Source of the DNA: Sphaerisporangium rufum
Lineage (GTDB): Bacteria; Actinomycetota; Actinomycetes; Streptosporangiales; Streptosporangiaceae
Assembly: GCF_016863395.1 (NCBI RefSeq)
Contig: NZ_BOOU01000013.1
Location: forward strand, 62,001-126,000
Reading direction: 5' to 3'
Length of the DNA stretch: 64,000 bases
Position 1 is the stretch's first letter. Every line of letters begins with the position of its first letter. The notes under the pieces were generated by a model. The model did no database searches. It saw only the letters and a list, made by a program, of their open reading frames with translations, and was not told the origin of the DNA. This document shows positions 1 through 64,000 of the stretch, one piece after another. Position numbers and translations under genes: made by a program.

Positions 1-179
1 CGGCGGGTAGCGTTACAGCAGGGAGTTCATGCCTGGACACCCCCGGGCTCCTCGCCCGCCGCCGGTGGCGGCCGGGCGGAGGCCGCCACGATTTCCAACC
101 GCTCGACAGCACTCGCCGGTGGCGTCACCCGCGGTCGTCGCCGCGGCGGGCGCGGTGCGGCTGAGGAGGGTTGGAAAGA

Positions 180-644
180 TTGCATGAAGAGTTGCGCATG
201 CGCGGTAACCAGGGCCTGACCCGGGCGGTCGAGGAGTACCTGACCGAGTGGTCGGAACGGACGGGTGTCACCGTCGAGGTCTGGGCCATGCCCGGCGCCC
301 CCGCCGGTGACGTGCACACCGCCGCGTCCGGCGCGGTGCCCGATGTCGCGCCCGGCGCGGTGCCCGACGTCGTGCCCGCCGCCGTCGCCGAGGCGGTCTA
401 CGCCGTGCTGGTGGAGGCGCTCGGCAACGTCGAGCGCCACAGCCGCGCGCAGGCCGTGTCGATCGCGCTGACCGTCGGCCGCTCCGGCCTGCGCCTGACG
501 ATCAGTGACAACGGCGCCGGCTTCCGGCCGGGCCGTACCGGCCGCGGGCTGGACATGATGAAGCGCCGCTTCCGCGAGGTGGGCGGCACCCTGACGATCA
601 ACAGCGTGGTCGGCGAGGGCACCACGATCAGCGGCACCATCTGA
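180..644 (+). CDS. Stand-alone histidine-kinase-type ATPase (HATPase_c), NarX/DesK-like
   Basis: The protein of about 154 residues is almost only a GHKL ATPase domain. It has an N-box (EALGNVERHS), a G1 box (DNGAGF), a G2-type box (GRGLDMMKRR) and a final GEGTT loop. This matches the C-terminal part of NarL-cognate sensor kinases, but no phospho-accepting histidine, sensor or membrane segment precedes it. TTG 180 is chosen because AGGAGG lies 9 nt upstream; TTG 171 sits directly on that site and ATG 198 is also possible. Two 24-bp direct repeats inside the gene give a duplicated GAVPDV segment just before the N-box. It may be a partner-dependent kinase half, an anti-sigma-like ATPase or a kinase remnant. 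No response regulator is seen in the window. The 179 bases before it hold no gene I can support. Confidence 0.72.
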   Translation: MHEELRMRGNQGLTRAVEEYLTEWSERTGVTVEVWAMPGAPAGDVHTAASGAVPDVAPGAVPDVVPAAVAEAVYAVLVEALGNVERHSRAQAVSIALTVGRSGLRLTISDNGAGFRPGRTGRGLDMMKRRFREVGGTLTINSVVGEGTTISGTI

Positions 645-693
645 GGTCCCGGCCGTGGCCGGGTGCCGGCCCGGCGCCACCGGGCCGGCCGGA

Positions 694-3612
694 TCAGCAC
701 GTGGAGCCGGTGGCCTGGTCGGCGTACAGCCGGCCGCACTGGCGCACGACGACCGGCTCGCCGCGCTCGTCCACGGTGACCAGCATGATCGGCCGGTCCA
801 GGGCGTGCAGCCCGTCGGTGGCGCCGTGCAGCTTGACCAGCCCGCTGTCGCCGTTGCTGGCCGGCAGGTTCGCCAGCGCCAGCAGCACGCCGCCGCGGTC
901 CACCATGCCCGGCCGGCCGGGATCGGCGGACCGGGCTCCCTGGTCGGCGAACGCCGCCTGGGCCGCCCGCATCAGCGCGTCGGCCGCGTCCTGCGCCTGC
1001 ACCGCGTAGTCGCGGGACGGCAGCTCGACCGCCGGCAGCCGGCGCATGTCGAGGGAGCCGAGAAGATCGTCGAGCTGCCCGTAGAAGTCGGTGCGATGCT
1101 GCGCGGGGACGTCGTGCCAGGCCGCGGGGGACGACAGCGCCACGTAGGTCACCCGGACCCGGGCGTTGCGGCCGAGCTCGGTGGCGTGGTCGTTGACGTA
1201 CTGCGTGACATCGTCGTTGGCCATGATCGTCACGTGGTCGCACTGCGATTTGCCGAGCGCGGCGACGAAGGCGCCGAACTGCGGGCTGCGGCCGGTGTAG
1301 TAGACGAGATCGGGTCGCACCCGCCGGCCGCACACCTCGGTCACCTTCTCGCCCAGCGCGGCGCCTCCGCTGAACTCGACGAAGTCGGCGGTGACGCCGG
1401 GGCCGGCGCCGGCGTTGAACGCCTTGACGAACCGGGCACCGAGATCCCGGCCCAGCAGATCGCCCGGCCGGGTGTCGGTGAAGACCATCGCGTTCCGGGC
1501 CGGCCGGATCCCGCGGTCTGGCCGGCCCTCCTTCGCCCAGCGCGCCGCGGTCGCGGCCAGCTCGCTGTTGGGCGGCGCCAGCGGGAAGAACGAGCGGATG
1601 ACGGCGCGGTTCTCGTGCCGGCCGAGATCGTCGTAGGTCGAGGTGGTGGTGATCACCGGTACCGCCCGGCGGGCCAGCACGCGGATCGCCTGCCGGACCT
1701 TCTCCTTGCTCTCGCCGAGCCCGACCACGCCGATCACCGTCGGGTCCGTGGCGATCATGGCCAGCACGTCCTCGGCGACCTCCGGCGCGTACTGGAAGTC
1801 GTTGCCGGCGTTGGCGACCAGCACGCGCATCTGCAACTGGCTGCCGTCGGCGATGCCGAGCAGCCGGCGCTGCTCGACGGCCAGTCCGGCCAGCTCCCCG
1901 TGGATGTCGGTCATCGCGTCGTTGTCGGCGGCGCCGGCCGGCCTGGTCAGCTTCCCAAGGTAGACCACCGTGACGTAGGGGTGGCCGCCGTCCAGGATGC
2001 GCCGGTTCTGCCGCTGGATCTCGGCCAGGACCCGGGACATCTGGGGCGCGAAGGCGAACCCGCCGTCGCTGATGCCGACGCACTCGCCGGACTCCATCCG
2101 GCGGATGCCGGGGGCGCAGCGACCGGTCTCGTCGGCGAGCACCCGGACCAGGGACAGGCAGACCAGTGTGGCCACCACGGCCCAGGGCAGCGAGGGATGC
2201 GCCAGCAGCGGGCGCCGCCGGCCCCGGACCGGCACGGTGATCTTCTCCAGGATCGACACGTCGGCGTCGTCGAGTTCGACGCGCAGCACGCGGCACGAGC
2301 CGAGCGCCCGATCCCGGCCCAGCTCGGCGACCCAGCGCGCCCACAGCTCCTCGCTCGCCTCCGGCCGGCCGGTCAGCGCGCCCCGCCCGGCGGGCACCCC
2401 CGGGGGCAGCGGCGGGCGGTCCTGCCGGCCGGCGACGACGACCATCAGCGGGTCGGCCCGGCGGACCGCGGCGCGGACCTCCTCGATCAGGGCCGCGAGC
2501 CGGCCGTCCCGGCCGTCGACCAGCAGCACCGGGTAGGAGGTGCGCGCCCAGGCCACCCGGCGCCAGACCTTCCACCAGCGGCGCTCATACCCCTGCCGCA
2601 GGTCCTCCAGGAAGGCGTGCACCAGCAGATGCTCGATGCCCGCGACGGCCTGGGCCGCCTCGGCGGCCTTGCGGTCGGTGCTATTGCGGTCGGCGTCCTT
2701 ACGGTCGGTGTTCTCGCGGTGCACGCCGGCGGGGTCGGTGGCCGGCTCGTGCGGTGCCCCGGGCGCCGGACGCGGGGCGGCGGCGCGCCGGCGGGCCTGC
2801 AGCACCCGCACGGTGAACGCGGCGATGTCGCGGGGCCGGTTGCGAGGCTGCCCCGGCATGAGATAGGGCTGGCGGCAGAACCACCGGTAGCGCCCCCGCC
2901 CGGCCCAGCTGCGGGACAGCAGCAGCACGTGCACCGAGCCGATGACCAGGCCGGAGGCGATCGCGGTCACCCCGAACAGCGCGGTGAGCTGGTCGGCCCA
3001 GCCGGCGCTCAGCAGCGCGGTGGCGGCCGCCCACGCGGGCAGCGGGCCCTCGGCGTAGGCGCGGACGTTCGCCCAGAAGGTCCGCCGGTCCTGCCCGGTG
3101 CCCCCGGTCACCTGCCGGCGGCGCCGGCGGATCGCCCGCTTGGCGGCGTCGTGCAGCTGCTCCCGCTCGGTCTCGGTGAGCTGCAGGTCCAGCATCCACA
3201 CCGTCTGCTGGAACAGCGGGAACCGCAGCCGCGGCTCGCCGGTCGGGGCGGTGGCGGCCAGCTCGCCGGCGACGTGCCGTAACTCCGCCACCAGCGGGGC
3301 GAAGGGCGCGTCGCCCGGGTCGGGGACCGGCCCGATCCGGGCGAAGGGCGTGCCGTCGCAGCGGGCCTCCAGGGCGTCGGCCGCGGTGGTGGTCGCCTGG
3401 TCGGATCCGGTCAGCCAGAGCACCGGCACCGGCAGATCACCCTCGCGGCGGGTGGGCCGGATCCGCATCTGGTCGAAGACCCGCAGGAACTCGCGGACTC
3501 CCTCGTACCGCCGGCGGTAGTGATCATCCGGATCGTGCCCGGTCGCCCTGGGATCACCGGCGGTGGGGGCCGGACCGTTCCCCATCTCGGGACGGTACGG
3601 GGGTGCTGTCAC
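694..3612 (-). CDS. Large membrane receptor-like protein: cytosolic N-domain, two TM regions, periplasmic-binding-type C-domain
   Basis: About 972 residues. GTG 3612 is chosen because GGAGG lies 5 nt upstream; the frame stays open to 3771. Residues 1-200 look cytosolic and contain a nucleotide-binding-like strand-loop (VLWLTGSDQATTT) that lacks the GKT/S of a working P-loop. Hydrophobic helices lie at about 195-232 and 475-492. Between them is a charged cytosolic region with a pentapeptide repeat rich in Asp-Arg, encoded by three 15-bp repeats at 2671-2715. From about residue 495 the chain resembles a type-1 periplasmic-binding (Leu/Ile/Val-type receptor) fold, with segments such as VVGLGESKEK and VFTDTRPGD, preceded by a Cys pair just outside the membrane. 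It is unlike a normal ABC binding protein, having no signal peptide or lipobox. I infer a ligand-sensing transmembrane protein; the ligand is unknown. Confidence 0.7.
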   Translation of the reverse strand: MTAPPYRPEMGNGPAPTAGDPRATGHDPDDHYRRRYEGVREFLRVFDQMRIRPTRREGDLPVPVLWLTGSDQATTTAADALEARCDGTPFARIGPVPDPGDAPFAPLVAELRHVAGELAATAPTGEPRLRFPLFQQTVWMLDLQLTETEREQLHDAAKRAIRRRRRQVTGGTGQDRRTFWANVRAYAEGPLPAWAAATALLSAGWADQLTALFGVTAIASGLVIGSVHVLLLSRSWAGRGRYRWFCRQPYLMPGQPRNRPRDIAAFTVRVLQARRRAAAPRPAPGAPHEPATDPAGVHRENTDRKDADRNSTDRKAAEAAQAVAGIEHLLVHAFLEDLRQGYERRWWKVWRRVAWARTSYPVLLVDGRDGRLAALIEEVRAAVRRADPLMVVVAGRQDRPPLPPGVPAGRGALTGRPEASEELWARWVAELGRDRALGSCRVLRVELDDADVSILEKITVPVRGRRRPLLAHPSLPWAVVATLVCLSLVRVLADETGRCAPGIRRMESGECVGISDGGFAFAPQMSRVLAEIQRQNRRILDGGHPYVTVVYLGKLTRPAGAADNDAMTDIHGELAGLAVEQRRLLGIADGSQLQMRVLVANAGNDFQYAPEVAEDVLAMIATDPTVIGVVGLGESKEKVRQAIRVLARRAVPVITTTSTYDDLGRHENRAVIRSFFPLAPPNSELAATAARWAKEGRPDRGIRPARNAMVFTDTRPGDLLGRDLGARFVKAFNAGAGPGVTADFVEFSGGAALGEKVTEVCGRRVRPDLVYYTGRSPQFGAFVAALGKSQCDHVTIMANDDVTQYVNDHATELGRNARVRVTYVALSSPAAWHDVPAQHRTDFYGQLDDLLGSLDMRRLPAVELPSRDYAVQAQDAADALMRAAQAAFADQGARSADPGRPGMVDRGGVLLALANLPASNGDSGLVKLHGATDGLHALDRPIMLVTVDERGEPVVVRQCGRLYADQATGSTC
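2671..2715. repeat. Three 15-bp in-frame tandem repeats
   Basis: Units begin at 2671, 2686 and 2701 and share the core CGGTCGG. On the minus strand they encode a five-residue repeat ending in Asp-Arg, in the cytosolic linker between the two membrane regions of the receptor-like protein. Confidence 0.75.
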
Positions 3613-3912
3613 AGGGCCCTCCGGATGCACGGGCCGCACCATCCGAGCAATTGTCGTGCTTTGTGCATATTGTCGGGATAATGCGGGAGTCGATCTCCAG
3701 CATAAAGTGATGGAGCGTGCGGTGCGCGGCCCCTTGCTTTCGGTCACTGAAGAAAAGGCGTTATTTCCCATATCGGAAGGCCATAGGCCGCTGGAGCGGC
3801 GCCCGGGCGATCTGGCGTTGCCCTCTCGTCCGGCCGGGGCGGCCGCCGGGGACCGGGCTTGGGCGGCGGTGATCAGGTGGAACGCCGCCGGCCCTCGCCC
3901 GGCGGCGGCCGG
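3613..3912. other. Intergenic, upstream of receptor-like gene and downstream of DUF397
   Basis: A 300-base spacer that should carry the promoter of the minus-strand receptor-like gene. It is locally AT-richer around 3650-3685 and 3740-3775. I see no convincing gene, RNA or hairpin in it. Confidence 0.5.
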
Positions 3913-4143
3913 TCAGCGCCGGGCCGGTCGCGGCTCCGGCTGCCCGGCGCGCCGGCCGTCTGGTTTGAGGGATTTAAGAAATTTAAACCATTTGTCGGAA
4001 GGGATGACCAGGGTGGGCCCGCCCGGGTCCTTGGAGTCGCGGACCGCGACCATGCCGGCGAGATTGCCCGCCACCTCGACGCAGTGACCCCCGTTGTCCC
4101 CGCTGAAACTGGATTTGTGCCACTGCGCCGTTCTTAAGTCCAT
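3913..4143 (-). CDS. DUF397 domain protein, partner of the adjacent HTH regulator
   Basis: A 76-residue protein starting MDLRTAQWHKSSFSG and containing the DUF397 signature: W-x-K/R-S-S-F-S, then G-x-C-V-E-V-A, then V-R-D-S-K. The family is typically encoded directly behind a DUF5753 helix-turn-helix gene in streptomycetes and relatives; the BldB-type developmental family is similar. Its ATG lies inside the last codons of the regulator (10-base overlap), so translation is coupled. The C-terminal 20 residues are Arg/Pro-rich and extend beyond the usual domain end. Confidence 0.88.
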   Translation of the reverse strand: MDLRTAQWHKSSFSGDNGGHCVEVAGNLAGMVAVRDSKDPGGPTLVIPSDKWFKFLKSLKPDGRRAGQPEPRPARR

Positions 4144-4961
4144 TTGTCTGCTGCTTCCTGGATTACTCTCAGCGACATGGACCGGGAGTGCGCCTCGGCC
4201 CGGATCGCGTCGTAGCGAGCCGTGAGCGAGGCGATCACACTTCGCTCGCTCATCGTGCGCCCGTCGGGCACCGAATCCACATATACCGTATAAGGCGTGC
4301 CGCGCTGCTCCGCTATAACAAATGCCGCAAGTAATCCCGGGATGGCCGCCGAATCGAACGGAACGATCTGAATCACCACTTTTGGGTGCCTGGCCATCTC
4401 GAGTAGATACTCGAGCTGCCCGCGCATCACCGCGCAGCCGCCGATCGGCCGGCGCAGCACGCCCTCGTCGATCAGGCTGAGGACGGCGGGCGCGTTCTCC
4501 CGGGTCAGCACCTCCTTGCGGCGCATCCGGCCGACGACCCGCTCCTCCACCTGGTCGGGGGTGATGCCCGGGGCGCGCTCGAAGACGTGCCGCGCGTACG
4601 GTTCGGTCTGGAAGATGCCGGGGACGAGCAGCGGATCCCACATCCGCAGCGCGGTCGCCCGCCGCTCCTCCATGGTCCAGTCGCGGAAATGGTCCGGCAC
4701 CGGTGGCGGCGGCGGCCAGGCGTCGGCGTGCAGGGCGAGCAGGGCGCCGTCCAACGCGAGCACGCCGTCGCAGCGGCGGGTGAAATCCTCGCTCGGGATG
4801 CGCTTCATGTTCTCCACCGCGCCCACCAGGCTGCCGGAGAAGCCGATTCTGCGGCCGAGTTCCGCCTGGGTGAGACCGGCCAGGATGCGGTGGCGCTGGA
4901 GTTCGTACGCGAACCGGGCAGTCGCCGAGCCTTCGGGGTTTATTTTCGTCATATGCGGCAT
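4134..4961 (-). CDS. XRE-type helix-turn-helix regulator with DUF5753 domain
   Basis: About 275 residues. An N-terminal HTH (RILAGLTQAELGRRIG followed by GSLVGAVEN) is followed by the actinobacterial DUF5753 region (RMWDPLLVPGIFQTEPYAR and VIQIVPF). ATG 4961 is preferred because GAGGAG lies 5-6 nt upstream. Proteins of this type act with a DUF397 partner, often encoded in the overlapping downstream gene as here, and many affect sporulation or secondary metabolism. Target and signal cannot be read from the sequence. A second, homologous locus lies at 52931-54095. Confidence 0.9.
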   Translation of the reverse strand: MPHMTKINPEGSATARFAYELQRHRILAGLTQAELGRRIGFSGSLVGAVENMKRIPSEDFTRRCDGVLALDGALLALHADAWPPPPPVPDHFRDWTMEERRATALRMWDPLLVPGIFQTEPYARHVFERAPGITPDQVEERVVGRMRRKEVLTRENAPAVLSLIDEGVLRRPIGGCAVMRGQLEYLLEMARHPKVVIQIVPFDSAAIPGLLAAFVIAEQRGTPYTVYVDSVPDGRTMSERSVIASLTARYDAIRAEAHSRSMSLRVIQEAADKWT

Positions 4962-5507
4962 TTGAGCTCCTCGCCCGTCCTGCGGGGAAATCGCAGCGCG
5001 CCGCGGCCACCACACCTTTTCCCTGCCAGTGCTGATTCCCGGGGTGCGGCCCGGCGGTCACAAAAAGGTAATGGATGCCGCCGTATCCGGGGCAGGTGAT
5101 TGTTGATCCGCCGGCCCGCGTTTTCCGGTCCGGCCGGTGCGGCGCCGCCGCCGGCCGGACCGGCGGTCACGGTGCCGGTCACGGTGCCGGTCACGGTGCC
5201 GGTCACGGTGCCGGTCATTGTGCCGGTCATTGTGCCGCTCACTCTGCCTCGCACCGGGCCGGGCGGTGGCCCGCGGCGGGACCGCGCCAGGCCGTGGAAT
5301 ACGACCCGCGGGAGAGCGGCGGGTGAACATAACGAGAATGCATCGCCCGACGTCGTGAGGGCGCAGCGGCTTGCGGTGGCCATCGGGACTCGGAATGATC
5401 TCTTGCGCGCGGCAGATCACGGGAAATGATGACGAGAAGTACGCCATTCCGCCCGGCCGGGCCGGATGGCGGGACGGGCTCCACCGAGGTCGGTCACAGG
5501 AGGACGG
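4962..5507. other. Long intergenic region between divergent regulators
   Basis: No gene with convincing codon use or start site. It holds the 12-bp tandem array at 5165-5248 and must contain the divergent promoters of the DUF5753 and GAF-LuxR regulators. Small reading frames through the array give repetitive peptides (VTVP or GTVT), which I treat as by-products of the repeat. Confidence 0.5.
5165..5248. repeat. 12-bp tandem repeat array, seven units
   Basis: Four identical copies of GGTCACGGTGCC (5165-5212) are followed by three diverging copies that begin GGTCAT or GCTCAC (5213-5248). The unit is an exact 12 bases throughout, so any reading frame crossing it stays open. Confidence 0.9.
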
Positions 5508-6503
5508 GTGTCAGCGCCTCGTTCGCACGACGGGTTCTCCCCGGATGTCGCCAGGGCTCTGAGCCAGGCGGACCGCGGGATCCGCGCCCGGATGGGCGAT
5601 CATTTCGGGTTGTTCGACTACTGGCGTTTCGCCATGAGCACGATCTGCGATGTCGACGCGTTCTATGTGGGCTTCTACCGGGACGGTCGCAAGATCGTCT
5701 ACCCCTACACCTTCGACTGTAGTTCGGCGGGCAAGGCGTACGTCCAGCCGGAGGTCTTCGGGTACGGCCCCAAGGGCCAGGCGGCCTGGATCCTGCGGCA
5801 CCGCCGCCCGTACCGGTACGCCGAGGACGGCGGGTTGCTGCTCAACCAGGGGGTGGCCTTCGGTGACGAGGAGCGCGCCTCGGCCGACGCGATCACCGTG
5901 CCCATCTTCGAGCGGCGGGACGGCGAGCCGGCGGTGATCGGGCTGGCATCGGTGCAGGCCTACCGCCCCCGCTGCTACACCGCCGAGCACGTGCGCGCCT
6001 TCGAATGGACGGCACGCTCGGTGGCGGTCGTGCTGGCCCGGGAACGGGAGGACGACGTGGGCCGCCGGCGGCTGGAGGTGCCGGGCGACGGTCCGGACGG
6101 AGCCTGGCCGTCCGTGGCCGACGTCGTGCAGGACGTCTCGGCCATCCTGGCCGACCTGCACGCGCGGATCAGCGAGGTGGAGGAGGCGGTGCCCGCCGGC
6201 GAGCGCGAGCTGCTCGCCATGGTCCGCGCGCTGCGCCGCCGCTGCGAGCGGGGCCAGACCGAGACCATGGACATCATCGCCCGGCCGTCCGCGCAGGCCG
6301 AGAGCCTGCTCAATTCGCTGTCGTCCAAGGAACGGGAGATCGCCTTTCTCATCGCCCGCGGCGGTATGACGAACAAGGAGATCGCCGCGCAGGTATTCGT
6401 CACCGAGTCGACCATCAAAGGGCACGTCTCCAGGATTCTGCGCAAGCTCGGCGTGGAACAGCGGTCGGGAATCGCCGCGCGGCTGGAGCAATTCGTCGAC
6501 TGA
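5508..6503 (+). CDS. LuxR-family transcriptional regulator with GAF domain
   Basis: About 331 residues. GTG 5508 is chosen over ATG 5466 because AGGAGG lies 4 nt upstream of it. Residues 30-180 look like a GAF sensor domain (FAMSTICDVDAFYVGFYRDG; later ITVPIF and GLASVQAY). A linker predicted to be helical follows. The last 65 residues are a LuxR/NarL HTH (LSSKEREIAFLIARGGMTNK then VTESTIKGHVSRILRKLGV). There is no receiver domain, so it probably responds to a small ligand or redox state through GAF. No obvious target gene adjoins it apart from the small membrane protein downstream. Confidence 0.87.
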   Translation: MSAPRSHDGFSPDVARALSQADRGIRARMGDHFGLFDYWRFAMSTICDVDAFYVGFYRDGRKIVYPYTFDCSSAGKAYVQPEVFGYGPKGQAAWILRHRRPYRYAEDGGLLLNQGVAFGDEERASADAITVPIFERRDGEPAVIGLASVQAYRPRCYTAEHVRAFEWTARSVAVVLAREREDDVGRRRLEVPGDGPDGAWPSVADVVQDVSAILADLHARISEVEEAVPAGERELLAMVRALRRRCERGQTETMDIIARPSAQAESLLNSLSSKEREIAFLIARGGMTNKEIAAQVFVTESTIKGHVSRILRKLGVEQRSGIAARLEQFVD

Positions 6504-6697
6504 TCGTGCGGTGCCCGCCGGGCCGGTGCCGCGGGTGTCGTGGCGGGCGCGGCGGTGGCGTCCGGCCGGTCGCGGGGCCCGGACCAGGGGCGCCCGCGAC
6601 GGCGCCCGGCCGCTCGCCGGCGGCACCCCGGCCCGGGCCGAGGTGCCGCCGGCGACCGGGATCCGGTCGCGGTCCCTCTGGAACGGTTCGGAATATT

Positions 6698-6714
6698 TCA
6701 GTACTTAGTACTGA
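6698..6714. promoter_or_regulatory. 17-bp perfect palindrome, candidate operator
   Basis: TCAGTAC-TTA-GTACTGA is an exact inverted repeat with 7-bp arms and a 3-base spacer, in an AT-rich stretch of an otherwise very GC-rich region, 141 bp before the next start codon. The size suits a dimeric repressor site. No regulator can be assigned. Confidence 0.5.
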
Positions 6715-6737
6715 TCGGACGCGGGGGAAAACCCTCC

Positions 6738-6749
6738 CATGTAATGAGC
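6738..6749 (+). promoter_or_regulatory. CATGTAATGAGC element, copy 1
   Basis: An identical 12-mer occurs at 10647-10658. Both copies lie the same distance (117-118 bases) before the start codon of a small membrane-protein gene, on the same strand, and both are followed by a GTC within 5 bases. This suggests a shared promoter or activator site. Confidence 0.4.
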
Positions 6750-6854
6750 GTGTCCGGGGATCGCGCCGGATATCTTCCTTATGTCAAAGGGGAGGGATTT
6801 GTCGGTACCGGTGGCCTGGCGGAACGCGGCACCGGTACGGGCGAGGAGCCGGCC

Positions 6855-7337
6855 ATGGAACATCTGACCATCGCCATCCTGCTGGCGGTGCTGGGCGGCG
6901 GCGCGTTCTGCGCCCGGCGGGACCGGCAGGGAAGCGCCGCGGTCCGCCCGATCAGCGCGGAGTTCCCGCTGCCGCCGGGCCTGGCCGCCGACATCGTCGC
7001 CGAGGCCGCGCTGACCGAGCGGGAGCGGACCCGGGGCGGCCCGGTGCCGGTCACCCACGGGGCGGGCCGGTGCCGGGTGGAGGTCGCCTGCCGGGCCGGC
7101 GCCATGGTGTTCGAGGTGCGCCCGCTGCCGGGCGCGGCCGGCAGCCGGGTCGTCGCGCGCGCCGAGCAGGTGTCGGTGATCCCGCTGCCCGACATCGCCG
7201 GCGCCGGATCCGCCGCCGAGCTGCCGAACCGGATGGCCGGCCTGCCCCGGCACCCGGCTCGCCTGCTGAGGCGCCGGGAGCAGGCCTTCCACGCGCTGTC
7301 CACCGCCGCCCGCGCGGTGCCGGGCCGCGCCGGGTGA
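6855..7337 (+). CDS. Small membrane-anchored protein, unrecognised
   Basis: 160 residues from ATG 6855, with GAGGAG 5 nt upstream. The first 17 residues are hydrophobic (LTIAILLAVLGGGAF) and end at a Cys, then a basic patch, so it is either a single-pass N-anchored protein or has an unusual signal sequence. The rest is soluble, Arg/Ala/Pro-rich, with a short predicted beta region (CRVEVACRAGAMVFEVRPLP). I recognise no domain. Confidence 0.65.
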   Translation: MEHLTIAILLAVLGGGAFCARRDRQGSAAVRPISAEFPLPPGLAADIVAEAALTERERTRGGPVPVTHGAGRCRVEVACRAGAMVFEVRPLPGAAGSRVVARAEQVSVIPLPDIAGAGSAAELPNRMAGLPRHPARLLRRREQAFHALSTAARAVPGRAG

Positions 7338-7376
7338 CCTCCCGGCCGGCCGCTTGACCTTCGACGCTTTACGCAG

Positions 7377-9068
7377 TCAGTCGCGCGCGATGTGCACGTC
7401 CACCACCGCCGAGCGGCCGGACTCGACGGCGGCCAGGCCGCGCCGCAGCGCGGCGGCCAGGCCGGCCCGGTCGCGGACCGTCTCGCCGTGCGCGTGGCAG
7501 GCCCGCGCCACCGCGGCGAAGTCCGGCGGCGCGGCGAACCGGGTGCCCGCCGCGTCGCCCTGCGCCACCGAGAGCCCGTGCGGGAAGAGCTCGAAGACCG
7601 GCAACCGGCTGGCGCGATAACCGTCGTTGTTCAGCACCACCGCCATGATGGGCGCGCCCGCCTCGGCGGCCAGGCACAGCGCCGCGGTCGGCACCCCGAA
7701 CATGAAGCTGCCATCGCCGACCACGCTCACCACCCGGCGGCCCGGCGAGGCGAGGCTCACGCCCACCGCCCCGGCCAGCCCCCAGCCGAGCCCTGGCGCG
7801 CCGGCGCCGAACATCGTGCCATGCAGAGTCCGGCTCAGCCCTTCGTGCAGGGCCACCGAAGCGGTGACCGCCTCCTCCACGACCAGGTCCTCCGGGCGGA
7901 GCACCTCCTCCAGGGCGGCGACCACCTCGGCCGCGCTCATCGGGCCCGCCACCGGCGGCGTCGGCGGCGGGGCCGCCGGCCCGGGCACGGCCGGTGCCGG
8001 CCGGACCGCCGGCACGTGCCCGGTCCGCTCCAGCTCGTCGGCGATCTGGGCGAGGGCGGTGGCGCCGTCCGCGGTCACCGCCACGTCCACCGGGAAGGTC
8101 CACAGCGGCGTGTCGGTCTTCAGCGGGTCGGGATCGACATGCACGATCGTCGCGCCGGGGGCGGGGCTGGTGAAGCGGGGGATCCACGGCACGTCGGCGT
8201 CCACCACCAGCAGCAGGTCCGCCTGCTCGACGGCGCGCCTGCCCTCCTCGGCGGTGAGCACGTTCAGCGGGTGGGCGGTCGAGATGTTCACGCAGCCGCT
8301 CTCGGCCAGGTCCAGCACCCGGACCCCGGCGTCGGCCAGCCGGGTCACCGCGTGGAAGCCGGCCGCCCGCCGCCCGGTCTTGGCGGTGACCAGCAGCGGG
8401 CGCTCGGCCGCCGCCAGCGCCTCGGCGACCCGGCGCACGGTGCCGGGATCGGCGGCCGGCGGGGAGGGCAGGGCGTAGCGGTCACGGCGGCCCGGTTCGG
8501 TGGCGGGCGGGTCCATCAGCACGTCCCGGGAGATCATCAGGTACGCCGGGCCGGGCAGGCCGCCCGCGGCGAGCTGCACCGCGCGGCCGACGGCGCGGGC
8601 CAGCATGGCCGGCCGGGTGACCTCCATCACCCACTTGGCGTACCCGCGGATCACGCCGGCCTGGTCGGGGACGTCCTGGTGCCACTGGATGGGGTTGGAG
8701 CGCCCGCCGGGCGCGCCCGGCTCCTCCGCGTACGGCGTGCGGCCGGCGATGACCACGACGCCGGCCCGGTCGCGCAGCGCGTTGTGCATCATCGCGCCCA
8801 GGTTCTGGGTGCCCACGTCGACGTGCACGAAGACGGCCTGCGGGCGGCGGGTCACCTGCCAGTAGCCGTGCGCGGCGGCCAGCGCCACCGATTCGAACGA
8901 GCACAGGATCACCCGCGGGACGGCCACCCCGGCCTTGCCGAGGGTGGCGATCGCCTCCTGCAGCGGCGCCGAGTCGGTGCCCGGGTTGAGGAAGAGGTGC
9001 TCGACGCCGTGCTCGGCGAGCAACCAGAGCAGATGCTCGGCGGTGGTCGCCGGAATGAAGTCGTCCAC
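7377..9068 (-). CDS. Thiamine-diphosphate-dependent enzyme, acetolactate synthase/benzoylformate decarboxylase-like
   Basis: 563 residues, GTG start with GAGGAG 5 nt upstream. The three-domain layout of the family is visible. The N-terminal Pyr domain has LNPGT near residue 28 and the catalytic Glu in SFESVALAAAHGYW. A central domain follows. The C-terminal PP domain has the metal/ThDP motif GDGSF, 25 residues or so later NND. The NPGT start is closer to benzoylformate decarboxylase and related 2-oxoacid decarboxylases than to biosynthetic acetolactate synthase, and no small regulatory subunit gene is adjacent. Substrate unknown. It has its own transcription unit. Confidence 0.88.
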   Translation of the reverse strand: MDDFIPATTAEHLLWLLAEHGVEHLFLNPGTDSAPLQEAIATLGKAGVAVPRVILCSFESVALAAAHGYWQVTRRPQAVFVHVDVGTQNLGAMMHNALRDRAGVVVIAGRTPYAEEPGAPGGRSNPIQWHQDVPDQAGVIRGYAKWVMEVTRPAMLARAVGRAVQLAAGGLPGPAYLMISRDVLMDPPATEPGRRDRYALPSPPAADPGTVRRVAEALAAAERPLLVTAKTGRRAAGFHAVTRLADAGVRVLDLAESGCVNISTAHPLNVLTAEEGRRAVEQADLLLVVDADVPWIPRFTSPAPGATIVHVDPDPLKTDTPLWTFPVDVAVTADGATALAQIADELERTGHVPAVRPAPAVPGPAAPPPTPPVAGPMSAAEVVAALEEVLRPEDLVVEEAVTASVALHEGLSRTLHGTMFGAGAPGLGWGLAGAVGVSLASPGRRVVSVVGDGSFMFGVPTAALCLAAEAGAPIMAVVLNNDGYRASRLPVFELFPHGLSVAQGDAAGTRFAAPPDFAAVARACHAHGETVRDRAGLAAALRRGLAAVESGRSAVVDVHIARD

Positions 9069-9137
9069 GTGCTCTCCTCTTGCCGATCACGGTGGGGGTC
9101 CGCAGCACGAGCTTAGAAGATCGGCGGCACGCGACGG

Positions 9138-9827
9138 TCAGCGATGTTCCCCTTCACGGGCCTGGTGGCGCGGAGCTTCCCGAGTCTGGCGGTGCCGGCC
9201 GTCCCGGGTCTGGCGGCGCTCGCGCACCCGGACCACCACGAACACGACGACGGCGAGGACCACCGCGACGATGACGGCGTTGGACAGCAGCCCGGCGTAA
9301 CGTTCCACCAGTGACCAGTTCTCGCCGAGCTGGTAGCCGGCCAGCACGAAGACGGTGTTCCAGATCAGGCTGCCGAGCGTGGTCAGGAGCGCGAAGGTCA
9401 CCACCGGCATGCGCTCCACCCCGGCCGGCACGGAGATCAGGCTGCGGAAGATCGGGATCATGCGCCCGAAGAACACCGTCTTGCGGCCGTGCCGGGCGAA
9501 CCAGGCCTCGGCCTTCTCGATGTCGGAGGTCTTGATCAGCGGTAGCCGCCCGGCGATCGCCAGGGTGCGGCGGCGGCCGAGGACCGCCCCCACCGCGTAG
9601 AGCGCCAGCGCGCCGATCAGCGAGCCCAGCGTGGTCCACACCAGCGCCTGCAGCAGGCTCATGTCCCCCCGGCTCGCGGTGAAGCCCGCCAGCGGGAGGA
9701 TCACCTCGCTGGGCAGCGGGGGGAACAGGTTCTCCAGGGCGATCGCCAGGCCTGCTCCGGGAGCGCCCAGGGTTTCCATGAGACGGATCGCCCATCCGGC
9801 GACGCCATCGACGGTCGTGGTGTCCAT
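9138..9827 (-). CDS. DedA/VTT-family membrane protein
   Basis: About 229 residues with the DedA signature: E-N-x-F-P-P-L-P-S-E near residue 30 and the conserved basic G-R-M-I-P-I-F-R-S-L region. Four or five hydrophobic segments end in a highly hydrophobic helix (VIVAVVLAVVVFVVV), followed by an Arg/His-rich cytosolic tail. Members of this family act in phospholipid scrambling and envelope homeostasis. The start is uncertain: ATG 9827 gives the usual length, ATG 9854 is possible, and neither has a good ribosome site. Confidence 0.9.
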   Translation of the reverse strand: MDTTTVDGVAGWAIRLMETLGAPGAGLAIALENLFPPLPSEVILPLAGFTASRGDMSLLQALVWTTLGSLIGALALYAVGAVLGRRRTLAIAGRLPLIKTSDIEKAEAWFARHGRKTVFFGRMIPIFRSLISVPAGVERMPVVTFALLTTLGSLIWNTVFVLAGYQLGENWSLVERYAGLLSNAVIVAVVLAVVVFVVVRVRERRQTRDGRHRQTREAPRHQAREGEHR

Positions 9828-10141
9828 GCCGGTGAGACTATGCAATATGGGCATTAAGTGGACATGTGGTCGACCGTAACCTCCGGCCGGCCGGCCGCAC
9901 CCCCGATCCTGCGGAGGACCGCACCCCACCCCGGCGGCCCGCCCCCGCGCATCCGAGCCGCCACGACCACGTTCCCGCCCCCGAGCGGTCACCCCACCGG
10001 TCCGGACACGGCCGCGGTCGCCTAAAATCCGTGCTGTTCCCCCGGACGAGCGGCCGGTCGGCAAGGCCGCGCGTCCCCCCGGGCGGCACCCGCCGCCGGC
10101 CCCGGCACCGTCCGCCGCCCCTACGCGAACGAAGGTCCCGC
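9828..10141. other. Divergent intergenic region dedA / panD
   Basis: 314 bases between divergent genes. A TAAAAT hexamer at 10023-10028, about 115 bases before panD, is the only AT-rich element on the plus strand and may be a -10 box, but no good -35 faces it. Nothing else is recognised. Confidence 0.4.
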
Positions 10142-10570
10142 ATGCTCCGCACCATGTTCCACGCCAAGATCCACCGCGCCACGGTCACCCACGCCGACCT
10201 GCACTACGTGGGGTCGGTCACCGTCGACGAGGACCTGCTGGACGCCGCCGGCCTGCTGGAGGGCGAGCAGGTCGCGATCGTCGACGTCACCAACGGAGCC
10301 CGGCTGGAGACCTACATCATCGCCGGCGAGCGCGGCAGCGGCGTGATCGGCATCAACGGCGCCGCCGCCCACCTGGTGCACCCGGGGGACCTGGTCATCC
10401 TCATCGCCTACGGCCAGTACTCCCCGGCGGAGCTGGCCGGCTACCGGCCGCGGGTGGTGCACGTGGACGGCGCCAACCGCATCGTGGCGGTCGGCGACGA
10501 CCCGGCCCGGCCCGTCCCGGGCTTCACCGACCAGCTCCCTCCCGCGCACGCCGCGTCCGCCGCCCGCTGA
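10142..10570 (+). CDS. panD: Aspartate 1-decarboxylase (pro-enzyme)
   Basis: 142 residues, matching PanD. The pyruvoyl-generating cleavage site is Gly24-Ser25 in HYVGSVTVD; Lys9 (FHAKIHRA) and the conserved [20 protein letters not shown] segment are present. The enzyme makes beta-alanine for pantothenate, and panB, for the other branch, lies 6 kb away at 16115-16966. PanC is not in the window. The C-terminal 20 residues are a Pro/Ala-rich extension typical of actinobacteria. Start at ATG 10142 with a GAAGG site upstream. Confidence 0.97.
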
Positions 10571-10579
10571 CCGGCGGAG

Positions 10580-10605
10580 GCCGGCCGGCGATCCGCCCGG
10601 CCGGC
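10580..10605 (+). terminator. Hairpin after panD
   Basis: GCCGGCCGG, an 8-base loop, then CCGGCCGGC form a perfect 9-bp stem 10 bases after the panD stop. There is no U-tract, as is common in high-GC actinobacterial terminators. Confidence 0.55.
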
Positions 10606-10646
10606 GAGGTTAGCGGTGGCCTCGCGGGGGCAGGCAGTCCACCGAG

Positions 10647-10658
10647 CATGTAATGAGC
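10647..10658 (+). promoter_or_regulatory. CATGTAATGAGC element, copy 2
   Basis: Exact match to 6738-6749, placed 118 bases before the GTG of the membrane-protein gene at 10765 and facing the same way. Confidence 0.4.
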
Positions 10659-10764
10659 ACGTCGCGATCCGAACGGCCACGCGGCCGGGGCGCCCGCCCG
10701 CGGGCCCGGTGGAGGGAGCCAGTCCAGTGATCCCGGTGCGTCCCGCGCCCGAGGGAGCCGCCCT

Positions 10765-11328
10765 GTGACCTCGGTGCACCCCCGCGCCCCCCGTCCGATG
10801 CGCCGGTGGCCCGCCACCGGGACGATGCTGCGCCTCGCGCCGGTCCTGATGCTGACCGTCCCGCTGGTGCTGGCCGCCGCGGGCACCGTGCCGGCCGCGG
10901 CGGTCCCGGCCGTCCGGGCGTTCGCCGTGCCCGGCGCCGCCGCGCTGGCCGCCCCGGCCCTCGCCTGGTGGCACCTGGTGCCGCCCGCGCTGTTCTTCCT
11001 CACCTCCGCCGCCCAGCTGGTGTCCGGCACGGTGGCCCTGAGCCGCCGCCGCGGCACCCGGCCGCTGCCCTCGGTGGTCGCGCTGACCACGGTGGCCGGG
11101 CTGGCCGGCGTCGCCTTCACGCTGCTGGCGGCGGTCACCGTCTACCGGGTGGCCGCGGGTGACGCGGCCCGCCCGGCCGGCGCCGGCGCGGCCTGGTACG
11201 GCACGCTGGCCGCGCTCTCGACCGTGCTGAGCCTGGTGGTGCTGCTGAAGGGCCGCTTCCGCTGGGCGGCCGCGCTGCCCGCCCTGGCCGGCGTGGTGCT
11301 CGTGGTCTGGTGGTTCGCCTACCTGTGA
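10765..11328 (+). CDS. Four-helix integral membrane protein, unrecognised
   Basis: 187 residues from GTG 10765, with GAGGGAG about 7 nt upstream. Four hydrophobic segments are clear, at roughly 27-55, 70-90, 105-125 and 150-185, separated by short basic loops (SRRRGTRPL). There is no conserved motif I can name. The gene shares the CATGTAATGAGC element with the small membrane protein at 6855, which hints at co-regulation. Confidence 0.72.
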   Translation: MTSVHPRAPRPMRRWPATGTMLRLAPVLMLTVPLVLAAAGTVPAAAVPAVRAFAVPGAAALAAPALAWWHLVPPALFFLTSAAQLVSGTVALSRRRGTRPLPSVVALTTVAGLAGVAFTLLAAVTVYRVAAGDAARPAGAGAAWYGTLAALSTVLSLVVLLKGRFRWAAALPALAGVVLVVWWFAYL

Positions 11329-11338
11329 CCGCCGCCAC

Positions 11339-11462
11339 CCGACCCGGCCACCTGACCGCGATCACCTGACCGCGACCGCGTGACGGCGGCCGCCTGTTCG
11401 TGAGCTCCTGACCGTGAGCGCCTGCTCGTGAGCGCCTGCCGGCGAGCGGCCGACCGTGACCA
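11339..11462. repeat. Degenerate 14-bp tandem repeats between convergent genes
   Basis: Units at 11399, 11413 and 11427 read CGTGAGC(T/G)CCTG(A/C)(C/T) with few changes, followed by a decayed unit at 11441. Less regular CCTGACCGCG copies precede them from 11351. The array fills the spacer between two converging genes. Confidence 0.7.
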
Positions 11463-11502
11463 CCGCGCGGCGCCGTACTCGAGGGTACGGCCGGACGCCG
11501 CC

Positions 11503-12351
11503 TCAGGGCAGGGTGAGGATCTCGCTGCCGCCGTCGGTCACCACGATGGTGTGCTCGAACTGGGCGGTGCGCCGGCCGTCCCGGGTGACCGCGGTCCAGC
11601 CGTCCGGCCACAGGTCGTACTCGACGGTGCCGAGCGTGAGCATCGGCTCGATGGTGAAGGTCATGCCCGGCACCAGCTCCACCGCCAGCGACGGGTCGTC
11701 GTAGTGCGGCACGATCAGCCCGGAGTGGAACGAGGTCGAGATGCCGTGTCCGGTGAAGTCGCGCACCACGCCGTACCCGAACCGCTTGGCGTAGGCGGAG
11801 ATGACCCGCCCGACGACGTTGAGCCGGCGGCCCGGCGCCACCGCGCGGATCGCCCGCATGGTGGCCTCGCGGGTACGTTCCACCAGCAGCCGCGACTCCT
11901 CGTCCACCTCGCCCACCAGGAAGGTGGCGTCGGTGTCGCCGTGCACCCCGCCGATGTAGGCGGTGATGTCCACGTTGACGATGTCGCCGTCGCGCAGCAC
12001 GGTGTCGTCCGGGATGCCGTGGCAGATCACCTCGTTGATCGAGGTGCACAGGGACTTGGGATAACCCCGGTAGCCGAGGGTGGAGGGGTAGGCGCCGTGG
12101 TCGCAGAGGAACTCGTGGCCGATCCGGTCGAGCTCGTCGGTCGTCACGCCGGGCGCGACGTGCCGGCCGACCTCCTCCAGCGCCTGGGCCGCCAGCCGCC
12201 CGGCCACCCGCATGCGCTCGATCGTCTCGGGCGTCTGCACGTCGGAGCCGCCGCGGCGGGGCTCCTTGCGGCCGACGTACTCCGGACGCTCGATGTGGGC
12301 GGGGACCTTGCGCATGGGGGACACCCGTCCCGGCCGGAGCAGTGTGGTCAT
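11503..12351 (-). CDS. map: Methionine aminopeptidase, type I
   Basis: 282 residues. It removes the initiator methionine from nascent proteins. All five metal ligands of the pita-bread fold are visible: Asp in VNVDIT, Asp in HGDTDATF, His in FTGHGIS, Glu in FTIEPM and Glu in FEHTIVV. The N-terminal extension of about 45 residues ([16 protein letters not shown]) is the Pro-rich arm of the longer actinobacterial MetAP1c. ATG 12351 is chosen. The upstream site is weak and the transcript may be nearly leaderless. Confidence 0.96.
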
Positions 12352-12450
12352 GCGCCCAAGTCTAGTTCGGCCGCGACCGGGCAGGATCTGGCGGAGAACG
12401 AGCGTGACGGGCGTTTCGCGGTGCGCGCGCCCCGGCGGCCAGGAGGGTGA

Positions 12451-12633
12451 ATGAGCGGTGACCGGTGGTGGTTCTGCCTGAAGCACATGGCGGTCGAAGG
12501 GGACGAAGGGTGTCCCAACAAGGACCGGATGGGGCCCTATCCCACCAGACAGGAGGCCGGTGACGCCCTGCGGACGGCGCAGGCGCGCAACAAGGCCTGG
12601 CAGGAGGGTGACAAGGACTGGGACGGCGACTGA
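12451..12633 (+). CDS. Small conserved actinobacterial protein
   Basis: 60 residues, divergent from map, with AGGAGG 4-5 nt before ATG 12451. It is rich in Trp and charged residues ([20 protein letters not shown], then [10 protein letters not shown]). The pattern W-x-C-L-x-H ... G-C-P-x-K-x-R-x-G-P-Y is one I recall from short uncharacterised actinobacterial proteins, often near map or secretion genes. The two Cys could bind a metal. No function can be assigned. Confidence 0.8.
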
Positions 12634-12658
12634 TCCGCCGGCGGGCGGGCGGGCGCGG

Positions 12659-12728
12659 ACGCCGGCCGGGCGTGCCCCGGCGGATCCGCCCGGCCGGCGT
12701 CCCGGACCGGGCGGGGCGCCCCGCCCGG
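12659..12728. terminator. Two hairpins between convergent genes
   Basis: The first has perfect 14-bp arms at 12659-12672 and 12687-12700 with a 14-base loop. The second is an exact 22-bp palindrome at 12707-12728 built around CCGGGCGGGGC. Both lie in the spacer where the 60-residue gene and the 94-residue membrane gene converge, so they probably end transcription from both sides. Confidence 0.65.
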
Positions 12729-12745
12729 CCCGGCTCCCGGGTGGC

Positions 12746-13030
12746 TCACCCGTCCGGCACCCGTCGCTTCCAGGGCCGGGCGGTGGCCAGCCGCCACAGC
12801 GCGAAGGCGCCGACGGTGCTCCAGATCAGGTTGAGCAACGCCGACGGCCACGCGAAGTGGTAGGCGGAGTTCACCATCAGGGCGACGGCGCCCCCCAGGT
12901 TGATGAGCTGGTAGACGAGGCCGTCCCCCGAGATCTTCGACATGGACAGCAGCACGTAGGCGAACAGCAGCGCGCCGGCGCCCACCATGCCGACGATGTC
13001 CACCAGGACGGACACCGGTTCGGACGTCAC
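12746..13030 (-). CDS. Small integral membrane protein (CBU_0592-like)
   Basis: 94 residues from GTG 13030, with three hydrophobic segments: [35 protein letters not shown] and [17 protein letters not shown]. The G-A-x-L-L-x-A-Y-x-L and Y-x-L-L-N-x-x-G-A pattern is that of short three-helix proteins annotated as CBU_0592 family; function unknown. An AGGGGG site lies upstream. Confidence 0.78.
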
Positions 13031-13453
13031 CGCGCCCCCTGGGCCGGCTGCCGGGACCGCGTGGTCCCGCCACCGGCCGGATCGGTACCTGCGACCGTGA
13101 AGCACATGTGAACTCACCCCAATTCGATGTGCGATCAGTCCGTATCGAGCGCGCTCCACCGCGGGCGGGCCGTCCTCGTCGCCGGCACCTCGCGGGCGCC
13201 CCGGCCCGGGCCGGGGCACGGCCGCACGCCGCGGCCGCCGGGACCGGTCGCACGCTCCGCGCCGTCGCGCGTGCCCGGCCCCGCGCCTCACGTTACGGCC
13301 GCGGCGCGGACCGGGTGGCGGGCCGGCCCGGCAGGCCTGGCATCCGGATGGGATGGCTTCATCACCGAGGGGAACGATCTCACACCGTGAGGGAGTTATG
13401 GTCTCCCAGAGATCGCTTCTGCGTCCGACCGTAAGCCGGGCCGCCCGCCTCGA
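13031..13453. other. Intergenic, no feature recognised
   Basis: 423 bases before the 94-residue membrane gene and after the gene at 13454. Mostly GC-rich with no supported coding frame; a less GC-rich patch is at 13370-13425. I see no RNA gene, strong hairpin or repeat. Confidence 0.4.
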
Positions 13454-14047
13454 TCAGTCGGTCACCCGGGGACCGGTGATGCGGTCGGCGAGCCGGGCGA
13501 GCCGGTCCAGCAACCGGGTCGCCGACCGCGCAGGCTCGCCCGCCGCCGCGCTGACCAGATGCTGGGCCGCGTCGAAGGTGAGCAGGCCGTCGCGCGGCGG
13601 CACCGTCAGCGCGTCGTGCGCCAGGCCGGCCAGCTCGGGGTCGCCGCCGTCCAGCGCGACGATCGTCGCCCCGGTGCGCCGCGCGTCGTGCACCCGCTCC
13701 AGCAGCGGGGCCGGCGCCGGCCGCTCGGCGACCACGAACAGCGTCTCGCCGCGCCGGGCGGCCTCGACGCGGTCGAGCCCCACCGCCAGATGCGGCGGCG
13801 CCCCGGGCGGCGGCGACCAGCGCACCAGGGTGGGGGCGAGCTGGGCCAGCCCGGACAGCCGGGCCTCGTCGTCCAGGTGCGCGGCCAGATGCCAGGGCTC
13901 CTCCCGCGGCGTGCCGACCAGGAGAAGGCCGCCGGGAGAGCGGGTGGAGCGCAGGCACCGCCCGAGCTCGCGGGTGCGTTCCACCCACCCGGTGGTGGCG
14001 AGCACCTCGCGCAGGAAGGCCACCGATGCAGCGTCCATGGCGTCCAT
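13454..14047 (-). CDS. Uncharacterised protein, possible SIS-like fold
   Basis: 197 residues, soluble, alternating beta/alpha pattern: GLLLVGTPREEPWHLAAHLD, GETLFVVAERPAP and TGATIVALDGGDPELAGLAH followed by ALTVPP. The last segment resembles the strand and acidic turn of sugar-isomerase (SIS) domains, where free GATIVALTG is followed by a hydrophobic -AD-x-x-L-x-V/I-P. I cannot identify sugar-binding residues. Divergent from npdG, so co-regulation is possible. ATG 14047 has a GAGG at 4 nt; ATG 14038 is an alternative. Confidence 0.62.
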   Translation of the reverse strand: MDAMDAASVAFLREVLATTGWVERTRELGRCLRSTRSPGGLLLVGTPREEPWHLAAHLDDEARLSGLAQLAPTLVRWSPPPGAPPHLAVGLDRVEAARRGETLFVVAERPAPAPLLERVHDARRTGATIVALDGGDPELAGLAHDALTVPPRDGLLTFDAAQHLVSAAAGEPARSATRLLDRLARLADRITGPRVTD

Positions 14048-14135
14048 CGTGCCTCAGCGCCCCCGCCGCCGTCCCGGTAAGAAACACCTGGCATGATCTG
14101 GGGAACCGGGTGGGAACGAGGGGACGGACCAGACC

Positions 14136-14807
14136 ATGAGCGACGAGCGACCGGAGATCGCCGGCCTGACCATCGGCATTCTCGGCGGCACCGGTGATCA
14201 GGGCAAAGGGCTGGCCCGCCGGTTCGCGCTGGCCGGCCACCGGGTGCTGATCGGGTCCCGGGACGCCGCGCGCGCCGCGCAGGCCGCCGCCACGCTCGGC
14301 GAGGACCTGCCGGTGCGCGGCGCGGCCAACGCCGAGGTGGCCGCCGGAGCGGACGTGGTGATCGTCGCGGTGCCCTGGGACGGCCACCGGGCGATCCTGG
14401 AATCGCTGCGGGCCGAGCTGGCCGGCAAGATCGTCGTGGACTGCGTCAACCCGCTCGGGTTCGACAAGCAGGGCGCGTTCGCGCTGGAGGTGCCCGAGGG
14501 CAGCGCGGCGCAGCAGGCCGCGGCGGTGCTGACCGGCAGCCGGGTGGTGGCCGCGTTCCACCACGTCTCGGCGGTGTCGCTGCTGGACCCGGCGGTGGCC
14601 GAGCTGGACCTCGACGTGCTGGTGCTCGGCGACGACCGCGCGGCCACCGACACCGTGCAGGAACTGGCGTCCCGGATCCCCGGCGTGCGCGGCGTCTACG
14701 GCGGGCGGCTGCGCAACGCCCGGCAGGTCGAGGCGTTCACCGCGAACCTGATCTCCATCAACCGCAGGTACAAGGCGCACGCGGGTCTGCGGATCACCGA
14801 TGTCTGA
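14136..14807 (+). CDS. npdG: NADPH:F420 oxidoreductase
   Basis: 223 residues, an Fno/NpdG-type reductase. It has a Rossmann GILGGTGDQGKGLARRFALA at residues 14-33, an NADP-selective SR (IGSRDAARA), VDCVNPLGFDKQGAF and a C-terminal NLISINRRYKAHAGLRITD. It transfers hydride between NADPH and coenzyme F420, feeding F420-dependent reductions in secondary metabolism and redox defence. It overlaps the following lyase gene by 8 bases. Confidence 0.93.
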   Translation: MSDERPEIAGLTIGILGGTGDQGKGLARRFALAGHRVLIGSRDAARAAQAAATLGEDLPVRGAANAEVAAGADVVIVAVPWDGHRAILESLRAELAGKIVVDCVNPLGFDKQGAFALEVPEGSAAQQAAAVLTGSRVVAAFHHVSAVSLLDPAVAELDLDVLVLGDDRAATDTVQELASRIPGVRGVYGGRLRNARQVEAFTANLISINRRYKAHAGLRITDV

Positions 14808-16059
14808 GCGGCCCGCCGGGCCGGCGTCCCCGGACGCCGTTCACCCGGCCGTGCGCCCGGTCGCGCACCCCGCCGAGCCCGCGCTGCGCCCGGAGACCCG
14901 CGCCGTCCACCTGCCGCGCCCGGCGGTGGACGGCAGCACGCCGCTCAGCACGCCCATCTACCAGACCTCCGGCTTCGCCTTCGACGACCCGGCCGTCTTC
15001 GCCGACGGCATGACGCGCCCGGACGGCGCCTTCGTCTACGGCCGGCTCACCAACCCGACCGTGCGCGCGCTGGAGGAGGCGGTGGCAGGCCTGGAGGGCG
15101 GCGCCGCCGCGCTGGCCGCGGGCTCCGGCATGGGGGCGATCAACGCGGTGCTGCTGGCCCTGCTGTCTCCCGGCGACCATCTCATCGCCCAGGACGTGCT
15201 GTACGGCGGCACCGCCGCGGCGATCGCCGAGCTGGCCGGCCGGTTCGGCATCGAGGTCACCTACGTGCCCCAGGACGACCCGGACGCGGTGCGCGCCGCC
15301 GTCCGCCCGCGGACCCGGCTGCTGTACCTGGAGACCATCGCCAACCCGATGACCCAGGTCGCCGACCTGCCGGGCATGTGCGCCGCCGGCCGGGAGGCCG
15401 GGCTGACCTGCGTGGTGGACAACACCTTCGCCTCGCCGGTGCTGTGCCGCCCGCTGGAGCACGGCGCCGACGTGGTGGTGCACTCGGTGACCAAGTACCT
15501 GGGCGGGCACAGCGACGTGCTGGGCGGTGTCGCGGTGTTCGCCGAGCCGGGCCTGCACCGCAAGGTGTGGGACTTCGCGATCGAGCTCGGCGCGACGCTC
15601 GACCCGTTCGCCGCCTGGCTCACGTTGCGCGGGCTGCCGACGCTGCCGCTGCGCATGGCCCGGCACTGCGAGAACGCCGCGCTGCTGGCCACCCGGCTGG
15701 CCGGACACCCGGCGGTCGCCGCGGTGCACTGGCCCGGGCTGCCCGGCCACCCCTCGCACGCGCTGGCGGCGCGGCTGCTGCCGGCCGGCTTCGGCGGGGT
15801 GTTCTCGTTCGACCTGGCCGGCGGGCGCGCGGCCGGCGACGCGTTCATGGCCGCGGTGCGGCTGGCCCGGCTGGCGCCCTCGCTCGGCGGGGTGGAGACG
15901 CTCGTCCTGCACCCGGCCACCACCTCGCACCGCTCGCTGACCGCCGCGGAGCTGGCCCGGGCCGGGATCGGCGAGGGCACCGTCCGGGTGGCGGCGGGCA
16001 TCGAGCATCCCGAGGACCTGTGGGCCGACTTCGCCCAGGCCCTCGGCCGGACGGGCTGA
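14800..16059 (+). CDS. PLP-dependent trans-sulfuration-type lyase (cystathionine/methionine gamma-lyase family)
   Basis: 419 residues of the Cys/Met metabolism PLP family. It has PIYQTSGFAF, YGRLTNPT, the substrate/PLP segment AAGSGMGAINAVLLALL, LETIANPM, VVDNTFASP and the Schiff-base Lys in HSVTKYLGGHSD. The C-terminal region contains LGGVETLVLHPATTSH, the end typical of gamma-lyases and O-acetylhomoserine sulfhydrylases. The first 30 residues are a non-conserved Pro/Ala-rich lead. Substrate (methionine, cystathionine or O-acetylhomoserine) cannot be fixed by eye. The gene overlaps npdG, so the two are co-translated. Confidence 0.9.
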   Translation: MSERPAGPASPDAVHPAVRPVAHPAEPALRPETRAVHLPRPAVDGSTPLSTPIYQTSGFAFDDPAVFADGMTRPDGAFVYGRLTNPTVRALEEAVAGLEGGAAALAAGSGMGAINAVLLALLSPGDHLIAQDVLYGGTAAAIAELAGRFGIEVTYVPQDDPDAVRAAVRPRTRLLYLETIANPMTQVADLPGMCAAGREAGLTCVVDNTFASPVLCRPLEHGADVVVHSVTKYLGGHSDVLGGVAVFAEPGLHRKVWDFAIELGATLDPFAAWLTLRGLPTLPLRMARHCENAALLATRLAGHPAVAAVHWPGLPGHPSHALAARLLPAGFGGVFSFDLAGGRAAGDAFMAAVRLARLAPSLGGVETLVLHPATTSHRSLTAAELARAGIGEGTVRVAAGIEHPEDLWADFAQALGRTG

Positions 16060-16077
16060 CCGGCCGGGGGATCGGGG

Positions 16078-16106
16078 CGGCCGCACCCCGGGGCGGGGTA
16101 CGGCCG
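16078..16106. terminator. Bidirectional terminator hairpin
   Basis: CGGCCGCACCCCG, loop GGG, CGGGGTACGGCCG: 13-base arms with one mismatch, midway between the converging lyase and panB stop codons. Confidence 0.6.
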
Positions 16107-16114
16107 CGGGCGGG

Positions 16115-16966
16115 TCAGCGGTAGCTGTGCTCGGGGCCGGGGAAGGCGCCGGAGACGACGTCGTCGGCGAACGCGCGGACCGCGTGGTCCATCTCGCCGG
16201 CCAGGTCGGCGTACTTCTTCACGAACTTCGCCGGGTGCGGGGTGAGGCCCATCAGGTCCTGCCAGACCAGCACCTGCGCGTCGCAGGCCGGCCCGGCGCC
16301 GATGCCGATGGTGGGAACGGACAGCGCCGCGGTGACCCGCGCCGCCAGGTCGGCCGGCACGCACTCGAGCACCACGGCGAAGGCGCCGACGTGCTCCAGG
16401 GCCTTGGCGTCGGCCATCAGCTCGTCACCGGACTGGCCGCGGCCCTGCACCCGGTAACCGCCGAAGACGTTCACCGACTGCGGGGTGAGCCCGAGGTGGC
16501 CCATCACCGGGACGCCGGCCGAGACGAGGGTCTCGATCTGGGGGAGCACCCGGCGGCCGCCTTCCAGCTTGACCGCGTGGGCGCCGGCCTCCTTCATGAA
16601 CCGGGCCGCCGAGGCGAGGGCCTGCTCCGGGGAGGCCTGGTAGGACGCGAACGGCAGGTCGGCCACCACCATGGCGCGCGAGGAGCCGCGGACCACCGCC
16701 GCGGTGAGGGTGACGAGGTCGTCGACGGTGACCGGCAGGGTGGAGTCGTAGCCGTAGACGACCATGGCCGCGGAGTCGCCGACGAGCATGACCGGGATGC
16801 CGGCCTGGTCGAAGAGCCGGGCCGTCATGGCGTCGTAGGCGGTGACCATCGGCCACCGCTCGCCGCGCTGCTTGGCGGCCGCGATGTCGCGGACGGTGAC
16901 CCGCCGTCCGGCCTGGCCGCCGTAGAGCGCGGTCGGTGAGCCGGACACGGTTGACGTGGCGGACAT
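16115..16966 (-). CDS. panB: 3-methyl-2-oxobutanoate hydroxymethyltransferase (ketopantoate hydroxymethyltransferase)
   Basis: 283 residues, PanB. The Mg-binding LVGDSAAMVVYGYDST, VVADLPFASYQ, the catalytic Glu region AVKLEGG, MGHLGLTPQSV and IGIGAGPACDAQVLVWQDLMG are all present. It makes ketopantoate from 2-oxoisovalerate and methylene-tetrahydrofolate in the cytosol. ATG 16966 has GGAGGT 4 nt upstream. It is monocistronic here, with panD separate at 10142, so the pantothenate genes are dispersed, not clustered as panBCD. Confidence 0.97.
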   Translation of the reverse strand: MSATSTVSGSPTALYGGQAGRRVTVRDIAAAKQRGERWPMVTAYDAMTARLFDQAGIPVMLVGDSAAMVVYGYDSTLPVTVDDLVTLTAAVVRGSSRAMVVADLPFASYQASPEQALASAARFMKEAGAHAVKLEGGRRVLPQIETLVSAGVPVMGHLGLTPQSVNVFGGYRVQGRGQSGDELMADAKALEHVGAFAVVLECVPADLAARVTAALSVPTIGIGAGPACDAQVLVWQDLMGLTPHPAKFVKKYADLAGEMDHAVRAFADDVVSGAFPGPEHSYR

Positions 16967-17120
16967 TGGTACCTCCAGGTCTCGAGGCGCCCCTGTGGCG
17001 TCCCCGGACGCTGGCATCATCGCACGGCACGCCGGGGCGGTGACACCCCTGGGGCGGGGCCGCGGCGGTGACGGGGGGTGGTCACGGGGGTGAACAGGGG
17101 GCAATAAAGAAACGAGACGG

Positions 17121-17149
17121 TTGCGTATCGAATGGCGTAGCGCTACGGT
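17121..17149 (+). promoter_or_regulatory. Candidate promoter and operator of the MFS exporter
   Basis: TTGCGT (17121-17126), 17 bases, then TACGGT (17144-17149) fit a -35/-10 pair. A perfect 12-bp palindrome, CGTAGCGCTACG (17136-17147), overlaps the -10, and two direct copies of CGTATCGAA (17124 and 17168) are 44 bp apart. Binding by the TetR protein encoded at 18768 is inferred. Confidence 0.45.
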
Positions 17150-17200
17150 GTCGTTGCGAAACTTACCCGTATCGAAATAGCTCTACCCCCAGGGGGCAAC

Positions 17201-18760
17201 GTGCACGACCAGACAGGCCACCCGCGCCGCTGGCCCATCCTCGGCGTGATGGTGTTCAGTCTGCTGGCGATCGTTCTCGACAACACCATCCTCAACGTGG
17301 CGCTTAAGGTCATCTCCGACCCGGTGGCCGGGCTCGGCACCACGCAGAGCGAGCTGGAGTGGGCGATCAACTCCTACACGCTGGTCTTCGCCGGCCTGCT
17401 GTTCACCTTCGGCGTCCTGGCCGACCGGTACGGCCGCCGGCGCCTGCTGCTGATCGGCATGGCGCTGTTCGGGCTGGCCTCGCTGGCCAGCGCCTACGCC
17501 CAGGACCCCGGCCAGCTGATCGCCGCCCGCGCCGCGATGGGCCTGGGCGGCGCCGCCGTGATGCCGGCCACGCTGGCCGTCATCTCCAACGTCTTCCCGC
17601 CTCGGGAGCGCGCGAAGGCGATCGGCATCTGGGCCGGCGGCGTCGGGCTGGCCATCGCCATAGGTCCGATCACCGGCGGCCTGCTGCTGGAGCACTTCTG
17701 GTGGGGCTCGGTCTTCCTCATCAACGTCCCGGTCGTGCTGATCGGCCTGGTGCTGATCGCGGTGCTGGTGCCCGAGTCGCGGGCCCCCGGCCGCTCCGGA
17801 CTCGACCCGGTGGGCGTCCTGCTGTCGATCGCCGGCCTGGTCGGCGTGGTCTACGGCATCATCAAGGGCGGCGAGCTCGGCACGGTCACCGACCCGCAGG
17901 TCTGGGCGCCCACGCTGGCCGGCGTCGCGGTGCTCGCCCTGTTCGTGTGGCACGAGCGCCGCACCGCCGAGCCGGCGTTCGACGTGCGCTACTTCGCCAT
18001 CCCGCGCTTCTCCACCGCGGTGGCCAGCGTCGGCCTGGTCTTCTTCGCCCTGATGGGCGTGATGTTCTTCATGGCCTTCTACCTGCAGATCGTCAAGGGG
18101 TACAGCCCGCTGCAGGCCGGAGCCCTGGTGCTGCCGTTCGCGGCGGCCCAGCTGATCTTCTCGCCGCTGAGCGCCCAGATGGTCCGCCGCTTCGGCGGCA
18201 AGGCCGTCGCCACCGCCAGCCTGCTCGTCATCGCCGGCGTGCTGCTCAGCTACACACGGATCCAGGTCGACACCCCGATCTGGGTGTTCGAGGTGATCGG
18301 CTTCGTGCAGGGCGCGGCCATGGCCAACATCAACCCGCCGGCCACCGAGGCGGTGATGTCCTCGCTGCCCCGCGAGAAGGCCGGCGTCGGATCGGCGATG
18401 ACCAACACCGTCCGCCAGGTCGGCGGCGCGCTCGGCGTGGCCATCCTCGGCTCGGTGCTGTCGGCCACCTACCGCGACGGCATGGCGGGCACGCTGTCGG
18501 CGCTGCCGGAGGACGTCCGGCACGCCGCCGGCGAGTCGATCGCGGCCACCATGGGCGTCGCCCAGCAGCTCGGCCCGCAGGGAGCCGCGCTGGTCGAGCC
18601 GGCCAAGCAGGCGTTCATGGACGGCATGCACGTGACCGCGATCCTCGGCGCGATCGTCGCGCTGGCCGGCGCCGCGGTGGTCTTCCGCTGGCTGCCCGGC
18701 AAGGAGGCCAAGGATTCGACCGAGGCTCGACCGGAGGCCAAGGAGCCGGCAGTAGTGTGA
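17201..18760 (+). CDS. MFS drug exporter, DHA2 (EmrB/QacA) family, 14 TM
   Basis: 519 residues with about 14 hydrophobic helices. Motif D1 ([10 protein letters not shown]), motif A ([13 protein letters not shown]) and motif C ([10 protein letters not shown]) mark a proton-coupled DHA2 drug:H+ antiporter. GTG 17201 has an AGGGGG site upstream. A TetR gene starts 7 bases after its stop, so transporter and repressor form a self-regulating pair. Substrates are probably amphiphilic toxins or an endogenous metabolite; not determinable here. Confidence 0.93.
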
Positions 18761-18767
18761 GATCACC

Positions 18768-19394
18768 ATGGTGACTGAGCAGACGGGGACGGCCCGCGCG
18801 CCGGGCCGCCCCCGCAGCGAGAAGGCCGAGAAGGCGATCATCGACGCGACGGTCGACCTGCTCGCCGAGGGCACCGGCATCGCCGAGCTCTCGATCGAGG
18901 CGATCGCCGCCCGGGCCGGCGTCGGCAAGACGACGATCTACCGCCGCTGGTCCGGCAAGGAGGAGCTGGTGGTCGACGCGCTGGCCACCCTGAAGGCGCC
19001 GATTCCCGAGATGACCGGCGAGTCGGCCCGCGAGGACATCGTCCGCTACCTCGCCGCGACGCAGCAGGAGAGCCACAGCCCGCGCATCCGCTGCATCATG
19101 AACCTCGCGCTGAGCGACTCCGAGCGCTACCCGCACCTGATCGAGCGGTTCCGCGAGATCGCGATCAAACCCCGGCGGGACGCGCTGCGCGCGGTGCTCC
19201 GGCGCGGCGTCGAGTCCGGCGAGCTGCGCGCCGACCTGGACCTCGAGGTGGCGCTGGCCGCGCTGTCCGGTGCCATGCTCTTCTTCACCAAGTGGCGGGA
19301 CGACGACGCCGAGCTGCCCGCCGACCTCGCCGAGCGCATCGCCGACCAGGCGCTGAGCGGGCTGCGCGCGCCCGCCCCGGCGCCCGGCGGATGA
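18768..19394 (+). CDS. TetR-family transcriptional repressor
   Basis: 208 residues. N-terminal TetR HTH (AIAARAGVGKTTIYRRWSGK, residues about 45-64) and a helical C-terminal ligand domain of the TetR_C type, with IRCIMNLALSDSERYP. It is co-transcribed behind the MFS exporter and most likely represses the pair through the palindrome at 17136. Confidence 0.92.
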   Translation: MVTEQTGTARAPGRPRSEKAEKAIIDATVDLLAEGTGIAELSIEAIAARAGVGKTTIYRRWSGKEELVVDALATLKAPIPEMTGESAREDIVRYLAATQQESHSPRIRCIMNLALSDSERYPHLIERFREIAIKPRRDALRAVLRRGVESGELRADLDLEVALAALSGAMLFFTKWRDDDAELPADLAERIADQALSGLRAPAPAPGG

Positions 19395-19413
19395 CCGGGC
19401 GACGGGCCGGGCG

Positions 19414-21696
19414 TCAGGAGAAGCGGCGCAGCCGCAGGCTGTTGCCGACCACGAAGACCGACGAGAACGCCATCGCGGCACCGGCGATCATCGGGTTCAG
19501 CAGCCCGGCCGCCGCGAGCGGCAGCGCGGCGACGTTGTAGGCGAACGCCCAGAACAGGTTCCCCTTGATCGTGGCCAGGGTGCGGCGCGACAGCCGGATC
19601 GCGTCGGCCGCCACCCGCAGGTCGCCGCGGACCAGCGTCAGATCCGACGCCTCGATCGCCGCGTCGGTGCCGGTCCCCATGGCCAGGCCCAGGTCGGCCT
19701 GGGCCAGCGCCGCGGCGTCGTTCACCCCGTCGCCCACCATGGCGACCACTCGGCCCCGCTCCTGCAGGCGCTTGACCACGTCCACCTTGCCGGCGGGCAG
19801 CACCCCGGCGGTCACCTCGTCGATGCCGACCTCGGCGGCCACCGCGCGGGCCACCGCATCGTTGTCGCCGGTGAGCAGCACCGGGGTGAGCCCGAGCGCC
19901 CGCAGCTCGGCGATCGCCGCGGCCGAGGTCGGCTTGACGGTGTCGGCGACCACCAGCACCGCGCGGGCCGCGCCGTCCCAGCCGACCGCGACCGCGGTCC
20001 GGCCGGCCGCCTCGGCCGCCGCGGCGGCGCCGGTCAGCTCGTCCGGCAGCGGCTGCCCGGCCTCGGCCAGCAGCGCGGGCCGGCCCACCAGCACCTGGTG
20101 ACCCTCGACGGTGCCGCGCACCCCGTGCCCGGCCAGCGCGGCGAACTCCTCGGCCGCCGGCGGCGCGCCGGTCCGCTCGGCCGCGGCCCGGGCGACCGCC
20201 CGGGCGATCGGGTGCTCGGAGGCGTGCTCCAGCGCCCCGGCCAGCCGCAGCACCTCGGCCTCGTCCGCGCCCGCCGCCGGGTGCACCGCCACCAGGGTCA
20301 TCCGGCCCTCGGTGACGGTGCCGGTCTTGTCCAGCACCACCGTGTCGACCGTCCGGGTGGACTCCAGCACCTCGGGCCCCTTGATCAGGATGCCGAGCTG
20401 CGCGCCGCGCCCGGTGCCGACCAGCAGCGCGGTCGGGGTGGCCAGGCCGAGCGCGCACGGGCAGGCGATGATCAGCACCGCGACCGCGGCGGTGAACGCC
20501 GCGCCCGCGCCCGCGCCGGTGCCCAGCCAGAAACCGAGCGTGCCGGCGGCCAGCGCGATCACGACCGGCACGAACACGCCGGACACCCGGTCGGCCAGCC
20601 GCTGCACCCGCGCCTTGCCGGTCTGCGCCTCCTCGACCAGCGCGGCCATCCGCGCCAGCCGGGTGTCGGCGCCGATCCGGGTGGCCCGGACGACCAGCCG
20701 GCCGCCCGCGTTGACCGTGGCGCCGGTGACCGCGTCGCCGGGGCGGACCTCCACCGGGACGGACTCGCCGGTGAGCATGGAGGCGTCGACCGCCGAGGCA
20801 CCCTCCTCCACCACCCCGTCGGTGGCGATCTTCTCGCCCGGGCGCACCACGAAGCGGTCGCCCACCTGAAGGCGGTCGCTCGGCAGCCGTACCTCGGTGC
20901 CGTCCCGCAGCACCGCGACGTCCTTGGCGCCCAGTTCCAGCAGGGCGCGCAGCGCGGCGCCCGCCCGGCGCTTGGCCCGGGTCTCGAAGTAGCGGCCGGC
21001 CAGGATGAACGCCGTCACCCCGGCCGCGGCCTCCAGGTAGATGGCGCCGGACCCGTCGGTTCGCCCGATGGCGAAGGTGAACGGGTGGACCATGCCGGGG
21101 GTGCCGGCGGTGCCGAAGAACAGCGCCCACACCGACCAGCCGAACGCGGCCAGCGTGCCGAGCGACACCAGCGTGTCCATGGTGGCCGTGCCGTGCCGCA
21201 GATTGGCCCACGCGGCCCGGTGGAACGGCCAGCCGGCGTAGGCCACCACCGGGGCGGCCAGCGTCAGCGAGAGCCACTGCCAGTACCGGAACTGCAGCGC
21301 CGGGATCATCGCCATGGCGACCACCGGGACGGCCAGCACCACCGCGGTGACCAGCCGGGCCCGCAGCGCGCGCGCCTCGCCGTCCGGCTCGTCGGCGTCG
21401 GCGTCGGTGGCCTGGCCGGCGGCCGCGGGCGGCGCCGGCACCGTGGCGCGGTAGCCGGCCTTCTCCACCTCGGCCACCAGATCCTGCGGGGTCAGCTCCG
21501 CCGGGAAGCCGACCTTGGCCTTCTCGGTGGCGTAGTTGACCGTGGCGGTCACCCCGGCCAGCTTGTTCAGCTTGCGCTCGATCCGGTTGGCGCAGGAGGC
21601 GCAGGTCATGCCGCCGATCGTCAGCTCGATCGTGCGGGCGGGCGCCGCCGCGCGGTCACCGGTGAGCGGTGTCGCGGCGGCCGGCCTGGCGGTCAT
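19414..21696 (-). CDS. copA: Copper-translocating P1B-type ATPase
   Basis: 760 residues. One N-terminal heavy-metal domain with GMTCASC (Cys32, Cys35), eight membrane helices, the intramembrane CPC in [12 protein letters not shown], the phosphorylation motif DKTGT, the HP pair in SEHPIA and the hinge [12 protein letters not shown]. The CPC plus NY/MxxS pattern indicates Cu(I) export. ATG 21696 has AAGGAGGG 3 nt upstream. It is the last gene of copZ - His-rich protein - copA, behind CsoR-like boxes. Confidence 0.96.
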
Positions 21697-21745
21697 GGTC
21701 CCTCCTTCGCGTTCCGCGGTCGGGTCCGCGGTGCCGGTGTGCCGG

Positions 21746-22732
21746 TCAGTGCCCATGGCCGGGGTCTCCGTGGTCGTCGGCCGGCGGGCCGGCCTCCGGC
21801 GTGGCCTTCGAAGTGGCCTCCGGCGTGGCCGGCCGTGGCGGTGCCTGGCCGGCCCGCGCGGTGAAGGCCGCGGTGCGCACGGTGCCCGCGTGCCGGAAGT
21901 CCAGGAACAGCCGGTACTCCCCGGCGCTCGGCACCTCGGCGGCGAAGGTGATCTCCGGCCCGGCCGGGGTGCGGCCGTCACCGGGTTCGCCCTCCGGGTG
22001 GACGTGCAGGTAGGCCAGGTCGCCGGCCCGCAGCGCCACCAGGTGGCCAAAGGCGCCGAGGTAGGGCTGCAGGTCGGTGACCGGGCGGCCGTCCCTGGCC
22101 ACCCGCAGGGTCAGCCTGCTGGACCGGCCGGGCACCAGCTCGCCCTCCAGCGTGACGGTGTAGGCGTCCACCGTGGCGGTCCGGGACAGGGCCGGCAGCG
22201 GGCGGGCGGCGGACTCGCCCGGCGCGGTCAGGTCGGCACCGAGCGTCAGACCGGCGCCGCCCTGCGGGGCGAAGTCGGCGAACACCCGGTAGGCGCCCGG
22301 CCGGGGCAGCGCCAGCGGCACCGACCAGGTGCCGTCCGCGCCCAGCTCCGGATGCAGGTGCCGGAAGTCGCCGAGGTCGCGCGAGGCCACGATGAGGTGC
22401 ATCTTCTTGTCGTGCTCCACATCGTACCGGGTGACCGGGCGGCCGTCCGGGCCGAGCACGGTGAACCGGAACGGGACCGGGTCGCCCGGCGGAAGCCCGG
22501 TCACCGCGGGCACCAGCGTGTAACCCCGCTCGGAGATCTGCAGCCCGGCGGGCGGGCCCTGCGGCGCGCGGTCCGGCGTCCCGCCCGCATGCGCGTCGTG
22601 GCCGGCCGGCGCCGCGGGGGCGGCGGCGGGACGGGCCGCCGGGGCGACCGCGCCGCCCGCGCCGAACGCCCCGGCGAACACCACCGCGACCCCGGCGGCG
22701 TACCAGGCCAGCCGCGCCGGAGTGCCGATCAT
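21746..22732 (-). CDS. Exported His-rich protein of the copper operon
   Basis: 328 residues. A hydrophobic N-terminus (residues 7-32) acts as signal or anchor. Next comes a His-containing linker ([10 protein letters not shown]), a beta-rich core with [20 protein letters not shown] and [13 protein letters not shown], and a His/Asp tail ending GDPGHGH. The paired H-x-H and H-L-H-P motifs look like periplasmic/extracytoplasmic metal ligands. Its ATG overlaps the copZ stop (ATGA), so it is co-translated. I infer an extracytoplasmic copper-handling role. The core resembles proteins annotated as YtkA-like. Confidence 0.75.
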
Positions 22733-22938
22733 GCGGGCACCACTTCGTACCCCGCCTCCCGGACGGCTGCGGCGACGCTCTCGTCCGGCACCGAACCCTC
22801 CGACGTGACGGTCACCCGGCCGGTGGGCAGGTCGACCTCGACCCCGGTCACACCCTCGACCGCGCCGACCTCCTCCTTGACCGAGCTCACGCAGTGGCCG
22901 CAGGTCATGCCCTGGACGGTGTAGGTGGTGGTGGTCAT
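22729..22938 (-). CDS. copZ: Copper chaperone (heavy-metal-associated domain)
   Basis: 69 residues, a single HMA domain. GMTCGHC near residue 10 binds Cu(I), and the beta-alpha fold ends AVREAGYEVV. ATG 22938 has AAGGAG 8 nt upstream. It carries cytosolic copper to the CopA ATPase encoded two genes downstream. Confidence 0.95.
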   Translation of the reverse strand: MTTTTYTVQGMTCGHCVSSVKEEVGAVEGVTGVEVDLPTGRVTVTSEGSVPDESVAAAVREAGYEVVPA

Positions 22939-23014
22939 GACGATCACTCCTTCTCCGGATCTCATCGACTGGTCCGCGACGGGCCGCCCGGGGGGCGCCC
23001 AGGGGAGGAACACT

Positions 23015-23030
23015 GTACCCCCCTATCGTA
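23015..23030. promoter_or_regulatory. CsoR-like box 1
   Basis: GTACCCCCCTATCGTA, 77 bases before copZ. It shares TACCCCCCTA with box 2 and matches the A/T-flanked C-run/G-run style of actinobacterial CsoR operators, though the right half is degenerate. No csoR gene is in the window. Confidence 0.5.
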
Positions 23031-23074
23031 TTGCGCGAGGGCACCGCACCCTTCCGGGGGTGCACACGGACAAC

Positions 23075-23092
23075 TATACCCCCCTAGGGTAC
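23075..23092. promoter_or_regulatory. CsoR-like box 2
   Basis: TATACCCCCCTAGGGTAC is an imperfect palindrome (TACCC...GGGTA) of the form bound by the copper-sensing repressor CsoR. About 137 bases before copZ and probably controlling the copZ operon. Confidence 0.6.
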
Positions 23093-23122
23093 CCGCGAGG
23101 CAAGCGCCGGCGGCCGTCACCG

Positions 23123-23186
23123 GAGGGAGCGAGGGAGCGAGGGGGCGAGGGGGCGAGGGGGCGAGGGGGCGCGGGGGCGCGGGCGC
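23123..23186. repeat. 8-bp G-rich tandem repeat
   Basis: Eight consecutive 8-base units: GAGGGAGC twice, GAGGGGGC four times, then GCGGGGGC and GCGGGCGC. The plus strand carries regularly spaced runs of G and could form quadruplexes. It sits between the copper operon promoter and the glyoxalase gene. Confidence 0.85.
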
Positions 23187-23357
23187 CATCGCCGGACGGC
23201 CTGCGGCCTCGATGGCCGGTACGGGCACCGGCACGCCGCCACGGCGCGCACCGGCCGGCCCCGGCCCGCCGAGCCTGCGGCCGGGCACCCCGGCCGCCGG
23301 GCCGGCGGGCCGGCGAAGGGCGGCAGCCGGCCCGGATGGGTGCCGGATGGGGAAGGG

Positions 23358-23759
23358 TCAGGACGCGGGCGCCGGGGGTCGTGCGGCGGGTTCGAACAGC
23401 TCGACCAGGTTGCCCGACGGGTCGGGGAGCAGGACCTGGCGCCCGCCGGGCCCGGAGACCACCGCGCCGCGGAACGACAGCCCCGCCGCCCGCAGCCGGG
23501 CGATCTCGGCGTCCAGGTCGGCCACTTCCAGATGGATGCGGTTGCGGCCCGGGCCGGCGGCGTCGGCCGGGGTGGCGCGGGCGCCGGAGCTGGCCGGGCC
23601 GGACAGCAGCAGCCGCAGCGGCCCGCGCACCACGTCGGCGAACGCGGGGGCGGCGCCGCCGTAGAGGGTGAAGCCCAGGTGGGCGGTGTAGAAGGCGACG
23701 GACGCATGGACGTCGTCGACGACGTAGCGGACGGAGGCGTGGCGGTCGGATGCGCTCAT
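23358..23759 (-). CDS. Glyoxalase/VOC superfamily protein
   Basis: 133 residues with two beta-alpha-beta-beta-beta modules: VRYVVDDVHASVAFYTAHLG and RIHLEVADLDAEIARLRAAG, ending in LLPDPSGNLVELFEP. The H/E pattern suits a metal-dependent VOC enzyme or a binding protein. Its ATG overlaps the upstream ArsR-fusion stop (ATGA). In ars loci, VOC proteins can be arsenical-handling enzymes such as ArsI, but the thiol cluster of ArsI is not seen here. Confidence 0.85.
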   Translation of the reverse strand: MSASDRHASVRYVVDDVHASVAFYTAHLGFTLYGGAAPAFADVVRGPLRLLLSGPASSGARATPADAAGPGRNRIHLEVADLDAEIARLRAAGLSFRGAVVSGPGGRQVLLPDPSGNLVELFEPAARPPAPAS

Positions 23760-24562
23760 GGTCGGTACTCCGGGATCTGGTCGAGGACGGGCAGGAGATG
23801 GCGGACCCGGCGGTCGAGGTCGGCGGCCACCCGGCCGAACACGGCATCGGCCGACTCGCCGGCGGCCGCCGCGGCCGGATCGGGGGTGCTCCAGTGGACA
23901 CGCCGAGCCTGCGCCCCGAAGTCGGGGCAGACCTCGCGGACCCGGTCGCACAGGGTGATCACATAGTCGAACCGGCGGCCGCGCACCGCGTCCAGATGGC
24001 GCGGCCGCCGGCCGCTGACGTCGATGCCGTACTCCTCGCGCAGCACCCCGACCGCCCGGGGATGCAGGTGCGGTCCGGGACGGCTGCCGGCGCTGGTCAC
24101 GGTCACCCGGCCGCCGGCGTGGTGGCGCAGCAGCGCTTCGGCGATGGGCGAGCGGGCGCTGTTGCCCGAACACGCGAACAGCACCGCGGGGCGGGAGCGC
24201 CCCGCCCGGGGCGGGGCGGGGCGGGAGCGGCCCGCCCCGCCGGGTGGCGAGGCGGGCGGCGCGGCCGGACGCAGCGCCGGGTGCACGGCGGCCCCGGTCG
24301 CGGCCAGGGCCAGCGCGCAGCGGTCCAGGTCCAGCCGGTAGTAGCTGTCCCGCCGGTCGGAACTGCTGCGCGTGGCGGTGACCAGGCCGCCGTCGCGCAG
24401 CAGCCGCAGATGGTAGGAGACCAGGTTCTGCGGTGCCTGGACCAGCTCGATCAGCTCGCGGACCCGCAGATCGCCGGCGGCCAGCTCGGTCAGCAACCGC
24501 CAGCGCAACGGATGGGCGGCCAGCCGCAGGAACGGCGGGACCACTTGACCGGATGACGCCAT
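23756..24562 (-). CDS. ArsR regulator fused to low-molecular-weight phosphatase/arsenate-reductase domain
   Basis: About 268 residues. Residues 10-85 are an ArsR winged helix (RLAAHPLRWRLLTELAAGDL, then QAPQNLVSYHLRLLRDGGLV). After a Pro/Gly/Arg linker comes an LMW-phosphatase/arsenate-reductase domain starting VLFACSGNSARSPIAEALL, whose P-loop Cys-x5-Ser/Arg is CSGNSARS, and containing YVITLCDRVREVCPDF with the two further Cys of thioredoxin-type ArsC. Sensing and reduction may therefore be in one chain. ATG 24562 is preferred. An ATCAA-N6-TTGAT operator lies just upstream, shared with the divergent permease. Confidence 0.88.
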   Translation of the reverse strand: MASSGQVVPPFLRLAAHPLRWRLLTELAAGDLRVRELIELVQAPQNLVSYHLRLLRDGGLVTATRSSSDRRDSYYRLDLDRCALALAATGAAVHPALRPAAPPASPPGGAGRSRPAPPRAGRSRPAVLFACSGNSARSPIAEALLRHHAGGRVTVTSAGSRPGPHLHPRAVGVLREEYGIDVSGRRPRHLDAVRGRRFDYVITLCDRVREVCPDFGAQARRVHWSTPDPAAAAAGESADAVFGRVAADLDRRVRHLLPVLDQIPEYRP

Positions 24563-24576
24563 GCCCAGCACGATAT

Positions 24577-24592
24577 ATCAAGCACATTTGAT
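24577..24592. promoter_or_regulatory. ArsR-type operator ATCAA-N6-TTGAT
   Basis: A perfect inverted repeat, ATCAA, six bases, TTGAT, in a short AT-rich gap between the ArsR fusion and the divergent APC permease. This is the form of site bound by ArsR-family dimers, so the fusion protein probably controls both directions. Confidence 0.6.
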
Positions 24593-24617
24593 GGATCAAC
24601 GGTCGAGGAGGCAGGTG

Positions 24618-25916
24618 ATGGCACCCGCGGACCCCGCCGGGACGGGCGGGCCGGTCCCCGGGGGCGATCTCGCCCGCCGGCTGGGCACCGGGCACGCGGT
24701 GGTCATCGGCCTGGGGTCGATGATCGGGGCGGGCGTCTTCGCCGCGTTCGCCCCCGCCGCGCGCGCCGCCGGCACCGGCCTGCTGATCGGGCTGCTGATC
24801 GCCGCGCTGATCGCGTACTGCAACGCGGTCGCCTCCGCCCGGCTGGCGGCGGTGTACCCCACCTCCGGCGGCACCTACATCTACGGCCGCGAGCGCCTCG
24901 GCCCCTGGTGGGGCTTCACCGCCGGCTGGGGGTTCGTGATCGGCAAGACCGCCTCGTGCGCGGCCATGGCACTCACCTTCGCCTCCTACGCGGTACCCGG
25001 CCCCTGGTGGGCGCAGCGCGCGGTGGCGGTCGCCGCCGTGCTCGGCCTGGCCGCGCTCAACTACCGCGGCGTGACCCGGACGGCCCTGCTCACCGGCGTG
25101 CTGGTCGCGAGCAGCCTCACCGCCCTGGCCATTGCGGTCGCCGGCATCGCGGCGGGGGGACACGCCGGCCCGGCGAACCTCGCCGGGCGACCGGCGGGCG
25201 CCGGCGGCGTCTACGGCATCCTCCAGGCGGCCGGCCTGCTCTTCTTCGCCTTCGCCGGTTACGCCCGCGTCGCCACCATGGGGGAGGAGGTCCGCGATCC
25301 GCGCCGCACCATCCCGCGGGCCATCCGGATCTCGCTGTTCGTGGCGGTGGCCGTCTACCTGGTGGTCGGGGTCGCGGCGCTGCTGGCCGCCGGGCCGGCG
25401 CGGCTGGCGGCCTCCACCGCGCCGCTGGCCGCCGCGGTGGAGGCCGCCGGAGCCGGCGCGCTGGTCCCGGTGGTGCGGACCGGCGCCGCGCTGGCGGCGC
25501 TCGGGGCGCTGCTCGCGCTGATCGCCGGGATCGGCCGCACCACGCTGGCCATGGCCCGCCACCGCGACCTGCCCGGCCGGCTCGCGGCCGTCCATCCCCG
25601 GTACCGGGTGCCGCACCGCGCGGAGATCGCCCTGGCCGTCGTGGTGAGCGTGCTGGTGGCCACCGTCGACCTGCGCGGCGCGATCGGCTTCTCTTCCTTC
25701 GGCGTGCTGGTCTACTACGCCATCGCCAACGCCGCGGCGTTCACCCTGCCGGTGGCCGGCCGGTGGTCGCGCGGGCTCAGCCTGCTCGGCGGCGCCGGCT
25801 GCCTGACCCTGGTCGCCACCCTGCCCTGGCCGTCGGTGCTCGCCGGGGCGCTCATGTTCGCCACCGGCCTGGCCGGCCGGTGGCTGGTCCTGCGACGCCG
25901 CGCTCGCCCCGGGTGA
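24618..25916 (+). CDS. APC-superfamily permease
   Basis: 432 residues with about 12 hydrophobic helices. The APC signature GLGSMIGAGVFAAFAPAARAAG lies in helix 1, with SGGTYIYGRERLG next and FFAFAGYARVATMGEEVRDP in helix 6, as in amino-acid/polyamine transporters. ATG 24618 follows GAGGAGG by 6 nt. Divergent from the ArsR-arsenate-reductase fusion and sharing its operator region, which is an unusual partner for an APC protein; arsenical export is normally by ArsB or Acr3. Substrate unknown. Confidence 0.88.
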   Translation: MAPADPAGTGGPVPGGDLARRLGTGHAVVIGLGSMIGAGVFAAFAPAARAAGTGLLIGLLIAALIAYCNAVASARLAAVYPTSGGTYIYGRERLGPWWGFTAGWGFVIGKTASCAAMALTFASYAVPGPWWAQRAVAVAAVLGLAALNYRGVTRTALLTGVLVASSLTALAIAVAGIAAGGHAGPANLAGRPAGAGGVYGILQAAGLLFFAFAGYARVATMGEEVRDPRRTIPRAIRISLFVAVAVYLVVGVAALLAAGPARLAASTAPLAAAVEAAGAGALVPVVRTGAALAALGALLALIAGIGRTTLAMARHRDLPGRLAAVHPRYRVPHRAEIALAVVVSVLVATVDLRGAIGFSSFGVLVYYAIANAAAFTLPVAGRWSRGLSLLGGAGCLTLVATLPWPSVLAGALMFATGLAGRWLVLRRRARPG

Positions 25917-25948
25917 GGCCGCGCCGGCCGCTGGGCTCCGTACGGCGA

Positions 25949-27739
25949 TCAGGTGCCGGCGGCCTCCCGCCAGCGGTTGGTGATCGGCAGCCGGCGGTCC
26001 CGGCCGAAGTTCTTCGGGGTGATCTTCGGGCCCGGCGGGTACTGCCGGCGCTTGTACTCGGCGACGTCCACCAGCCGGATCACCCGGGCGACCAGCTCGG
26101 CGTCGTGCCCGGCGGCCACCAGCTCGGCGTTGCCCATGTCCCGCTCGACGTAGTCCGACAGCAACCGGTCGAGCACCTCGTAGGGCGGCAGCGAGTCGGT
26201 GTCCCGCTGGCCGGGGCGCAGCTCGGCGCTCGGCTCCTTGATGATGGAGTTCTCCGGGATGGGCGGCACCAGGAACGGATGCAACAGCTCGCCGCCCCGG
26301 CCGGCCTGGGAGTTGCGCCAGCGGGACAGCTCCCACACCGTCGTCTTCAGCACGTCCTTGATCGGGGCGAAGCCGCCCGCCGAGTCGCCGTACAGGGTCG
26401 AGTAGCCGGTGGCCAGCTCGCTCTTGTTGCCGGTGGTGAGCACCAGGTGGCCGTGCTCGTTCGACAGCGCCATCAGCAGCATGCCCCGTACCCGCGCCTG
26501 CAGGTTCTCCGCGGCCAGCCCGTGCAGCTCGACCTCCTTCTCGAACGCGTCCACCATGCCGGCGATGGGCACCGTCCGCGCCTGAAGCCCTTGGCGCTCG
26601 ACCAGCTCGAGCGCGTCGGAGACCGAGTGCTCGGAGGAGTAGCGGGACGGCATGAGCACCACGTGCACCCGGTCCGGCCCGACGGCGTCGGCGGCGATCG
26701 TCGCGGTGAGGGCGGAGTCGATGCCGCCGGACAGGCCCAGCACCACCGAGCGGAAGCCGTTCTTCGCGACGTAGTCGCGCACCCCGAGCACCAGCGCCGA
26801 GTAGACCTCCTCCAGATCCGCCAGGCGCGGCGCCACCACCGGCGGCTCCGGCGGGTAGGGCGGCAGCGGCTCGGCGGACAGCACCAGCCGCTCCACCGTG
26901 ATCGTGGTGCCGTCCCCGGCGTCCACCGGGAACGACCCCGGCCCGGCCGCCGGGTCGGCGGCCGGCAGCTCCAGGTCGGCGACCAGCAGTTCCTCCTCGA
27001 ACTGCCGGGCCCGCGCCACCAGGTTCCCCGCGGCGTCCACCACCAGCGAATCACCGTCGAAGATCAGCTCGTCCTGGCCGCCCACCTGGTTGGCGTAGGC
27101 CAGCGCGCAACCCGCCTCCCGGGCCCGGTCGACGCACAGCCGCAGCCGGACGTCGTCCTTCTCCCGCTCGTACGGCGAGGCGTTGGGCACCACCAGCAGG
27201 CCGGCCCCGGCCGCGCCGGCCGCCGAGACCGGACCGCCGTCCTGCCACAGGTCCTCGCAGACCGCGATCGCCACGTCCACGCCGTGCAGGCGGACGATGG
27301 GCAGCCGGTCACCGCGCACGAAGTAGCGGTACTCGTCGAAGACCCCGTAGTTGGGCAGATGGTGCTTGGCGCTGCGGGTGACCACCGTGCCCCGGTGCAG
27401 CAGCGCGACCGCGTCCAGCGGCGCCCCCTTCGGCTGGCCGGCCCGCGGCGCCGCGCCCGAGCGGTCGACGTAACCCACCACCACCGGGATCTCGCCGAGC
27501 CCCTCGGCGGCCAGCCGCCCGGCCGTCGCGGGCAGCGCGGTGACCGAGGCGTCCACGAAGGAGGTGCGCAGCACCAGGTCCTCGACGGGATACCCGGTCA
27601 GGAACATCTCGGTGAACAGCACCAGGTGCGCGCCGCGCTCGGCGGCCCGGTGCGTCCACTCCACGAGCCGGTCGGCGTTGGCGGACAGATCACCGACGGC
27701 GGGGTTCGTCTGGGCGAGGGCGATACGCAGTTGTGGCAC
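25949..27739 (-). CDS. nadE: Glutamine-dependent NAD+ synthetase
   Basis: 596 residues. N-terminal nitrilase-type glutaminase with catalytic Glu44 (LFTEMFLTGYP), Lys in SAKHHLPNYG and Cys in AVCEDLWQDG. The C-terminal synthetase has the ATP-pyrophosphatase P-loop LGLSGGIDSALT and the downstream TTGNKSELATGYSTLYGDSA. It amidates nicotinate adenine dinucleotide, the last step of NAD synthesis. GTG 27739 is the likely start, behind an AAGGTGGGGG stretch. It is shorter than the roughly 680-residue mycobacterial enzyme, resembling the shorter two-domain type. Confidence 0.95.
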   Translation of the reverse strand: MPQLRIALAQTNPAVGDLSANADRLVEWTHRAAERGAHLVLFTEMFLTGYPVEDLVLRTSFVDASVTALPATAGRLAAEGLGEIPVVVGYVDRSGAAPRAGQPKGAPLDAVALLHRGTVVTRSAKHHLPNYGVFDEYRYFVRGDRLPIVRLHGVDVAIAVCEDLWQDGGPVSAAGAAGAGLLVVPNASPYEREKDDVRLRLCVDRAREAGCALAYANQVGGQDELIFDGDSLVVDAAGNLVARARQFEEELLVADLELPAADPAAGPGSFPVDAGDGTTITVERLVLSAEPLPPYPPEPPVVAPRLADLEEVYSALVLGVRDYVAKNGFRSVVLGLSGGIDSALTATIAADAVGPDRVHVVLMPSRYSSEHSVSDALELVERQGLQARTVPIAGMVDAFEKEVELHGLAAENLQARVRGMLLMALSNEHGHLVLTTGNKSELATGYSTLYGDSAGGFAPIKDVLKTTVWELSRWRNSQAGRGGELLHPFLVPPIPENSIIKEPSAELRPGQRDTDSLPPYEVLDRLLSDYVERDMGNAELVAAGHDAELVARVIRLVDVAEYKRRQYPPGPKITPKNFGRDRRLPITNRWREAAGT

Positions 27740-27784
27740 GCCCCCACCTTACGTGCGCACCCGCGCCGGCACCGGGCGAGGTGA

Positions 27785-27914
27785 GCGGCACCCGCCGGCC
27801 TCCGCGCGGCCCGGTCAGGCGAAGCACCAGCGGAACCAGTACCGCGCGCGGTCGTTCCAGCCGTAGTCCACCAGGCTGTTCACCCTGGCCCGGTGCGGAA
27901 CCCACAGGGTGCCG
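27785..27914. repeat. Parental copy of a 130-bp duplication
   Basis: Covers the last 33 codons of the crystallin-like gene plus about 30 bases beyond its stop. A diverged copy (about 85 percent identical by eye) is at 28992-29124. Confidence 0.85.
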
Positions 27915-28480
27915 TCCTCGGGGAACGGCGTCACCTGCAGCGTGATCGACGAGTAGGAGGTGGTGACGTCCAGCGAGGAGATCCGCTGGTCCGCGCTCTT
28001 CCATCCCCACCACAGGAACCCGCAGGCCACCACCTTGGTCAGGTCGGCCACGCCGGTCTGGGAGTCGGGCACCCGCCAGCCGCAGCCGCCCAGGTCGATG
28101 TGCTCGTAGAACTCCACGACCCCGGCGTCGGCCGGAAGCGGGTTGGTGCCGCCGCCGGCGACCCGGCAGCCGGAACCGCCGCGGATCGGCGAGCCCGGCG
28201 GCCGGGGCGGGCCCTCCGACTGCACCGCCTCGTCGGCCGAGGCGAGGTCCAGTGCGTAGGCCCGGGCGCGGTCGATCCCGGTGAACACCCGCAGGCTCTC
28301 CCCGGCCAGTGCGGCCGGGTCGAGCACCGTGTGCAGCGGCCGGTCCTGCAGTTCCAGCACCGCGGCCGGCTCCACCGCCTCGCCGTCCAGTACCACCGGG
28401 ATGCCCGGGACCCGGTGACGGCGGGGGTCGCGCCGGATGCTCGCGTCGAACCGGGAGGACCAGGGAAGGCGTAAGGACAT
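27815..28480 (-). CDS. Beta/gamma-crystallin-like protein, otherwise unrecognised
   Basis: 221 residues, no clear signal peptide. The N-terminal half is a hydrophilic region of unknown fold. Residues about 120-190 contain VVEFYEHIDLGGCGWRV and, later, RISSLDVTTSYSSITL, which resemble the Y/F-E-x-x-x-F-x-G ... S-S-I/L pattern of crystallin Greek-key motifs, also found in bacterial peptidase inhibitors of family I36. Cys/Trp-rich C-terminus ending FRWCFA. The 3' end is duplicated upstream. Assignment of the fold is tentative. Confidence 0.6.
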   Translation of the reverse strand: MSLRLPWSSRFDASIRRDPRRHRVPGIPVVLDGEAVEPAAVLELQDRPLHTVLDPAALAGESLRVFTGIDRARAYALDLASADEAVQSEGPPRPPGSPIRGGSGCRVAGGGTNPLPADAGVVEFYEHIDLGGCGWRVPDSQTGVADLTKVVACGFLWWGWKSADQRISSLDVTTSYSSITLQVTPFPEDGTLWVPHRARVNSLVDYGWNDRARYWFRWCFA

Positions 28481-28713
28481 GATCGAGCACCCCCGTGGGG
28501 TATGGCCGTGGCCAGGGCCTCCAGCGTGACCGCCGATCGCCCGGCCGTCTGCTCGCCGCCCGGTGCCGCTTCCCTGTCCCGGTGACGAGCCGAACCTGCC
28601 GTGGCCCGCCCTTGCGCCGCCATCTCCGACGTGCCCGGCGGGCAGGGGACGGTTCCAGCCCTGGAGTGGTCATCCTCGATGGCCTCCGGCGGCCGCGTGC
28701 GGCGGAGCCCCGA

Positions 28714-29067
28714 TCAGCCGCCGTCGCCGGCCGGACGCAACTCGAAGCCGATGGCGCGCAACCAAAGGGCCAGCACGCCGCCCAGCCGCTGCCGCTCGAC
28801 CTGGTAGTGGCGCCGCCTCCCGACGGTCGCCACGGACACGATGCCCGCGTCGAGGAGGACGCCGAGGTGGCGCGAGGTCGTAGGCCACGAGTGGGAGAAC
28901 CTGGAGCTGAGCTCGCCGGCGGTGAGCGTGCCGCCGCGGGCGACGAGCACCTGCAGGATGTGGCGCCGGGCACCGTCCTGGGACGAGGGGGGCGGCGCCC
29001 GCCGGCCACCGCGCTCCCCGGTCAGGCGAAGCACCAACGGAACCGGTACCCGGCGCGGCCGTTCCAC
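28714..29067 (-). CDS. ArsR-like winged-helix regulator with an odd N-terminus
   Basis: Up to 117 residues. From about residue 30 it is a normal ArsR-type wHTH: ARRHILQVLVARGGTLTAGE, WPTTSRHLGVLLDAGIVSV and GRRRHYQVE. The first 25 residues are encoded inside the 28992-29124 duplicate copy, read in a different frame from the parental gene, and no candidate start (GTG 29067 or 29034) has a ribosome site. I infer that the duplication replaced or displaced the original start, giving a chimeric or broken gene. Confidence 0.6.
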   Translation of the reverse strand: MERPRRVPVPLVLRLTGERGGRRAPPPSSQDGARRHILQVLVARGGTLTAGELSSRFSHSWPTTSRHLGVLLDAGIVSVATVGRRRHYQVERQRLGGVLALWLRAIGFELRPAGDGG

Positions 29068-29124
29068 CCGTAGCCCACCAGGCTCTGTTCACCCTGGCCT
29101 GGTGCGGAATCCTCCAGGTGCCGT
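28992..29124 (-). pseudogene. Degenerate duplicate of the crystallin-like gene 3' end
   Basis: Aligns with 27785-27914 at about 85 percent identity, including the stop codon context (encoding RFRWCFA-stop) and flanking bases. A two-base insertion at about 29085 breaks the frame, and no 5' part of the gene is present. Its left edge runs into the ArsR-like gene and its right edge stops 2 bases before the MFS gene's stop codon. Confidence 0.82.
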
Positions 29125-29126
29125 GG

Positions 29127-30395
29127 TCAGCCCTCGGAGCCCGCGGCGGACGGCCGGGCGGCGGAGCGGTGGCGGATGGCCGGGGAGATGGCGAGCTGGC
29201 CGAGGGCGCCGAGCACGCCGGCGGCGCCGACCACGGTCCACAGCGTCACCTGGCCGGCGGCCAGCAGCCGGGTGCCGATCAGCGGGGCGAGCAGGCCGCC
29301 CACCGACCAGGCGAAACCGTACACGCCGTTGTACCGTCCCCGCAGGTGCGCCGGGGCGAGGGCGGCGACCACCGCCCCGGCCATGCCCGCCGTCATCACC
29401 TCGCCGAGCGTCCACACCGCCACCGTCGCCGCGTACACCGTGGTGGTCGTGGCCAGGGCCATCAGCCCGAAACCCACCCCGACGACGGCCATGCCGGCGG
29501 CGAGCGTCCGCCCAGGGTCGTACCGGGCCAGCCGGTCGCTCACCAGCGGCTGCACCACCACGATGAGCACGCCGTTCACCGCGAGCGCCAGCCCATAGGC
29601 GGAGGTGGGCAGCCCCTGACCGGTGATGGCCAGCGGCAGGGTGGTGAAGGCCTGCAGGTAGACGAACGTGTAGAGCAGGCTGATCACCACGAAGGCGAGC
29701 ATCAGCCGGTCTCCGAGCACGTCACGGAAGCCGCCCGGCCGCTGCCCGGCCGCCGGCCGGGTCTCGGGGACCGCACGCCAGACCAGCAGACCGAAGATGA
29801 GCGAGGTGAGCGCGTCGATCCAGAACAGCCACAGGAACCCGTCCTGGGCGAGCCAGCCGCCCGCGACCATGGCGACGGCGAAGCCGAGGTTGATGGCCCA
29901 GAACAGCAGGCCGAAGGCCCGCGGCCGGTCATGTGCCGGGATGAGATCGGCCACCAGCGCCTGGGACGCCGGGCGGTAGGCGTCCAGCACCAGCCCGAGC
30001 AGTGCCATCACCGCGACGATCGCGGGCAGCGAGGTGCTGTACCCGAGGGCGAGCATGCCGGCCGCCGTCGCCACCATCGCGCCGGCCAGCGTGGCCCGGC
30101 GCCCGATGCGGTCGGCCAGCCAGCCGGCGACCAGCTGCGACACCAGCGAGCCCATCCCGAACACCGCGAGCACCACGCCCGCGGCCGCCAGCGACATGCC
30201 CCGGGCCTGGGTCAGGTAGACGCCGATGAAGGGTTCGACCATCGTGCCGAGCCGGTTCACGAAGGTGCCGCTGAACAGCACCCAGAACGGCCGGGGCAGC
30301 CCCCCGATCTTCGCGTGCAGGAAGGACCGCCTCCGGGCGGCGAGCGAGGTCACGCCGCCCATCCTCGGAGAGGCGCGGACGCCGGCGCCAGTCAT
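29127..30395 (-). CDS. MFS transporter, 12 TM
   Basis: 422 residues with 12 hydrophobic helices. Motif A is LVAGWLADRIGRRATLAGAM, and the opening FWVLFSGTFVNRLGTMVEPF is typical of MFS multidrug (MdtG/MDR-type) exporters. ATG 30395 gives the full frame but lacks a ribosome site; ATG 30362 is an alternative. It is probably a small-molecule exporter. Confidence 0.88.
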   Translation of the reverse strand: MTGAGVRASPRMGGVTSLAARRRSFLHAKIGGLPRPFWVLFSGTFVNRLGTMVEPFIGVYLTQARGMSLAAAGVVLAVFGMGSLVSQLVAGWLADRIGRRATLAGAMVATAAGMLALGYSTSLPAIVAVMALLGLVLDAYRPASQALVADLIPAHDRPRAFGLLFWAINLGFAVAMVAGGWLAQDGFLWLFWIDALTSLIFGLLVWRAVPETRPAAGQRPGGFRDVLGDRLMLAFVVISLLYTFVYLQAFTTLPLAITGQGLPTSAYGLALAVNGVLIVVVQPLVSDRLARYDPGRTLAAGMAVVGVGFGLMALATTTTVYAATVAVWTLGEVMTAGMAGAVVAALAPAHLRGRYNGVYGFAWSVGGLLAPLIGTRLLAAGQVTLWTVVGAAGVLGALGQLAISPAIRHRSAARPSAAGSEG

Positions 30396-30486
30396 TTAGT
30401 TCAGCCCGAAACGACGCCCGGCGCGGCGGGGACGGCGCCGCCCGGTGTGGCGAGGCGCGAGGGAACGGGGGCCGGCGGAAGCCGGG

Positions 30487-32595
30487 TCAGCAGAAGAAGG
30501 GCGGGCTGGACGGCAGGGCGATGAACGGGCGGGGCCCGCCGGGCGGCGGTTCCGCCGTGCCGGTGACCGCGCTGCCGGCCACCCCGTCGATCGCCCCGGG
30601 CCGGTCGCCGTCCCCGGCGCCGCCACCGGACCGATCCGTTCCACCGCCCGGCACCTCACCTGTGCCGGACCCGCCCGGCCCATCCGTACCGCCCAGGCCG
30701 GATCCGCGGCCTGTACCGGACGAGCGGTCGCCGCCGGATGCCGTGCCTCCGTGCGCCCCGGCGGCGCCGGTGCCCGCCGGACGGCCCGCGCCCGGCCCGG
30801 CATCCGGTCCCGGCCGGCCGGATCCTGGACCGCCCATGCCCGGTCCGGCCTCAGGTGCCGCCCCCGGACCGGTGCCCGGCCCTGCGCCGGGCCGGGGTGC
30901 GCGGCCCGGCCCGGGCCGGCCATCCGCCGCCGGTCCGCCGCTCGGGGCGCCGGAGGACCCGCCGCCCCGGCCCGGGGCGGCGGGCCGCCGGTCGGCGTGG
31001 TCGGTGCGCTCGCCCGTCCGGCCCGCCGGCCCGGACGGCGCCGGCCCTGGCCCGGCGGCGCCCTCTTCCCCCGGCCGGGTGGCGCCGGGCCGGCGGGTGC
31101 CCGCGTTCGGGCCGCCGGGCGCGCGGCCGCGGGACCAGAACGGGTTCCGGCCGGGCCCCCCGGGCCGGCCGCCATGGTGGCCGGGGGCCTGCACCGGGCG
31201 GGCGGCCCGGCCCGGCCCCGCCGCGGCCGGCGGGACGTGGATCCCGGACCGGTCGGGTCCGGGACCGGTGCCGGCCGGGCGCGGCGGACGGGGACCGGTG
31301 CGTGCGGGGGGTGGCGTCCGCCCGGACGGGCCATTCCCGGTTCCGGAGGGCCGCCCGGCGCCCGGCCCCGGACGACGGGGCGTGTCCTTGTCCGCGGCGG
31401 CCGGGCCGGTGACCCGGCGGCCTCGCCCACCGGCCCCGGCGCCGCCGGCCCACGACGCGCGGCCCGGCCCGCCGGCCGGGCGGCGGGTGGCCGGCGCGCC
31501 GCCGGCCGGGGCGTCGGGCCGGGCCGCTGGCGGGAGCCACTCCGGCGGCGGGCCGGGCGCCGCGCCGCCGGACCACGGCCGCCGGACCGGCACCCGTCCC
31601 CAGCCGGCCGGCGGTGCCGGTGCGGCCGGATACAGCCGCCGGCCGGTGCGCTGCACGATCTCCACGGCCAGCAGGATGCCGCTCGCGGTGACCCGCTGCC
31701 CGTACACGTCGGTGACCCGCAGCGTGAAAGGCCCGGCGCCGCCGCCGTGCCCGGCCACCCAATGGTCGCCGGCGCGGGCCAGCGGCTCCCAGCGCGCTCC
31801 GCGCCGCAACTCCACCCGGGCGAGCGCGTTGCCGTGGTCGATCGCCTGGACCGACAGCCACCGCGCCGAGGACCCCCGCGCGACCCGCACGGCCAGCGGG
31901 CGGGGGAGCGCGGGGTTGCGCACCGGGTGGTAGCGCACCGGCACCACGGCGACGCCGGGGACGGCGATCCGCGCGAACGCCGGACCGCTCAGGTCGATGA
32001 CCCCCGGGGCGCACGCCGGGCACTCGCCGACGACCTGGACCCGGACCGTGCCGCCCGGCCCGGTGACGTCGAGGTAGGCGCCGCAGGCCGCCGCCCCGGC
32101 GAACTCGCGCGGGGAGACCGTGGCGGTCGGTGCGTCGCCGGGCGGGCCGCCGGCGGAGCAGCGCTCGCGCGACGCGCCGAAGTGGCCGCCGCCGGAGCCG
32201 AGGGCCCCGGCGACCCCGCCGGCCGCGCAGGCGGCGTCCCGCCCGGCCTGGGCACCCAGCGTCACCAGGGCCAGCGCCGCCGCCAGGCCGCCCGCCCACC
32301 CGGCGCGGGCCAGCGCCGCCCGCCGGACCCCGCGCGGCACCGGCCAGGCCCGCCCGCGCGGCGGCCCGACCCGCCGGACGGCCCGCCGCCACGCGTTCGG
32401 CGCGGCGGCGTCCCGACCCGGCGGGCCGGCCGGGACCGCCGGAGCCGCATGGACCGCGGCCGGGCCGGCCAGGGACGTCGGCGGCGCCGGGGTCGTGCGG
32501 GCCGCCCGGGCCGCCGGCGGGGCCGGGAGCCCGGCCGGGGCGGCCGGTGGGGGCGGGGACCCGGGGACCACCGGGCGGTGCCGATCGCCGTTCAT
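30487..32595 (-). CDS. Membrane-anchored expansin-like protein with long Gly/Pro-rich tail
   Basis: 702 residues, ATG 32595 with GGAGGT 5 nt upstream. Layout: Pro/Ala-rich cytosolic head (1-95), one membrane helix (about 98-114), then an expansin-type double-psi beta-barrel (about 140-215) with FGASRERCSAGG, ACGAYLDVT, GECPACAPGVIDLSGPAF and its key Asp201. Residues 225-312 form a second, beta-sandwich domain (RYHPV, ARWLSVQAIDHGNALARVEL), matching bacterial expansin D2. Residues 320-702 are a low-complexity Gly/Pro/Ala/Arg region ending PFFC. Expansins loosen cellulose or peptidoglycan networks without hydrolysis. The tail could cross the wall or bind polymers. That the tail is truly translated is likely but unproven. 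Confidence 0.78.
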   Translation of the reverse strand: MNGDRHRPVVPGSPPPPAAPAGLPAPPAARAARTTPAPPTSLAGPAAVHAAPAVPAGPPGRDAAAPNAWRRAVRRVGPPRGRAWPVPRGVRRAALARAGWAGGLAAALALVTLGAQAGRDAACAAGGVAGALGSGGGHFGASRERCSAGGPPGDAPTATVSPREFAGAAACGAYLDVTGPGGTVRVQVVGECPACAPGVIDLSGPAFARIAVPGVAVVPVRYHPVRNPALPRPLAVRVARGSSARWLSVQAIDHGNALARVELRRGARWEPLARAGDHWVAGHGGGAGPFTLRVTDVYGQRVTASGILLAVEIVQRTGRRLYPAAPAPPAGWGRVPVRRPWSGGAAPGPPPEWLPPAARPDAPAGGAPATRRPAGGPGRASWAGGAGAGGRGRRVTGPAAADKDTPRRPGPGAGRPSGTGNGPSGRTPPPARTGPRPPRPAGTGPGPDRSGIHVPPAAAGPGRAARPVQAPGHHGGRPGGPGRNPFWSRGRAPGGPNAGTRRPGATRPGEEGAAGPGPAPSGPAGRTGERTDHADRRPAAPGRGGGSSGAPSGGPAADGRPGPGRAPRPGAGPGTGPGAAPEAGPGMGGPGSGRPGPDAGPGAGRPAGTGAAGAHGGTASGGDRSSGTGRGSGLGGTDGPGGSGTGEVPGGGTDRSGGGAGDGDRPGAIDGVAGSAVTGTAEPPPGGPRPFIALPSSPPFFC

Positions 32596-32933
32596 GGCTT
32601 ACCTCCGCAGGGCGTGCCCTTGACGAACGCGGAACGCGACCATGGTGTCACAGCGGGCGACGACAGGGCGGGACACATGACCGAATCGTGGCCGTCGGGC
32701 GCGCCGTCGCCAGGCCGCCGTTCATCGCCCTGCCCGCCGGGCGATCCGCCGCCGGGAGCGGCGGGTCCGGGGTCGTCGCCCGGCGCGTCGACGGCCCGGC
32801 GGGCACCCGCGTAACGTGTGCGAAACACCAAGCGGGCAGACTGGTAGATGACCAGACATGTCTTCCGCCGACTCAGAGAATGGCTCAGCGCGACGACGAT
32901 GGTGTCCGTCACCGTCCGGCAGAAGGGGATGCC
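32596..32933. other. Divergent control region expansin-like gene / glnA2
   Basis: 338 bases. It holds the ribosome site of the expansin-like gene at its left edge and a GlnR-type box at 32811. No gene is supported, although ATG 32880 in frame with glnA2 leaves open a slightly longer product. Confidence 0.5.
32811..32826 (+). promoter_or_regulatory. GlnR-type box GTAAC-N6-GAAAC
   Basis: GTAAC (32811-32815), six bases, GAAAC (32822-32826) is the actinobacterial GlnR consensus (gTnAC-n6-GaAAC). It lies 108 bases before the glnA2 start, a plausible promoter position, so nitrogen control of this gene is inferred. Confidence 0.62.
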
Positions 32934-34295
32934 TTGGACCGCCAGCAGGAGTTCGTGCTCCGCACGCTCGAAGAGCGCGACATCCGGTTCATCCGGCTCT
33001 GGTTCACCGACGTGCTCGGGTTCCTGAAATCGGTGGCGATCGCCCCGGCCGAGCTCGAAGGCGCCTTCGCCGAGGGCATCGGGTTCGACGGCTCCTCCAT
33101 CGAAGGGTTCGCCCGGGTCCACGAGTCGGACATGCTGGCCAAGCCGGACCCGTCGACCTTCCAGATCCTGCCCTGGCGCAGCGAGACCCCGGGCGCGGCG
33201 CGGATGTTCTGCGACATCCTCATGCCGGACGGTTCCCCGTCCCACGCCGACCCGCGCTGGGTGCTGAAGCGGACGCTGGCCAAGGCCGCCGACATGGGCT
33301 TCACCTTCTACACCCACCCCGAGATCGAGTTCTACCTGCTCAAGGAGCGTCCCGAGGCCGGCAGCCGGCCGGTGCCGAACGACTCCGGCGGCTACTTCGA
33401 CCACACCCCGCACAGCTCGGGCCACGACTTCCGGCGTAACGCGATCATGATGCTGGAGGCGATGGGCATCTCGGTGGAGTTCAGCCACCACGAGGGCGGC
33501 CCCGGCCAGCAGGAGATCGACCTGCGCTACGCCGACGCCCTCACCACCGCCGACAACATCATGACCTTCCGCCTGGTCATGAAGGAGGTCGCGCTGGAGC
33601 AGGGCATCTGGGCGTCGTTCATGCCCAAGCCCTTCACCGACTACCCCGGCTCGGGCATGCACACCCACATGTCGCTGTTCGAGGGGGACCGCAACGCCTT
33701 CTACGAGCCGGGAGCCGAGTACCAGCTGTCCAAGATCGGCCGCTCGTTCATCGGCGGGCTGCTCCGGCACGCCGCCGAGATCAGCGCGGTGACCAACCAG
33801 TGGGTCAACTCCTACAAGCGCCTGTGGGGCGGCAGCGAGGCGATCGCCGGGCTGGGCGGCGAGGCGCCGAGCTACATCAGCTGGGGGCACAACAACCGGT
33901 CGGCGCTGGTCCGGGTGCCCATGTACAAGCCGCACAAGGGCAACTCCACCCGGGTGGAGTTCCGCTCGCTGGACTCGGCGGCCAACCCCTACCTCGCCTA
34001 CGCGGTGATCCTGGCCGCCGGCCTCAAGGGCATCGAAGGCGGCTACGAGATGCCGCCCGGCGCCGAGGACGACGTGTGGGCCCTCACCAGCGCCGAGCGG
34101 CGCGCGCTCGGCATCGAGCCGCTGCCGCAGAGCCTCGACGAGGCGATCAGCATCATGGAGCGCAGCGAGCTGGTCGCCGAGACCCTGGGCGAGCACGTCT
34201 TCGACTACTTCCTGCGCAACAAGCGCGCCGAGTGGCACGAGTACCGCCGCCAGGTCACCGAGTTCGAGCTCGGCCGCTACCTGCCGGTGCTCTGA
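32934..34295 (+). CDS. glnA2: Glutamine synthetase-like enzyme, GlnA2 type
   Basis: 453 residues of the GSI-beta-grasp/catalytic fold: IGFDGSSIEGFARVHESD, EIEFYLL, MPKPFTDYPGSGMHTHMSLF, NNRSALVRVP and VEFRSLDSAANPYLA. Length and sequence fit the GlnA2 branch (about 446-453 residues) of actinobacteria, not GlnA1; the adenylylation-loop NLYDLP is absent. In Streptomyces coelicolor GlnA2 was reported to act as a gamma-glutamylpolyamine synthetase, so polyamine use is a real alternative to ammonium assimilation. TTG 32934 is chosen because AGAAGGGG lies 5 nt upstream. Ends at a strong terminator. Confidence 0.9.
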   Translation: MDRQQEFVLRTLEERDIRFIRLWFTDVLGFLKSVAIAPAELEGAFAEGIGFDGSSIEGFARVHESDMLAKPDPSTFQILPWRSETPGAARMFCDILMPDGSPSHADPRWVLKRTLAKAADMGFTFYTHPEIEFYLLKERPEAGSRPVPNDSGGYFDHTPHSSGHDFRRNAIMMLEAMGISVEFSHHEGGPGQQEIDLRYADALTTADNIMTFRLVMKEVALEQGIWASFMPKPFTDYPGSGMHTHMSLFEGDRNAFYEPGAEYQLSKIGRSFIGGLLRHAAEISAVTNQWVNSYKRLWGGSEAIAGLGGEAPSYISWGHNNRSALVRVPMYKPHKGNSTRVEFRSLDSAANPYLAYAVILAAGLKGIEGGYEMPPGAEDDVWALTSAERRALGIEPLPQSLDEAISIMERSELVAETLGEHVFDYFLRNKRAEWHEYRRQVTEFELGRYLPVL

Positions 34296-34307
34296 CCCCG
34301 CCGGTCT

Positions 34308-34337
34308 CTCCGGCCGGCGGCGCACCGCCGGCCGGAG
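34308..34337 (+). terminator. Terminator hairpin of glnA2
   Basis: CTCCGGCCGGCGG, loop CGCA, CCGCCGGCCGGAG: a perfect 13-bp stem beginning 12 bases after the stop codon, without a U-tract. Confidence 0.7.
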
Positions 34338-34414
34338 ATGCCCGATCCGCGGCTCCAGGTGTCCCTCCGGTAATCGGGTGGCGGAGCCGGGGCGGCGGGG
34401 GCGAACATCGCGGG

Positions 34415-34975
34415 ATGGACGCTTTCCTGCGCACCGAACGGCTGGTGCTACGACCGGTCACCGCGGCCGACGCCGGCGGGCTGCTCGCCCTGCACGGCGA
34501 CCCCGAGGTCATGCGGTTCATCAACGGCGGCCGGCCGGCGAGCCGCGAGGAGATCGAGACGGTGACCCTGCCCCGGCTGTGCCGCGAGTACGCCTGCATC
34601 GGCACCCGCGGTTTCTGGGCCGCCGACGAACGCTCCACCGGGGCCTTCCTGGGCTGGTTCGAGTTCCGGCCGGTGGACGAGCACGATCCGGCCGTGGTCG
34701 AGCTCGGCTACCGGCTGGGCCGGGCCGCCTGGGGCCGGGGGCTGGCCACCGAGGGCGCGCGCGCCCTGATCGACAAGGGGTTCACCGCCCTCGGCGTCAC
34801 CCTGGTCACCGCCAACACGATGGCGGTGAACGTCCGGTCGAGGCGGGTGATGGAGAAGGCGGGTCTGTCGTTCGTACGGTCTTTCACCGAGGATTGGCCG
34901 GAGGCGATCGACGGATCCGAGCACGGCGAGGTGGAGTACCAGCTCACCCGGGCCGACTGGCGGCGCCGCCGCTAG
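34415..34975 (+). CDS. GNAT-family N-acetyltransferase (RimJ/RimL type)
   Basis: 186 residues. TERLVLRPVTAADA at the start, LGYRLGRAAWGRGLATEGAR forming the acetyl-CoA pyrophosphate loop (R-x-x-W-G-R-G-L-A), and NVRSRRVMEKAGLSFV near the end are the RimJ/RimL-like acetyltransferase_3 signature. Substrate unknown. No ribosome site is obvious before ATG 34415. Confidence 0.9.
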   Translation: MDAFLRTERLVLRPVTAADAGGLLALHGDPEVMRFINGGRPASREEIETVTLPRLCREYACIGTRGFWAADERSTGAFLGWFEFRPVDEHDPAVVELGYRLGRAAWGRGLATEGARALIDKGFTALGVTLVTANTMAVNVRSRRVMEKAGLSFVRSFTEDWPEAIDGSEHGEVEYQLTRADWRRRR

Positions 34976-35094
34976 CGGCCCCGCCCGGCCGGTGACCGTC
35001 CGTGGACATCGGCCGGGATCTGTATGAGCATCGTCTCGCACCGTTGATCGTCCGGCGGATCCCGCGGTGACCGCCGGACCGACCGGAGGACGCG

Positions 35095-37995
35095 ATGATC
35101 GATGGCGGGCCGGCCGGGGCCGGCCGGGTCCCGGTGGCGGGGCCGGAGCCGGTCGGGCGGGCCGGCGAGCTGGCGCGGATCGAGGCGGCCGTCGCCGGCG
35201 CGGCGGCGGGCGGCCGCGGCCTGGTCCTGATCGACGGCGAGCCGGGAGTGGGCAAGACCCGGCTGCTCGGATATCTCGTCGAGCGGGCACGCGCCGCCGG
35301 GCACGCCGTGCTGGCCGGGGGCGCCACCGAGTTCGAGCGCCTGGTCCCGTTCGGGATGTACGTGGACGCCTTCACCCGGCTGTCGGACGAGTACGGCCCG
35401 TCCGGCGGCGCGGCGGCGGGCACCGGGCCCGGCGGGCTGGCGGAGGCGGCGCTGGACACCCTGCTGTCGGCGGGCCGGGCCGGCCAGGCGGGCGACACCG
35501 AGCGCGGGCGGCTGGACCGTTACCACACCTACCGCGGCATCCGGGCGCTGCTCGCCCACCTGGCGGCCGGCCGGGGCGCGGTGCTCGTGCTCGACGACCT
35601 GCACTGGGCGGACGACCCGTCGCTCGAGCTGACCGAGTTCCTGCTGCGCCGGCCGCCGGCCGCCGGCTTCCTGATGGCGATCGCCTGCCGCTCGGCCATG
35701 ATCCCGCCGGTGGTGGCCGACGCCGCCCGGGCGGACGCGCACGTCGTCCGGCTCGGCCTGGCGCCGCTGGACGAGGACGCGGCCGACCTGCTGATGCCGC
35801 CGGAGACCGGCCCGGCCCGCCGCCGGCTGATGTACCGGGCCAGCGGCGGGAACCCGCTGTTCCTGCGGGCGCTGCGGGACGCCGACGACCCCACGCTGGC
35901 CGAGCTGGCCGAGGGCCGCCCCGGTGCCGCGCCCGCCCTGGAGCGGACGCTGCTGGCGGTGCTGCGCCGCGAGCTGGACCGCCTCACCCCGGCCGGCCGG
36001 CGGGCCGCGCACGCGGCGGCGGTCGCGGGCGAGCTGGCCTCACCCGTGGTGATCTCGCAGGTCGCCGAGCTGGAGCCCGCCGCGGCCGCCGCGGCGGTGG
36101 ACGAGCTGTGCCGGTACGGCCTCGGCGCGCTGGCCGGCACCCGGTTCGCCTTCCGCCATCCGCTGCTGCGCGCCGCCGCCTACGACACGTGCGGGGCCGG
36201 CTGGCGCGTCGCGGCGCACGCCCGTATCGCCGGCCACCTGCGCCGCAACGGCGGATCGCTGGCCCTGCTCGCCCACCACACCGAGCGGTACGCCGAGCCG
36301 GGGGACGAGCGGGCCGCCCGGACGCTGGGCGAGGCCGGCGTCGCGTCCCTGGACTCGGCGCCGGCCACCGCGGTGCGCCTGCTCCGCGAGGCCCTGCGGG
36401 TGCTGCCCGACCGGGACGACCTGATGCCCTACCGCGCGCACCTGCTCACCGGCCTGTCCCGCGGCACCGGCGTGATGGGTTCGCTGACCGAGAGCCGGCG
36501 CATCCTGCACCAGGTCATCGACCTGCCGCTCGACGTGTCCTCGGCCGCGGTCGCCTTCTCCTCGGTGATCTCCCGGCTGCTCGGCCGGCTGGACGAGGCC
36601 CGGGCGCTGCTCAGCGCGCAGGCCGGCCGGGCCGGGCTGGACCTCAAGGTGCGCAGCCAGCTGCTGGTGGAGCTCGCCGCAGTGGCGACGCTGCGCGCCG
36701 ACCCGGCCGAGGTGCGCCGGTACGCGCTGGAGGCCGCCGAGGTGACCGCGCGCACCGGCGACGCGGCGCTCGGCTGCGCGGCGCAGGCGCTGCTGGCGCT
36801 GGCCTGCCTGCAGGACGGTGACGTGGCCGCGGCGCGCGCGCACGCCACGCGCGCCGGCTGGCTGATGGACGGCGCGCCGGACGCCGCGCTGGTCCGGCAC
36901 GTCGAGCTGGTCGCGCCGCTCGCCTGGAGCGAGACCTGCCTGGGCCGGGTGGCCGAGGCCGCGCGCCACCTGCAGCGGGGCATCGACCTGGCGACGATGT
37001 CCGGCCGCAGCTACGCGATGCCCTACCTGCTGATCGGCCAGGCGCGGTGCCTGGCCCGCGCCGGCCGGCTGGCCGAGGCCATCGAGGCCGCCGAGCACGC
37101 CGTGGCGGCGTCGGAGTACATCAAGAGCAGCGAGACCCTCGCGATGGCCCGCGGCGTCATGCTGCTGCCCGTGCTGTGGCGGCACGGCGCGCGGCCGGCC
37201 GTGGCGCTGGCCGGCCAGGTCGCCGCGTCCGGCCCCGGCTCGGCCTGGTGGCGGGCGATGGCGAACGTGTCGGTGGCCCGGGTACGGCTCGCCGCGGGCG
37301 GCGCCGGGCCGGGGGAGGTGCCGCCGCTGCCGGACCCGCTGTCCCGGGATACCGAGGTCGAGCGGCTCGCGGTGGAGTCGATCCGGGCCGGCGCCGGCGG
37401 CGACACCGGGACGGCGCTCGGCCGGGCCGCGGCGGCGGTGGCCGCGGCAGCCGGCGGCACCGCCTACGATCTGGGCACCGCCCACGACGCCCGCGCCCGC
37501 GCGCTGTGCGGGAGCGACGACCTGGCCGGGGCCGCGGCGGCCGCCCGGACCGCCGCCGGGCACTTCGCCGAGTGCGGCGCCGTCGTCGAGCGCGGCCTGG
37601 CCCACCAGCTGCTGGCCACCGTGCACGACCGGACGGGCGACCTTCCGGCGTGCCGCGACGCGATCGCCCAGGCCAAGGCCGCCTACCGCGAGTCGGGCGC
37701 CGACTGGCTGGCCGGCCGGCTGGTCCGGGCGGAGCGGCGGCTGGCCGCGCGCGGGCCCCGGCAGCCGGCGGGCACGGCCGCCGGCTCGCCGGCGCTGACC
37801 GCCCGGGAACGCGAGGTGGCCGCCCTGGTCGGCCAGGGGCTGACCAACCGCGAGGTGGCCGAGCGCCTGCGGCTCAGCCGCAAGACGGTGGAGACCCACG
37901 TGGCCAGCATCTTTAGCAAGTTGGACGTCCGCTCCCGGGTGGCGCTCGCCCGGCGGCTGGCCGGCCAGGGCGACATCCCGGTCCCGGGCGGTTGA
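35095..37995 (+). CDS. LAL-type LuxR regulator with AAA/STAND ATPase
   Basis: 966 residues, ATG 35095 with GGAGG 5 nt upstream. Residues 19-250 form an ATPase: Walker A GEPGVGKT at 48-55, Walker B VLVLDDLHWADD. Residues 250-880 are a long helical, TPR-like region. The C-terminal 65 residues are a LuxR HTH (LTAREREVAALVGQGLTNRE, then LSRKTVETHVASIFSKLDV). This MalT-like LAL family commonly activates catabolic or antibiotic clusters in actinomycetes. No obvious target cluster adjoins it. Ends at a perfect 16-bp hairpin. Confidence 0.93.
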   Translation: MIDGGPAGAGRVPVAGPEPVGRAGELARIEAAVAGAAAGGRGLVLIDGEPGVGKTRLLGYLVERARAAGHAVLAGGATEFERLVPFGMYVDAFTRLSDEYGPSGGAAAGTGPGGLAEAALDTLLSAGRAGQAGDTERGRLDRYHTYRGIRALLAHLAAGRGAVLVLDDLHWADDPSLELTEFLLRRPPAAGFLMAIACRSAMIPPVVADAARADAHVVRLGLAPLDEDAADLLMPPETGPARRRLMYRASGGNPLFLRALRDADDPTLAELAEGRPGAAPALERTLLAVLRRELDRLTPAGRRAAHAAAVAGELASPVVISQVAELEPAAAAAAVDELCRYGLGALAGTRFAFRHPLLRAAAYDTCGAGWRVAAHARIAGHLRRNGGSLALLAHHTERYAEPGDERAARTLGEAGVASLDSAPATAVRLLREALRVLPDRDDLMPYRAHLLTGLSRGTGVMGSLTESRRILHQVIDLPLDVSSAAVAFSSVISRLLGRLDEARALLSAQAGRAGLDLKVRSQLLVELAAVATLRADPAEVRRYALEAAEVTARTGDAALGCAAQALLALACLQDGDVAAARAHATRAGWLMDGAPDAALVRHVELVAPLAWSETCLGRVAEAARHLQRGIDLATMSGRSYAMPYLLIGQARCLARAGRLAEAIEAAEHAVAASEYIKSSETLAMARGVMLLPVLWRHGARPAVALAGQVAASGPGSAWWRAMANVSVARVRLAAGGAGPGEVPPLPDPLSRDTEVERLAVESIRAGAGGDTGTALGRAAAAVAAAAGGTAYDLGTAHDARARALCGSDDLAGAAAAARTAAGHFAECGAVVERGLAHQLLATVHDRTGDLPACRDAIAQAKAAYRESGADWLAGRLVRAERRLAARGPRQPAGTAAGSPALTAREREVAALVGQGLTNREVAERLRLSRKTVETHVASIFSKLDVRSRVALARRLAGQGDIPVPGG

Positions 37996-38000
37996 CGGCA

Positions 38001-38037
38001 CGCCGGCCGGGTGCCCCCCTCGGGCACCCGGCCGGCG
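38001..38037 (+). terminator. Terminator hairpin after the LAL regulator
   Basis: Arms at 38001-38016 and 38022-38037 are exact 16-base inverted copies (CGCCGGCCGGGTGCCC) with a 5-base loop, 6 bases after the stop codon; no U-tract. Confidence 0.75.
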
Positions 38038-38197
38038 CGGATCGGTGGGCGGCCGGCCGGCCCATGACCGCGTCCTGCAGCGCCACCCGGGCGATCTGCC
38101 GACCGCCGGGAGACGAACGCGGGGCGGGGCCGGACCGGAGCCGCGCCGGAGGGCGTCCGCCACCGCGGCTCCGGCCCGGTACCGCCCGGTGGCGCGG

Positions 38198-40009
38198 TCA
38201 GTCGCCGGAGTCGCCGGAGTCGCCGCCGGCCAGCCAGTCGTCCATCATCTGCTGGAGCTCGGTGGGGTCGACCTTCTCCTTCTTGGCGCACGGATCGGAC
38301 GGCACGATCCTGGTGAGTCCCACATAGACCACGTTGATGGGCTGCTGCAGGCCGCCGCCGCTGACCGTCGACGTCGTGACCGTGATGCTCTTCATCAGCG
38401 GATCCGCCGCCTTGATCTCGCACGGATCCCCGGTCGAGGTGTTCGTCACCCCGGTGGACGGGACCCCCGAGGGGGCGCTGCTGTAGGTGGCGCTGATCCA
38501 GGTGGACGTGCCGCCGCTGCCCGGGGTGCCCCCGCCCGGGCCGCTGACGACGGTGGCGCCCGGGATGGGCCGCAGCGGGATGGGATCGGTCATCACGTCG
38601 GTGGGGAACAGCAGGTCGCCCTCCTCGGAGATGAAGTGGCAGATGCTGTCGTCGGGCGTGCCGTCACAGGCCTGCTCGGGATGCGCGTTGATCCACGCCG
38701 CGTACTGGTCGGCGGCGGTGGGATCGTCGGCGGCGGCCATCGGAGCCGCGTTGATCACCGAGAAGTCGGGTCCCTTCGGGTACAGGTTGGGGAACTCGCG
38801 GGCCATCCAGTACGCCAGGGCCTTGCCGATGGCGAAGTCGCCCGGCTCGTTGGGGTGGAAGCTCTCCTGCAGCGCCAGGAACAGCTTGCCCTGGGCGGCG
38901 ATGGCGCCGCGGAACTTCAGCGCGTTGAAGTAGGAGTCGGGCTGGCCGAGTTCGTGGCCGGCGACCACGCTGGTGCCGCCCGGCCCGTCGGAGTTGGGGT
39001 CGAACACGTGCACCTTCACTCCCGGGAAACGGGCCCGGTAGCGCGACACCGCGTCCCGGATCGCCTGGTTCGCCCCGGCGGCGAACGGATACAGCGCGTC
39101 CAGGGCCGCCCCGGTGAAGCCGCCGATGTCCTTGTTCCCGGACGGCTTGACGGCCAGCGGGTAGAGCGCCACGACCAGTTCGGCCTTGTCGCCGGCCGCC
39201 TCCTTCGCCTTGACCAGGCCCTGCTCGACGTTCGCCGAGACCTGCCCCATCTGCTGCAGGTGCCGCTCCACCTCGGCCTTCACCGCGACCAGCTGCATCC
39301 CCCACCCGTGCACCGGGTTCCCCTTGGCCACGCCCTTGGCGTACGCCTTGAGCGCGGTGGCCAGCAGCGGGCCGAAGCCGGCGTCGTTGCCGCCGAGCCC
39401 GAAGTACGCGATGTCCACGTCGCCGGTGGGCACCCCGGCGAGCTGGGCGGGATTGCGCACCTCGTGCACGTTCGGGTGCTTCTCGTCCTCGTACTGCGGG
39501 TCGGTGAGGTGCTTGGTCTCCGCGCCCGAGGAGGCATTGAAGATCAGCCGGTCCGGGCCCCAGGTGCTCTTCATCTGCTGGGGCTGGATGGTGTAGCTCA
39601 GCGCCGGGTAGCGGTTCGCCTCCAGGGCGACCCAGGCCACGTGCAGCGGCGCGTAGCCGGACCGGTGCCGGGTGTCCTCGCTGCCGTCGGCGTTGGGGAC
39701 GTAGGTGCTGCCGCTGCTCGCGCCCTCGCCGCTGGTGTAGCTGTCACCGAACCCCACCACCGTCGTCGGGGTGGTCGGGGGTGGCGTGGGCGTCGGGGTG
39801 GGGTCGGGCGGCAGCGTCGGCGGCACCGGGAACCCGGTCGGCGGGACCGGCACCAGCGTGGGCTTGATGGGCGGGGTGGTCGGCCGGGGGACCGGGGTGC
39901 CGGCGCTCGCGGGCAGGACGCCGAGGACCGTGACGAGTAGGGAGGCCAGCAGGCCGATCAGGGCCGGGCGCCAGGGCGCAGGCCGGCGTAACCGGCGCGG
40001 AGGTCGCAT
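38198..40009 (-). CDS. Secreted SGNH/GDSL-family hydrolase
   Basis: 603 residues. Signal peptide (Arg-rich n-region, hydrophobic core at 17-32, cleavage after PASA near residue 36), then a Pro/Thr-rich linker (37-82) and an SGNH hydrolase. Block I is GFGDSYTSGEG with Ser90, block III GLGGNDAGF, and the block V His lies in ESFHPNEPGD. Such enzymes are esterases or lipases. A C-terminal region of about 140 residues (TWISATYSSAPSG to IVPSDPCAKK) is of unknown fold, with an acidic end. ATG 40009 has AGGAAGG 8 nt upstream. Confidence 0.87.
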   Translation of the reverse strand: MRPPRRLRRPAPWRPALIGLLASLLVTVLGVLPASAGTPVPRPTTPPIKPTLVPVPPTGFPVPPTLPPDPTPTPTPPPTTPTTVVGFGDSYTSGEGASSGSTYVPNADGSEDTRHRSGYAPLHVAWVALEANRYPALSYTIQPQQMKSTWGPDRLIFNASSGAETKHLTDPQYEDEKHPNVHEVRNPAQLAGVPTGDVDIAYFGLGGNDAGFGPLLATALKAYAKGVAKGNPVHGWGMQLVAVKAEVERHLQQMGQVSANVEQGLVKAKEAAGDKAELVVALYPLAVKPSGNKDIGGFTGAALDALYPFAAGANQAIRDAVSRYRARFPGVKVHVFDPNSDGPGGTSVVAGHELGQPDSYFNALKFRGAIAAQGKLFLALQESFHPNEPGDFAIGKALAYWMAREFPNLYPKGPDFSVINAAPMAAADDPTAADQYAAWINAHPEQACDGTPDDSICHFISEEGDLLFPTDVMTDPIPLRPIPGATVVSGPGGGTPGSGGTSTWISATYSSAPSGVPSTGVTNTSTGDPCEIKAADPLMKSITVTTSTVSGGGLQQPINVVYVGLTRIVPSDPCAKKEKVDPTELQQMMDDWLAGGDSGDSGD

Positions 40010-40158
40010 GGGGGCATGCCTTCCTGTCGGGGAGGGACGAGCCGGAAGGCCCGACGCAGGCATCATCCGCCGCCGGGCCGCCGCTAGCATCGGGTGTCAC
40101 CCGCCCCGCCACCCCGAGATCCGCCCGCCCCGCCCCGCCCCGCCGCCCGGTGCTGCGG

Positions 40159-40267
40159 GCCGCTCCGCCGGGTCGTCGGGGAGTCCGGTATCGGCCGTCC
40201 GCCGGTCCGGTACCTGGAGCCGCTCTGCCGGGTCGTCGGGGAGTCCGGTATCGGCCGTCCGCCGGTC
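40159..40267. repeat. 60-bp-period direct repeat
   Basis: Bases 40159-40206 recur at 40219-40266 with a single C-to-T change, exactly 60 bases apart. The core includes GGTCGTCGGGGAGTCCGGTA. A multiple of three, so frames across it show a 20-residue repeat on either strand. It lies upstream of the hotdog-like gene with no supported gene around it. Confidence 0.88.
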
Positions 40268-40443
40268 GATGGCGTGGATCACTCCGCCCGGCCGTTGGGC
40301 AAGCGGTCATCGCGCCCGCCGCCGGCCCTCGCGGGCCGGGCACCGTCTCGCCGGTCCGTCCGGAAGCCCGGCGGCACCGGCATCGTGGGGTCCGCCGGTG
40401 TACATCGGCGGATCTGTGGTATCTAGTGCTTTTCCACTTTTCG

Positions 40444-40462
40444 GCTCCCCGGACCGGGGAGC
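40444..40462. promoter_or_regulatory. 19-bp perfect inverted repeat in the leader of the hotdog-like gene
   Basis: GCTCCCCGG-A-CCGGGGAGC lies 20 bases before ATG 40482 and just upstream of the GGAGG site. It could be an operator or an RNA hairpin limiting ribosome access. Confidence 0.5.
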
Positions 40463-40481
40463 AGGATGGAGGTCTTTCAGC

Positions 40482-41216
40482 ATGGGAACGTCCGCCGGCT
40501 GCCTGCAGACCGCGCTCACCGTACCGGCCCGGTTCCGTGGCCCGGAGGGCACGGCCAACGGCGGCTGGGTGGCCGGCACGCTCGCGGCCACCCTGCCCGG
40601 CACGCTCGACCGGGACCACCCGGTGGAGGTGACGCTGCACCGCCCGGTGCCGCTGGACACCGAGCTCGCGGTGGGGCACGTGGCCAACTCCGGCACGCTC
40701 TCGCTCGACGGCCAGGTGCTGGCCGAGGCCATCCCGGTGGCCGAGGACCTCACCCCGCCGCCGTTCGTGCCGTTCCCGGACGCGGCGCGGGCCGAGGCCG
40801 GCTTCGCGGGGCTCACCGGCCATCACCCGGTACCCGGCTGCTTCGTCTGCGGGCTGCGCGGCCCGGGCGACGGCCTGCGGATCTTCCCCGGCCCGGTGCC
40901 CGGCACCGGCCTGATCGCCGCGGGATGGCGCGTCCCGATGACCATCACCGAGCCGGACGGCACCGTGCCGGACGCGCTCGTCTGGGCGGCGCTGGACTGC
41001 CCGTCCGGGTGGGCGAACGTGGACGCGGGCGGTCCAGGGCTGCTCGGCCGGATGACCGCCCGGCTGTTCCGCCGGGTCTACCCGGGCGGCACCTACTCCG
41101 TCGTGGCCCGGGCGACCGGTCGCGAGCGGCGCAAGCTCTTCGGCACCAGCGCGGTGTACGAGGTGGACGGCACGCTGGTCGCCGCGGCCAAGGCCACCTG
41201 GATCATCCCGGCCTGA
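40482..41216 (+). CDS. Hotdog-fold-like protein, possible thioesterase
   Basis: 244 residues, ATG 40482 with GGAGG 9 nt upstream. The N-terminal part (FRGPEGTANGGWVAGTLAA, then VEVTLHRPVPLD) is the kind of strand-helix arrangement seen in acyl-CoA thioesterase hotdog domains, and the second half (DALVWAALDCPSGWANVDAG, later YSVVARATGRERRKLFGTSA) looks like a second copy. A conserved-looking CFVCG sits between the halves. No catalytic residue can be fixed. Cytosolic. Confidence 0.65.
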   Translation: MGTSAGCLQTALTVPARFRGPEGTANGGWVAGTLAATLPGTLDRDHPVEVTLHRPVPLDTELAVGHVANSGTLSLDGQVLAEAIPVAEDLTPPPFVPFPDAARAEAGFAGLTGHHPVPGCFVCGLRGPGDGLRIFPGPVPGTGLIAAGWRVPMTITEPDGTVPDALVWAALDCPSGWANVDAGGPGLLGRMTARLFRRVYPGGTYSVVARATGRERRKLFGTSAVYEVDGTLVAAAKATWIIPA

Positions 41217-41220
41217 GCCC

Positions 41221-41443
41221 GATCACCACGGGGTCCGCTCCCCACGCGGGCGACTCACGACGGGGCGGCTCATGACGGTGGCGGCTCACGACGGAGTCCG
41301 GTCGCCACGGGGTCCGATCATGACGAGGTCCGGTCATGACGAGGTCCGGTCATCACTGGAGCTGGTCACCGCGGGGTCCGGGACACCACGGGTCCGATCG
41401 TGACGGGCCCAGGGATCACAGGTCCGGTCACCGCGGGGTCCGG
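41221..41443. repeat. Degenerate 16-bp tandem array between convergent genes
   Basis: About 14 units of mostly 16 bases with core (C)ACG(A)GGTCCGGT; two adjacent units, CATGACGAGGTCCGGT, are identical at about 41318-41349. The array fills the whole spacer between the hotdog-like gene and the last gene of the Hsp70/GTPase operon, ending at that gene's stop codon. Confidence 0.8.
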
Positions 41444-43255
41444 TCACCAGGGCAGGCCGCGCAGCAGCAGGGCCGCGCGGACGCCGAGCAGCGCCAGCGC
41501 GGCCACTCCGATCACGGTGGAGGCGGCGAACACCGCCCACCGGAACAGCCGGTAGCTCACCGGTGCCAGCGTCGCCGGCCGGCGGCGGGGCGCCCACGGG
41601 CCGCGCAGGTCGGTGGTGGTCAGCCCGCTCTCGCCGTCCTCGCCCTGCCGGTCGTCCTGCCGGTCGTCCTGCCGGCCGTCGCGGTCAACGCCGGCCTCCG
41701 GCAGGGCCGGCGCGGCGCCGGTGCCCGGCGCGGCCGGCTCGGGCACCGGCAGGCCGGTGAGCCAGGCGAGCAGCCGGCCGATGGCCGGGTCGTCGGGCGG
41801 CAGCCCGGAGGCCAGGTAGCGTACCTCGGCCGCCGTCTTGGCCAGGTCGCGGGCCATGTTGCCCAGCCCCACGCCGTCGAACCAGCCCGGCAGCTCGCCG
41901 GCCCCGCTGCCCACGCTGGTCCGCAGCAGCAGATCGGCCTTGGTGACCACCACGGCCACCCGCTGCTGCCGGCCGCCGTCGGAGCGGGCGGCCAGCTCGT
42001 TGCGGACCCGCTGGAAGGTGTCGGCCGGGTCCTCCGGCGAGAACACCACCCCGGCGGCCGCCAGGTCGTCCCGCTCGGCCGGGGTGAGGGCCCGCCGCAC
42101 CAGCGGCAGCGCGAAGGGGTCCACCACGATGAGCATCGCCTCGCCGTGCGCCAGGTAGCTCATCTCCTCGACCCGCGAGGCGCCGGTGTAGCTCTCCCCG
42201 GCCGGGTCGAACAGGTAGATGATGCGGTCACCGTCCCGGGCGCCCGGCATGGTGACGTCGATCATCGTGGCGGACGGCGCCGGGGTCGTGGTCTTGGCCA
42301 CCCGGCCGTGCCGCAGCTCCCGGCGCAGCCGGGCGAAGGCGATCTCGTCCCCCTCCACGACGAACCCGGCCCGCCCGCGCGCCGCTCGCACCACGCCGTG
42401 CAGCGCGTTGATGGCCAGCACCATGAACGTCGTCTTGCCCGCGTCCGGGCCGCCGACAAAGGGCAGCGGCTCGATCCGGGCGCGGCCGATCCGGTGCGGC
42501 AGCACCCGGCCGCACTCCGGGCAGTAGGCGCGCAGCCGGAAGCGGCCGAGCACGATCGCGGTGGGCAGCCGGGTGCCGCACCGGCACACGTGCCGGAACG
42601 CCCCGTCGAGGTTCGGGGCCAGATGGCGGTGCCGCAGGTCACAGGTGGGGCAGGCGTACTCCGGCAGCGCGATGCGCGCGTAGCACTGCGGGTGCGGGCA
42701 GGTCTGCAGGATGCGCCGCACCAGCATGACGGCCTCCTCCACGCCGCGCAGCAACCCGGCGCAGGCCAGCCAGGCCAGCATCCCGGTCGCGGTGACCAGC
42801 GCCCAGGCCAGCGTGAACGCGGCGGCGACCAGCCCGACCGGGACGACGGCCAGCGCCATCCCGGTGACGACGGCCAGCCACAGCGGCAGCAGGAACAGCC
42901 CCTGCAGGTTGCCCATCAGCCACCGCGTCACCCTGGCCAGGATCGACCGGGCGGCGGCCAGCGCGGACGGCACCGCGAGCCGGACCGTCCGCCACCAGTC
43001 CAGCGGGGCCTGCGCGAACGCGTAGTGGCGGTACACCGGGTCGCGGCCCGGCCCGGCGGCGGCGGGCACGGTGGGGGAGGCGCCGGCCGCGCCGGCCGGC
43101 AGCAGCACCCGGGCGGCCCGGGTGAACCAGTGCACGGCCCCGGCCAGGGTGGCGGCGACCAGCGTGGCCGCGCACAGCACCGGGAACCCGTAGCGGAACC
43201 CGAAGTACATGCAGCCGCCCCACACCACCAGGCCGACCACGAAGACGAACGGCAT
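41444..43255 (-). CDS. Membrane zinc-ribbon GTPase (double-GTPase 2-like), last gene of the Hsp70/GTPase operon
   Basis: 603 residues. Two N-terminal membrane helices (2-45), two or three more at about 110-180, then a Cys-rich zinc-ribbon block (about 185-245) with CPHPQC, CPTC, CRC and CPEC. A TRAFAC-type GTPase follows: G1 GGPDAGKT near residue 267, a G3-like FDPAGESY and G4 VVTKAD. An Asp/Arg/Gln-rich linker contains a small DRQD repeat, and one or two C-terminal membrane helices follow. The start overlaps the GAP1-like stop by one base (TGATG). The DO-GTPase2 family name is from memory; the motifs are direct. Confidence 0.82.
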   Translation of the reverse strand: MPFVFVVGLVVWGGCMYFGFRYGFPVLCAATLVAATLAGAVHWFTRAARVLLPAGAAGASPTVPAAAGPGRDPVYRHYAFAQAPLDWWRTVRLAVPSALAAARSILARVTRWLMGNLQGLFLLPLWLAVVTGMALAVVPVGLVAAAFTLAWALVTATGMLAWLACAGLLRGVEEAVMLVRRILQTCPHPQCYARIALPEYACPTCDLRHRHLAPNLDGAFRHVCRCGTRLPTAIVLGRFRLRAYCPECGRVLPHRIGRARIEPLPFVGGPDAGKTTFMVLAINALHGVVRAARGRAGFVVEGDEIAFARLRRELRHGRVAKTTTPAPSATMIDVTMPGARDGDRIIYLFDPAGESYTGASRVEEMSYLAHGEAMLIVVDPFALPLVRRALTPAERDDLAAAGVVFSPEDPADTFQRVRNELAARSDGGRQQRVAVVVTKADLLLRTSVGSGAGELPGWFDGVGLGNMARDLAKTAAEVRYLASGLPPDDPAIGRLLAWLTGLPVPEPAAPGTGAAPALPEAGVDRDGRQDDRQDDRQGEDGESGLTTTDLRGPWAPRRRPATLAPVSYRLFRWAVFAASTVIGVAALALLGVRAALLLRGLPW

Positions 43256-45876
43256 CAGCGGGCCTCCGGGTGCACGGCACCCTCGCCCCGGGCCAGCTCG
43301 CGGGCGGCGGCGGCCAGCCGCTCGTCCCGGCGCGCCCAGGCCGGCGGCCGGCCGAACGGCCCGGACAGCCGGGACCTGGCCCAGCCGGCCAGCTCGGCCG
43401 GCAGCGGGACGCCCGCCAGGTGCAGCAGCAGCGCCACCTCCAGCAGCGCGCCGGCCTCCTCGCGGGTGCCCGCGGCGGCCAGCCAGTCGCCGGCCAGCCG
43501 GGCACGGCCGGCATCGGGCAGCGCGCCGGCCACGTCGGCCCGCCGGGCCGGTGCCTCGCCGGCCAGGGTGCGGGCGGCGAGCGTGGCGGCCTCCCGCGAC
43601 ACCTCCTCGTCGGCCTCGCGCTCCAGCGCGTACAGCCGGGCCAGCAGCTCCGCCGCCTCGGCGGCGCTCGCCGCCGCCGGCAGGGCGGCCGCCAGCAGGA
43701 CCGCCTCGGCGTCCCGGGCCGGGTAGCCCGGCACCAGGGCGGCGACCCGCTTCGCCAGCCGCACGCAGCCGGGGTCGGCGACGCCGGCCGCGCGGAACGC
43801 GCGGGCCGGCAGGTCGCGCAGCCGGGGGGAGACGTCCAGTGCCGCGCCCAGCAGCTCGACCAGCTCGGCGCACTCCGCCGGCGCCGGCGGCTCTCGCCAC
43901 ACCTCCTCCAGCGCCGCGTCCAGCGTCTCGCCCGGCTCCCGGCCACCGGCCGCGCCGGGTGCGTCCCCGGCGGGATCAGGTATCCCGTCCGGCCCTGGGG
44001 CGCCGGACGTCGTGCCGGGGGAGTCCCCGGCCGGGTCTGGTGTCGCGCCCGGTCCTGGGACGCCCGTGACGTCGGCGCCCATTACCTCATCCTGGTCAGC
44101 GCGGACGTCGCGGTTCGCGCGCTCCCGCCGGCCGGTGGGCTCGCCGGGTGACTTCCCGGTGGTGTCCGGTGCCGGGCCCGGGCCGGGGACGCCCGCGAGC
44201 TCGCCGGGTGTGCCCCCGGTGGTGTCCGGTGTCCGGCCCGGCCACAAAGGCCGGTTCCCGGCGGTGATCCCGGGCCCGGCCGCCGGGCCCTTCGTGGCGG
44301 TGGCGGCGGCCAGGTCCAGCAGGCGGGCGGTGGCGGCGGGGCGGCCGAGCAGGCCGTGCCGCACCTGGGCCAGGACCAGCGACAGCGCGGTGCGCGGCGC
44401 CGCCGACAGGTCCGCGCCGGCCAGCCGGCGCACCGCGGCCGCCGGCAGGCCGTCGCGGACGTGGTCGGGCGCCTCCTCCAGGCCGGGCACCGCCCCGGCC
44501 AGCACCGCCGCGCGTGCCTCGTCGGGCACGGTGTCCAGCAGCCGGCCGAGGTCGCCGCGGCCGGCCCGGACCAGCGCCCGGGTCGCCGACGCCAGCAGCC
44601 CGGCGTCCACCGGGGCGTGCACCGCCCGGGCGGTGCGCAGCACCGCGGCCAGCTCGCCGAGGTCGCCGGCGGCGGCCAGCGCCCGATCGGCCTCGGCGCC
44701 GAGCCGGGCGCGGACCTCGGCCGACCGGGCCGGCGCGGGCGCGGGCAGGCCGGTGTCGCGCAGGGCCAGCACCGCGCACCGGGCGGCGTAGGCATCGTCG
44801 GCGCCCGGCGGCGCCACCGCGCGGGCGGCGGACGCCAGCTCGTACCCCATCCGGCCGGCCGCGGCGGCCAGGTCGTCCCACACCTCGCCGGGCAGGTCGG
44901 CGCGCAGCGCCCGCGCGACGGCCGCCTCCTCCGCGGCGGTCACGCTCGGGTCGCCCCGGCAGAAGGCCAGCAGCGCCGCCCAGGTGTCCGGGCCGGGGGC
45001 GGCACGGCCGCCGTCCGGGGCGGGCAGCGCGGCCAGCTCGCCGAGCGCGTCCAGGCCGGCCAGGTCCAGCTGGCGCCAGCAGTCGGCCGTGGTGCGGGCG
45101 AACCGGCCGGGCGGCGGGCCGGGCGGGTGCGGCTCGGCGAGCCGCACCACCTCGTCGTCGGTGCCGGCCGGCAGCCAGCAGTCCGGGGTGGTGCCCACCA
45201 GCGGCTGCGCCGCCGCCGCCGGATCTCCGCTGTAGGTGGCGAACGCCAGCCGCGCCGCCGCCGGCCAGGGCAGCGAGAACGAGACCACCGCCAGCCACCG
45301 GACGATCTCCTCGACCTCCGCCGACACCAGCACCACCCGCCCGTGCCCGCGGGCCAGCACGCCGCCGACCGCGTCCAGCAGCAGCGCCAGCCGCCGGTAG
45401 GCCGGCTCGCCGCCGGCCGCCAGCCAGCCGGCCAGCGACTCGGGGTCGGTGCCGTCGCCGGGCGGCAGGTCGTCCAGCTCGGCCAGCTCGGTGCCCGGCG
45501 GCGCCGGCTCGGCCGCCCACAGCGGGGAGCGCCACATCTCCACCGGCCGCAGGCCGGTCAGCTCGTCCGCCTCGGCGACCACCGCGTGGCCGAGGAAGTT
45601 GCCGTACCGGCCCGAATAGTCGCGACCCAGGTACACGCACCGGGTGAGCAGGCACCACCGGCCGTCCAGCACCTCGTAGGCCAGCGCCACCGGGAAGTCC
45701 GCGAGCTGCTCGCCGGTCGGCGCCAGCGGCGCGCCGGGCGGCGGCCGGTAGGCCAGCCGGGCGGCGACCTGCCCGGCCAGGCCGGGCGGCAGGCCGGGGG
45801 AGGCGGCGACCACCTGGAACCCGGCCCGCCCGTCCGGCCCGCCGGCCGCCGAGGTGTAGTGCAGCTGCCAGGCCAC
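43255..45876 (-). CDS. GTPase-associated protein 1 (GAP1)-like
   Basis: 873 residues, GTG 45876 with GGAGG 8 nt upstream. The N-terminus (LHYTSAAGGPDGRAGFQVVA, then CVYLGRDYSGRYGNFLGHAV) matches what I know of the GAP1-N2 domain found beside double-GTPase genes. The middle and C-terminal parts are long helical repeats. A low-complexity Pro/Gly/Thr linker (about 535-650), with repeats like PDTTGKSPGE and PDPAGDSPG, separates them. No enzymatic motif is visible. It is probably an adaptor or regulator of the two GTPases flanking it. Confidence 0.8.
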   Translation of the reverse strand: MAWQLHYTSAAGGPDGRAGFQVVAASPGLPPGLAGQVAARLAYRPPPGAPLAPTGEQLADFPVALAYEVLDGRWCLLTRCVYLGRDYSGRYGNFLGHAVVAEADELTGLRPVEMWRSPLWAAEPAPPGTELAELDDLPPGDGTDPESLAGWLAAGGEPAYRRLALLLDAVGGVLARGHGRVVLVSAEVEEIVRWLAVVSFSLPWPAAARLAFATYSGDPAAAAQPLVGTTPDCWLPAGTDDEVVRLAEPHPPGPPPGRFARTTADCWRQLDLAGLDALGELAALPAPDGGRAAPGPDTWAALLAFCRGDPSVTAAEEAAVARALRADLPGEVWDDLAAAAGRMGYELASAARAVAPPGADDAYAARCAVLALRDTGLPAPAPARSAEVRARLGAEADRALAAAGDLGELAAVLRTARAVHAPVDAGLLASATRALVRAGRGDLGRLLDTVPDEARAAVLAGAVPGLEEAPDHVRDGLPAAAVRRLAGADLSAAPRTALSLVLAQVRHGLLGRPAATARLLDLAAATATKGPAAGPGITAGNRPLWPGRTPDTTGGTPGELAGVPGPGPAPDTTGKSPGEPTGRRERANRDVRADQDEVMGADVTGVPGPGATPDPAGDSPGTTSGAPGPDGIPDPAGDAPGAAGGREPGETLDAALEEVWREPPAPAECAELVELLGAALDVSPRLRDLPARAFRAAGVADPGCVRLAKRVAALVPGYPARDAEAVLLAAALPAAASAAEAAELLARLYALEREADEEVSREAATLAARTLAGEAPARRADVAGALPDAGRARLAGDWLAAAGTREEAGALLEVALLLHLAGVPLPAELAGWARSRLSGPFGRPPAWARRDERLAAAARELARGEGAVHPEAR

Positions 45877-45895
45877 TACGCCATCCTCCGCCCGG

Positions 45896-47065
45896 TCACC
45901 CGCGCACCCCGCGGATCATGCCGAACCGGTACAGCAGCCACAGCAGCGGATCTTCCACCCGGTACGGGCGGATACCACCAGGGCTGACCTCGTCCGCGGC
46001 CGGGATCTCGCCCAGCGCCGACAGGCCGAACAGCCCGAAGTCGGTGAAGTGCTGGCGCAGGTAGCGGTCCACCATCGCCGCCTGCCACTCCTCCAGCAGC
46101 GCCCGCACCTGCTCGTGCACCGCCTCCCGGTCGTCCAGGTCCAGCGTGCCGGACGGGGTGCGGGCGCGGTGCAGCGCCGAGCGGGCGTCCATGCCCTCGC
46201 GCAGCGCGTCGATCTTGCTGATCGCCACCGCGACCGGCACCTTCAGCCGCCCCGAGCCGGACCGGTCGCGCAGCAGCTCGGTGACCCGGCTGATGACGTT
46301 GATCGGGTCGCTGTCGGGGTCGGCGGCGTTCACCCCGCCGCGCGCCCGGGCCGGGCCGCTCAGCGCCGGCTTCGCGCCGGGCAGCTCCAGCGGGTCCAGC
46401 AGGAAGATGATGGCGTCCGCCGCGTTCAGGTAGCGCAGGTGGGTCTCGGTCGACTCGCGGCTGCGCAGGTCCTCGCCCGCGGTGTCGAACAGCACCAGGG
46501 TCAGCGACACCGTCCGGCTGCGCAGCCGGCCCGGCACGGTGCGGGTCAGCAGGTACACCAGCGGGTCGCGCGGCTCGGCGGCGGCCGGCTGGGTGGTGGC
46601 CAGCAGCCGGTGTTCCCCGTACAGCGGGCGGGCGAAGTCCCGCTTGTACCGGGCGATCGTCCGGTCGTCGCAGGCCACCAGCGAGGCGTCCAGCTCCGCC
46701 CCCACCCGGTTGGTCAGCTCGTGCAGCAGCACCGCGATGTAGGTGCTCTTGCCGGCGCCCTTCGCCCCCACCAGCGCGACGATCTTGCCGGGGTTGGCGC
46801 AGTACTCGGCGGGCAGCCGGTTGTGGCACTCCGGGCAGGCCCGCCAGCCGGTGGAGTGCCCGCAGTACGGGCAGTCGGCGCGGCGGCCCGGCCGGCGCAC
46901 CGAGAACACCGGCGGCAGCGAGGCGGCGGCCGGCGAGCCCAGGTAGCGGGCCAGGGTCTCGTCCAGCTCGGCCTCGCAGCCGCCGCGCCCCGGGCGGCCC
47001 GCGCAGCGGAACGCGATCCGGCCGCGGTCCAGCCGGGCGAAGCAGAACGGGCAGGTGATGAGCAC
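45896..47065 (-). CDS. Cytosolic zinc-ribbon GTPase (double-GTPase-like)
   Basis: 389 residues, GTG 47065, only 6 bases after the preceding gene's stop. Two Cys pairs open the protein (CPFC at 5-8, later C-x8-C) and a further ribbon CPYC...CPEC lies at 65-80. The GTPase begins directly after: G1 GAKGAGKS at 100-107, G3 FDTAGED, G4 ISKID. There is no membrane segment. It probably pairs with the membrane GTPase two genes downstream. Residues after the G4 motif (GLFGLSALGEIP) resemble a G5 region. Confidence 0.85.
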   Translation of the reverse strand: MLITCPFCFARLDRGRIAFRCAGRPGRGGCEAELDETLARYLGSPAAASLPPVFSVRRPGRRADCPYCGHSTGWRACPECHNRLPAEYCANPGKIVALVGAKGAGKSTYIAVLLHELTNRVGAELDASLVACDDRTIARYKRDFARPLYGEHRLLATTQPAAAEPRDPLVYLLTRTVPGRLRSRTVSLTLVLFDTAGEDLRSRESTETHLRYLNAADAIIFLLDPLELPGAKPALSGPARARGGVNAADPDSDPINVISRVTELLRDRSGSGRLKVPVAVAISKIDALREGMDARSALHRARTPSGTLDLDDREAVHEQVRALLEEWQAAMVDRYLRQHFTDFGLFGLSALGEIPAADEVSPGGIRPYRVEDPLLWLLYRFGMIRGVRG

Positions 47066-47071
47066 GGGATT

Positions 47072-49633
47072 TCAGTCCACCTTCAGCCGCCGCACCGGCG
47101 GGTCGATCAGGGCCACCTCGCCGCCGGGCCCGGCGACGCCGTCCTCGGGCCCCTCGGCGAAGCAGCGCAGCCAGTAAGGCCGCTCCTGGCGCGGCGCCGG
47201 CACGGTCAGCCGGGCGGGCACCTCCAGGTCGGTCCACGCGTCGAGCAGCACGCCGTCGCCGGGGGAGGTCGGCTGCACGTGCCCCGGCTTGAGCACCAGC
47301 GCCAGCCGGCGCAGCCGCACCGGGCGGTCCGCGGTCACCTCGACGACCACCGAGCGCCGCCAGGCCGGCCCCTGCCGGACCAGGTCGTAGCGCACCGGGA
47401 CGTGCCCGGGCAGCCGCAGCGCCGCGGCCGGGCCGCGTACCCGGGTGCCGCGGATCATCGAGGCCGGCGCCACCTCGATGGCCACCGGCGCGCCCTCGGG
47501 GACGTCCAGCCGCACCCCGCCCTGCGCCCGGTAGGCCGCCGCGCTGACGATCATGTGCTGCCCGTTCCACCGCACCTCGACCTCCGGCACGTCCGGCGGC
47601 CAGGTGAACCCCAGGTACACCGTGGCCCCGCGGCGCTGGGCGGTCAGGCCGCCCGGCGGCGGCAGGTTCACGTGCTGCACGTGCGCGCCCACGGTGGCCA
47701 GCTCGCCGGCCACCGTCACCGCCAGCAGCACGCTCTCCCCGGACCGGGGGCGCACCGCCTGCCCGTCCCGGGTGGGCACCGCGGGGATCGGCCGGGTGGC
47801 GGCGCGCAGCTCGCCCACCGACAGGGTGGTGCCCGGCGGCCAGCCGGGCGGCCCGTCCAGCGCCACGATCTCCACCGTGCCGGCCGGCGGCTGGTCGTAG
47901 CGGGCCAGGAAGGTGCCCGGCGCTGACGCGTCCGGGGTCAGGGTGAGCGACGGCACCGGGGCCGGCCGCCCGCGCGGGGTGACGCTGCGCCGCACCCCCG
48001 GGGTGAGCACCTCGCCGTCCGGCACCGGGTACGCCGCGGCCACCACGTAGACGTGGGTGGCCCCGTTCACCACCCCGGTGTCGCGGAACCCGGCCCCGTC
48101 GGTGGGCAGCGGCACCCCGTCCCGGGTCACCACCACCCGGGACGCCTCGGCCGGCGCCGTCCACCGGCCCGACACCACGCCGTCCCCGGCCACCAGCGCG
48201 ACGTCGGCGGGTTCCGGCCGGACCACCACCGCGGTGGCCGCCGCCGGCATCGCCACGGCCTCCTCCCGCCGGGCCACCACCGAGTACACCAGCGGCACGT
48301 TCACCGGCGGCCGCTCGTCGCGCGCCGACGGCCGCTCGGTCGTCACCAGCGGCGTGCCGTTGCGGTACACCTCGTACACGATGCGGCCGGCCCGCGACGG
48401 CGACGGCTGCCAGGACACCGCCACCTCGCCGTCCTGTGCCTCCGCCCGCGGCGAGCGCGCCGGGTACGGGGCCAGCCGGGCCATCAGCTCCCGGGCGCCC
48501 GGCAGGTCGGGCACCCGCTGCAGCGCGTCGCGCAGCGCCAGCCACGCGTCGTCGGGGTCAAGGGCGGCCCGGGCCCGGTCGCGCAGCCGGGTCGCCCGGG
48601 CCAGCCGGCCGCGCACCTCGGTGGCCAGCGCCGCCGCCTCGCCGGCCAGCGCCCCCGGGTCCAGCGCGGCGGCGAAGTCCGCGGCGGCGTGCACCTGGCC
48701 GGTGTCGATCAGCTCGCGCAGCCGGGCCGCCGCCCCGCCGCCGGCGCCGCCCTCGGCGCGCACCGCGAACACCAGCCGGCGCGCGTCACCCGGCGCCAGG
48801 TCCAGCTCGGTCGTCGCGTGCCGCAGCAGGCTCCCCTCCCGGGGATGCTCGCGCAGCCGCTCGCGCAGCCGCGACACCACGTCGTACCTGATCATCGCCG
48901 CCGGGTCGGCGGCGTGCAGCGCGGCCAGCACGGTGTCGGCGCTGATGGTCCACGGCCCGCGCGCCCGGGCCGCCCAGCGCTGCTCGGCCGCCGCCAGCGC
49001 CTCGGGCACCGGCGCGGCGCCCGGCACCGTGAAGCCGTCCAGCACCCGCATCCCGGCGCAGCGGTCCCCGAACAGGAACCGGCCCAGGTGCGGCAGGCCG
49101 AGGGTGTCCAGCGCCTCCCGGACCTTGCCGAACCCCGGGTAGGGCGAGGCCTCCGGCAGCGCGTCCGGCTCGCGCACCTCGATCGACCGCTCGGCGGCCA
49201 GGGACAGCGCCTCGTCCTGGCCGATGCCGCACGAGCGGGCGATCGTCGCCAGCAGCGCCGGGGACAGCAGCCGCAGCGCCCCGGCGGCGTCGTCCAGCCG
49301 GCCGAGCGCCTCGTCCAGCCGGCGGGCCGCCCGGTCCTCCGACTCGCCGAGTGCGGCCAGCAGCGGGCGCAGGTCGCCCTCCGCCGCCGCGGTGAAGATC
49401 GGTGCGAACCGGGCGTGGTCCGCCTCCAGCCGGTCGGCCAGCCGCTTGTAGCGCAGCATGCCGCGGGCGCGCCGCCAGCAGCGGCGCACCTGCCGGACCG
49501 TCTCGGTCACCTCGGCCGCGTCCATGCCCTCGCGGAGCTGGTAGCGCGCCCGCAGGTCCTCCGGCGGGACGCCGCCCGCCTCCCGCGCGGGCTCCAGCAC
49601 CTCCCGGGTGTACAGCCGCTCGTCGAAGGGCAT
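47072..49633 (-). CDS. Large helical plus beta-sandwich protein of the Hsp70/GTPase operon
   Basis: 853 residues, starting 12 bases after the Hsp70 stop. Residues 1-390 are helical; segment 25-85 (LRARYQLREGMDAAEVTETV, then CWRRARG) vaguely resembles a J-domain-like helical pair but has no HPD. From about 390 on come tandem beta-sandwich modules with fibronectin-III character (VAVSWQPSPSRAGRIVYEVY, GRWTAPAEASRVVVTRDGVP). There is no signal peptide, so these modules are cytosolic. It may be the client-binding or scaffold part of the system. Confidence 0.75.
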   Translation of the reverse strand: MPFDERLYTREVLEPAREAGGVPPEDLRARYQLREGMDAAEVTETVRQVRRCWRRARGMLRYKRLADRLEADHARFAPIFTAAAEGDLRPLLAALGESEDRAARRLDEALGRLDDAAGALRLLSPALLATIARSCGIGQDEALSLAAERSIEVREPDALPEASPYPGFGKVREALDTLGLPHLGRFLFGDRCAGMRVLDGFTVPGAAPVPEALAAAEQRWAARARGPWTISADTVLAALHAADPAAMIRYDVVSRLRERLREHPREGSLLRHATTELDLAPGDARRLVFAVRAEGGAGGGAAARLRELIDTGQVHAAADFAAALDPGALAGEAAALATEVRGRLARATRLRDRARAALDPDDAWLALRDALQRVPDLPGARELMARLAPYPARSPRAEAQDGEVAVSWQPSPSRAGRIVYEVYRNGTPLVTTERPSARDERPPVNVPLVYSVVARREEAVAMPAAATAVVVRPEPADVALVAGDGVVSGRWTAPAEASRVVVTRDGVPLPTDGAGFRDTGVVNGATHVYVVAAAYPVPDGEVLTPGVRRSVTPRGRPAPVPSLTLTPDASAPGTFLARYDQPPAGTVEIVALDGPPGWPPGTTLSVGELRAATRPIPAVPTRDGQAVRPRSGESVLLAVTVAGELATVGAHVQHVNLPPPGGLTAQRRGATVYLGFTWPPDVPEVEVRWNGQHMIVSAAAYRAQGGVRLDVPEGAPVAIEVAPASMIRGTRVRGPAAALRLPGHVPVRYDLVRQGPAWRRSVVVEVTADRPVRLRRLALVLKPGHVQPTSPGDGVLLDAWTDLEVPARLTVPAPRQERPYWLRCFAEGPEDGVAGPGGEVALIDPPVRRLKVD

Positions 49634-49645
49634 CCGGCCGCCCGG

Positions 49646-51229
49646 CTAGCTGACCTGGACGCGGGACAGGGCGGCCCGGGACTCGGCCACCTCCTCCTCC
49701 GACATGCCGCCGATCTGCACCCGCAGCTCCAGCTCCTCGCCGGTCTCCCGCTCGCGCGAGGTGACCTGCAGCAGCCCGGAGGCGTCCAGCGCGAAGGTCA
49801 CCTCGATCGGCCAGCCGGCCGGCTTGCCCGCCGGGATCTTCAGCACCCCCTCGGCGATCACGGCGTTGTCCTCCTGCTCCTCCGACTCCACCGCGCCGGC
49901 CTGCTCCATCACCTCGATGCTCACCCCGGTCTGCCCGGAGTCGATGGTGTAGAAGTCCTGGGTCACCGCGGCGGGCAGCGCGTCGTTGGCGTGCACCAGG
50001 TGCTCCACCGAGCGCCGCCGGGTCTCCTTGTCGGTGACCACGATGCCGAACCCGCGGGAGGCCACCGTGCGGATCGTCCGGCCGGCGATGTGCCGCTTCT
50101 GGTCGGCCGAGATGCCCGCCCGGTCCGCCAGGTCCTCCGCCTGCTCCTCCTCGCCCGCCGTCAGCAGCCGCCGGTAGGTCTCCTCGAACGCGTACAGCGC
50201 CGCGCCCTTGGCGACCGCCAGGTCCGGGTCCTGCAACCGGGGGACCAGCTCGAACTCCTTCTGCAGCGCCTCGGCCACCGCGGGCATCTTGGTGGAACCG
50301 CCCACCAGCACCAGGTGGTCGTAGGCCTCCACCCCCTTGCCCGCGGCGGTGTCCATCGTGCGCCGGGTGATCTCCACCGTGCGGTCCAGCAGGTCGCGGG
50401 TCAGGTCGGCCAGCGCGTCGCGGGTCAGCTCCACGGTGGCCACCCGGCCCTCGTGCATCACCCGCACGACGTGCTGGGTGCGGGTGGACAGCGTCTTCTT
50501 CAGCTCCTCGGCGTCCCGGCGCAGCTGCTGCTCGGTCTGCTTGTCCAGCAGCGGGTCGCCCGCGTCCGGGTGCTCGGCCTGGAACCGCTCGGCCAGGTGC
50601 TCCACCAGCCGGTCGTCCCAGTCGGCGCCGCCGAGCTCGTGGTCGCCGTCGGTGCACACCACCTCGATGTCGCCGGCGCTCAGCCGGATCACCGTGGTGT
50701 CGAAGGTGCCGCCGCCCAGGTCGTACACCAGGATCGTGTGGTCCTGCCCCGGGTTCAGCACCCCGTAGGTGATCGCCGCGGCGATCGGCTCGGACACCAC
50801 GTCGATGACGTTCAGCCCGGCGATGTGCCCGGCCTTGCGGGTCGCGTCCCGCTCGGCCGCGCCGAAGTACGCCGGGACGGTGATGACCACGTCCTCCACC
50901 GGGTCGCCGGTCGCGGTGCGCGCGTCCTCGGCCAGCTTGCGCAGGATGAACGCCGAGATTTCCTCCGGCGTGTACGGCCGGTCGTGCCGGACCCGGGGCA
51001 CGTCGTGCCCCATGTCGCGCTTGATCCGGCTGACCACCAGGTCCGGCTCCAGCACCGCGCTGTCCTTGGCGGTGGCGCCCACCACCACGTTGTCCGGCGA
51101 CTCGAAGAACACCACCGACGGCGTGGTGTCGGCGCCCTCCAGGTTGCGCAGCACCGTCGGCCGCCCGACTTCGTCGACACTGGCGATGCAGGAGTACGTG
51201 GTGCCCAGGTCGATCCCGTAAACAGCCAT
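49646..51229 (-). CDS. Hsp70-family chaperone, short form
   Basis: 527 residues, against about 600-640 for DnaK. The ATPase domain is complete: phosphate-1 GIDLGTTYS, ITVPAYFGAAERDATRKAG, phosphate-2 DLGGGTFDTTV and adenosine motif VGGSTKMPAV. A charged insert (EEEQAEDLADRAG) and RTIRTVASRGFGIVV replace the usual hydrophobic DVLLLDV linker. A beta-sandwich peptide-binding-like domain follows (YTIDSGQTGVSIEVMEQAG to LLQVTSRERETGEELELRV), and the chain ends where the helical lid would begin. It starts 3 bases after the GrpE-like stop. It is a dedicated operon copy, not the housekeeping DnaK. Confidence 0.92.
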   Translation of the reverse strand: MAVYGIDLGTTYSCIASVDEVGRPTVLRNLEGADTTPSVVFFESPDNVVVGATAKDSAVLEPDLVVSRIKRDMGHDVPRVRHDRPYTPEEISAFILRKLAEDARTATGDPVEDVVITVPAYFGAAERDATRKAGHIAGLNVIDVVSEPIAAAITYGVLNPGQDHTILVYDLGGGTFDTTVIRLSAGDIEVVCTDGDHELGGADWDDRLVEHLAERFQAEHPDAGDPLLDKQTEQQLRRDAEELKKTLSTRTQHVVRVMHEGRVATVELTRDALADLTRDLLDRTVEITRRTMDTAAGKGVEAYDHLVLVGGSTKMPAVAEALQKEFELVPRLQDPDLAVAKGAALYAFEETYRRLLTAGEEEQAEDLADRAGISADQKRHIAGRTIRTVASRGFGIVVTDKETRRRSVEHLVHANDALPAAVTQDFYTIDSGQTGVSIEVMEQAGAVESEEQEDNAVIAEGVLKIPAGKPAGWPIEVTFALDASGLLQVTSRERETGEELELRVQIGGMSEEEVAESRAALSRVQVS

Positions 51230-51232
51230 CGG

Positions 51233-52396
51233 TTAATCGCTCTCCTCGTCCTTGTCGCCGACCCCGCCGCCGCCCGCCTCCGCAGGCGCGGCCCGCCCCC
51301 CAACGTCCTGCCGCCCGACGTCCGGCGCCGCCCGGGACGCCTTCCGCTCGGCCACCGCCCGCCCCTTGCCGGGCGTCCCGCCTGCCGCCGCCGGCGCGTC
51401 ACCGCCACCACTCGCCTTCGCGTCCGGCTTGCCGCCCGCCGCGCCGGCCTTCTCGGCCGGACCGTCGACTACGGCGTCCGGCTTGCCGCCGGCGGCGTCC
51501 GCTTTCTCGTCTGGTTCCTTGCCGGCGGCGCCCGCGTTCTTATCCGGCTTGTCGCCGGCGGCCTCCGACTTCCCATCCCGGCCACCGCCGGGGGCCTTCG
51601 CGGTCCGCGCCTTCACCGCCGGGCCGCCGGATGGCGGAGTGGTCGTGGTGGCGTTCTTCTCCGGCGGGCCGCCGGCCGGCTTCGCCGCCGCGCTCGCCCT
51701 GTCCGCCGGAGCGGTGGTCCTGGCGCCGCCGGTGTCGCCGCTCGCCGGCCGCGGGGGCGCCGGACCGTCCTTCCGGCCGGACGGCACGGGAGAACGAGGG
51801 CCGCCGGCGGCGGCAGCGCGGCCGACGATCACCGATGCCTTGCGCAGCGTCCGCTCGCCGGAGGCGAAGCCTTCGGCGACCACCCGGACCACGGTGCCAT
51901 CGGACTCCGGCGCCACCTGCTCAGTGCCGGCCGGCCGGTGCCGGGCCGCGTCGTAGGCGTCGCCCGCCGCCACCGCGAGCCGCTCGGCGCCGGTGCGGCC
52001 GAGCACCTCGGCCACCTCGTCGGCGATCGCGGCCAGCAGCGGACCGGCCAGGCCCGCCTCCGGCGGCTCCGGCGACGACCAGCGCGCCGCCTCGCGGGCG
52101 ACCGTGTCGTGCAGGCGGTACAGGGCGGCCCGCACCGGGGTCAGCGCCTCCTCCAGCAGGCCGCGCCGCAGCGTCTGGGACTCGGCGTGCAGCCGGTCGA
52201 TCACCTGCTCGCGGTGCGCGGCCCGCTCGTGCTCGCGCCCGGCCGCCGCGGCGACGGCGCCGACCTGCCCGGCCAGCTCGTCGATCCGTTCCCGGAGGCG
52301 GTCCACCGCACCGGACAGGTCGGCTCCGCCCGGGAGAGGCGAGGGTGCCGCCGCTGCGGAGGCAGGCTCACGCGGCTCGGCTGGGGGAGACGCCAT
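51233..52396 (-). CDS. GrpE-like coiled-coil protein with long low-complexity tail
   Basis: 387 residues, ATG 52396 with GAGGAG 3 nt upstream; first gene of the operon. Residues 25-95 form a charged coiled coil (LRERIDELAGQVGAV, ALYRLHDTVAREAARW), and 120-190 resemble the GrpE beta-wing end (YDAARHRPAGTEQVAPESDG then VVRVVAEGF), the part that opens the Hsp70 nucleotide cleft. From about residue 195 an Ala/Gly/Lys/Pro-rich tail has degenerate GGKPDA repeats and an acidic end. Position before Hsp70 fits a nucleotide-exchange factor. Confidence 0.82.
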   Translation of the reverse strand: MASPPAEPREPASAAAAPSPLPGGADLSGAVDRLRERIDELAGQVGAVAAAAGREHERAAHREQVIDRLHAESQTLRRGLLEEALTPVRAALYRLHDTVAREAARWSSPEPPEAGLAGPLLAAIADEVAEVLGRTGAERLAVAAGDAYDAARHRPAGTEQVAPESDGTVVRVVAEGFASGERTLRKASVIVGRAAAAGGPRSPVPSGRKDGPAPPRPASGDTGGARTTAPADRASAAAKPAGGPPEKNATTTTPPSGGPAVKARTAKAPGGGRDGKSEAAGDKPDKNAGAAGKEPDEKADAAGGKPDAVVDGPAEKAGAAGGKPDAKASGGGDAPAAAGGTPGKGRAVAERKASRAAPDVGRQDVGGRAAPAEAGGGGVGDKDEESD

Positions 52397-52930
52397 CTTC
52401 TCCTCGTGCGGAAAATACGGGGATTCTGTCGCAGGTAACTCTAGCCATCAATGGCGGCGCCCGGTAGAGATTCAGCTGTCCGATAATAAGCTATTTGTCG
52501 GGATTCCCGGCGCCTTTCCGGCGACCCGCCCGCCCGGCGTCCACCCCAGCAAACCCCGCTGACCAGCCCGTTCCCGCCCGGCGCCCGGCTCCGGCGCCAC
52601 CCTCGCCCTCGGTGGCCGCGGAGAAAGATCGCATCCGATCGCATCCACCGGCGTCGGACCTGTCGACCCGAAAATGGGAGCCCTTACCCCTCTTCAAGCC
52701 GTTTACGGTGTGTCCCGTTAATAGTCCAGAATGTCACCAATGCGCCACTGGTGTCACTCAGGTACCCACAAATCGCACCGCGCCACCGGCCCACCCCGTT
52801 CCCTGCCGCCAGAAAGAGGCAGGAGCCGTCGGGACCGCGTCGTGCCGGGCCACTCGCCCGGCACGACGACATGTCCACTATGCGGCCTCGATCGGACCAC
52901 CACGAGTAGGGCGCCCCGCTGGAGCGGGGG
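52397..52930. other. Control region of the Hsp70/GTPase operon and spacer
   Basis: 534 bases with no supported gene. On the minus strand TTGATG (52446-52451), 17 bases, CAGAAT (52423-52428) is a possible promoter 27 bases before the GrpE-like gene, but it is weak. CACCA-N9-TGGTG at 52735-52753 is a small inverted repeat. No HrcA/CIRCE or HAIR-type heat-shock element was seen. Confidence 0.45.
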
Positions 52931-53116
52931 TCAGCGCTCCTTGATGGTGGCGAGGAAGTCGCGCCATTCGGCACGGGAAACGCGCAGGTGGCCGCCGGTG
53001 CGGCGCTTGCTGTCCCGCACGGCGATGCTGTCGGGGAATTCGGCGACTTCTACGCAGTTGCCGCCATTGCCGCTGGTGTAACTGGAAGTACGCCAGTGCG
53101 CCTGGGTCAGGTCCAT
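52931..53116 (-). CDS. DUF397 protein, second tandem copy
   Basis: 61 residues starting MDLTQAHWRTSSYTSG, with NCVEVAEFPDSIAVRDSK. It is closely similar to the preceding 64-residue gene, so the two arose by tandem duplication. The start overlaps that gene's end by 10 bases. Confidence 0.9.
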   Translation of the reverse strand: MDLTQAHWRTSSYTSGNGGNCVEVAEFPDSIAVRDSKRRTGGHLRVSRAEWRDFLATIKER

Positions 53117-53301
53117 GCCTGCTCCTTGATGGTGATGAGGAAGTCGTGCCATTCGGTTCGGGAAATGCGCAGGTGGCCGCCGGTGGGGCGCTTGCTGTCG
53201 CGGACGGCGATGGCATCGGGCAGCGTGGCGACCTGCACGCAGTCACCGCCGTTACCGCTGCTGTAGGAGGAGGTCCGCCAGTGTGCGTTGGTCAGGTCCA
53301 T
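53107..53301 (-). CDS. DUF397 protein, first tandem copy
   Basis: 64 residues starting MDLTNAHWRTSSYSSG, with DCVQVATLPDAIAVRDSK. It overlaps the DUF5753 regulator by 10 bases at its start and the second DUF397 gene by 10 bases at its end, in each case through the shared string ATGGACCTGA. Confidence 0.92.
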   Translation of the reverse strand: MDLTNAHWRTSSYSSGNGGDCVQVATLPDAIAVRDSKRPTGGHLRISRTEWHDFLITIKEQAWT

Positions 53302-54095
53302 GTCTCGGTCACCTCGGTCATCAGCTCGATCGACTGCTTACCTGGCAACGCCTCGGCCCGCACCGCCTCCCAGAGCCGCCGCATGGTGGCGACGTCCTCC
53401 GCGCGCTCGACGACGGATCCGCAGAGCGCGCCGTCCACGTACGCGACCTCACGGTTGCCGATGGTGGCGACGACGAATGGCCCGGCCATTCCAGCGTAGG
53501 TACCGACGGCGGCCGGCACAATCTGGATGACGATCCGTGGCCGCCGGGTAAGTGCCAGCAGGTGGCCGATCTGCTCACGCATCACCTCCGGCCCGCCGAC
53601 CGGGCGATGTAGCAACCCTTCGTCCAGCACCGCGACCAGCATCGGCGGATCCGGCCGGTCCAGCACCCGGCGTCGCTCCCGCCGGGCTTGGACCTGCTCA
53701 TCCTCGTCGAGATCTCTTCCCGACGCCGCGATCACCTCGCGGGCGTACTCGTCTGTCTGCAGCAAGCCAGGAACGAGCAGCGGCTCGTAAGACAGGAGAC
53801 TGGTCGCCTGGGCCTCGATCGTCAGCCAGCGGCCGACCCACTCCGGGGGCATGGTGCGGCAGACCAGGTCTTCGGTCAGCCGGGTGAGCAGGCCGCCGGT
53901 GGTGAGCAGGTCGTCGCACCTGCGCGCGAAGTCGGGCCTGGGCGTCCGCCGGGCGGTCTCGACCATGGCGACGAACGACGGCGAATAGCCCGCCATCGCC
54001 GTGGCGAGTTGCGCCTGGCTCATGCCCGCCGCCTCCCGGGCCTGCCGGAGCTCCCGGGCGAAGAATTCCAGTGGCGTCATGGTGTTACCGTTCAC
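53292..54095 (-). CDS. XRE-type HTH regulator with DUF5753 domain
   Basis: 267 residues. HTH REAAGMSQAQLATAMAGYSP, DUF5753 core LLSYEPLLVPGLLQTDEYAR and IVIQIVPAAVGTYAGMAGPF, ending TWT. GTG 54095 follows GAGGG and is preferred over ATG 54080. It forms one transcription unit with two DUF397 genes. A divergent anti-sigma-type ATPase starts 133 bases away, an arrangement common in actinomycetes for these developmental/regulatory sets. Confidence 0.92.
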   Translation of the reverse strand: MNGNTMTPLEFFARELRQAREAAGMSQAQLATAMAGYSPSFVAMVETARRTPRPDFARRCDDLLTTGGLLTRLTEDLVCRTMPPEWVGRWLTIEAQATSLLSYEPLLVPGLLQTDEYAREVIAASGRDLDEDEQVQARRERRRVLDRPDPPMLVAVLDEGLLHRPVGGPEVMREQIGHLLALTRRPRIVIQIVPAAVGTYAGMAGPFVVATIGNREVAYVDGALCGSVVERAEDVATMRRLWEAVRAEALPGKQSIELMTEVTETWT

Positions 54096-54228
54096 GATCC
54101 CTCACAGCCGTTCACGGATTTCCTGCCGCGCTCACAAATGCGAGTGCGGTCGATGCCTTACTCGAAATTCTACGACGCTTGATTCCCTTGGCGGGAGCCA
54201 ACGGAAAAGACAGGCGAAGGAGAATGCG

Positions 54229-54633
54229 GTGGGAGTCGTTATCGCGGGAATATGGTGGAAATTGCCCGCTTCGTCGACCGCGGCGGCGCTCGCCCGGCGA
54301 TACGCGCGGCAGCAGCTGGGGGAGTGGGGTCTGGACGGCAAGGCCGACGACGTCCTGCTCGTCGTCTCCGAGCTGGTCGCCAACGCCGCGCGCGCCTCCA
54401 CCGCCGACCTTTCCGACCCGGCCCACCTCGCCCTGCGCCTGTCCCGGCAGGCCACTCGGATCACCATCGAAGTATGGGACGGCAGCCCAGGCCGTCCTCT
54501 CGTGACGCACGCCCGGAACGACGCGGAGAACGGCCGCGGACTTCACATAGTCGACGTACTCTCCCTGACCTGGGGCACCCGCTGGCCGGCCGAAGGCGGA
54601 AAAATCGTCTGGAGCGAAGTCCGACTGGACTGA
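54229..54633 (+). CDS. Anti-sigma-factor-type serine/threonine kinase (HATPase, RsbW-like)
   Basis: 134 residues. N-box ELVANAARAS, G1 VWDGSPGRP, G2 NGRGLHIVDVL, and final GGKIVWSEV give the compact GHKL fold of RsbW/SpoIIAB-like proteins. GTG 54229 has AAGGAG 6 nt upstream. Usually encoded beside DUF397/HTH genes in actinomycetes, as here. It may bind a sigma factor or an anti-anti-sigma; neither is in the window. Confidence 0.9.
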   Translation: MGVVIAGIWWKLPASSTAAALARRYARQQLGEWGLDGKADDVLLVVSELVANAARASTADLSDPAHLALRLSRQATRITIEVWDGSPGRPLVTHARNDAENGRGLHIVDVLSLTWGTRWPAEGGKIVWSEVRLD

Positions 54634-55016
54634 ACGAAGCCGGCCCGCGCTCCGCCCCACGCTTTTCATGGAATCCCTCGGCTGACTGATCAGCAAGCGA
54701 ATCAGGCGGCGTTACGAATTCTATGGAATAGGACAAGGGGTAGGAACCGCCTCGGCGCACGCCGATGCGGCGGGGCGGTCGCGGTGCATCGACCAAGTCG
54801 TGGGCACGGCGCGCTGAGGACCGTCACGGTAGGCGGCTAACTGATGCCGGGGCCGCCACGCGCTCGTGGCACGCGGTCCCGGACCCGGCTTGAACCGGCA
54901 GATGGTGAGTGCCCTTCCGATGGGCAAGTCCTATGGCCGGGCCAGGTGATGGCCTGTGAACGATTACGAGGCAAGCTTGACTGCTGCTGCTTTCCTTCTA
55001 TCGGCCGTTCGAATCA
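54634..55016. other. Intergenic, no supported feature
   Basis: 383 bases between converging units. Some short repeated and inverted GC segments occur, and on the minus strand around 54880-54900 a TTCAAGC-type loop is seen, but I cannot fold a tRNA around it. Confidence 0.4.
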
Positions 55017-55352
55017 TCACGCGGCATGAGTATCGGTACCGCGAAGGATGTATAGATCATCGCCGAATACGGCCGAGATCTGGATGTGGCCACCAAGAGC
55101 CTGAACATAGCGCGCGATGGCCTCGACAGTGGAAACCTCTCCACGCTCGATCTGCGATATGCGGCTTTTAGTCACGCCCATTCGATCGGCCACCTCGGAT
55201 TGTGATAGTCCTAGCGCTTTGCGGCGATCGGCGAGTCGGTGACCGTCGATGTATGCCTGATTGCGCTTCTTGGCTTCGGCGATCCCCTCCTCGCCGCCCG
55301 CTGCGGCCACGATGTCGGCTCGGACATCACGCCACTTCGGAAAGGATGTCAT
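55017..55352 (-). CDS. XRE-family antitoxin (HigA-like)
   Basis: 111 residues. HTH at about 50-75 (LGLSQSEVADRMGVTKSRIS then QIERGE) and SFPKWRDVRADIVAAAGGEE before it. Starts at ATG 55352, one base overlapping the toxin stop (TGATG), with GAGGAGG 7 nt upstream. It should neutralise the upstream-encoded toxin and repress the operon. Confidence 0.9.
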   Translation of the reverse strand: MTSFPKWRDVRADIVAAAGGEEGIAEAKKRNQAYIDGHRLADRRKALGLSQSEVADRMGVTKSRISQIERGEVSTVEAIARYVQALGGHIQISAVFGDDLYILRGTDTHAA

Positions 55353-55720
55353 CACTGTTCCTCCTCGGCCTGGCGTTCTTTGAGGTAGGCCTCGTACAGA
55401 TCCTCGGCGTGAGGTATTGCCTTTCTGTACCAGCCCGACCAATCTCCTGATTTATCGCCACCTAAGAGCAAAATCGCTGATCGCCACGGATCGAACGCAA
55501 AAAGGATGCGAATCTCGGATCGGCCTGCCGATCCGGGACGTAGCTCCTTCAAATTGTGCAATCGTGACCCTTCGATTCTGTCCACAAGTGGACGGCCCAG
55601 GGCTGGACCAGCATCTGCCAGGCGGTCGATCGCGTCGACCACCTGCGCCTGTGAGCGCTCGTCCAAGGCCTTGATCCAGGCGAGCAGATCATTTGTGACG
55701 CGGATCTCCCACTCCTTCAC
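55352..55720 (-). CDS. RelE/HigB-like toxin (phage Gp49-like family)
   Basis: 122 residues of the PF05973-type family: WEIRVTNDLLAWIKALDERS, LVDRIEGSRLHNLKELRPGS, EIRILFAFDPWRSAILLLGG and a C-terminal WYRKAIPHAEDLYEAYL. These are ribosome-dependent mRNA interferases. GTG 55720 lies right behind an extended -10 (TGCTACACT on the minus strand, +55727 to 55735), so the mRNA is probably leaderless. Gene order toxin-antitoxin is the HigBA order. Confidence 0.9.
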   Translation of the reverse strand: MKEWEIRVTNDLLAWIKALDERSQAQVVDAIDRLADAGPALGRPLVDRIEGSRLHNLKELRPGSAGRSEIRILFAFDPWRSAILLLGGDKSGDWSGWYRKAIPHAEDLYEAYLKERQAEEEQ

Positions 55721-55726
55721 GCGCTC

Positions 55727-55735
55727 TAGTGTAGC
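55727..55735 (-). promoter_or_regulatory. Extended -10 promoter of the toxin-antitoxin pair
   Basis: The minus strand reads TGCTACACT, a TGn-TANNNT element, ending 6-7 bases before the toxin GTG. Initiation would therefore fall at or next to the start codon. Confidence 0.5.
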
Positions 55736-55811
55736 AAATGCTTTACCGCCGCTCGCGGGTGCCGCTGCTGCGCCGGGGATGAAGCCTGACCGGTCGGCTC
55801 CTCAGATGCCG

Positions 55812-55834
55812 GTTCGGACCGGACCGGTCCGAAC
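55812..55834 (+). terminator. Perfect 11-bp hairpin followed by a T-run
   Basis: GTTCGGACCGG, one base, CCGGTCCGAAC, then TTTTCT: an intrinsic-terminator shape on the plus strand. No plus-strand gene is recognised just upstream, so it may instead be an operator for the toxin-antitoxin unit or a remnant. Confidence 0.5.
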
Positions 55835-55895
55835 TTTTCTCACAGGTCTTCTACCAGCGGAAACCTGTCTCCTAACGTCATCCGCCCTGTCAGCC

Positions 55896-55945
55896 GGACC
55901 GGCCATCCGGCTCACTGGGTGAAGCGCGAGCCGGATGGCCGGTCC
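55896..55945. repeat. 18-bp perfect inverted repeat
   Basis: Arms GGACCGGCCATCCGGCTC (55896-55913) and its exact complement (55928-55945) flank a 14-base loop. No T-run follows. Confidence 0.85.
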
Positions 55946-56271
55946 CGTCCATCCATATGGAGCTCCCCGACGGGCGGCGTGCCGGCCACCCGGTTCGCGC
56001 ACCACGACCCGTGGAGGTCATCCGAGTGGTGGCTTCGCGGTGAACCGTACGTGGGACCGACCGGCCGATCATCGCGGGTCGCGGTCCCGATGACCGCGTC
56101 CTGTCCGGTCCGGCCGCGGCCGGCGGACCGCACGATGCTGATCTGTCAGGGCTCGGGGAGGAGCCCGCCACCGGTCGGCGACGACCGGACGGATCAGCGT
56201 CCGCCGGGCCGGACAGGGCGCACATGAGCGTCCCTCCCGCGAGCTGTCGGAGGGGGCGGGAGGGCGTGCGC

Positions 56272-56314
56272 CGCTCCGGCCGCGGTCCGACAAGGCGGGA
56301 CCGCGGCCGGAGCG
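56272..56314 (-). terminator. Terminator hairpin of the DUF899 gene
   Basis: CGCTCCGGCCGCGGTCC (56272-56288) pairs perfectly with 56298-56314 around a 9-base loop, 9 bases beyond the DUF899 stop. Confidence 0.7.
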
Positions 56315-56322
56315 GAGCGGCA

Positions 56323-56952
56323 TCAGCCGTAGGTGGGATGCTGGGGCCAGCCGGGCGGGGAGTCCTCCCAGTCCTCCTGGCGGCCGTAAGGGGTCAGGTC
56401 CTGGATGTCGCGCAGGAAGAGGATGCGGTCCACCCCGCGGTTGGTGGTGGAGTAGGTGCGGTAGACCCGGTCGCCGTCGCGGAGGAACACCGACAGCATG
56501 AAGCCGCCGAAGGCCCCGCAGTCGTCGGCGAACGAGGTGCCGTGCGACGACACGAACGGCAGGGTCCACCCGCGCCGTGCCTTGTAGGCCTCGATCTGGG
56601 CCAGCGGCATGTTGGACACGATCGTCCAGCTGATGTCCGTCGCGGCGAGCTCCGGGAGCGCGGTCACCGGGACGTTGTCGACGAAGCTGGTGCAGCCGGA
56701 ACAGTAGGCGTCCGGCCCGCGGTCCATGAACTGGTAGGTCACCAGCTGGCGGCGCCCCTCGAACAGGTCGAGCAGGCCGCGCGGGCCGTCGGGGGTGTCG
56801 AACGTGTAGGCGCCGGTCACCTCGGTCATCGGCAGCCGGCGGCGCCGGGCGGCCAGCGCGTCGAGAGTCCGGGTCGCCTCCTTCTCGGCGGCCAGCAGCG
56901 CGTCGCGCTCGCGCTGCCACTCCTCGGCCGAGACGATCTTGGGTTGGTTCAT
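56323..56952 (-). CDS. DUF899 thioredoxin-fold protein
   Basis: 209 residues. IVSAEEWQRERDALLAAEKE at the start, then EVTGAYTFDTPDG, DAYCSGCTSFVDNV with a CxxC, and a C-terminal TYSTTNRGVDRILFLRDIQD followed by GRQEDWEDSP: the DUF899 family, thioredoxin-like and of unknown reaction. Cytosolic. Divergent from the gntR operon. Confidence 0.93.
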   Translation of the reverse strand: MNQPKIVSAEEWQRERDALLAAEKEATRTLDALAARRRRLPMTEVTGAYTFDTPDGPRGLLDLFEGRRQLVTYQFMDRGPDAYCSGCTSFVDNVPVTALPELAATDISWTIVSNMPLAQIEAYKARRGWTLPFVSSHGTSFADDCGAFGGFMLSVFLRDGDRVYRTYSTTNRGVDRILFLRDIQDLTPYGRQEDWEDSPPGWPQHPTYG

Positions 56953-57068
56953 GGCGCCGATCGTGCCAGCCACCACCGACAGAACGGGCTCGATTTTCGG
57001 TCATCCGTCGCCGTCTCGGGGTGATCGCCAGGAGCCGGCACGCTGACCTGCTGAAATAAGGGTTTGCA

Positions 57069-57102
57069 AACTGTTGACAGTTGACACCTCGCTGTTTACT
57101 GT
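57069..57102 (+). promoter_or_regulatory. Promoter and operator of the gntR-liv operon
   Basis: TTGACA (57074-57079), 17 bases, TACTGT (57097-57102) is a good sigma-70-type promoter 31 bases before ATG 57133; a second TTGACA is at 57081. The inverted repeat AACTGT-TG-ACAGTT (57069-57082) covers the -35, as expected for autorepression by the FadR-type regulator. Confidence 0.6.
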
Positions 57103-57132
57103 CGGCATTCATCCCCCAAACGGAGGTTTCGG

Positions 57133-57819
57133 ATGGCATCAACGGACATTCCGGTCCCTCGTCCCCTCGATCGACCGGATTCGTTCACGCAACGGACGCT
57201 TCGCGCGGTCCGCGACCTGATCCTCAGCGGGCACTTCCGCCCGGGCGACCGCGTCAACGAGGCCGAGCTGGCCGAGGCCCTGGGCGTCAGCCGGGGACCG
57301 CTGCGGGAGGCGCTCCAGCAGCTCACCAGCGAAGGGCTCGTGCACCGCATCCCGCACCGCGGCACCTTCATCCCGGAGTTCGGCGCCACCGAGACCGTCG
57401 AGCTGTACGAGCTGCGCGAGGCGATCGAGGTCATGGCGGCCCGGCTGGCCGCCGAGCGGGCCACCCCGGAGGACCTCGCCGAACTTCGCCGGTTCCTCGA
57501 CGCCACCGGTGAGGTGCTGCACTCCAGCGACGAGGCGCACTACCCCCGCGACCTCGACTTCCACGACCGCATCGTGGCCATCGCCGGCAACCGGCAGTTA
57601 CAGGCACGCTGCCGCGAGGTGCACCAGCTGCTGCACGTGGCCCGGTCGCGTTCGGGGTTCCGGACCGAGCGCGCCCACCAGGCGTACGACGAGCATCGGG
57701 CGATCCTCCAGGCCCTGGAGACCCGCGATCCCGATGCCGCCGACCGCGCGATGCGCGCGCATCTGCGTACCGGTCTGGCCCACGTCCGACAACTCTTCGA
57801 GCTCAGCGAACCGGACTGA
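57133..57819 (+). CDS. GntR-family regulator, FadR/FCD type
   Basis: 228 residues. N-terminal winged helix (FRPGDRVNEAELAEALGVSR, then GPLREALQQLTSEGLV) and an all-helical FCD domain with the metal-ligand pattern D...H...H (YPRDLDFHDRIVAIAGN, DEHRAILQALETRD). ATG 57133 has GGAGG 7 nt upstream. FCD regulators bind small carboxylates and derepress adjacent catabolic operons, so the ligand is likely the substrate of the downstream importer. Confidence 0.94.
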   Translation: MASTDIPVPRPLDRPDSFTQRTLRAVRDLILSGHFRPGDRVNEAELAEALGVSRGPLREALQQLTSEGLVHRIPHRGTFIPEFGATETVELYELREAIEVMAARLAAERATPEDLAELRRFLDATGEVLHSSDEAHYPRDLDFHDRIVAIAGNRQLQARCREVHQLLHVARSRSGFRTERAHQAYDEHRAILQALETRDPDAADRAMRAHLRTGLAHVRQLFELSEPD

Positions 57820-57896
57820 CGGCGGTCCCCCGCCGGCGGCCGACCGCTGCGATGAACAACCGGCCCGCTGAAGGCCGGGCAGCGAAAGGACCCCTC

Positions 57897-59126
57897 ATGC
57901 GCGTCCCCCGAACGGCAATGAAAGCGATGCTCGCGGTCGCCACGACCGCCGCCGTCGCCCTGACCGCGGCGTGCGGCGGCCGGAGCGACTCCGCCGACGC
58001 GAGCGGCGACTCCGACATTCCGATCGCCCTCGTCTATCCCACGTCCGGGGTGTGGAAGACCCAGGGGGAGAACTCCCTGCGCGGCGCCCAGCTGGCGATC
58101 AACGACATCAACGCGGCCGGCGGGGTCCTCGGCGGCCGCAAGCTGGTGGCGAAGGTGGCCGACGCGGGCAACGACCCGCAGACCGCCGCCTCGGCCGCCC
58201 GCCAGCTGCTGCAGCGCGACAAGGTGGCCGGCCTGCTCGGCGCCTACCTCAGCAGCTACACGCTCACCGTGTCGACGGTGGCCGAGCGGGCGGGCGTCGC
58301 CGACGTCACCCAGTCGTTCTCCGACGAGCTGGTCACCCGCGGCTACAAGAACACCTTCAAGACCACCCCCACCGCGAAGGCGTTCTCCACCTCGGTCTTC
58401 GACTACCTGGTCGGGATGTACGAGGCGGCCGGGAAGAAGCCGCCGAGCGCGGCGATCCTCGCCTCCGACGACGCCTCCGGCCAGCAGCAGTACGCGGCGG
58501 CGGTGGAGGCGGCGCCGAAGGCGAACTTCGACGTCGTGCTGAAGGTGCAGTACCCGGCCAACATCACCGACACCAACGCGCTGGTCAACCGGATCGCGGC
58601 GGCCAAGCCGGAGATCCTGCTGCTCAACGGCCCTGACCTGGCGGAGATCCAGATCGTCAAGGCGATCCGGGCGCGCGGCATCGACGTCCCGGTGGTCGGC
58701 CTCGGCGGGGCCGGGGTGACCACCCAGGCGTTCGTCGACTCGCTCGGCGCGGGCGTCGACGGCGTGCTGGCGACCGTCCCGTTCAACGGCGACATCACGC
58801 CGAGGGCCGCGGACGTGGCCAAGCGCTACAACGCCCAGCACTCCGGGACGTTCATGCCGGCCGAGTCGGGCACGGCGTACGTCGGGGCCTGGCTGATCGC
58901 CAAGGCCATCGACAAGGCCGGCTCGGCCGACGCCAAGAAGGTCGCCGACGCGCTGCGCACGCTGAACATCTCCGACGGGCCGGCCGAGCTGTACCCGGGG
59001 GGCGCGGTGCGCTTCAACGCCACCGGGCTCAACGAGTCCGCCTACCCGCTGATGATCCAGTACCAGGGCGGCAAGCCGGTCACGGTCTGGCCGGAGAAGG
59101 ACGCCAAGGCCAAGCCGAAGCTCTGA
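57897..59126 (+). CDS. ABC transporter substrate-binding lipoprotein (branched-chain amino-acid type)
   Basis: 409 residues. Signal peptide with lipobox LTAAC, lipidated Cys26, then a type-1 periplasmic-binding fold (IPIALVYPTSGVWKTQGENS, GAQLAINDINAAGGVLGGRK, LLGAYLSSYTLTVSTVAE). It captures ligand outside the membrane for the LivHMGF-type machinery downstream. Ligand not deducible; homologues bind amino acids, urea, amides or aromatic acids. ATG 57897 follows AAAGGA. Confidence 0.93.
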   Translation: MRVPRTAMKAMLAVATTAAVALTAACGGRSDSADASGDSDIPIALVYPTSGVWKTQGENSLRGAQLAINDINAAGGVLGGRKLVAKVADAGNDPQTAASAARQLLQRDKVAGLLGAYLSSYTLTVSTVAERAGVADVTQSFSDELVTRGYKNTFKTTPTAKAFSTSVFDYLVGMYEAAGKKPPSAAILASDDASGQQQYAAAVEAAPKANFDVVLKVQYPANITDTNALVNRIAAAKPEILLLNGPDLAEIQIVKAIRARGIDVPVVGLGGAGVTTQAFVDSLGAGVDGVLATVPFNGDITPRAADVAKRYNAQHSGTFMPAESGTAYVGAWLIAKAIDKAGSADAKKVADALRTLNISDGPAELYPGGAVRFNATGLNESAYPLMIQYQGGKPVTVWPEKDAKAKPKL

Positions 59127-59225
59127 TCACGTGATCACCCCTGGGAGACGGCGCCGGCCGGGCCGGCCGGCCCGCCGGTCCCGCGCAGCCCCCGGCCAGG
59201 CCGGACACAACGGAAAGGAGGTGCG

Positions 59226-60092
59226 ATGAACCTGCTCCTCGAGACGCTGCTCAACGGCCTGCTCATCGGCGGCGTCTACGGCATCTTCAGCGTCGGGTTC
59301 GCCCTGCAGTTCGGGACGCTACGGATCATCAACTTCACCCACGGTGACTTCGTGATGCTCGCGATGTTCCTCGGCTTCTTCGCCGTCTCCCAGTACGGCT
59401 GGAACCCGTTCGCGGTCATCCCGGTGGCGATGGTGCTCTTCGGGCTGGTGGGCGCGGTGTTCTTCACCACCGTCTTCAACCGGCTCAAGGAGGAGCCGCA
59501 CGAGATCCAGCTGATCGCCACCATCACCCTCTCGGCGATCATCACCGCCGGGACCCAGGGCCTGTTCGGCCAGGACGCGCGGAGCCTGGACACCATCACC
59601 GAGATCTTCCAGCTGGGCGGCGTCCACCTGGGGGTCTGGAAGGTGATCGGGCTGGGCATCAGCCTGCTGCTGGCCGGCGGCCTGTGGCTGCTGCTCACCC
59701 GCTCCGGCATCGGGCGTGACATCCGCGCCTCGGTGGACGACGCGGTGGCGGCCCGGCTGCAGGGGATCAACACCCGGCGCGCCTACCTGGTGGCCTTCTC
59801 GCTCGGCGCGCTGCTGGCCGGCGCGGCCGGCGCCACGCTGATCACCTTCTACCCGGTGACCCCGTCGGTGGGGGCCAACCTGCTGGTCCTGGCGTTCGCC
59901 GCCGTGCTGGTCGGCGGGGCCGGCTCGCTGCCTGGAGCGTTCCTGGGCGGCCTCATCCTGGCCGTGGTCCAGCAGGTCACCGCCACCTACCAGTCGCCGG
60001 CCCTGCAGAACGCCTACGTCTTCCTGCTGTTCCTGTTCATTCTGGTCGTGAAGCCGGCCGGGCTCTTCGGGAGGTTGGCCCGTGTCGACTGA
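59226..60092 (+). CDS. livH: ABC permease, LivH family
   Basis: 288 residues with about eight hydrophobic helices. LLNGLLIGGVYGIFSVGFAL opens the protein, and GGAGSLPGAFLGGLILAVVQ is the EAA-like coupling loop of LivH permeases. AAAGGAGG lies 4-5 nt before ATG 59226. It overlaps livM by 11 bases. Confidence 0.95.
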   Translation: MNLLLETLLNGLLIGGVYGIFSVGFALQFGTLRIINFTHGDFVMLAMFLGFFAVSQYGWNPFAVIPVAMVLFGLVGAVFFTTVFNRLKEEPHEIQLIATITLSAIITAGTQGLFGQDARSLDTITEIFQLGGVHLGVWKVIGLGISLLLAGGLWLLLTRSGIGRDIRASVDDAVAARLQGINTRRAYLVAFSLGALLAGAAGATLITFYPVTPSVGANLLVLAFAAVLVGGAGSLPGAFLGGLILAVVQQVTATYQSPALQNAYVFLLFLFILVVKPAGLFGRLARVD

Positions 60093-61131
60093 CATCTCCC
60101 GCGACGCGGGCACGGCGCCGGTGACGCCGCCGTCCCCGGCCGCGCGGTCGCGACGAACGCCGGCGAAAGCGGCCGGCGCGGTGCTGGTCCTGCTCATCTG
60201 CGCCTCCCTTCCGCTGTGGGCGTTCCCCGACGACTACAGCGTCGGCATCCTCATGCAGATCGCGATCTACGCCGGGTACGGCCTGTCCTGGCACCTGCTC
60301 GCCGGCTACACCGGCCAGTACGCGTTCGGCCACGCCGCCTTCTTCGGCGCCGGCGCCTACGTGATGGCCATCTTCAGCTACCACACCGGGCTGTCGCCCT
60401 GGCTGGGGCTGGGGCTGGCCGCGATCGGCGCCGCGGTGGTCGGGCTGCTGGTCGGCCTGATCGCGCTGCGCGTCTCGGGGCTGTTCTTCGGGCTCATCAC
60501 GTTCGGCACGGCGCTGATGCTCGGGGTCGCGGCCAACCAGCTGGTCGGCCTGACCGGCGGCGCGGCCGGGCTGTCCCTGCCGCTGCACCTCGGTGACGCC
60601 GGCATGATGCAGTTCGACACCCAGGTGCCGCTGTACGAGATCACGCTGGTCATCGTCGCCGGATACCTGCTGCTGACCTGGGCGCTGCTGCGCTCCCGGC
60701 TCGGCCTGCTGTTCCGGTCGGTCCGCGACGACCCGGTCGCCGCCGACGCCTCCGGGGTGAACATCCGCGGGGTGCGCCTGGGGGCGCTGTGCCTGAGCGC
60801 CGCGATGGCCGGTCTGATCGGCGCCATCTACGCCCAATCCCTGCTGTTCATCGACCCCGAAAGCGCGTTCGGCCTGACCCAGTCGGTGAACGCCATCTTC
60901 ACCGCGATCATCGGCGGCATGGGCAGCCTGTTCGGCCCGGTGCTCGGCGCCGCCGTCTTCGTGCTGCTGCGCGAGGTCGGCATGACCATCTCCGACGGCG
61001 ACGGCGTCTATTCGGTGCTGTTCTACTCGACCGTCGTCTTCGTCTTCATCATGGTGGCGCCCAAGGGTCTGGTCGGCATCGGCCGCCGGCTCTTCGGCCT
61101 GGTACGGCGCGACGCCGGAAAGCGGGAGTGA
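60082..61131 (+). CDS. livM: ABC permease, LivM family
   Basis: 349 residues, GTG 60082 with GGGAGG 7 nt upstream. Ten or so helices. YGLSWHLLAGYTGQYAFGHA and the coupling loop IIGGMGSLFGPVLGAAVFVL are LivM signatures. Forms the heteromeric channel with LivH. Confidence 0.95.
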   Translation: MSTDISRDAGTAPVTPPSPAARSRRTPAKAAGAVLVLLICASLPLWAFPDDYSVGILMQIAIYAGYGLSWHLLAGYTGQYAFGHAAFFGAGAYVMAIFSYHTGLSPWLGLGLAAIGAAVVGLLVGLIALRVSGLFFGLITFGTALMLGVAANQLVGLTGGAAGLSLPLHLGDAGMMQFDTQVPLYEITLVIVAGYLLLTWALLRSRLGLLFRSVRDDPVAADASGVNIRGVRLGALCLSAAMAGLIGAIYAQSLLFIDPESAFGLTQSVNAIFTAIIGGMGSLFGPVLGAAVFVLLREVGMTISDGDGVYSVLFYSTVVFVFIMVAPKGLVGIGRRLFGLVRRDAGKRE

Positions 61132-61132
61132 C

Positions 61133-61840
61133 ATGGCCGCCATCCTGACCGTCACCGGTCTGACCAAGTCGTTCGGCGCCGTCCCGGCGGTCGGCGACGT
61201 GAGCTTCGAACTGAGCCCCGGCGAGATCGTCGGACTGATCGGCCCGAACGGCGCGGGCAAGAGCACGCTGGTCAACTGCCTGTCCGGCATCCTCCGCCCG
61301 GACGAGGGATCGGTCCGGCTCGAAGGCAAGGAGATGGCCGGCCGGCGGGCCTACCGGTTCGTCCGCGCCGGGCTGGCCCGCACCTTCCAGCACCCCCGCG
61401 GCTTCGCCACCATGACCGTCCGGGAGAACCTCGCCGCCGCGGCCCCGCGCCAGCAGATGGCCGAGCGGGTGGCGGCCGCGGCGGCCGGCAGCGGGCTCGA
61501 CCACCGGCTGGACCACCTGGTGCGGGAGCTGTCGCTGTCGGAGCGCCGCCGGCTGGAGGTGGCCCGGGTGCTGGCCACCGGGGCCCGGGTCGTCCTGCTG
61601 GACGAGGTGATGGCGGGCCTGGCCGAGCAGGAGATCGAAGAGCTGATCCCGCTGATCGAGTCGCTGGTCGCCGACGGGATGGCGATCCTGCTGGTGGAAC
61701 ACCTGGTCTGGGTGGTCAGCCGGCTCAGCCACCGCATCATCGTGCTCGACCGGGGCCGGGTGCTCGCCTCGGGAGAACCCGCGGAGGTCCTGTCCGATCC
61801 GACCGTTGTGGAGGCATACCTTGGCCAAGCCATTGCTTGA
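61133..61840 (+). CDS. livG: ABC ATPase, LivG family
   Basis: 235 residues. Walker A GPNGAGKS, Q-loop FQHPRGFATMTV, Walker B VVLLDEVMAGL with the catalytic Glu, and H-loop LLVEHLVW. The signature reads LSLSERRRLEVAR, where LivG proteins normally have LS-Y/G-G-E-Q/R; the second Ser replaces Gly. It starts one base after livM's stop and overlaps livF. Confidence 0.93.
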   Translation: MAAILTVTGLTKSFGAVPAVGDVSFELSPGEIVGLIGPNGAGKSTLVNCLSGILRPDEGSVRLEGKEMAGRRAYRFVRAGLARTFQHPRGFATMTVRENLAAAAPRQQMAERVAAAAAGSGLDHRLDHLVRELSLSERRRLEVARVLATGARVVLLDEVMAGLAEQEIEELIPLIESLVADGMAILLVEHLVWVVSRLSHRIIVLDRGRVLASGEPAEVLSDPTVVEAYLGQAIA

Positions 61841-62561
61841 GGCGACCGATCTCGGCGTCCGCTACGGCCAGGCCACCGCGCTGGACGGGGTCGGCCTGAG
61901 CCTCGGCCCGGGCGAGCGGGTGATCATGCTCGGCCGGAACGGCGCCGGCAAGACCACCCTGCTCAACGTGCTGTCCGGGATCGTCCCGGCGGCCCGCGGC
62001 ACGGTGACCTTCGCGGGCGAGCCGCTGCTGGGCCGGCCGGCCCACGCCATCGTGCGCGGCGGCCTGGCCCACGTGTGCGAGGGACGGCGCGTCTTCCCGA
62101 CCATGTCGGTGCGCGACAACCTGTTCAGCGGCGGCGGCTGGATCGCCCGGCACCGCCGCGCCGAACTGCACGACCAGGCGATGGACCTGTTCCCGCGGCT
62201 GCGCGAGCGGTACCGGCAGGCGGCCGGGACGCTGTCGGGTGGCGAACGCCAGATGCTGCTGATCGCCCGCGGCCTGATGCTCGACCCGAAGGTGCTGCTG
62301 CTCGACGAGGCGTCACAGGGGCTGGCCCCGGTGGTCGTCGACGAGGTGCTCGCCGCGGTGGAACGCATCTCCGAGCTCGGGGTGGCGGCGCTGGTGGTCG
62401 AGCAGAACACCCGGGTGCTGGGACTCTCCGGCCGGGTGATCATCATGAGCACCGGGCGGCTGATCTTCAGCGGGCACTCGGGCGACCCGGGGATCCTCGA
62501 CCAGGTCCGGCAGGCGTACCTGGACGACGCCCCGGCCGGACCCGCCGGGGCCGCTTCGTGA
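61821..62561 (+). CDS. livF: ABC ATPase, LivF family
   Basis: 246 residues. Walker A GRNGAGKT, canonical signature LSGGERQML, Walker B LLLDEASQGLAP, H-loop VVEQNT. TTG 61821 is preferred, with GGAGG 6 nt upstream and inside the end of livG (20-base overlap). Its stop overlaps the dehydrogenase start (GTGA). Confidence 0.94.
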   Translation: MAKPLLEATDLGVRYGQATALDGVGLSLGPGERVIMLGRNGAGKTTLLNVLSGIVPAARGTVTFAGEPLLGRPAHAIVRGGLAHVCEGRRVFPTMSVRDNLFSGGGWIARHRRAELHDQAMDLFPRLRERYRQAAGTLSGGERQMLLIARGLMLDPKVLLLDEASQGLAPVVVDEVLAAVERISELGVAALVVEQNTRVLGLSGRVIIMSTGRLIFSGHSGDPGILDQVRQAYLDDAPAGPAGAAS

Positions 62562-63580
62562 AGGCCGTCCGGTTCGCCGACTTCGGCCCGCCCGAGGTGC
62601 TGGAGGTGCGGGATGTACCGGCACCGGCCTGCCCGCCCGGCGGCGTCCTGGTCCGCGTCGCGGCGGCCGGCGTCAACCATCTCGACCTGGACGAGCGGGC
62701 CGGCACCTCGGGTTTCACGATCAACGCCGAGCACCAGCTCGGCCGCGAAGGCGCGGGCACGGTCGTCGAGACCGGGCCGGACGCCGACCCGGGCTGGCTC
62801 GGCGCCCGGGTCATCGTCAGCGCCTACCCGCCCTGCGGGCGATGCCCCGCCTGCCGGCGGGGGCTCATCAACGTCTGCCACCGGCCCGCCCGGCCCGGCA
62901 TCGACGTGCCCGGCACCTACGCCGAGATCGTCGCCGCCCCGGTCACCGGCCTGTTCCACCTGCCCGACACCGTTCCCTTCGAGGTGGGCGCCTGCCTGCA
63001 ACTGGGCTTCGGCACCGCCTGGCACGCGCTGTTCCGGCGCGGGGATCTCCGGGCCGGGCAGACCGTGCTGGTGACCGGCGCCGGCGGCGGGGTGGGCTCG
63101 GCGGCCGTCCGGCTGGCCGCGCTGGCCGGCGCCCAGGTGCTCGCGGTGGCCGGCAGCCCGGAGCGGCGCGCACTCGCCGCCGGCCTCGGCGCCGCGCACA
63201 CCGCCGCACCGGGGGACGACCTGCCGGCCTGGGTCGGTGACCTGACCGGTGACGGCGCCGATCTGGTGGTCGACGCCGGCGGCGGGCCGTTCCTGGCCAC
63301 CGGCCTGGACTGCCTGCGCCCCGGCGGCCGGTACGTGCTCTACGGCGCGCACGGCGGGGAGCGGGTCGATGTCGACCTGATCCAGGTGTTCCGGTCGTAC
63401 ACCTCGGTGGTCGCCTCCCGGGGCTGGCTGCTGGAGGACGTGGACCGGGTCATCGAGGCCGCCGCCCGCGGCCGCATCACCGTCCCGATCCAGCAGAGCC
63501 TGCCGCTGGACCAGGCGGCGCGGGCCCACCAGGCGCTCGCCGACCGGACCGTCGCCGGAAAGCTGGTGCTCCGGCCATGA
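62558..63580 (+). CDS. Zinc-type alcohol dehydrogenase / quinone oxidoreductase-like protein (MDR family)
   Basis: 340 residues. GroES-like N-domain (VRFADFGPPEVLEVRDVPAP, AAAGVNHLDLDERAG) and a structural-zinc-like Cys set (CGRCPACRRGLINVC), then the Rossmann domain with VTGAGGGVGSAAVRLAALAG. Presumably NADPH-linked and acting on the imported compound or a breakdown product. GTG 62558 overlaps the livF stop by 4 bases, so the enzyme is translationally tied to uptake. Confidence 0.9.
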   Translation: MKAVRFADFGPPEVLEVRDVPAPACPPGGVLVRVAAAGVNHLDLDERAGTSGFTINAEHQLGREGAGTVVETGPDADPGWLGARVIVSAYPPCGRCPACRRGLINVCHRPARPGIDVPGTYAEIVAAPVTGLFHLPDTVPFEVGACLQLGFGTAWHALFRRGDLRAGQTVLVTGAGGGVGSAAVRLAALAGAQVLAVAGSPERRALAAGLGAAHTAAPGDDLPAWVGDLTGDGADLVVDAGGGPFLATGLDCLRPGGRYVLYGAHGGERVDVDLIQVFRSYTSVVASRGWLLEDVDRVIEAAARGRITVPIQQSLPLDQAARAHQALADRTVAGKLVLRP

Positions 63581-64000
63581 CGGCGACCGACCGGCCGGGG
63601 GCGGCCACCGCGGCGGAGGAGTACGTCGCCGGGCTGCTCGCCGCCACCACGCCGCCCGAGCGGGTACGGGCCCGGACCGCGGCCGTCGTCGCCGACACCG
63701 TCGCGGTGGCCCGGCTCGCCGCCGGGAATCCCGACATCGCGGGCATGCTCGACGCCGCCGCGCCCGGGCCGTCGTCCACGGTGGTCCCCGGCCGGCCGGC
63801 GGCGCCGGAGATCGCCGCGGGCGTCAACGCGACGGCGGCGGTCTACCACGAGCTGGACGAGGGGCTGCGCGGCGCCGGGCATCCGGGGGCGCACGTGGTG
63901 CCGGCCGCCGTCGCGGTGGCCGAGGCCGAAGGGGCGCCGGCGTCGGAGGTGCTGCATGCCGTCGCGCTGGGATACCAGCTCCAGGCCGACCTCGGCCGGG
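63577..64000 (+). CDS. MmgE/PrpD-family protein, N-terminal part (runs off the window)
   Basis: At least 141 residues; the gene continues past 64000. It opens with a helical segment (YVAGLLAATTPPERVRARTA), then NATAAVYHELDEGLRGAGHP and GAHVVPAAVAVAEAEGAPAS, the H-P-G-A and N-x-T/A-x-A-H pattern of MmgE/PrpD. The family includes 2-methylcitrate dehydratase and cis-aconitate decarboxylase, acting on polycarboxylates. ATG 63577 overlaps the dehydrogenase stop (ATGA). Suggests the operon degrades a carboxylic acid. Confidence 0.88.
   Translation, partial: MTATDRPGAATAAEEYVAGLLAATTPPERVRARTAAVVADTVAVARLAAGNPDIAGMLDAAAPGPSSTVVPGRPAAPEIAAGVNATAAVYHELDEGLRGAGHPGAHVVPAAVAVAEAEGAPASEVLHAVALGYQLQADLGR

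Follow-up and report, generated by a model that had tools for sequence, protein, structure and literature searches.

In a stretch of 64,000 nucleotides from Sphaerisporangium rufum (hereafter, the window), the open reading frames and their translations delineate six minus-strand genes at positions 41444-52396, separated by gaps of 3, 12, 6 and 19 bases and then by a 1-base overlap, which is the arrangement that a first-pass annotation, made from the sequence alone, had described. In the direction of transcription, the locus comprises the following features:

52397..52500, minus strand: leader directly 5' of the first gene (alignment of 10 sequences)
51233..52396, minus strand: GrpE-like nucleotide exchange factor, 387 aa (PF01025, alignment of 22)
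49646..51229, minus strand: lidless Hsp70, 527 aa, nucleotide-binding domain and the beta part of the substrate domain (Pfam, alignments)
50801..50803, minus strand: codon of Hsp70 Asp143, at the place of DnaK Arg167, the J-domain HPD contact (alignments; role of Arg167 from PMC7289447, consulted in part)
50042..50080, minus strand: Hsp70 residues 384-396, at the place of the DnaK LLLDVTPLSLG linker, here TIRTVASRGFGI (alignment)
47072..49633, minus strand: 853-aa protein, helical (1-390) followed by tandem FNIII (393-850) (structure model, Foldseek)
45896..47065, minus strand: soluble DO-GTPase2 of 389 aa, GTG start, two sets of zinc-ribbon Cys near the N terminus (Pfam, alignment)
43255..45876, minus strand: GAP1-N2 and GAP1-M protein of 873 aa, GTG start, C-terminal half helical (Pfam, model)
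41444..43255, minus strand: membrane DO-GTPase2 with eight zinc-ribbon Cys, 603 aa (Pfam, alignment, hydropathy)

The Hsp70, the GrpE-like protein, the two GTPases and the GAP1-like protein that had been named from the sequence all score above the Pfam gathering cut-offs: HSP70 with 357.4 bits, GrpE (PF01025, residues 122-192) with 31.1 bits against a cut-off of 25.8, DO-GTPase2 with 39.2 and 79.4 bits in the two GTPases, and GAP1-N2 and GAP1-M with 133.5 and 69.4 bits, respectively, against a cut-off of 24, so that the assignment to the GAP1 and double-GTPase families was right. The C-terminal tail of the GrpE-like protein is of low complexity and differs among species in the alignment of 22. 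The 853-residue protein, earlier described as helical/beta-sandwich, matches no Pfam family; however, its structural model is indeed helical and then passes into tandem FNIII sandwiches, Foldseek and the model match fibronectin repeats, a weak profile match to FNIII chains was obtained, and an adaptor or sensor role is predicted. In the GAP1-like protein, GAP1-C (PF20052) has no match up to E 1, whereas the model shows a helical C-terminal half. Assignment of this protein to a known GAP fold was rejected, none of its 688 Foldseek matches reaching E 0.001 and no solved structure being matched by sequence up to E 1; since no solved structure is matched at E 0.001, the notion that GAP1 reads the GTP state rests on a published prediction.

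Both GTPases retain the P-loop, DxxGE and [ST]KxD motifs, together with the features expected of DO-GTPases in such systems, namely, a glutamate after the Walker B aspartate (E198 and E354) and two zinc ribbons. Among 21 aligned soluble forms, K106, D194-G197-E198 and K284/D286 are invariant, as are seven of the eight zinc-ribbon cysteines, the eighth being present in at least 90%; among 21 membrane forms, E354 and all eight cysteines are invariant. The membrane GTPase has hydrophobic stretches, by hydropathy only, at about residues 1-44, 113-169 and 570-602, and these may be read as two helices in each of the two N-terminal stretches and a single C-terminal segment.

The operon is present in all 11 genomes of the genus, with the gene order kept in each of the 10 others (six of these are named Sphaerisporangium records). 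The same six-gene order was found in 19 of 24 named loci, leaving out of the 19 one (L070) where the membrane-GTPase match is the soluble GTPase gene again, and in 14 of the 20 loci that were retrieved with GAP1-N2, a set that has some members in common with the 24. In other genera too, the homologs are neighbors and their order is unchanged, with variants in Chloroflexota, which supports the single-system reading of the first-pass annotation; GrpE is not detectable in one otherwise complete locus, L079. Comparison of the window with six loci of the genus yielded dN/dS of 0.18-0.62 across the six genes (Nei-Gojobori with Jukes-Cantor, a rough estimate), that is, the operon genes are subject to purifying selection, and because order and strand are conserved as well, the arrangement is not due to chance. 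The fastest-evolving proteins are GAP1 and GrpE, not the FNIII protein. For the six proteins, pairwise distances are correlated (r 0.78-0.98 across 15 gene pairs), as is also expected from shared descent alone. The leader, which is alike in seven aligned members of the genus but not in three outsiders, is probably the promoter region of the operon; the scans, which are uninformative in a GC-rich actinomycete, returned no promoter-like sites and two terminator-like sites versus 0.9 expected.

This operon is a GAP1-N2 GTPase-centric system of the HSP70/GrpE theme, a kind that has already been published: Kaur et al. 2020 (PMC7159879, consulted in part) predicted the gene set from genome comparisons, with HSP70/GrpE as one of three GAP1-N2 themes, which they assign to Bacillota. 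The first-pass annotation traced the GAP1 and GTPase families to the genomics of conflict systems but missed the theme that combines HSP70, GrpE, FNIII, DO-GTPase and GAP1-N2 in the same paper. Shared with this theme are HSP70, GrpE, the FNIII protein, the zinc-ribbon DO-GTPase, GAP1-N2/GAP1-M and another DO-GTPase that has membrane segments at both termini. The tubulin and kinase themes, as given in the consulted part of the paper, also share GAP1-N2, DO-GTPases and FNIII, but there the Hsp70 module is replaced by tubulin or by kinase/phosphatase/vWA genes, none of which was seen in this operon. We found no experiments on this class of predicted bacterial conflict systems in the open-access literature.

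Examination of the Hsp70 shows an unusual combination of conserved and lost features. The catalytic Lys and Glu are kept in all 28 aligned Hsp70s of such systems, from actinomycetes and Chloroflexota, whereas none of the 28 has Arg at the place of DnaK Arg167. This position is acidic in 20 of the 28 (Asp in 15 of 17 actinomycete sequences, Glu in all five lidless Chloroflexota ones), and Lys in four, all of which are fused to vWA; by way of control, the Arg is kept in 31 of 31 best-scoring DnaKs of the S. rufum genome and its relatives. All 22 sequences without a vWA fusion lack the alpha lid and the linker Asp, the latter being present in the six vWA-fused sequences, so that for this branch uncoupling from J-domains is not clear. 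In the operon protein, the linker region is TIRTVASRGFGI, most actinomycete sequences being of the TVASRxFG type here, and none of the canonical DnaK features (J-contact Arg, LLLD linker, alpha lid) is present. Relative to the consulted part of PMC7159879, where we met no mention of a lidless Hsp70 without the Arg167 and linker features, what is new is the loss of the J-contact Arg in system Hsp70s with an intact ATPase, together with the loss of the linker Asp and the lid in the 22 sequences without vWA.

J-domain proteins are considered obligatory cochaperones of Hsp70 (PMC7289447, consulted in part), and the typical FNIII protein of the HSP70/GrpE theme is described as fused to DnaJ or TPR (PMC7159879, consulted in part). 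No DnaJ was detected in the FNIII protein of this operon, the model of which is helical at 301-385, and the TPR signal is weak (TPR_16 in one of 21 FNIII proteins, at E 0.018); given that either fusion is typical, the missing DnaJ alone does not exclude membership in the theme. Pfam detected no J-domain in the proteins of the window and no DnaJ among 21 FNIII proteins; hhalign comparisons with J domains, first with 2 and later with 27, were negative; a J profile run on 44 loci and the window matched only the control loci L090, L092 and L133, all part of the profile, and found no J-domain in 15 Chloroflexota loci. A J-domain in the FNIII protein was accordingly rejected. On visual inspection, residues 27-84 of this protein, which are helical, give the impression of a J-domain that lacks the HPD. 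The three DnaJ matches in the S. rufum genome all lie outside the operon.

Compared with the DnaK/GrpE/DnaJ system, then, the operon shares the Hsp70 ATPase residues and the GrpE-like exchange factor but differs in that no J-protein was found, Arg167 is replaced, and the LLLD linker and lid are missing. Without the contact Arg, linker and lid, an ordinary client-loading Hsp70, the role proposed in the first-pass annotation with the membrane GTPase as recipient, is unlikely. The clear Hsp70 and GrpE domains would also suit a spare general chaperone, a third DnaK/GrpE pair that came to adjoin GTPase genes by accident; this appears highly improbable in view of the same losses, the gene order conserved across genera and the two other, ordinary DnaK/GrpE/DnaJ clusters elsewhere in the S. 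rufum genome, the presence of which indicates that the Hsp70/GrpE set of the operon is dedicated.

The genomic context bears on the role of the system. Glutamine synthetase lies downstream in 9 of the 10 other genomes of the genus, so the chromosomal position of the locus is conserved within the genus; 17 of 20 scanned flanking frames have Pfam matches, all to metabolic, transport, regulatory or DUF genes. The soluble GTPase has no match among 50,697 phage records and two among 72,556 plasmid records. Given the fixed place and these counts, an inherited trait fits better than a mobile defence island. An anti-phage or conflict role, in which membrane assembly of the complex would contain or kill the infected cell, has been proposed for the whole class from gene neighbourhoods and phyletic patterns (PMC7159879, consulted in part), and the patchiness at the family level, with GAP1-N2 in 4 of 26 members searched outside the genus, is compatible with it; nevertheless, with the operon in every genome of the genus, such flanks and counts, no known effector domain detected by Pfam in the six proteins and no PADLOC family that explains the operon, we regard this role as possible but doubtful. 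A PADLOC defence annotation was rejected, the only matches being weak ones, of mad8 to the P-loop of the soluble GTPase and of BrxA to Hsp70. Also rejected as a part of the system were the DUF397 and HTH/DUF5753 genes directly upstream (52931-54095), which have matches in 2 of 44 loci, in other places.

An envelope or morphogenesis machine, in the form of a chaperone-GTPase complex that is constitutive and serves to build or repair some membrane structure in hyphal growth or sporulation, would accord with the membrane GTPase, the chromosomal place kept within the genus and the purifying selection, as well as with the long extra C-terminal extension of the membrane GTPase in one relative (L077) and the predicted membrane-stress role of a DO-GTPase beside a PSP operon (PMC11237479, consulted in part). 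We consider it rather unlikely, considering that the operon has no envelope or division gene and that, of the 26 members of the family searched beyond the genus, 22 lack GAP1-N2.

The scenario that we favor, tentatively and with somewhat less than even confidence, is that of an Hsp70/GrpE switch which works without J-domains and is coupled to the membrane GTPase pair, not a general folding machine. It builds on gene content, order and conservation, the intact nucleotide-binding motifs of Hsp70 and the GTPases, and the membrane-type segments of one GTPase. The membrane GTPase and its soluble counterpart would come together on the inner side of the membrane; GAP1 would bind the pair and sense the GTP state of both, with the helical/FNIII protein as the adaptor or sensor arm of the complex. 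With its own GrpE for recycling and no HPD J-domain to drive it, the lidless Hsp70 could act as an ATP-gated clamp that keeps the complex off or permits its assembly, such that the two nucleotide cycles together would set a threshold. The most likely use would be a stably inherited switch in membrane stress or infection. Points against this scenario are the Lys and the retained linker Asp in the vWA-fused branch, the locus in which GrpE is not detectable, the lack of a known effector domain among the Pfam matches of the operon, the lack of a solved-structure match for GAP1 and the evolutionary rate of the FNIII protein, which is exceeded by those of GAP1 and GrpE. It is also conceivable, although we would not count on it, that this Hsp70 lineage has left J-domain control, with the contact Arg charge-reversed in the 20 sequences named above and the linker Asp gone in all 22 lidless ones, and handed the hydrolysis trigger to the GTPase/GAP1/FNIII complex. 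An Hsp70 lineage with an intact ATPase but without the J-contact Arg, occurring in two bacterial phyla next to GTPases of one family, would show how an Hsp70 may be turned into a signalling switch, and would offer a tangible way into this class of predicted conflict systems.

In the distant locus L050, a single open frame contains an Hsp70-like stretch together with the FNIII part, which would accord with the favored scenario, an apparent fusion in which the Hsp70 match is partial and the start codon uncertain; the GAP1 of this locus matches GAP1-C (PF20052) with 274.8 bits.

The operon-type Hsp70s stand apart from ordinary DnaK, two clusters of which, with GrpE and DnaJ, are encoded on other contigs of the same genome. 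In the aligned homologs (28 rows, 27 of them distinct; a Dictyobacter gene is present twice), the catalytic Lys and Glu, which we take to be K70 and E171 in the E. coli DnaK numbering, are kept throughout. The Arg at the DnaK Arg167 place was found in none of the 28 rows, the residues there being Asp (15), Glu (5), Lys (4), Gln (2), Asn (1) and Gly (1); all four Lys belong to Hsp70s fused to a vWA domain. At the place of the linker Asp (D393), the 22 rows without vWA have Thr or Asn and the six vWA-fused rows have Asp, Pfam having shown the fusion in each of the five distinct genes. The same 22 rows extend only 0-2 residues past the end of the window Hsp70, compared with 102 and 127 residues for the two ordinary DnaKs of this genome. 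Among the control DnaKs, taken as the PF00012 loci that scored highest in this genome and its relatives, Arg was present in 31 of 31 and the linker pattern was matched in 28; the lower-scoring Hsp70s inspected were the two of loci L132 and L133.

According to the excerpts available of two papers, Arg167 and D393 are allosteric residues and LLLD is the conserved linker (PMC6843406), the HPD residues point towards Arg167, and changes in the HPD contact network disturb domain coupling, somewhat increase basal activity and render the J-protein ineffective, with R167D modelled by the authors (PMC7289447). A literature search on the Arg167 and linker features yielded no paper on this Hsp70 lineage among the titles and abstract openings listed.

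A different operon, from another family of the same order (L133, G038:C105:2000-14637; 6158-12223; partial twin in L132), is a second short-Hsp70 system. It encodes a 507-aa Hsp70 in which the Arg is kept, a protein with a degenerate J-domain (NPD for HPD) and TPR, a short GrpE and an FtsK/SpoIIIE-like ATPase.

The first-pass annotation described the window operon as six closely spaced minus-strand genes at 41444-52396, and the ORF coordinates bear out the number, strand and intergenic spacing. In the order of transcription, the products are a GrpE-like protein, the Hsp70, an 853-aa protein, a soluble zinc-ribbon GTPase, GAP1 and a membrane zinc-ribbon GTPase. Five of the six were matched by Pfam above the curated cut-offs, the exception being the 853-aa protein, which matched no family. 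The AlphaFold2 model of this protein (mean pLDDT 88, pTM 0.38) consists of helices up to about residue 390 followed by a row of beta sandwiches, and the Foldseek matches are fibronectin type III repeat proteins (FNIII protein hereafter). The GAP1 model (pLDDT 81, pTM 0.56) has an N-terminal alpha/beta part followed by helices, with low confidence at about 532-643, and gave no match to PDB structures at E 0.001. In locus L074 (8070-9977), the FNIII protein is just 635 aa long, with a Pro/Thr/Ala-rich stretch in place of several sandwiches, and in L076 of Actinoallomurus (11146-12411), the GAP1 frame stops early, at 421 aa, be this an assembly error or real.

The operon belongs to the GAP1-N2 systems with DO-GTPases described by Kaur et al. 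2020 (PMC7159879). By that account, HSP70 and GrpE genes are found in ~14% of the systems, and the FNIII protein of these usually carries a DnaJ or TPR fusion. For GAP1-C, Pfam gave no match up to E 1, although the modelled C-terminal half of GAP1 is helical, and TPR gave a weak match (E 0.018) in 1 of 21 FNIII proteins; the other tested features of this HSP70/GrpE theme are present in the operon, except that no DnaJ fusion was found on its FNIII protein. A literature search found no experiment on this system class. No DnaJ was detected by Pfam in 21 FNIII proteins or in five from Chloroflexota, profile comparisons of the FNIII protein with J domains were negative, and a scan of the window, 44 loci and 15 Chloroflexota loci with a profile built from 27 J domains revealed none; the genome itself has three DnaJ hits, all on other contigs. 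A very divergent J-like domain could have escaped these searches.

Across 21 rows, the soluble GTPase keeps the motifs GxxxxGKS, DTAGED and [ST]K[IV]D, and of its eight zinc-ribbon Cys, seven are invariant; the membrane GTPase, likewise across 21 rows, keeps GGPxAGK[ST]T, DPxGE and [ST]KxD, with all 8 Cys invariant. The membrane GTPase has N-terminal hydrophobic stretches and one C-terminal one, and GAP1 has a single marginal stretch (808-827). In Nonomuraea (L077, 13417-15540), the membrane GTPase carries a long C-terminal extension past the last hydrophobic segment that is perhaps extracytoplasmic.

Going beyond these observed motifs, hydrophobic segments and their conservation, we propose a mechanism in which the two GTPases would pair at the membrane and GAP1 would read the pair, with the FNIII protein as a putative adaptor or sensor. 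The lidless Hsp70 would be reset by GrpE without triggering by an HPD J-domain, and the two nucleotide cycles could jointly set an assembly threshold, the output conceivably serving defence or envelope stress.

GAP1-N2 and the 853-aa protein are present in all 11 Sphaerisporangium genomes searched, and all six genes occur in order in the 10 besides that of the window (7.8 Mb). A genome scan with the soluble GTPase yielded 24 loci, 19 with the complete set in one order and strand by tblastn; the genera include Planobispora, Acrocarpospora, Sinosporangium, Actinoallomurus, Actinomadura, Nonomuraea and Streptosporangium. Three operons (L067, L069, L070) are cut by contig ends, and the Dictyobacter locus (L078) is divergent; in Streptosporangium saharense (L079), GrpE was not detectable, and other sequence lies upstream of Hsp70, before 5753. 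Fetching by GAP1-N2 gave 20 loci, at least six of them shared with the former set, and 14 contained all six genes. In five of the six incomplete ones, four or fewer operon genes were found; the sixth, L050, has an Hsp70-like stretch within the FNIII frame, its GAP1-N2 operon (8775-13060, minus strand) including an AAA_2 ATPase gene ahead of the joint Hsp70-like/FNIII frame.

GAP1-N2 is rare in the phylum sample (8 of 396 genomes, including that of the window) and was found in 4 of 26 family members outside the genus and in 11 of 301 Chloroflexota genomes. Five of 15 Chloroflexota loci (L153-L156 and L163; L156 is a short contig) combine an Hsp70 of the operon lineage with an FNIII gene, and L153-L155 and L163 additionally have GrpE and a second, vWA-fused Hsp70. 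In these four and L078, the vWA-Hsp70 fusion adjoins the DO-GTPase or the lidless Hsp70, and the FNIII proteins contain a double zinc ribbon.

The GrpE-Hsp70 and Hsp70-FNIII junctions are mostly 20 bases or shorter across loci; at GAP1 and the membrane GTPase, whose starts were chosen by script, the gaps within the genus reach 338 bases. The leader immediately 5' of the first gene is alike in seven aligned members of the genus and unlike in three outsiders. A glutamine synthetase gene lies downstream in 9 of the 10 other Sphaerisporangium genomes (the tenth contig stops ~3 kb beyond the operon), in Planobispora and in four of five Acrocarpospora loci; none was found in ~22 kb downstream of the operon in genome G026. 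The upstream flanks of the window and genome G003 differ from those of the other members. None of 50,697 phage records and 2 of 72,556 plasmid records matched the soluble GTPase, the two plasmid matches being from Rhodococcus at ~29% identity. This near-absence, together with the fixed place in the genus, speaks against a fast-moving defence island; the operon may have an inherited immune role.

A 966-aa AAA_16 and LuxR-type regulator is encoded in the window (35095-37995, plus strand) on the stretch that separates the operon from the glutamine synthetase gene. Directly upstream of the operon, at 52931-54095 on the minus strand, lie two genes for DUF397 proteins and one for an HTH/DUF5753 regulator; these were rejected as operon members, their place not being conserved in relatives.

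In comparisons of the window with six Sphaerisporangium loci, dN/dS was 0.18 for the soluble GTPase, 0.22 for Hsp70, 0.34 for the FNIII protein, 0.45 for the membrane GTPase, 0.60 for GAP1 and 0.62 for GrpE. Thus, the fastest-changing components here are GAP1 and GrpE rather than the FNIII protein; FNIII repeats are termed rapidly evolving in PMC7159879.
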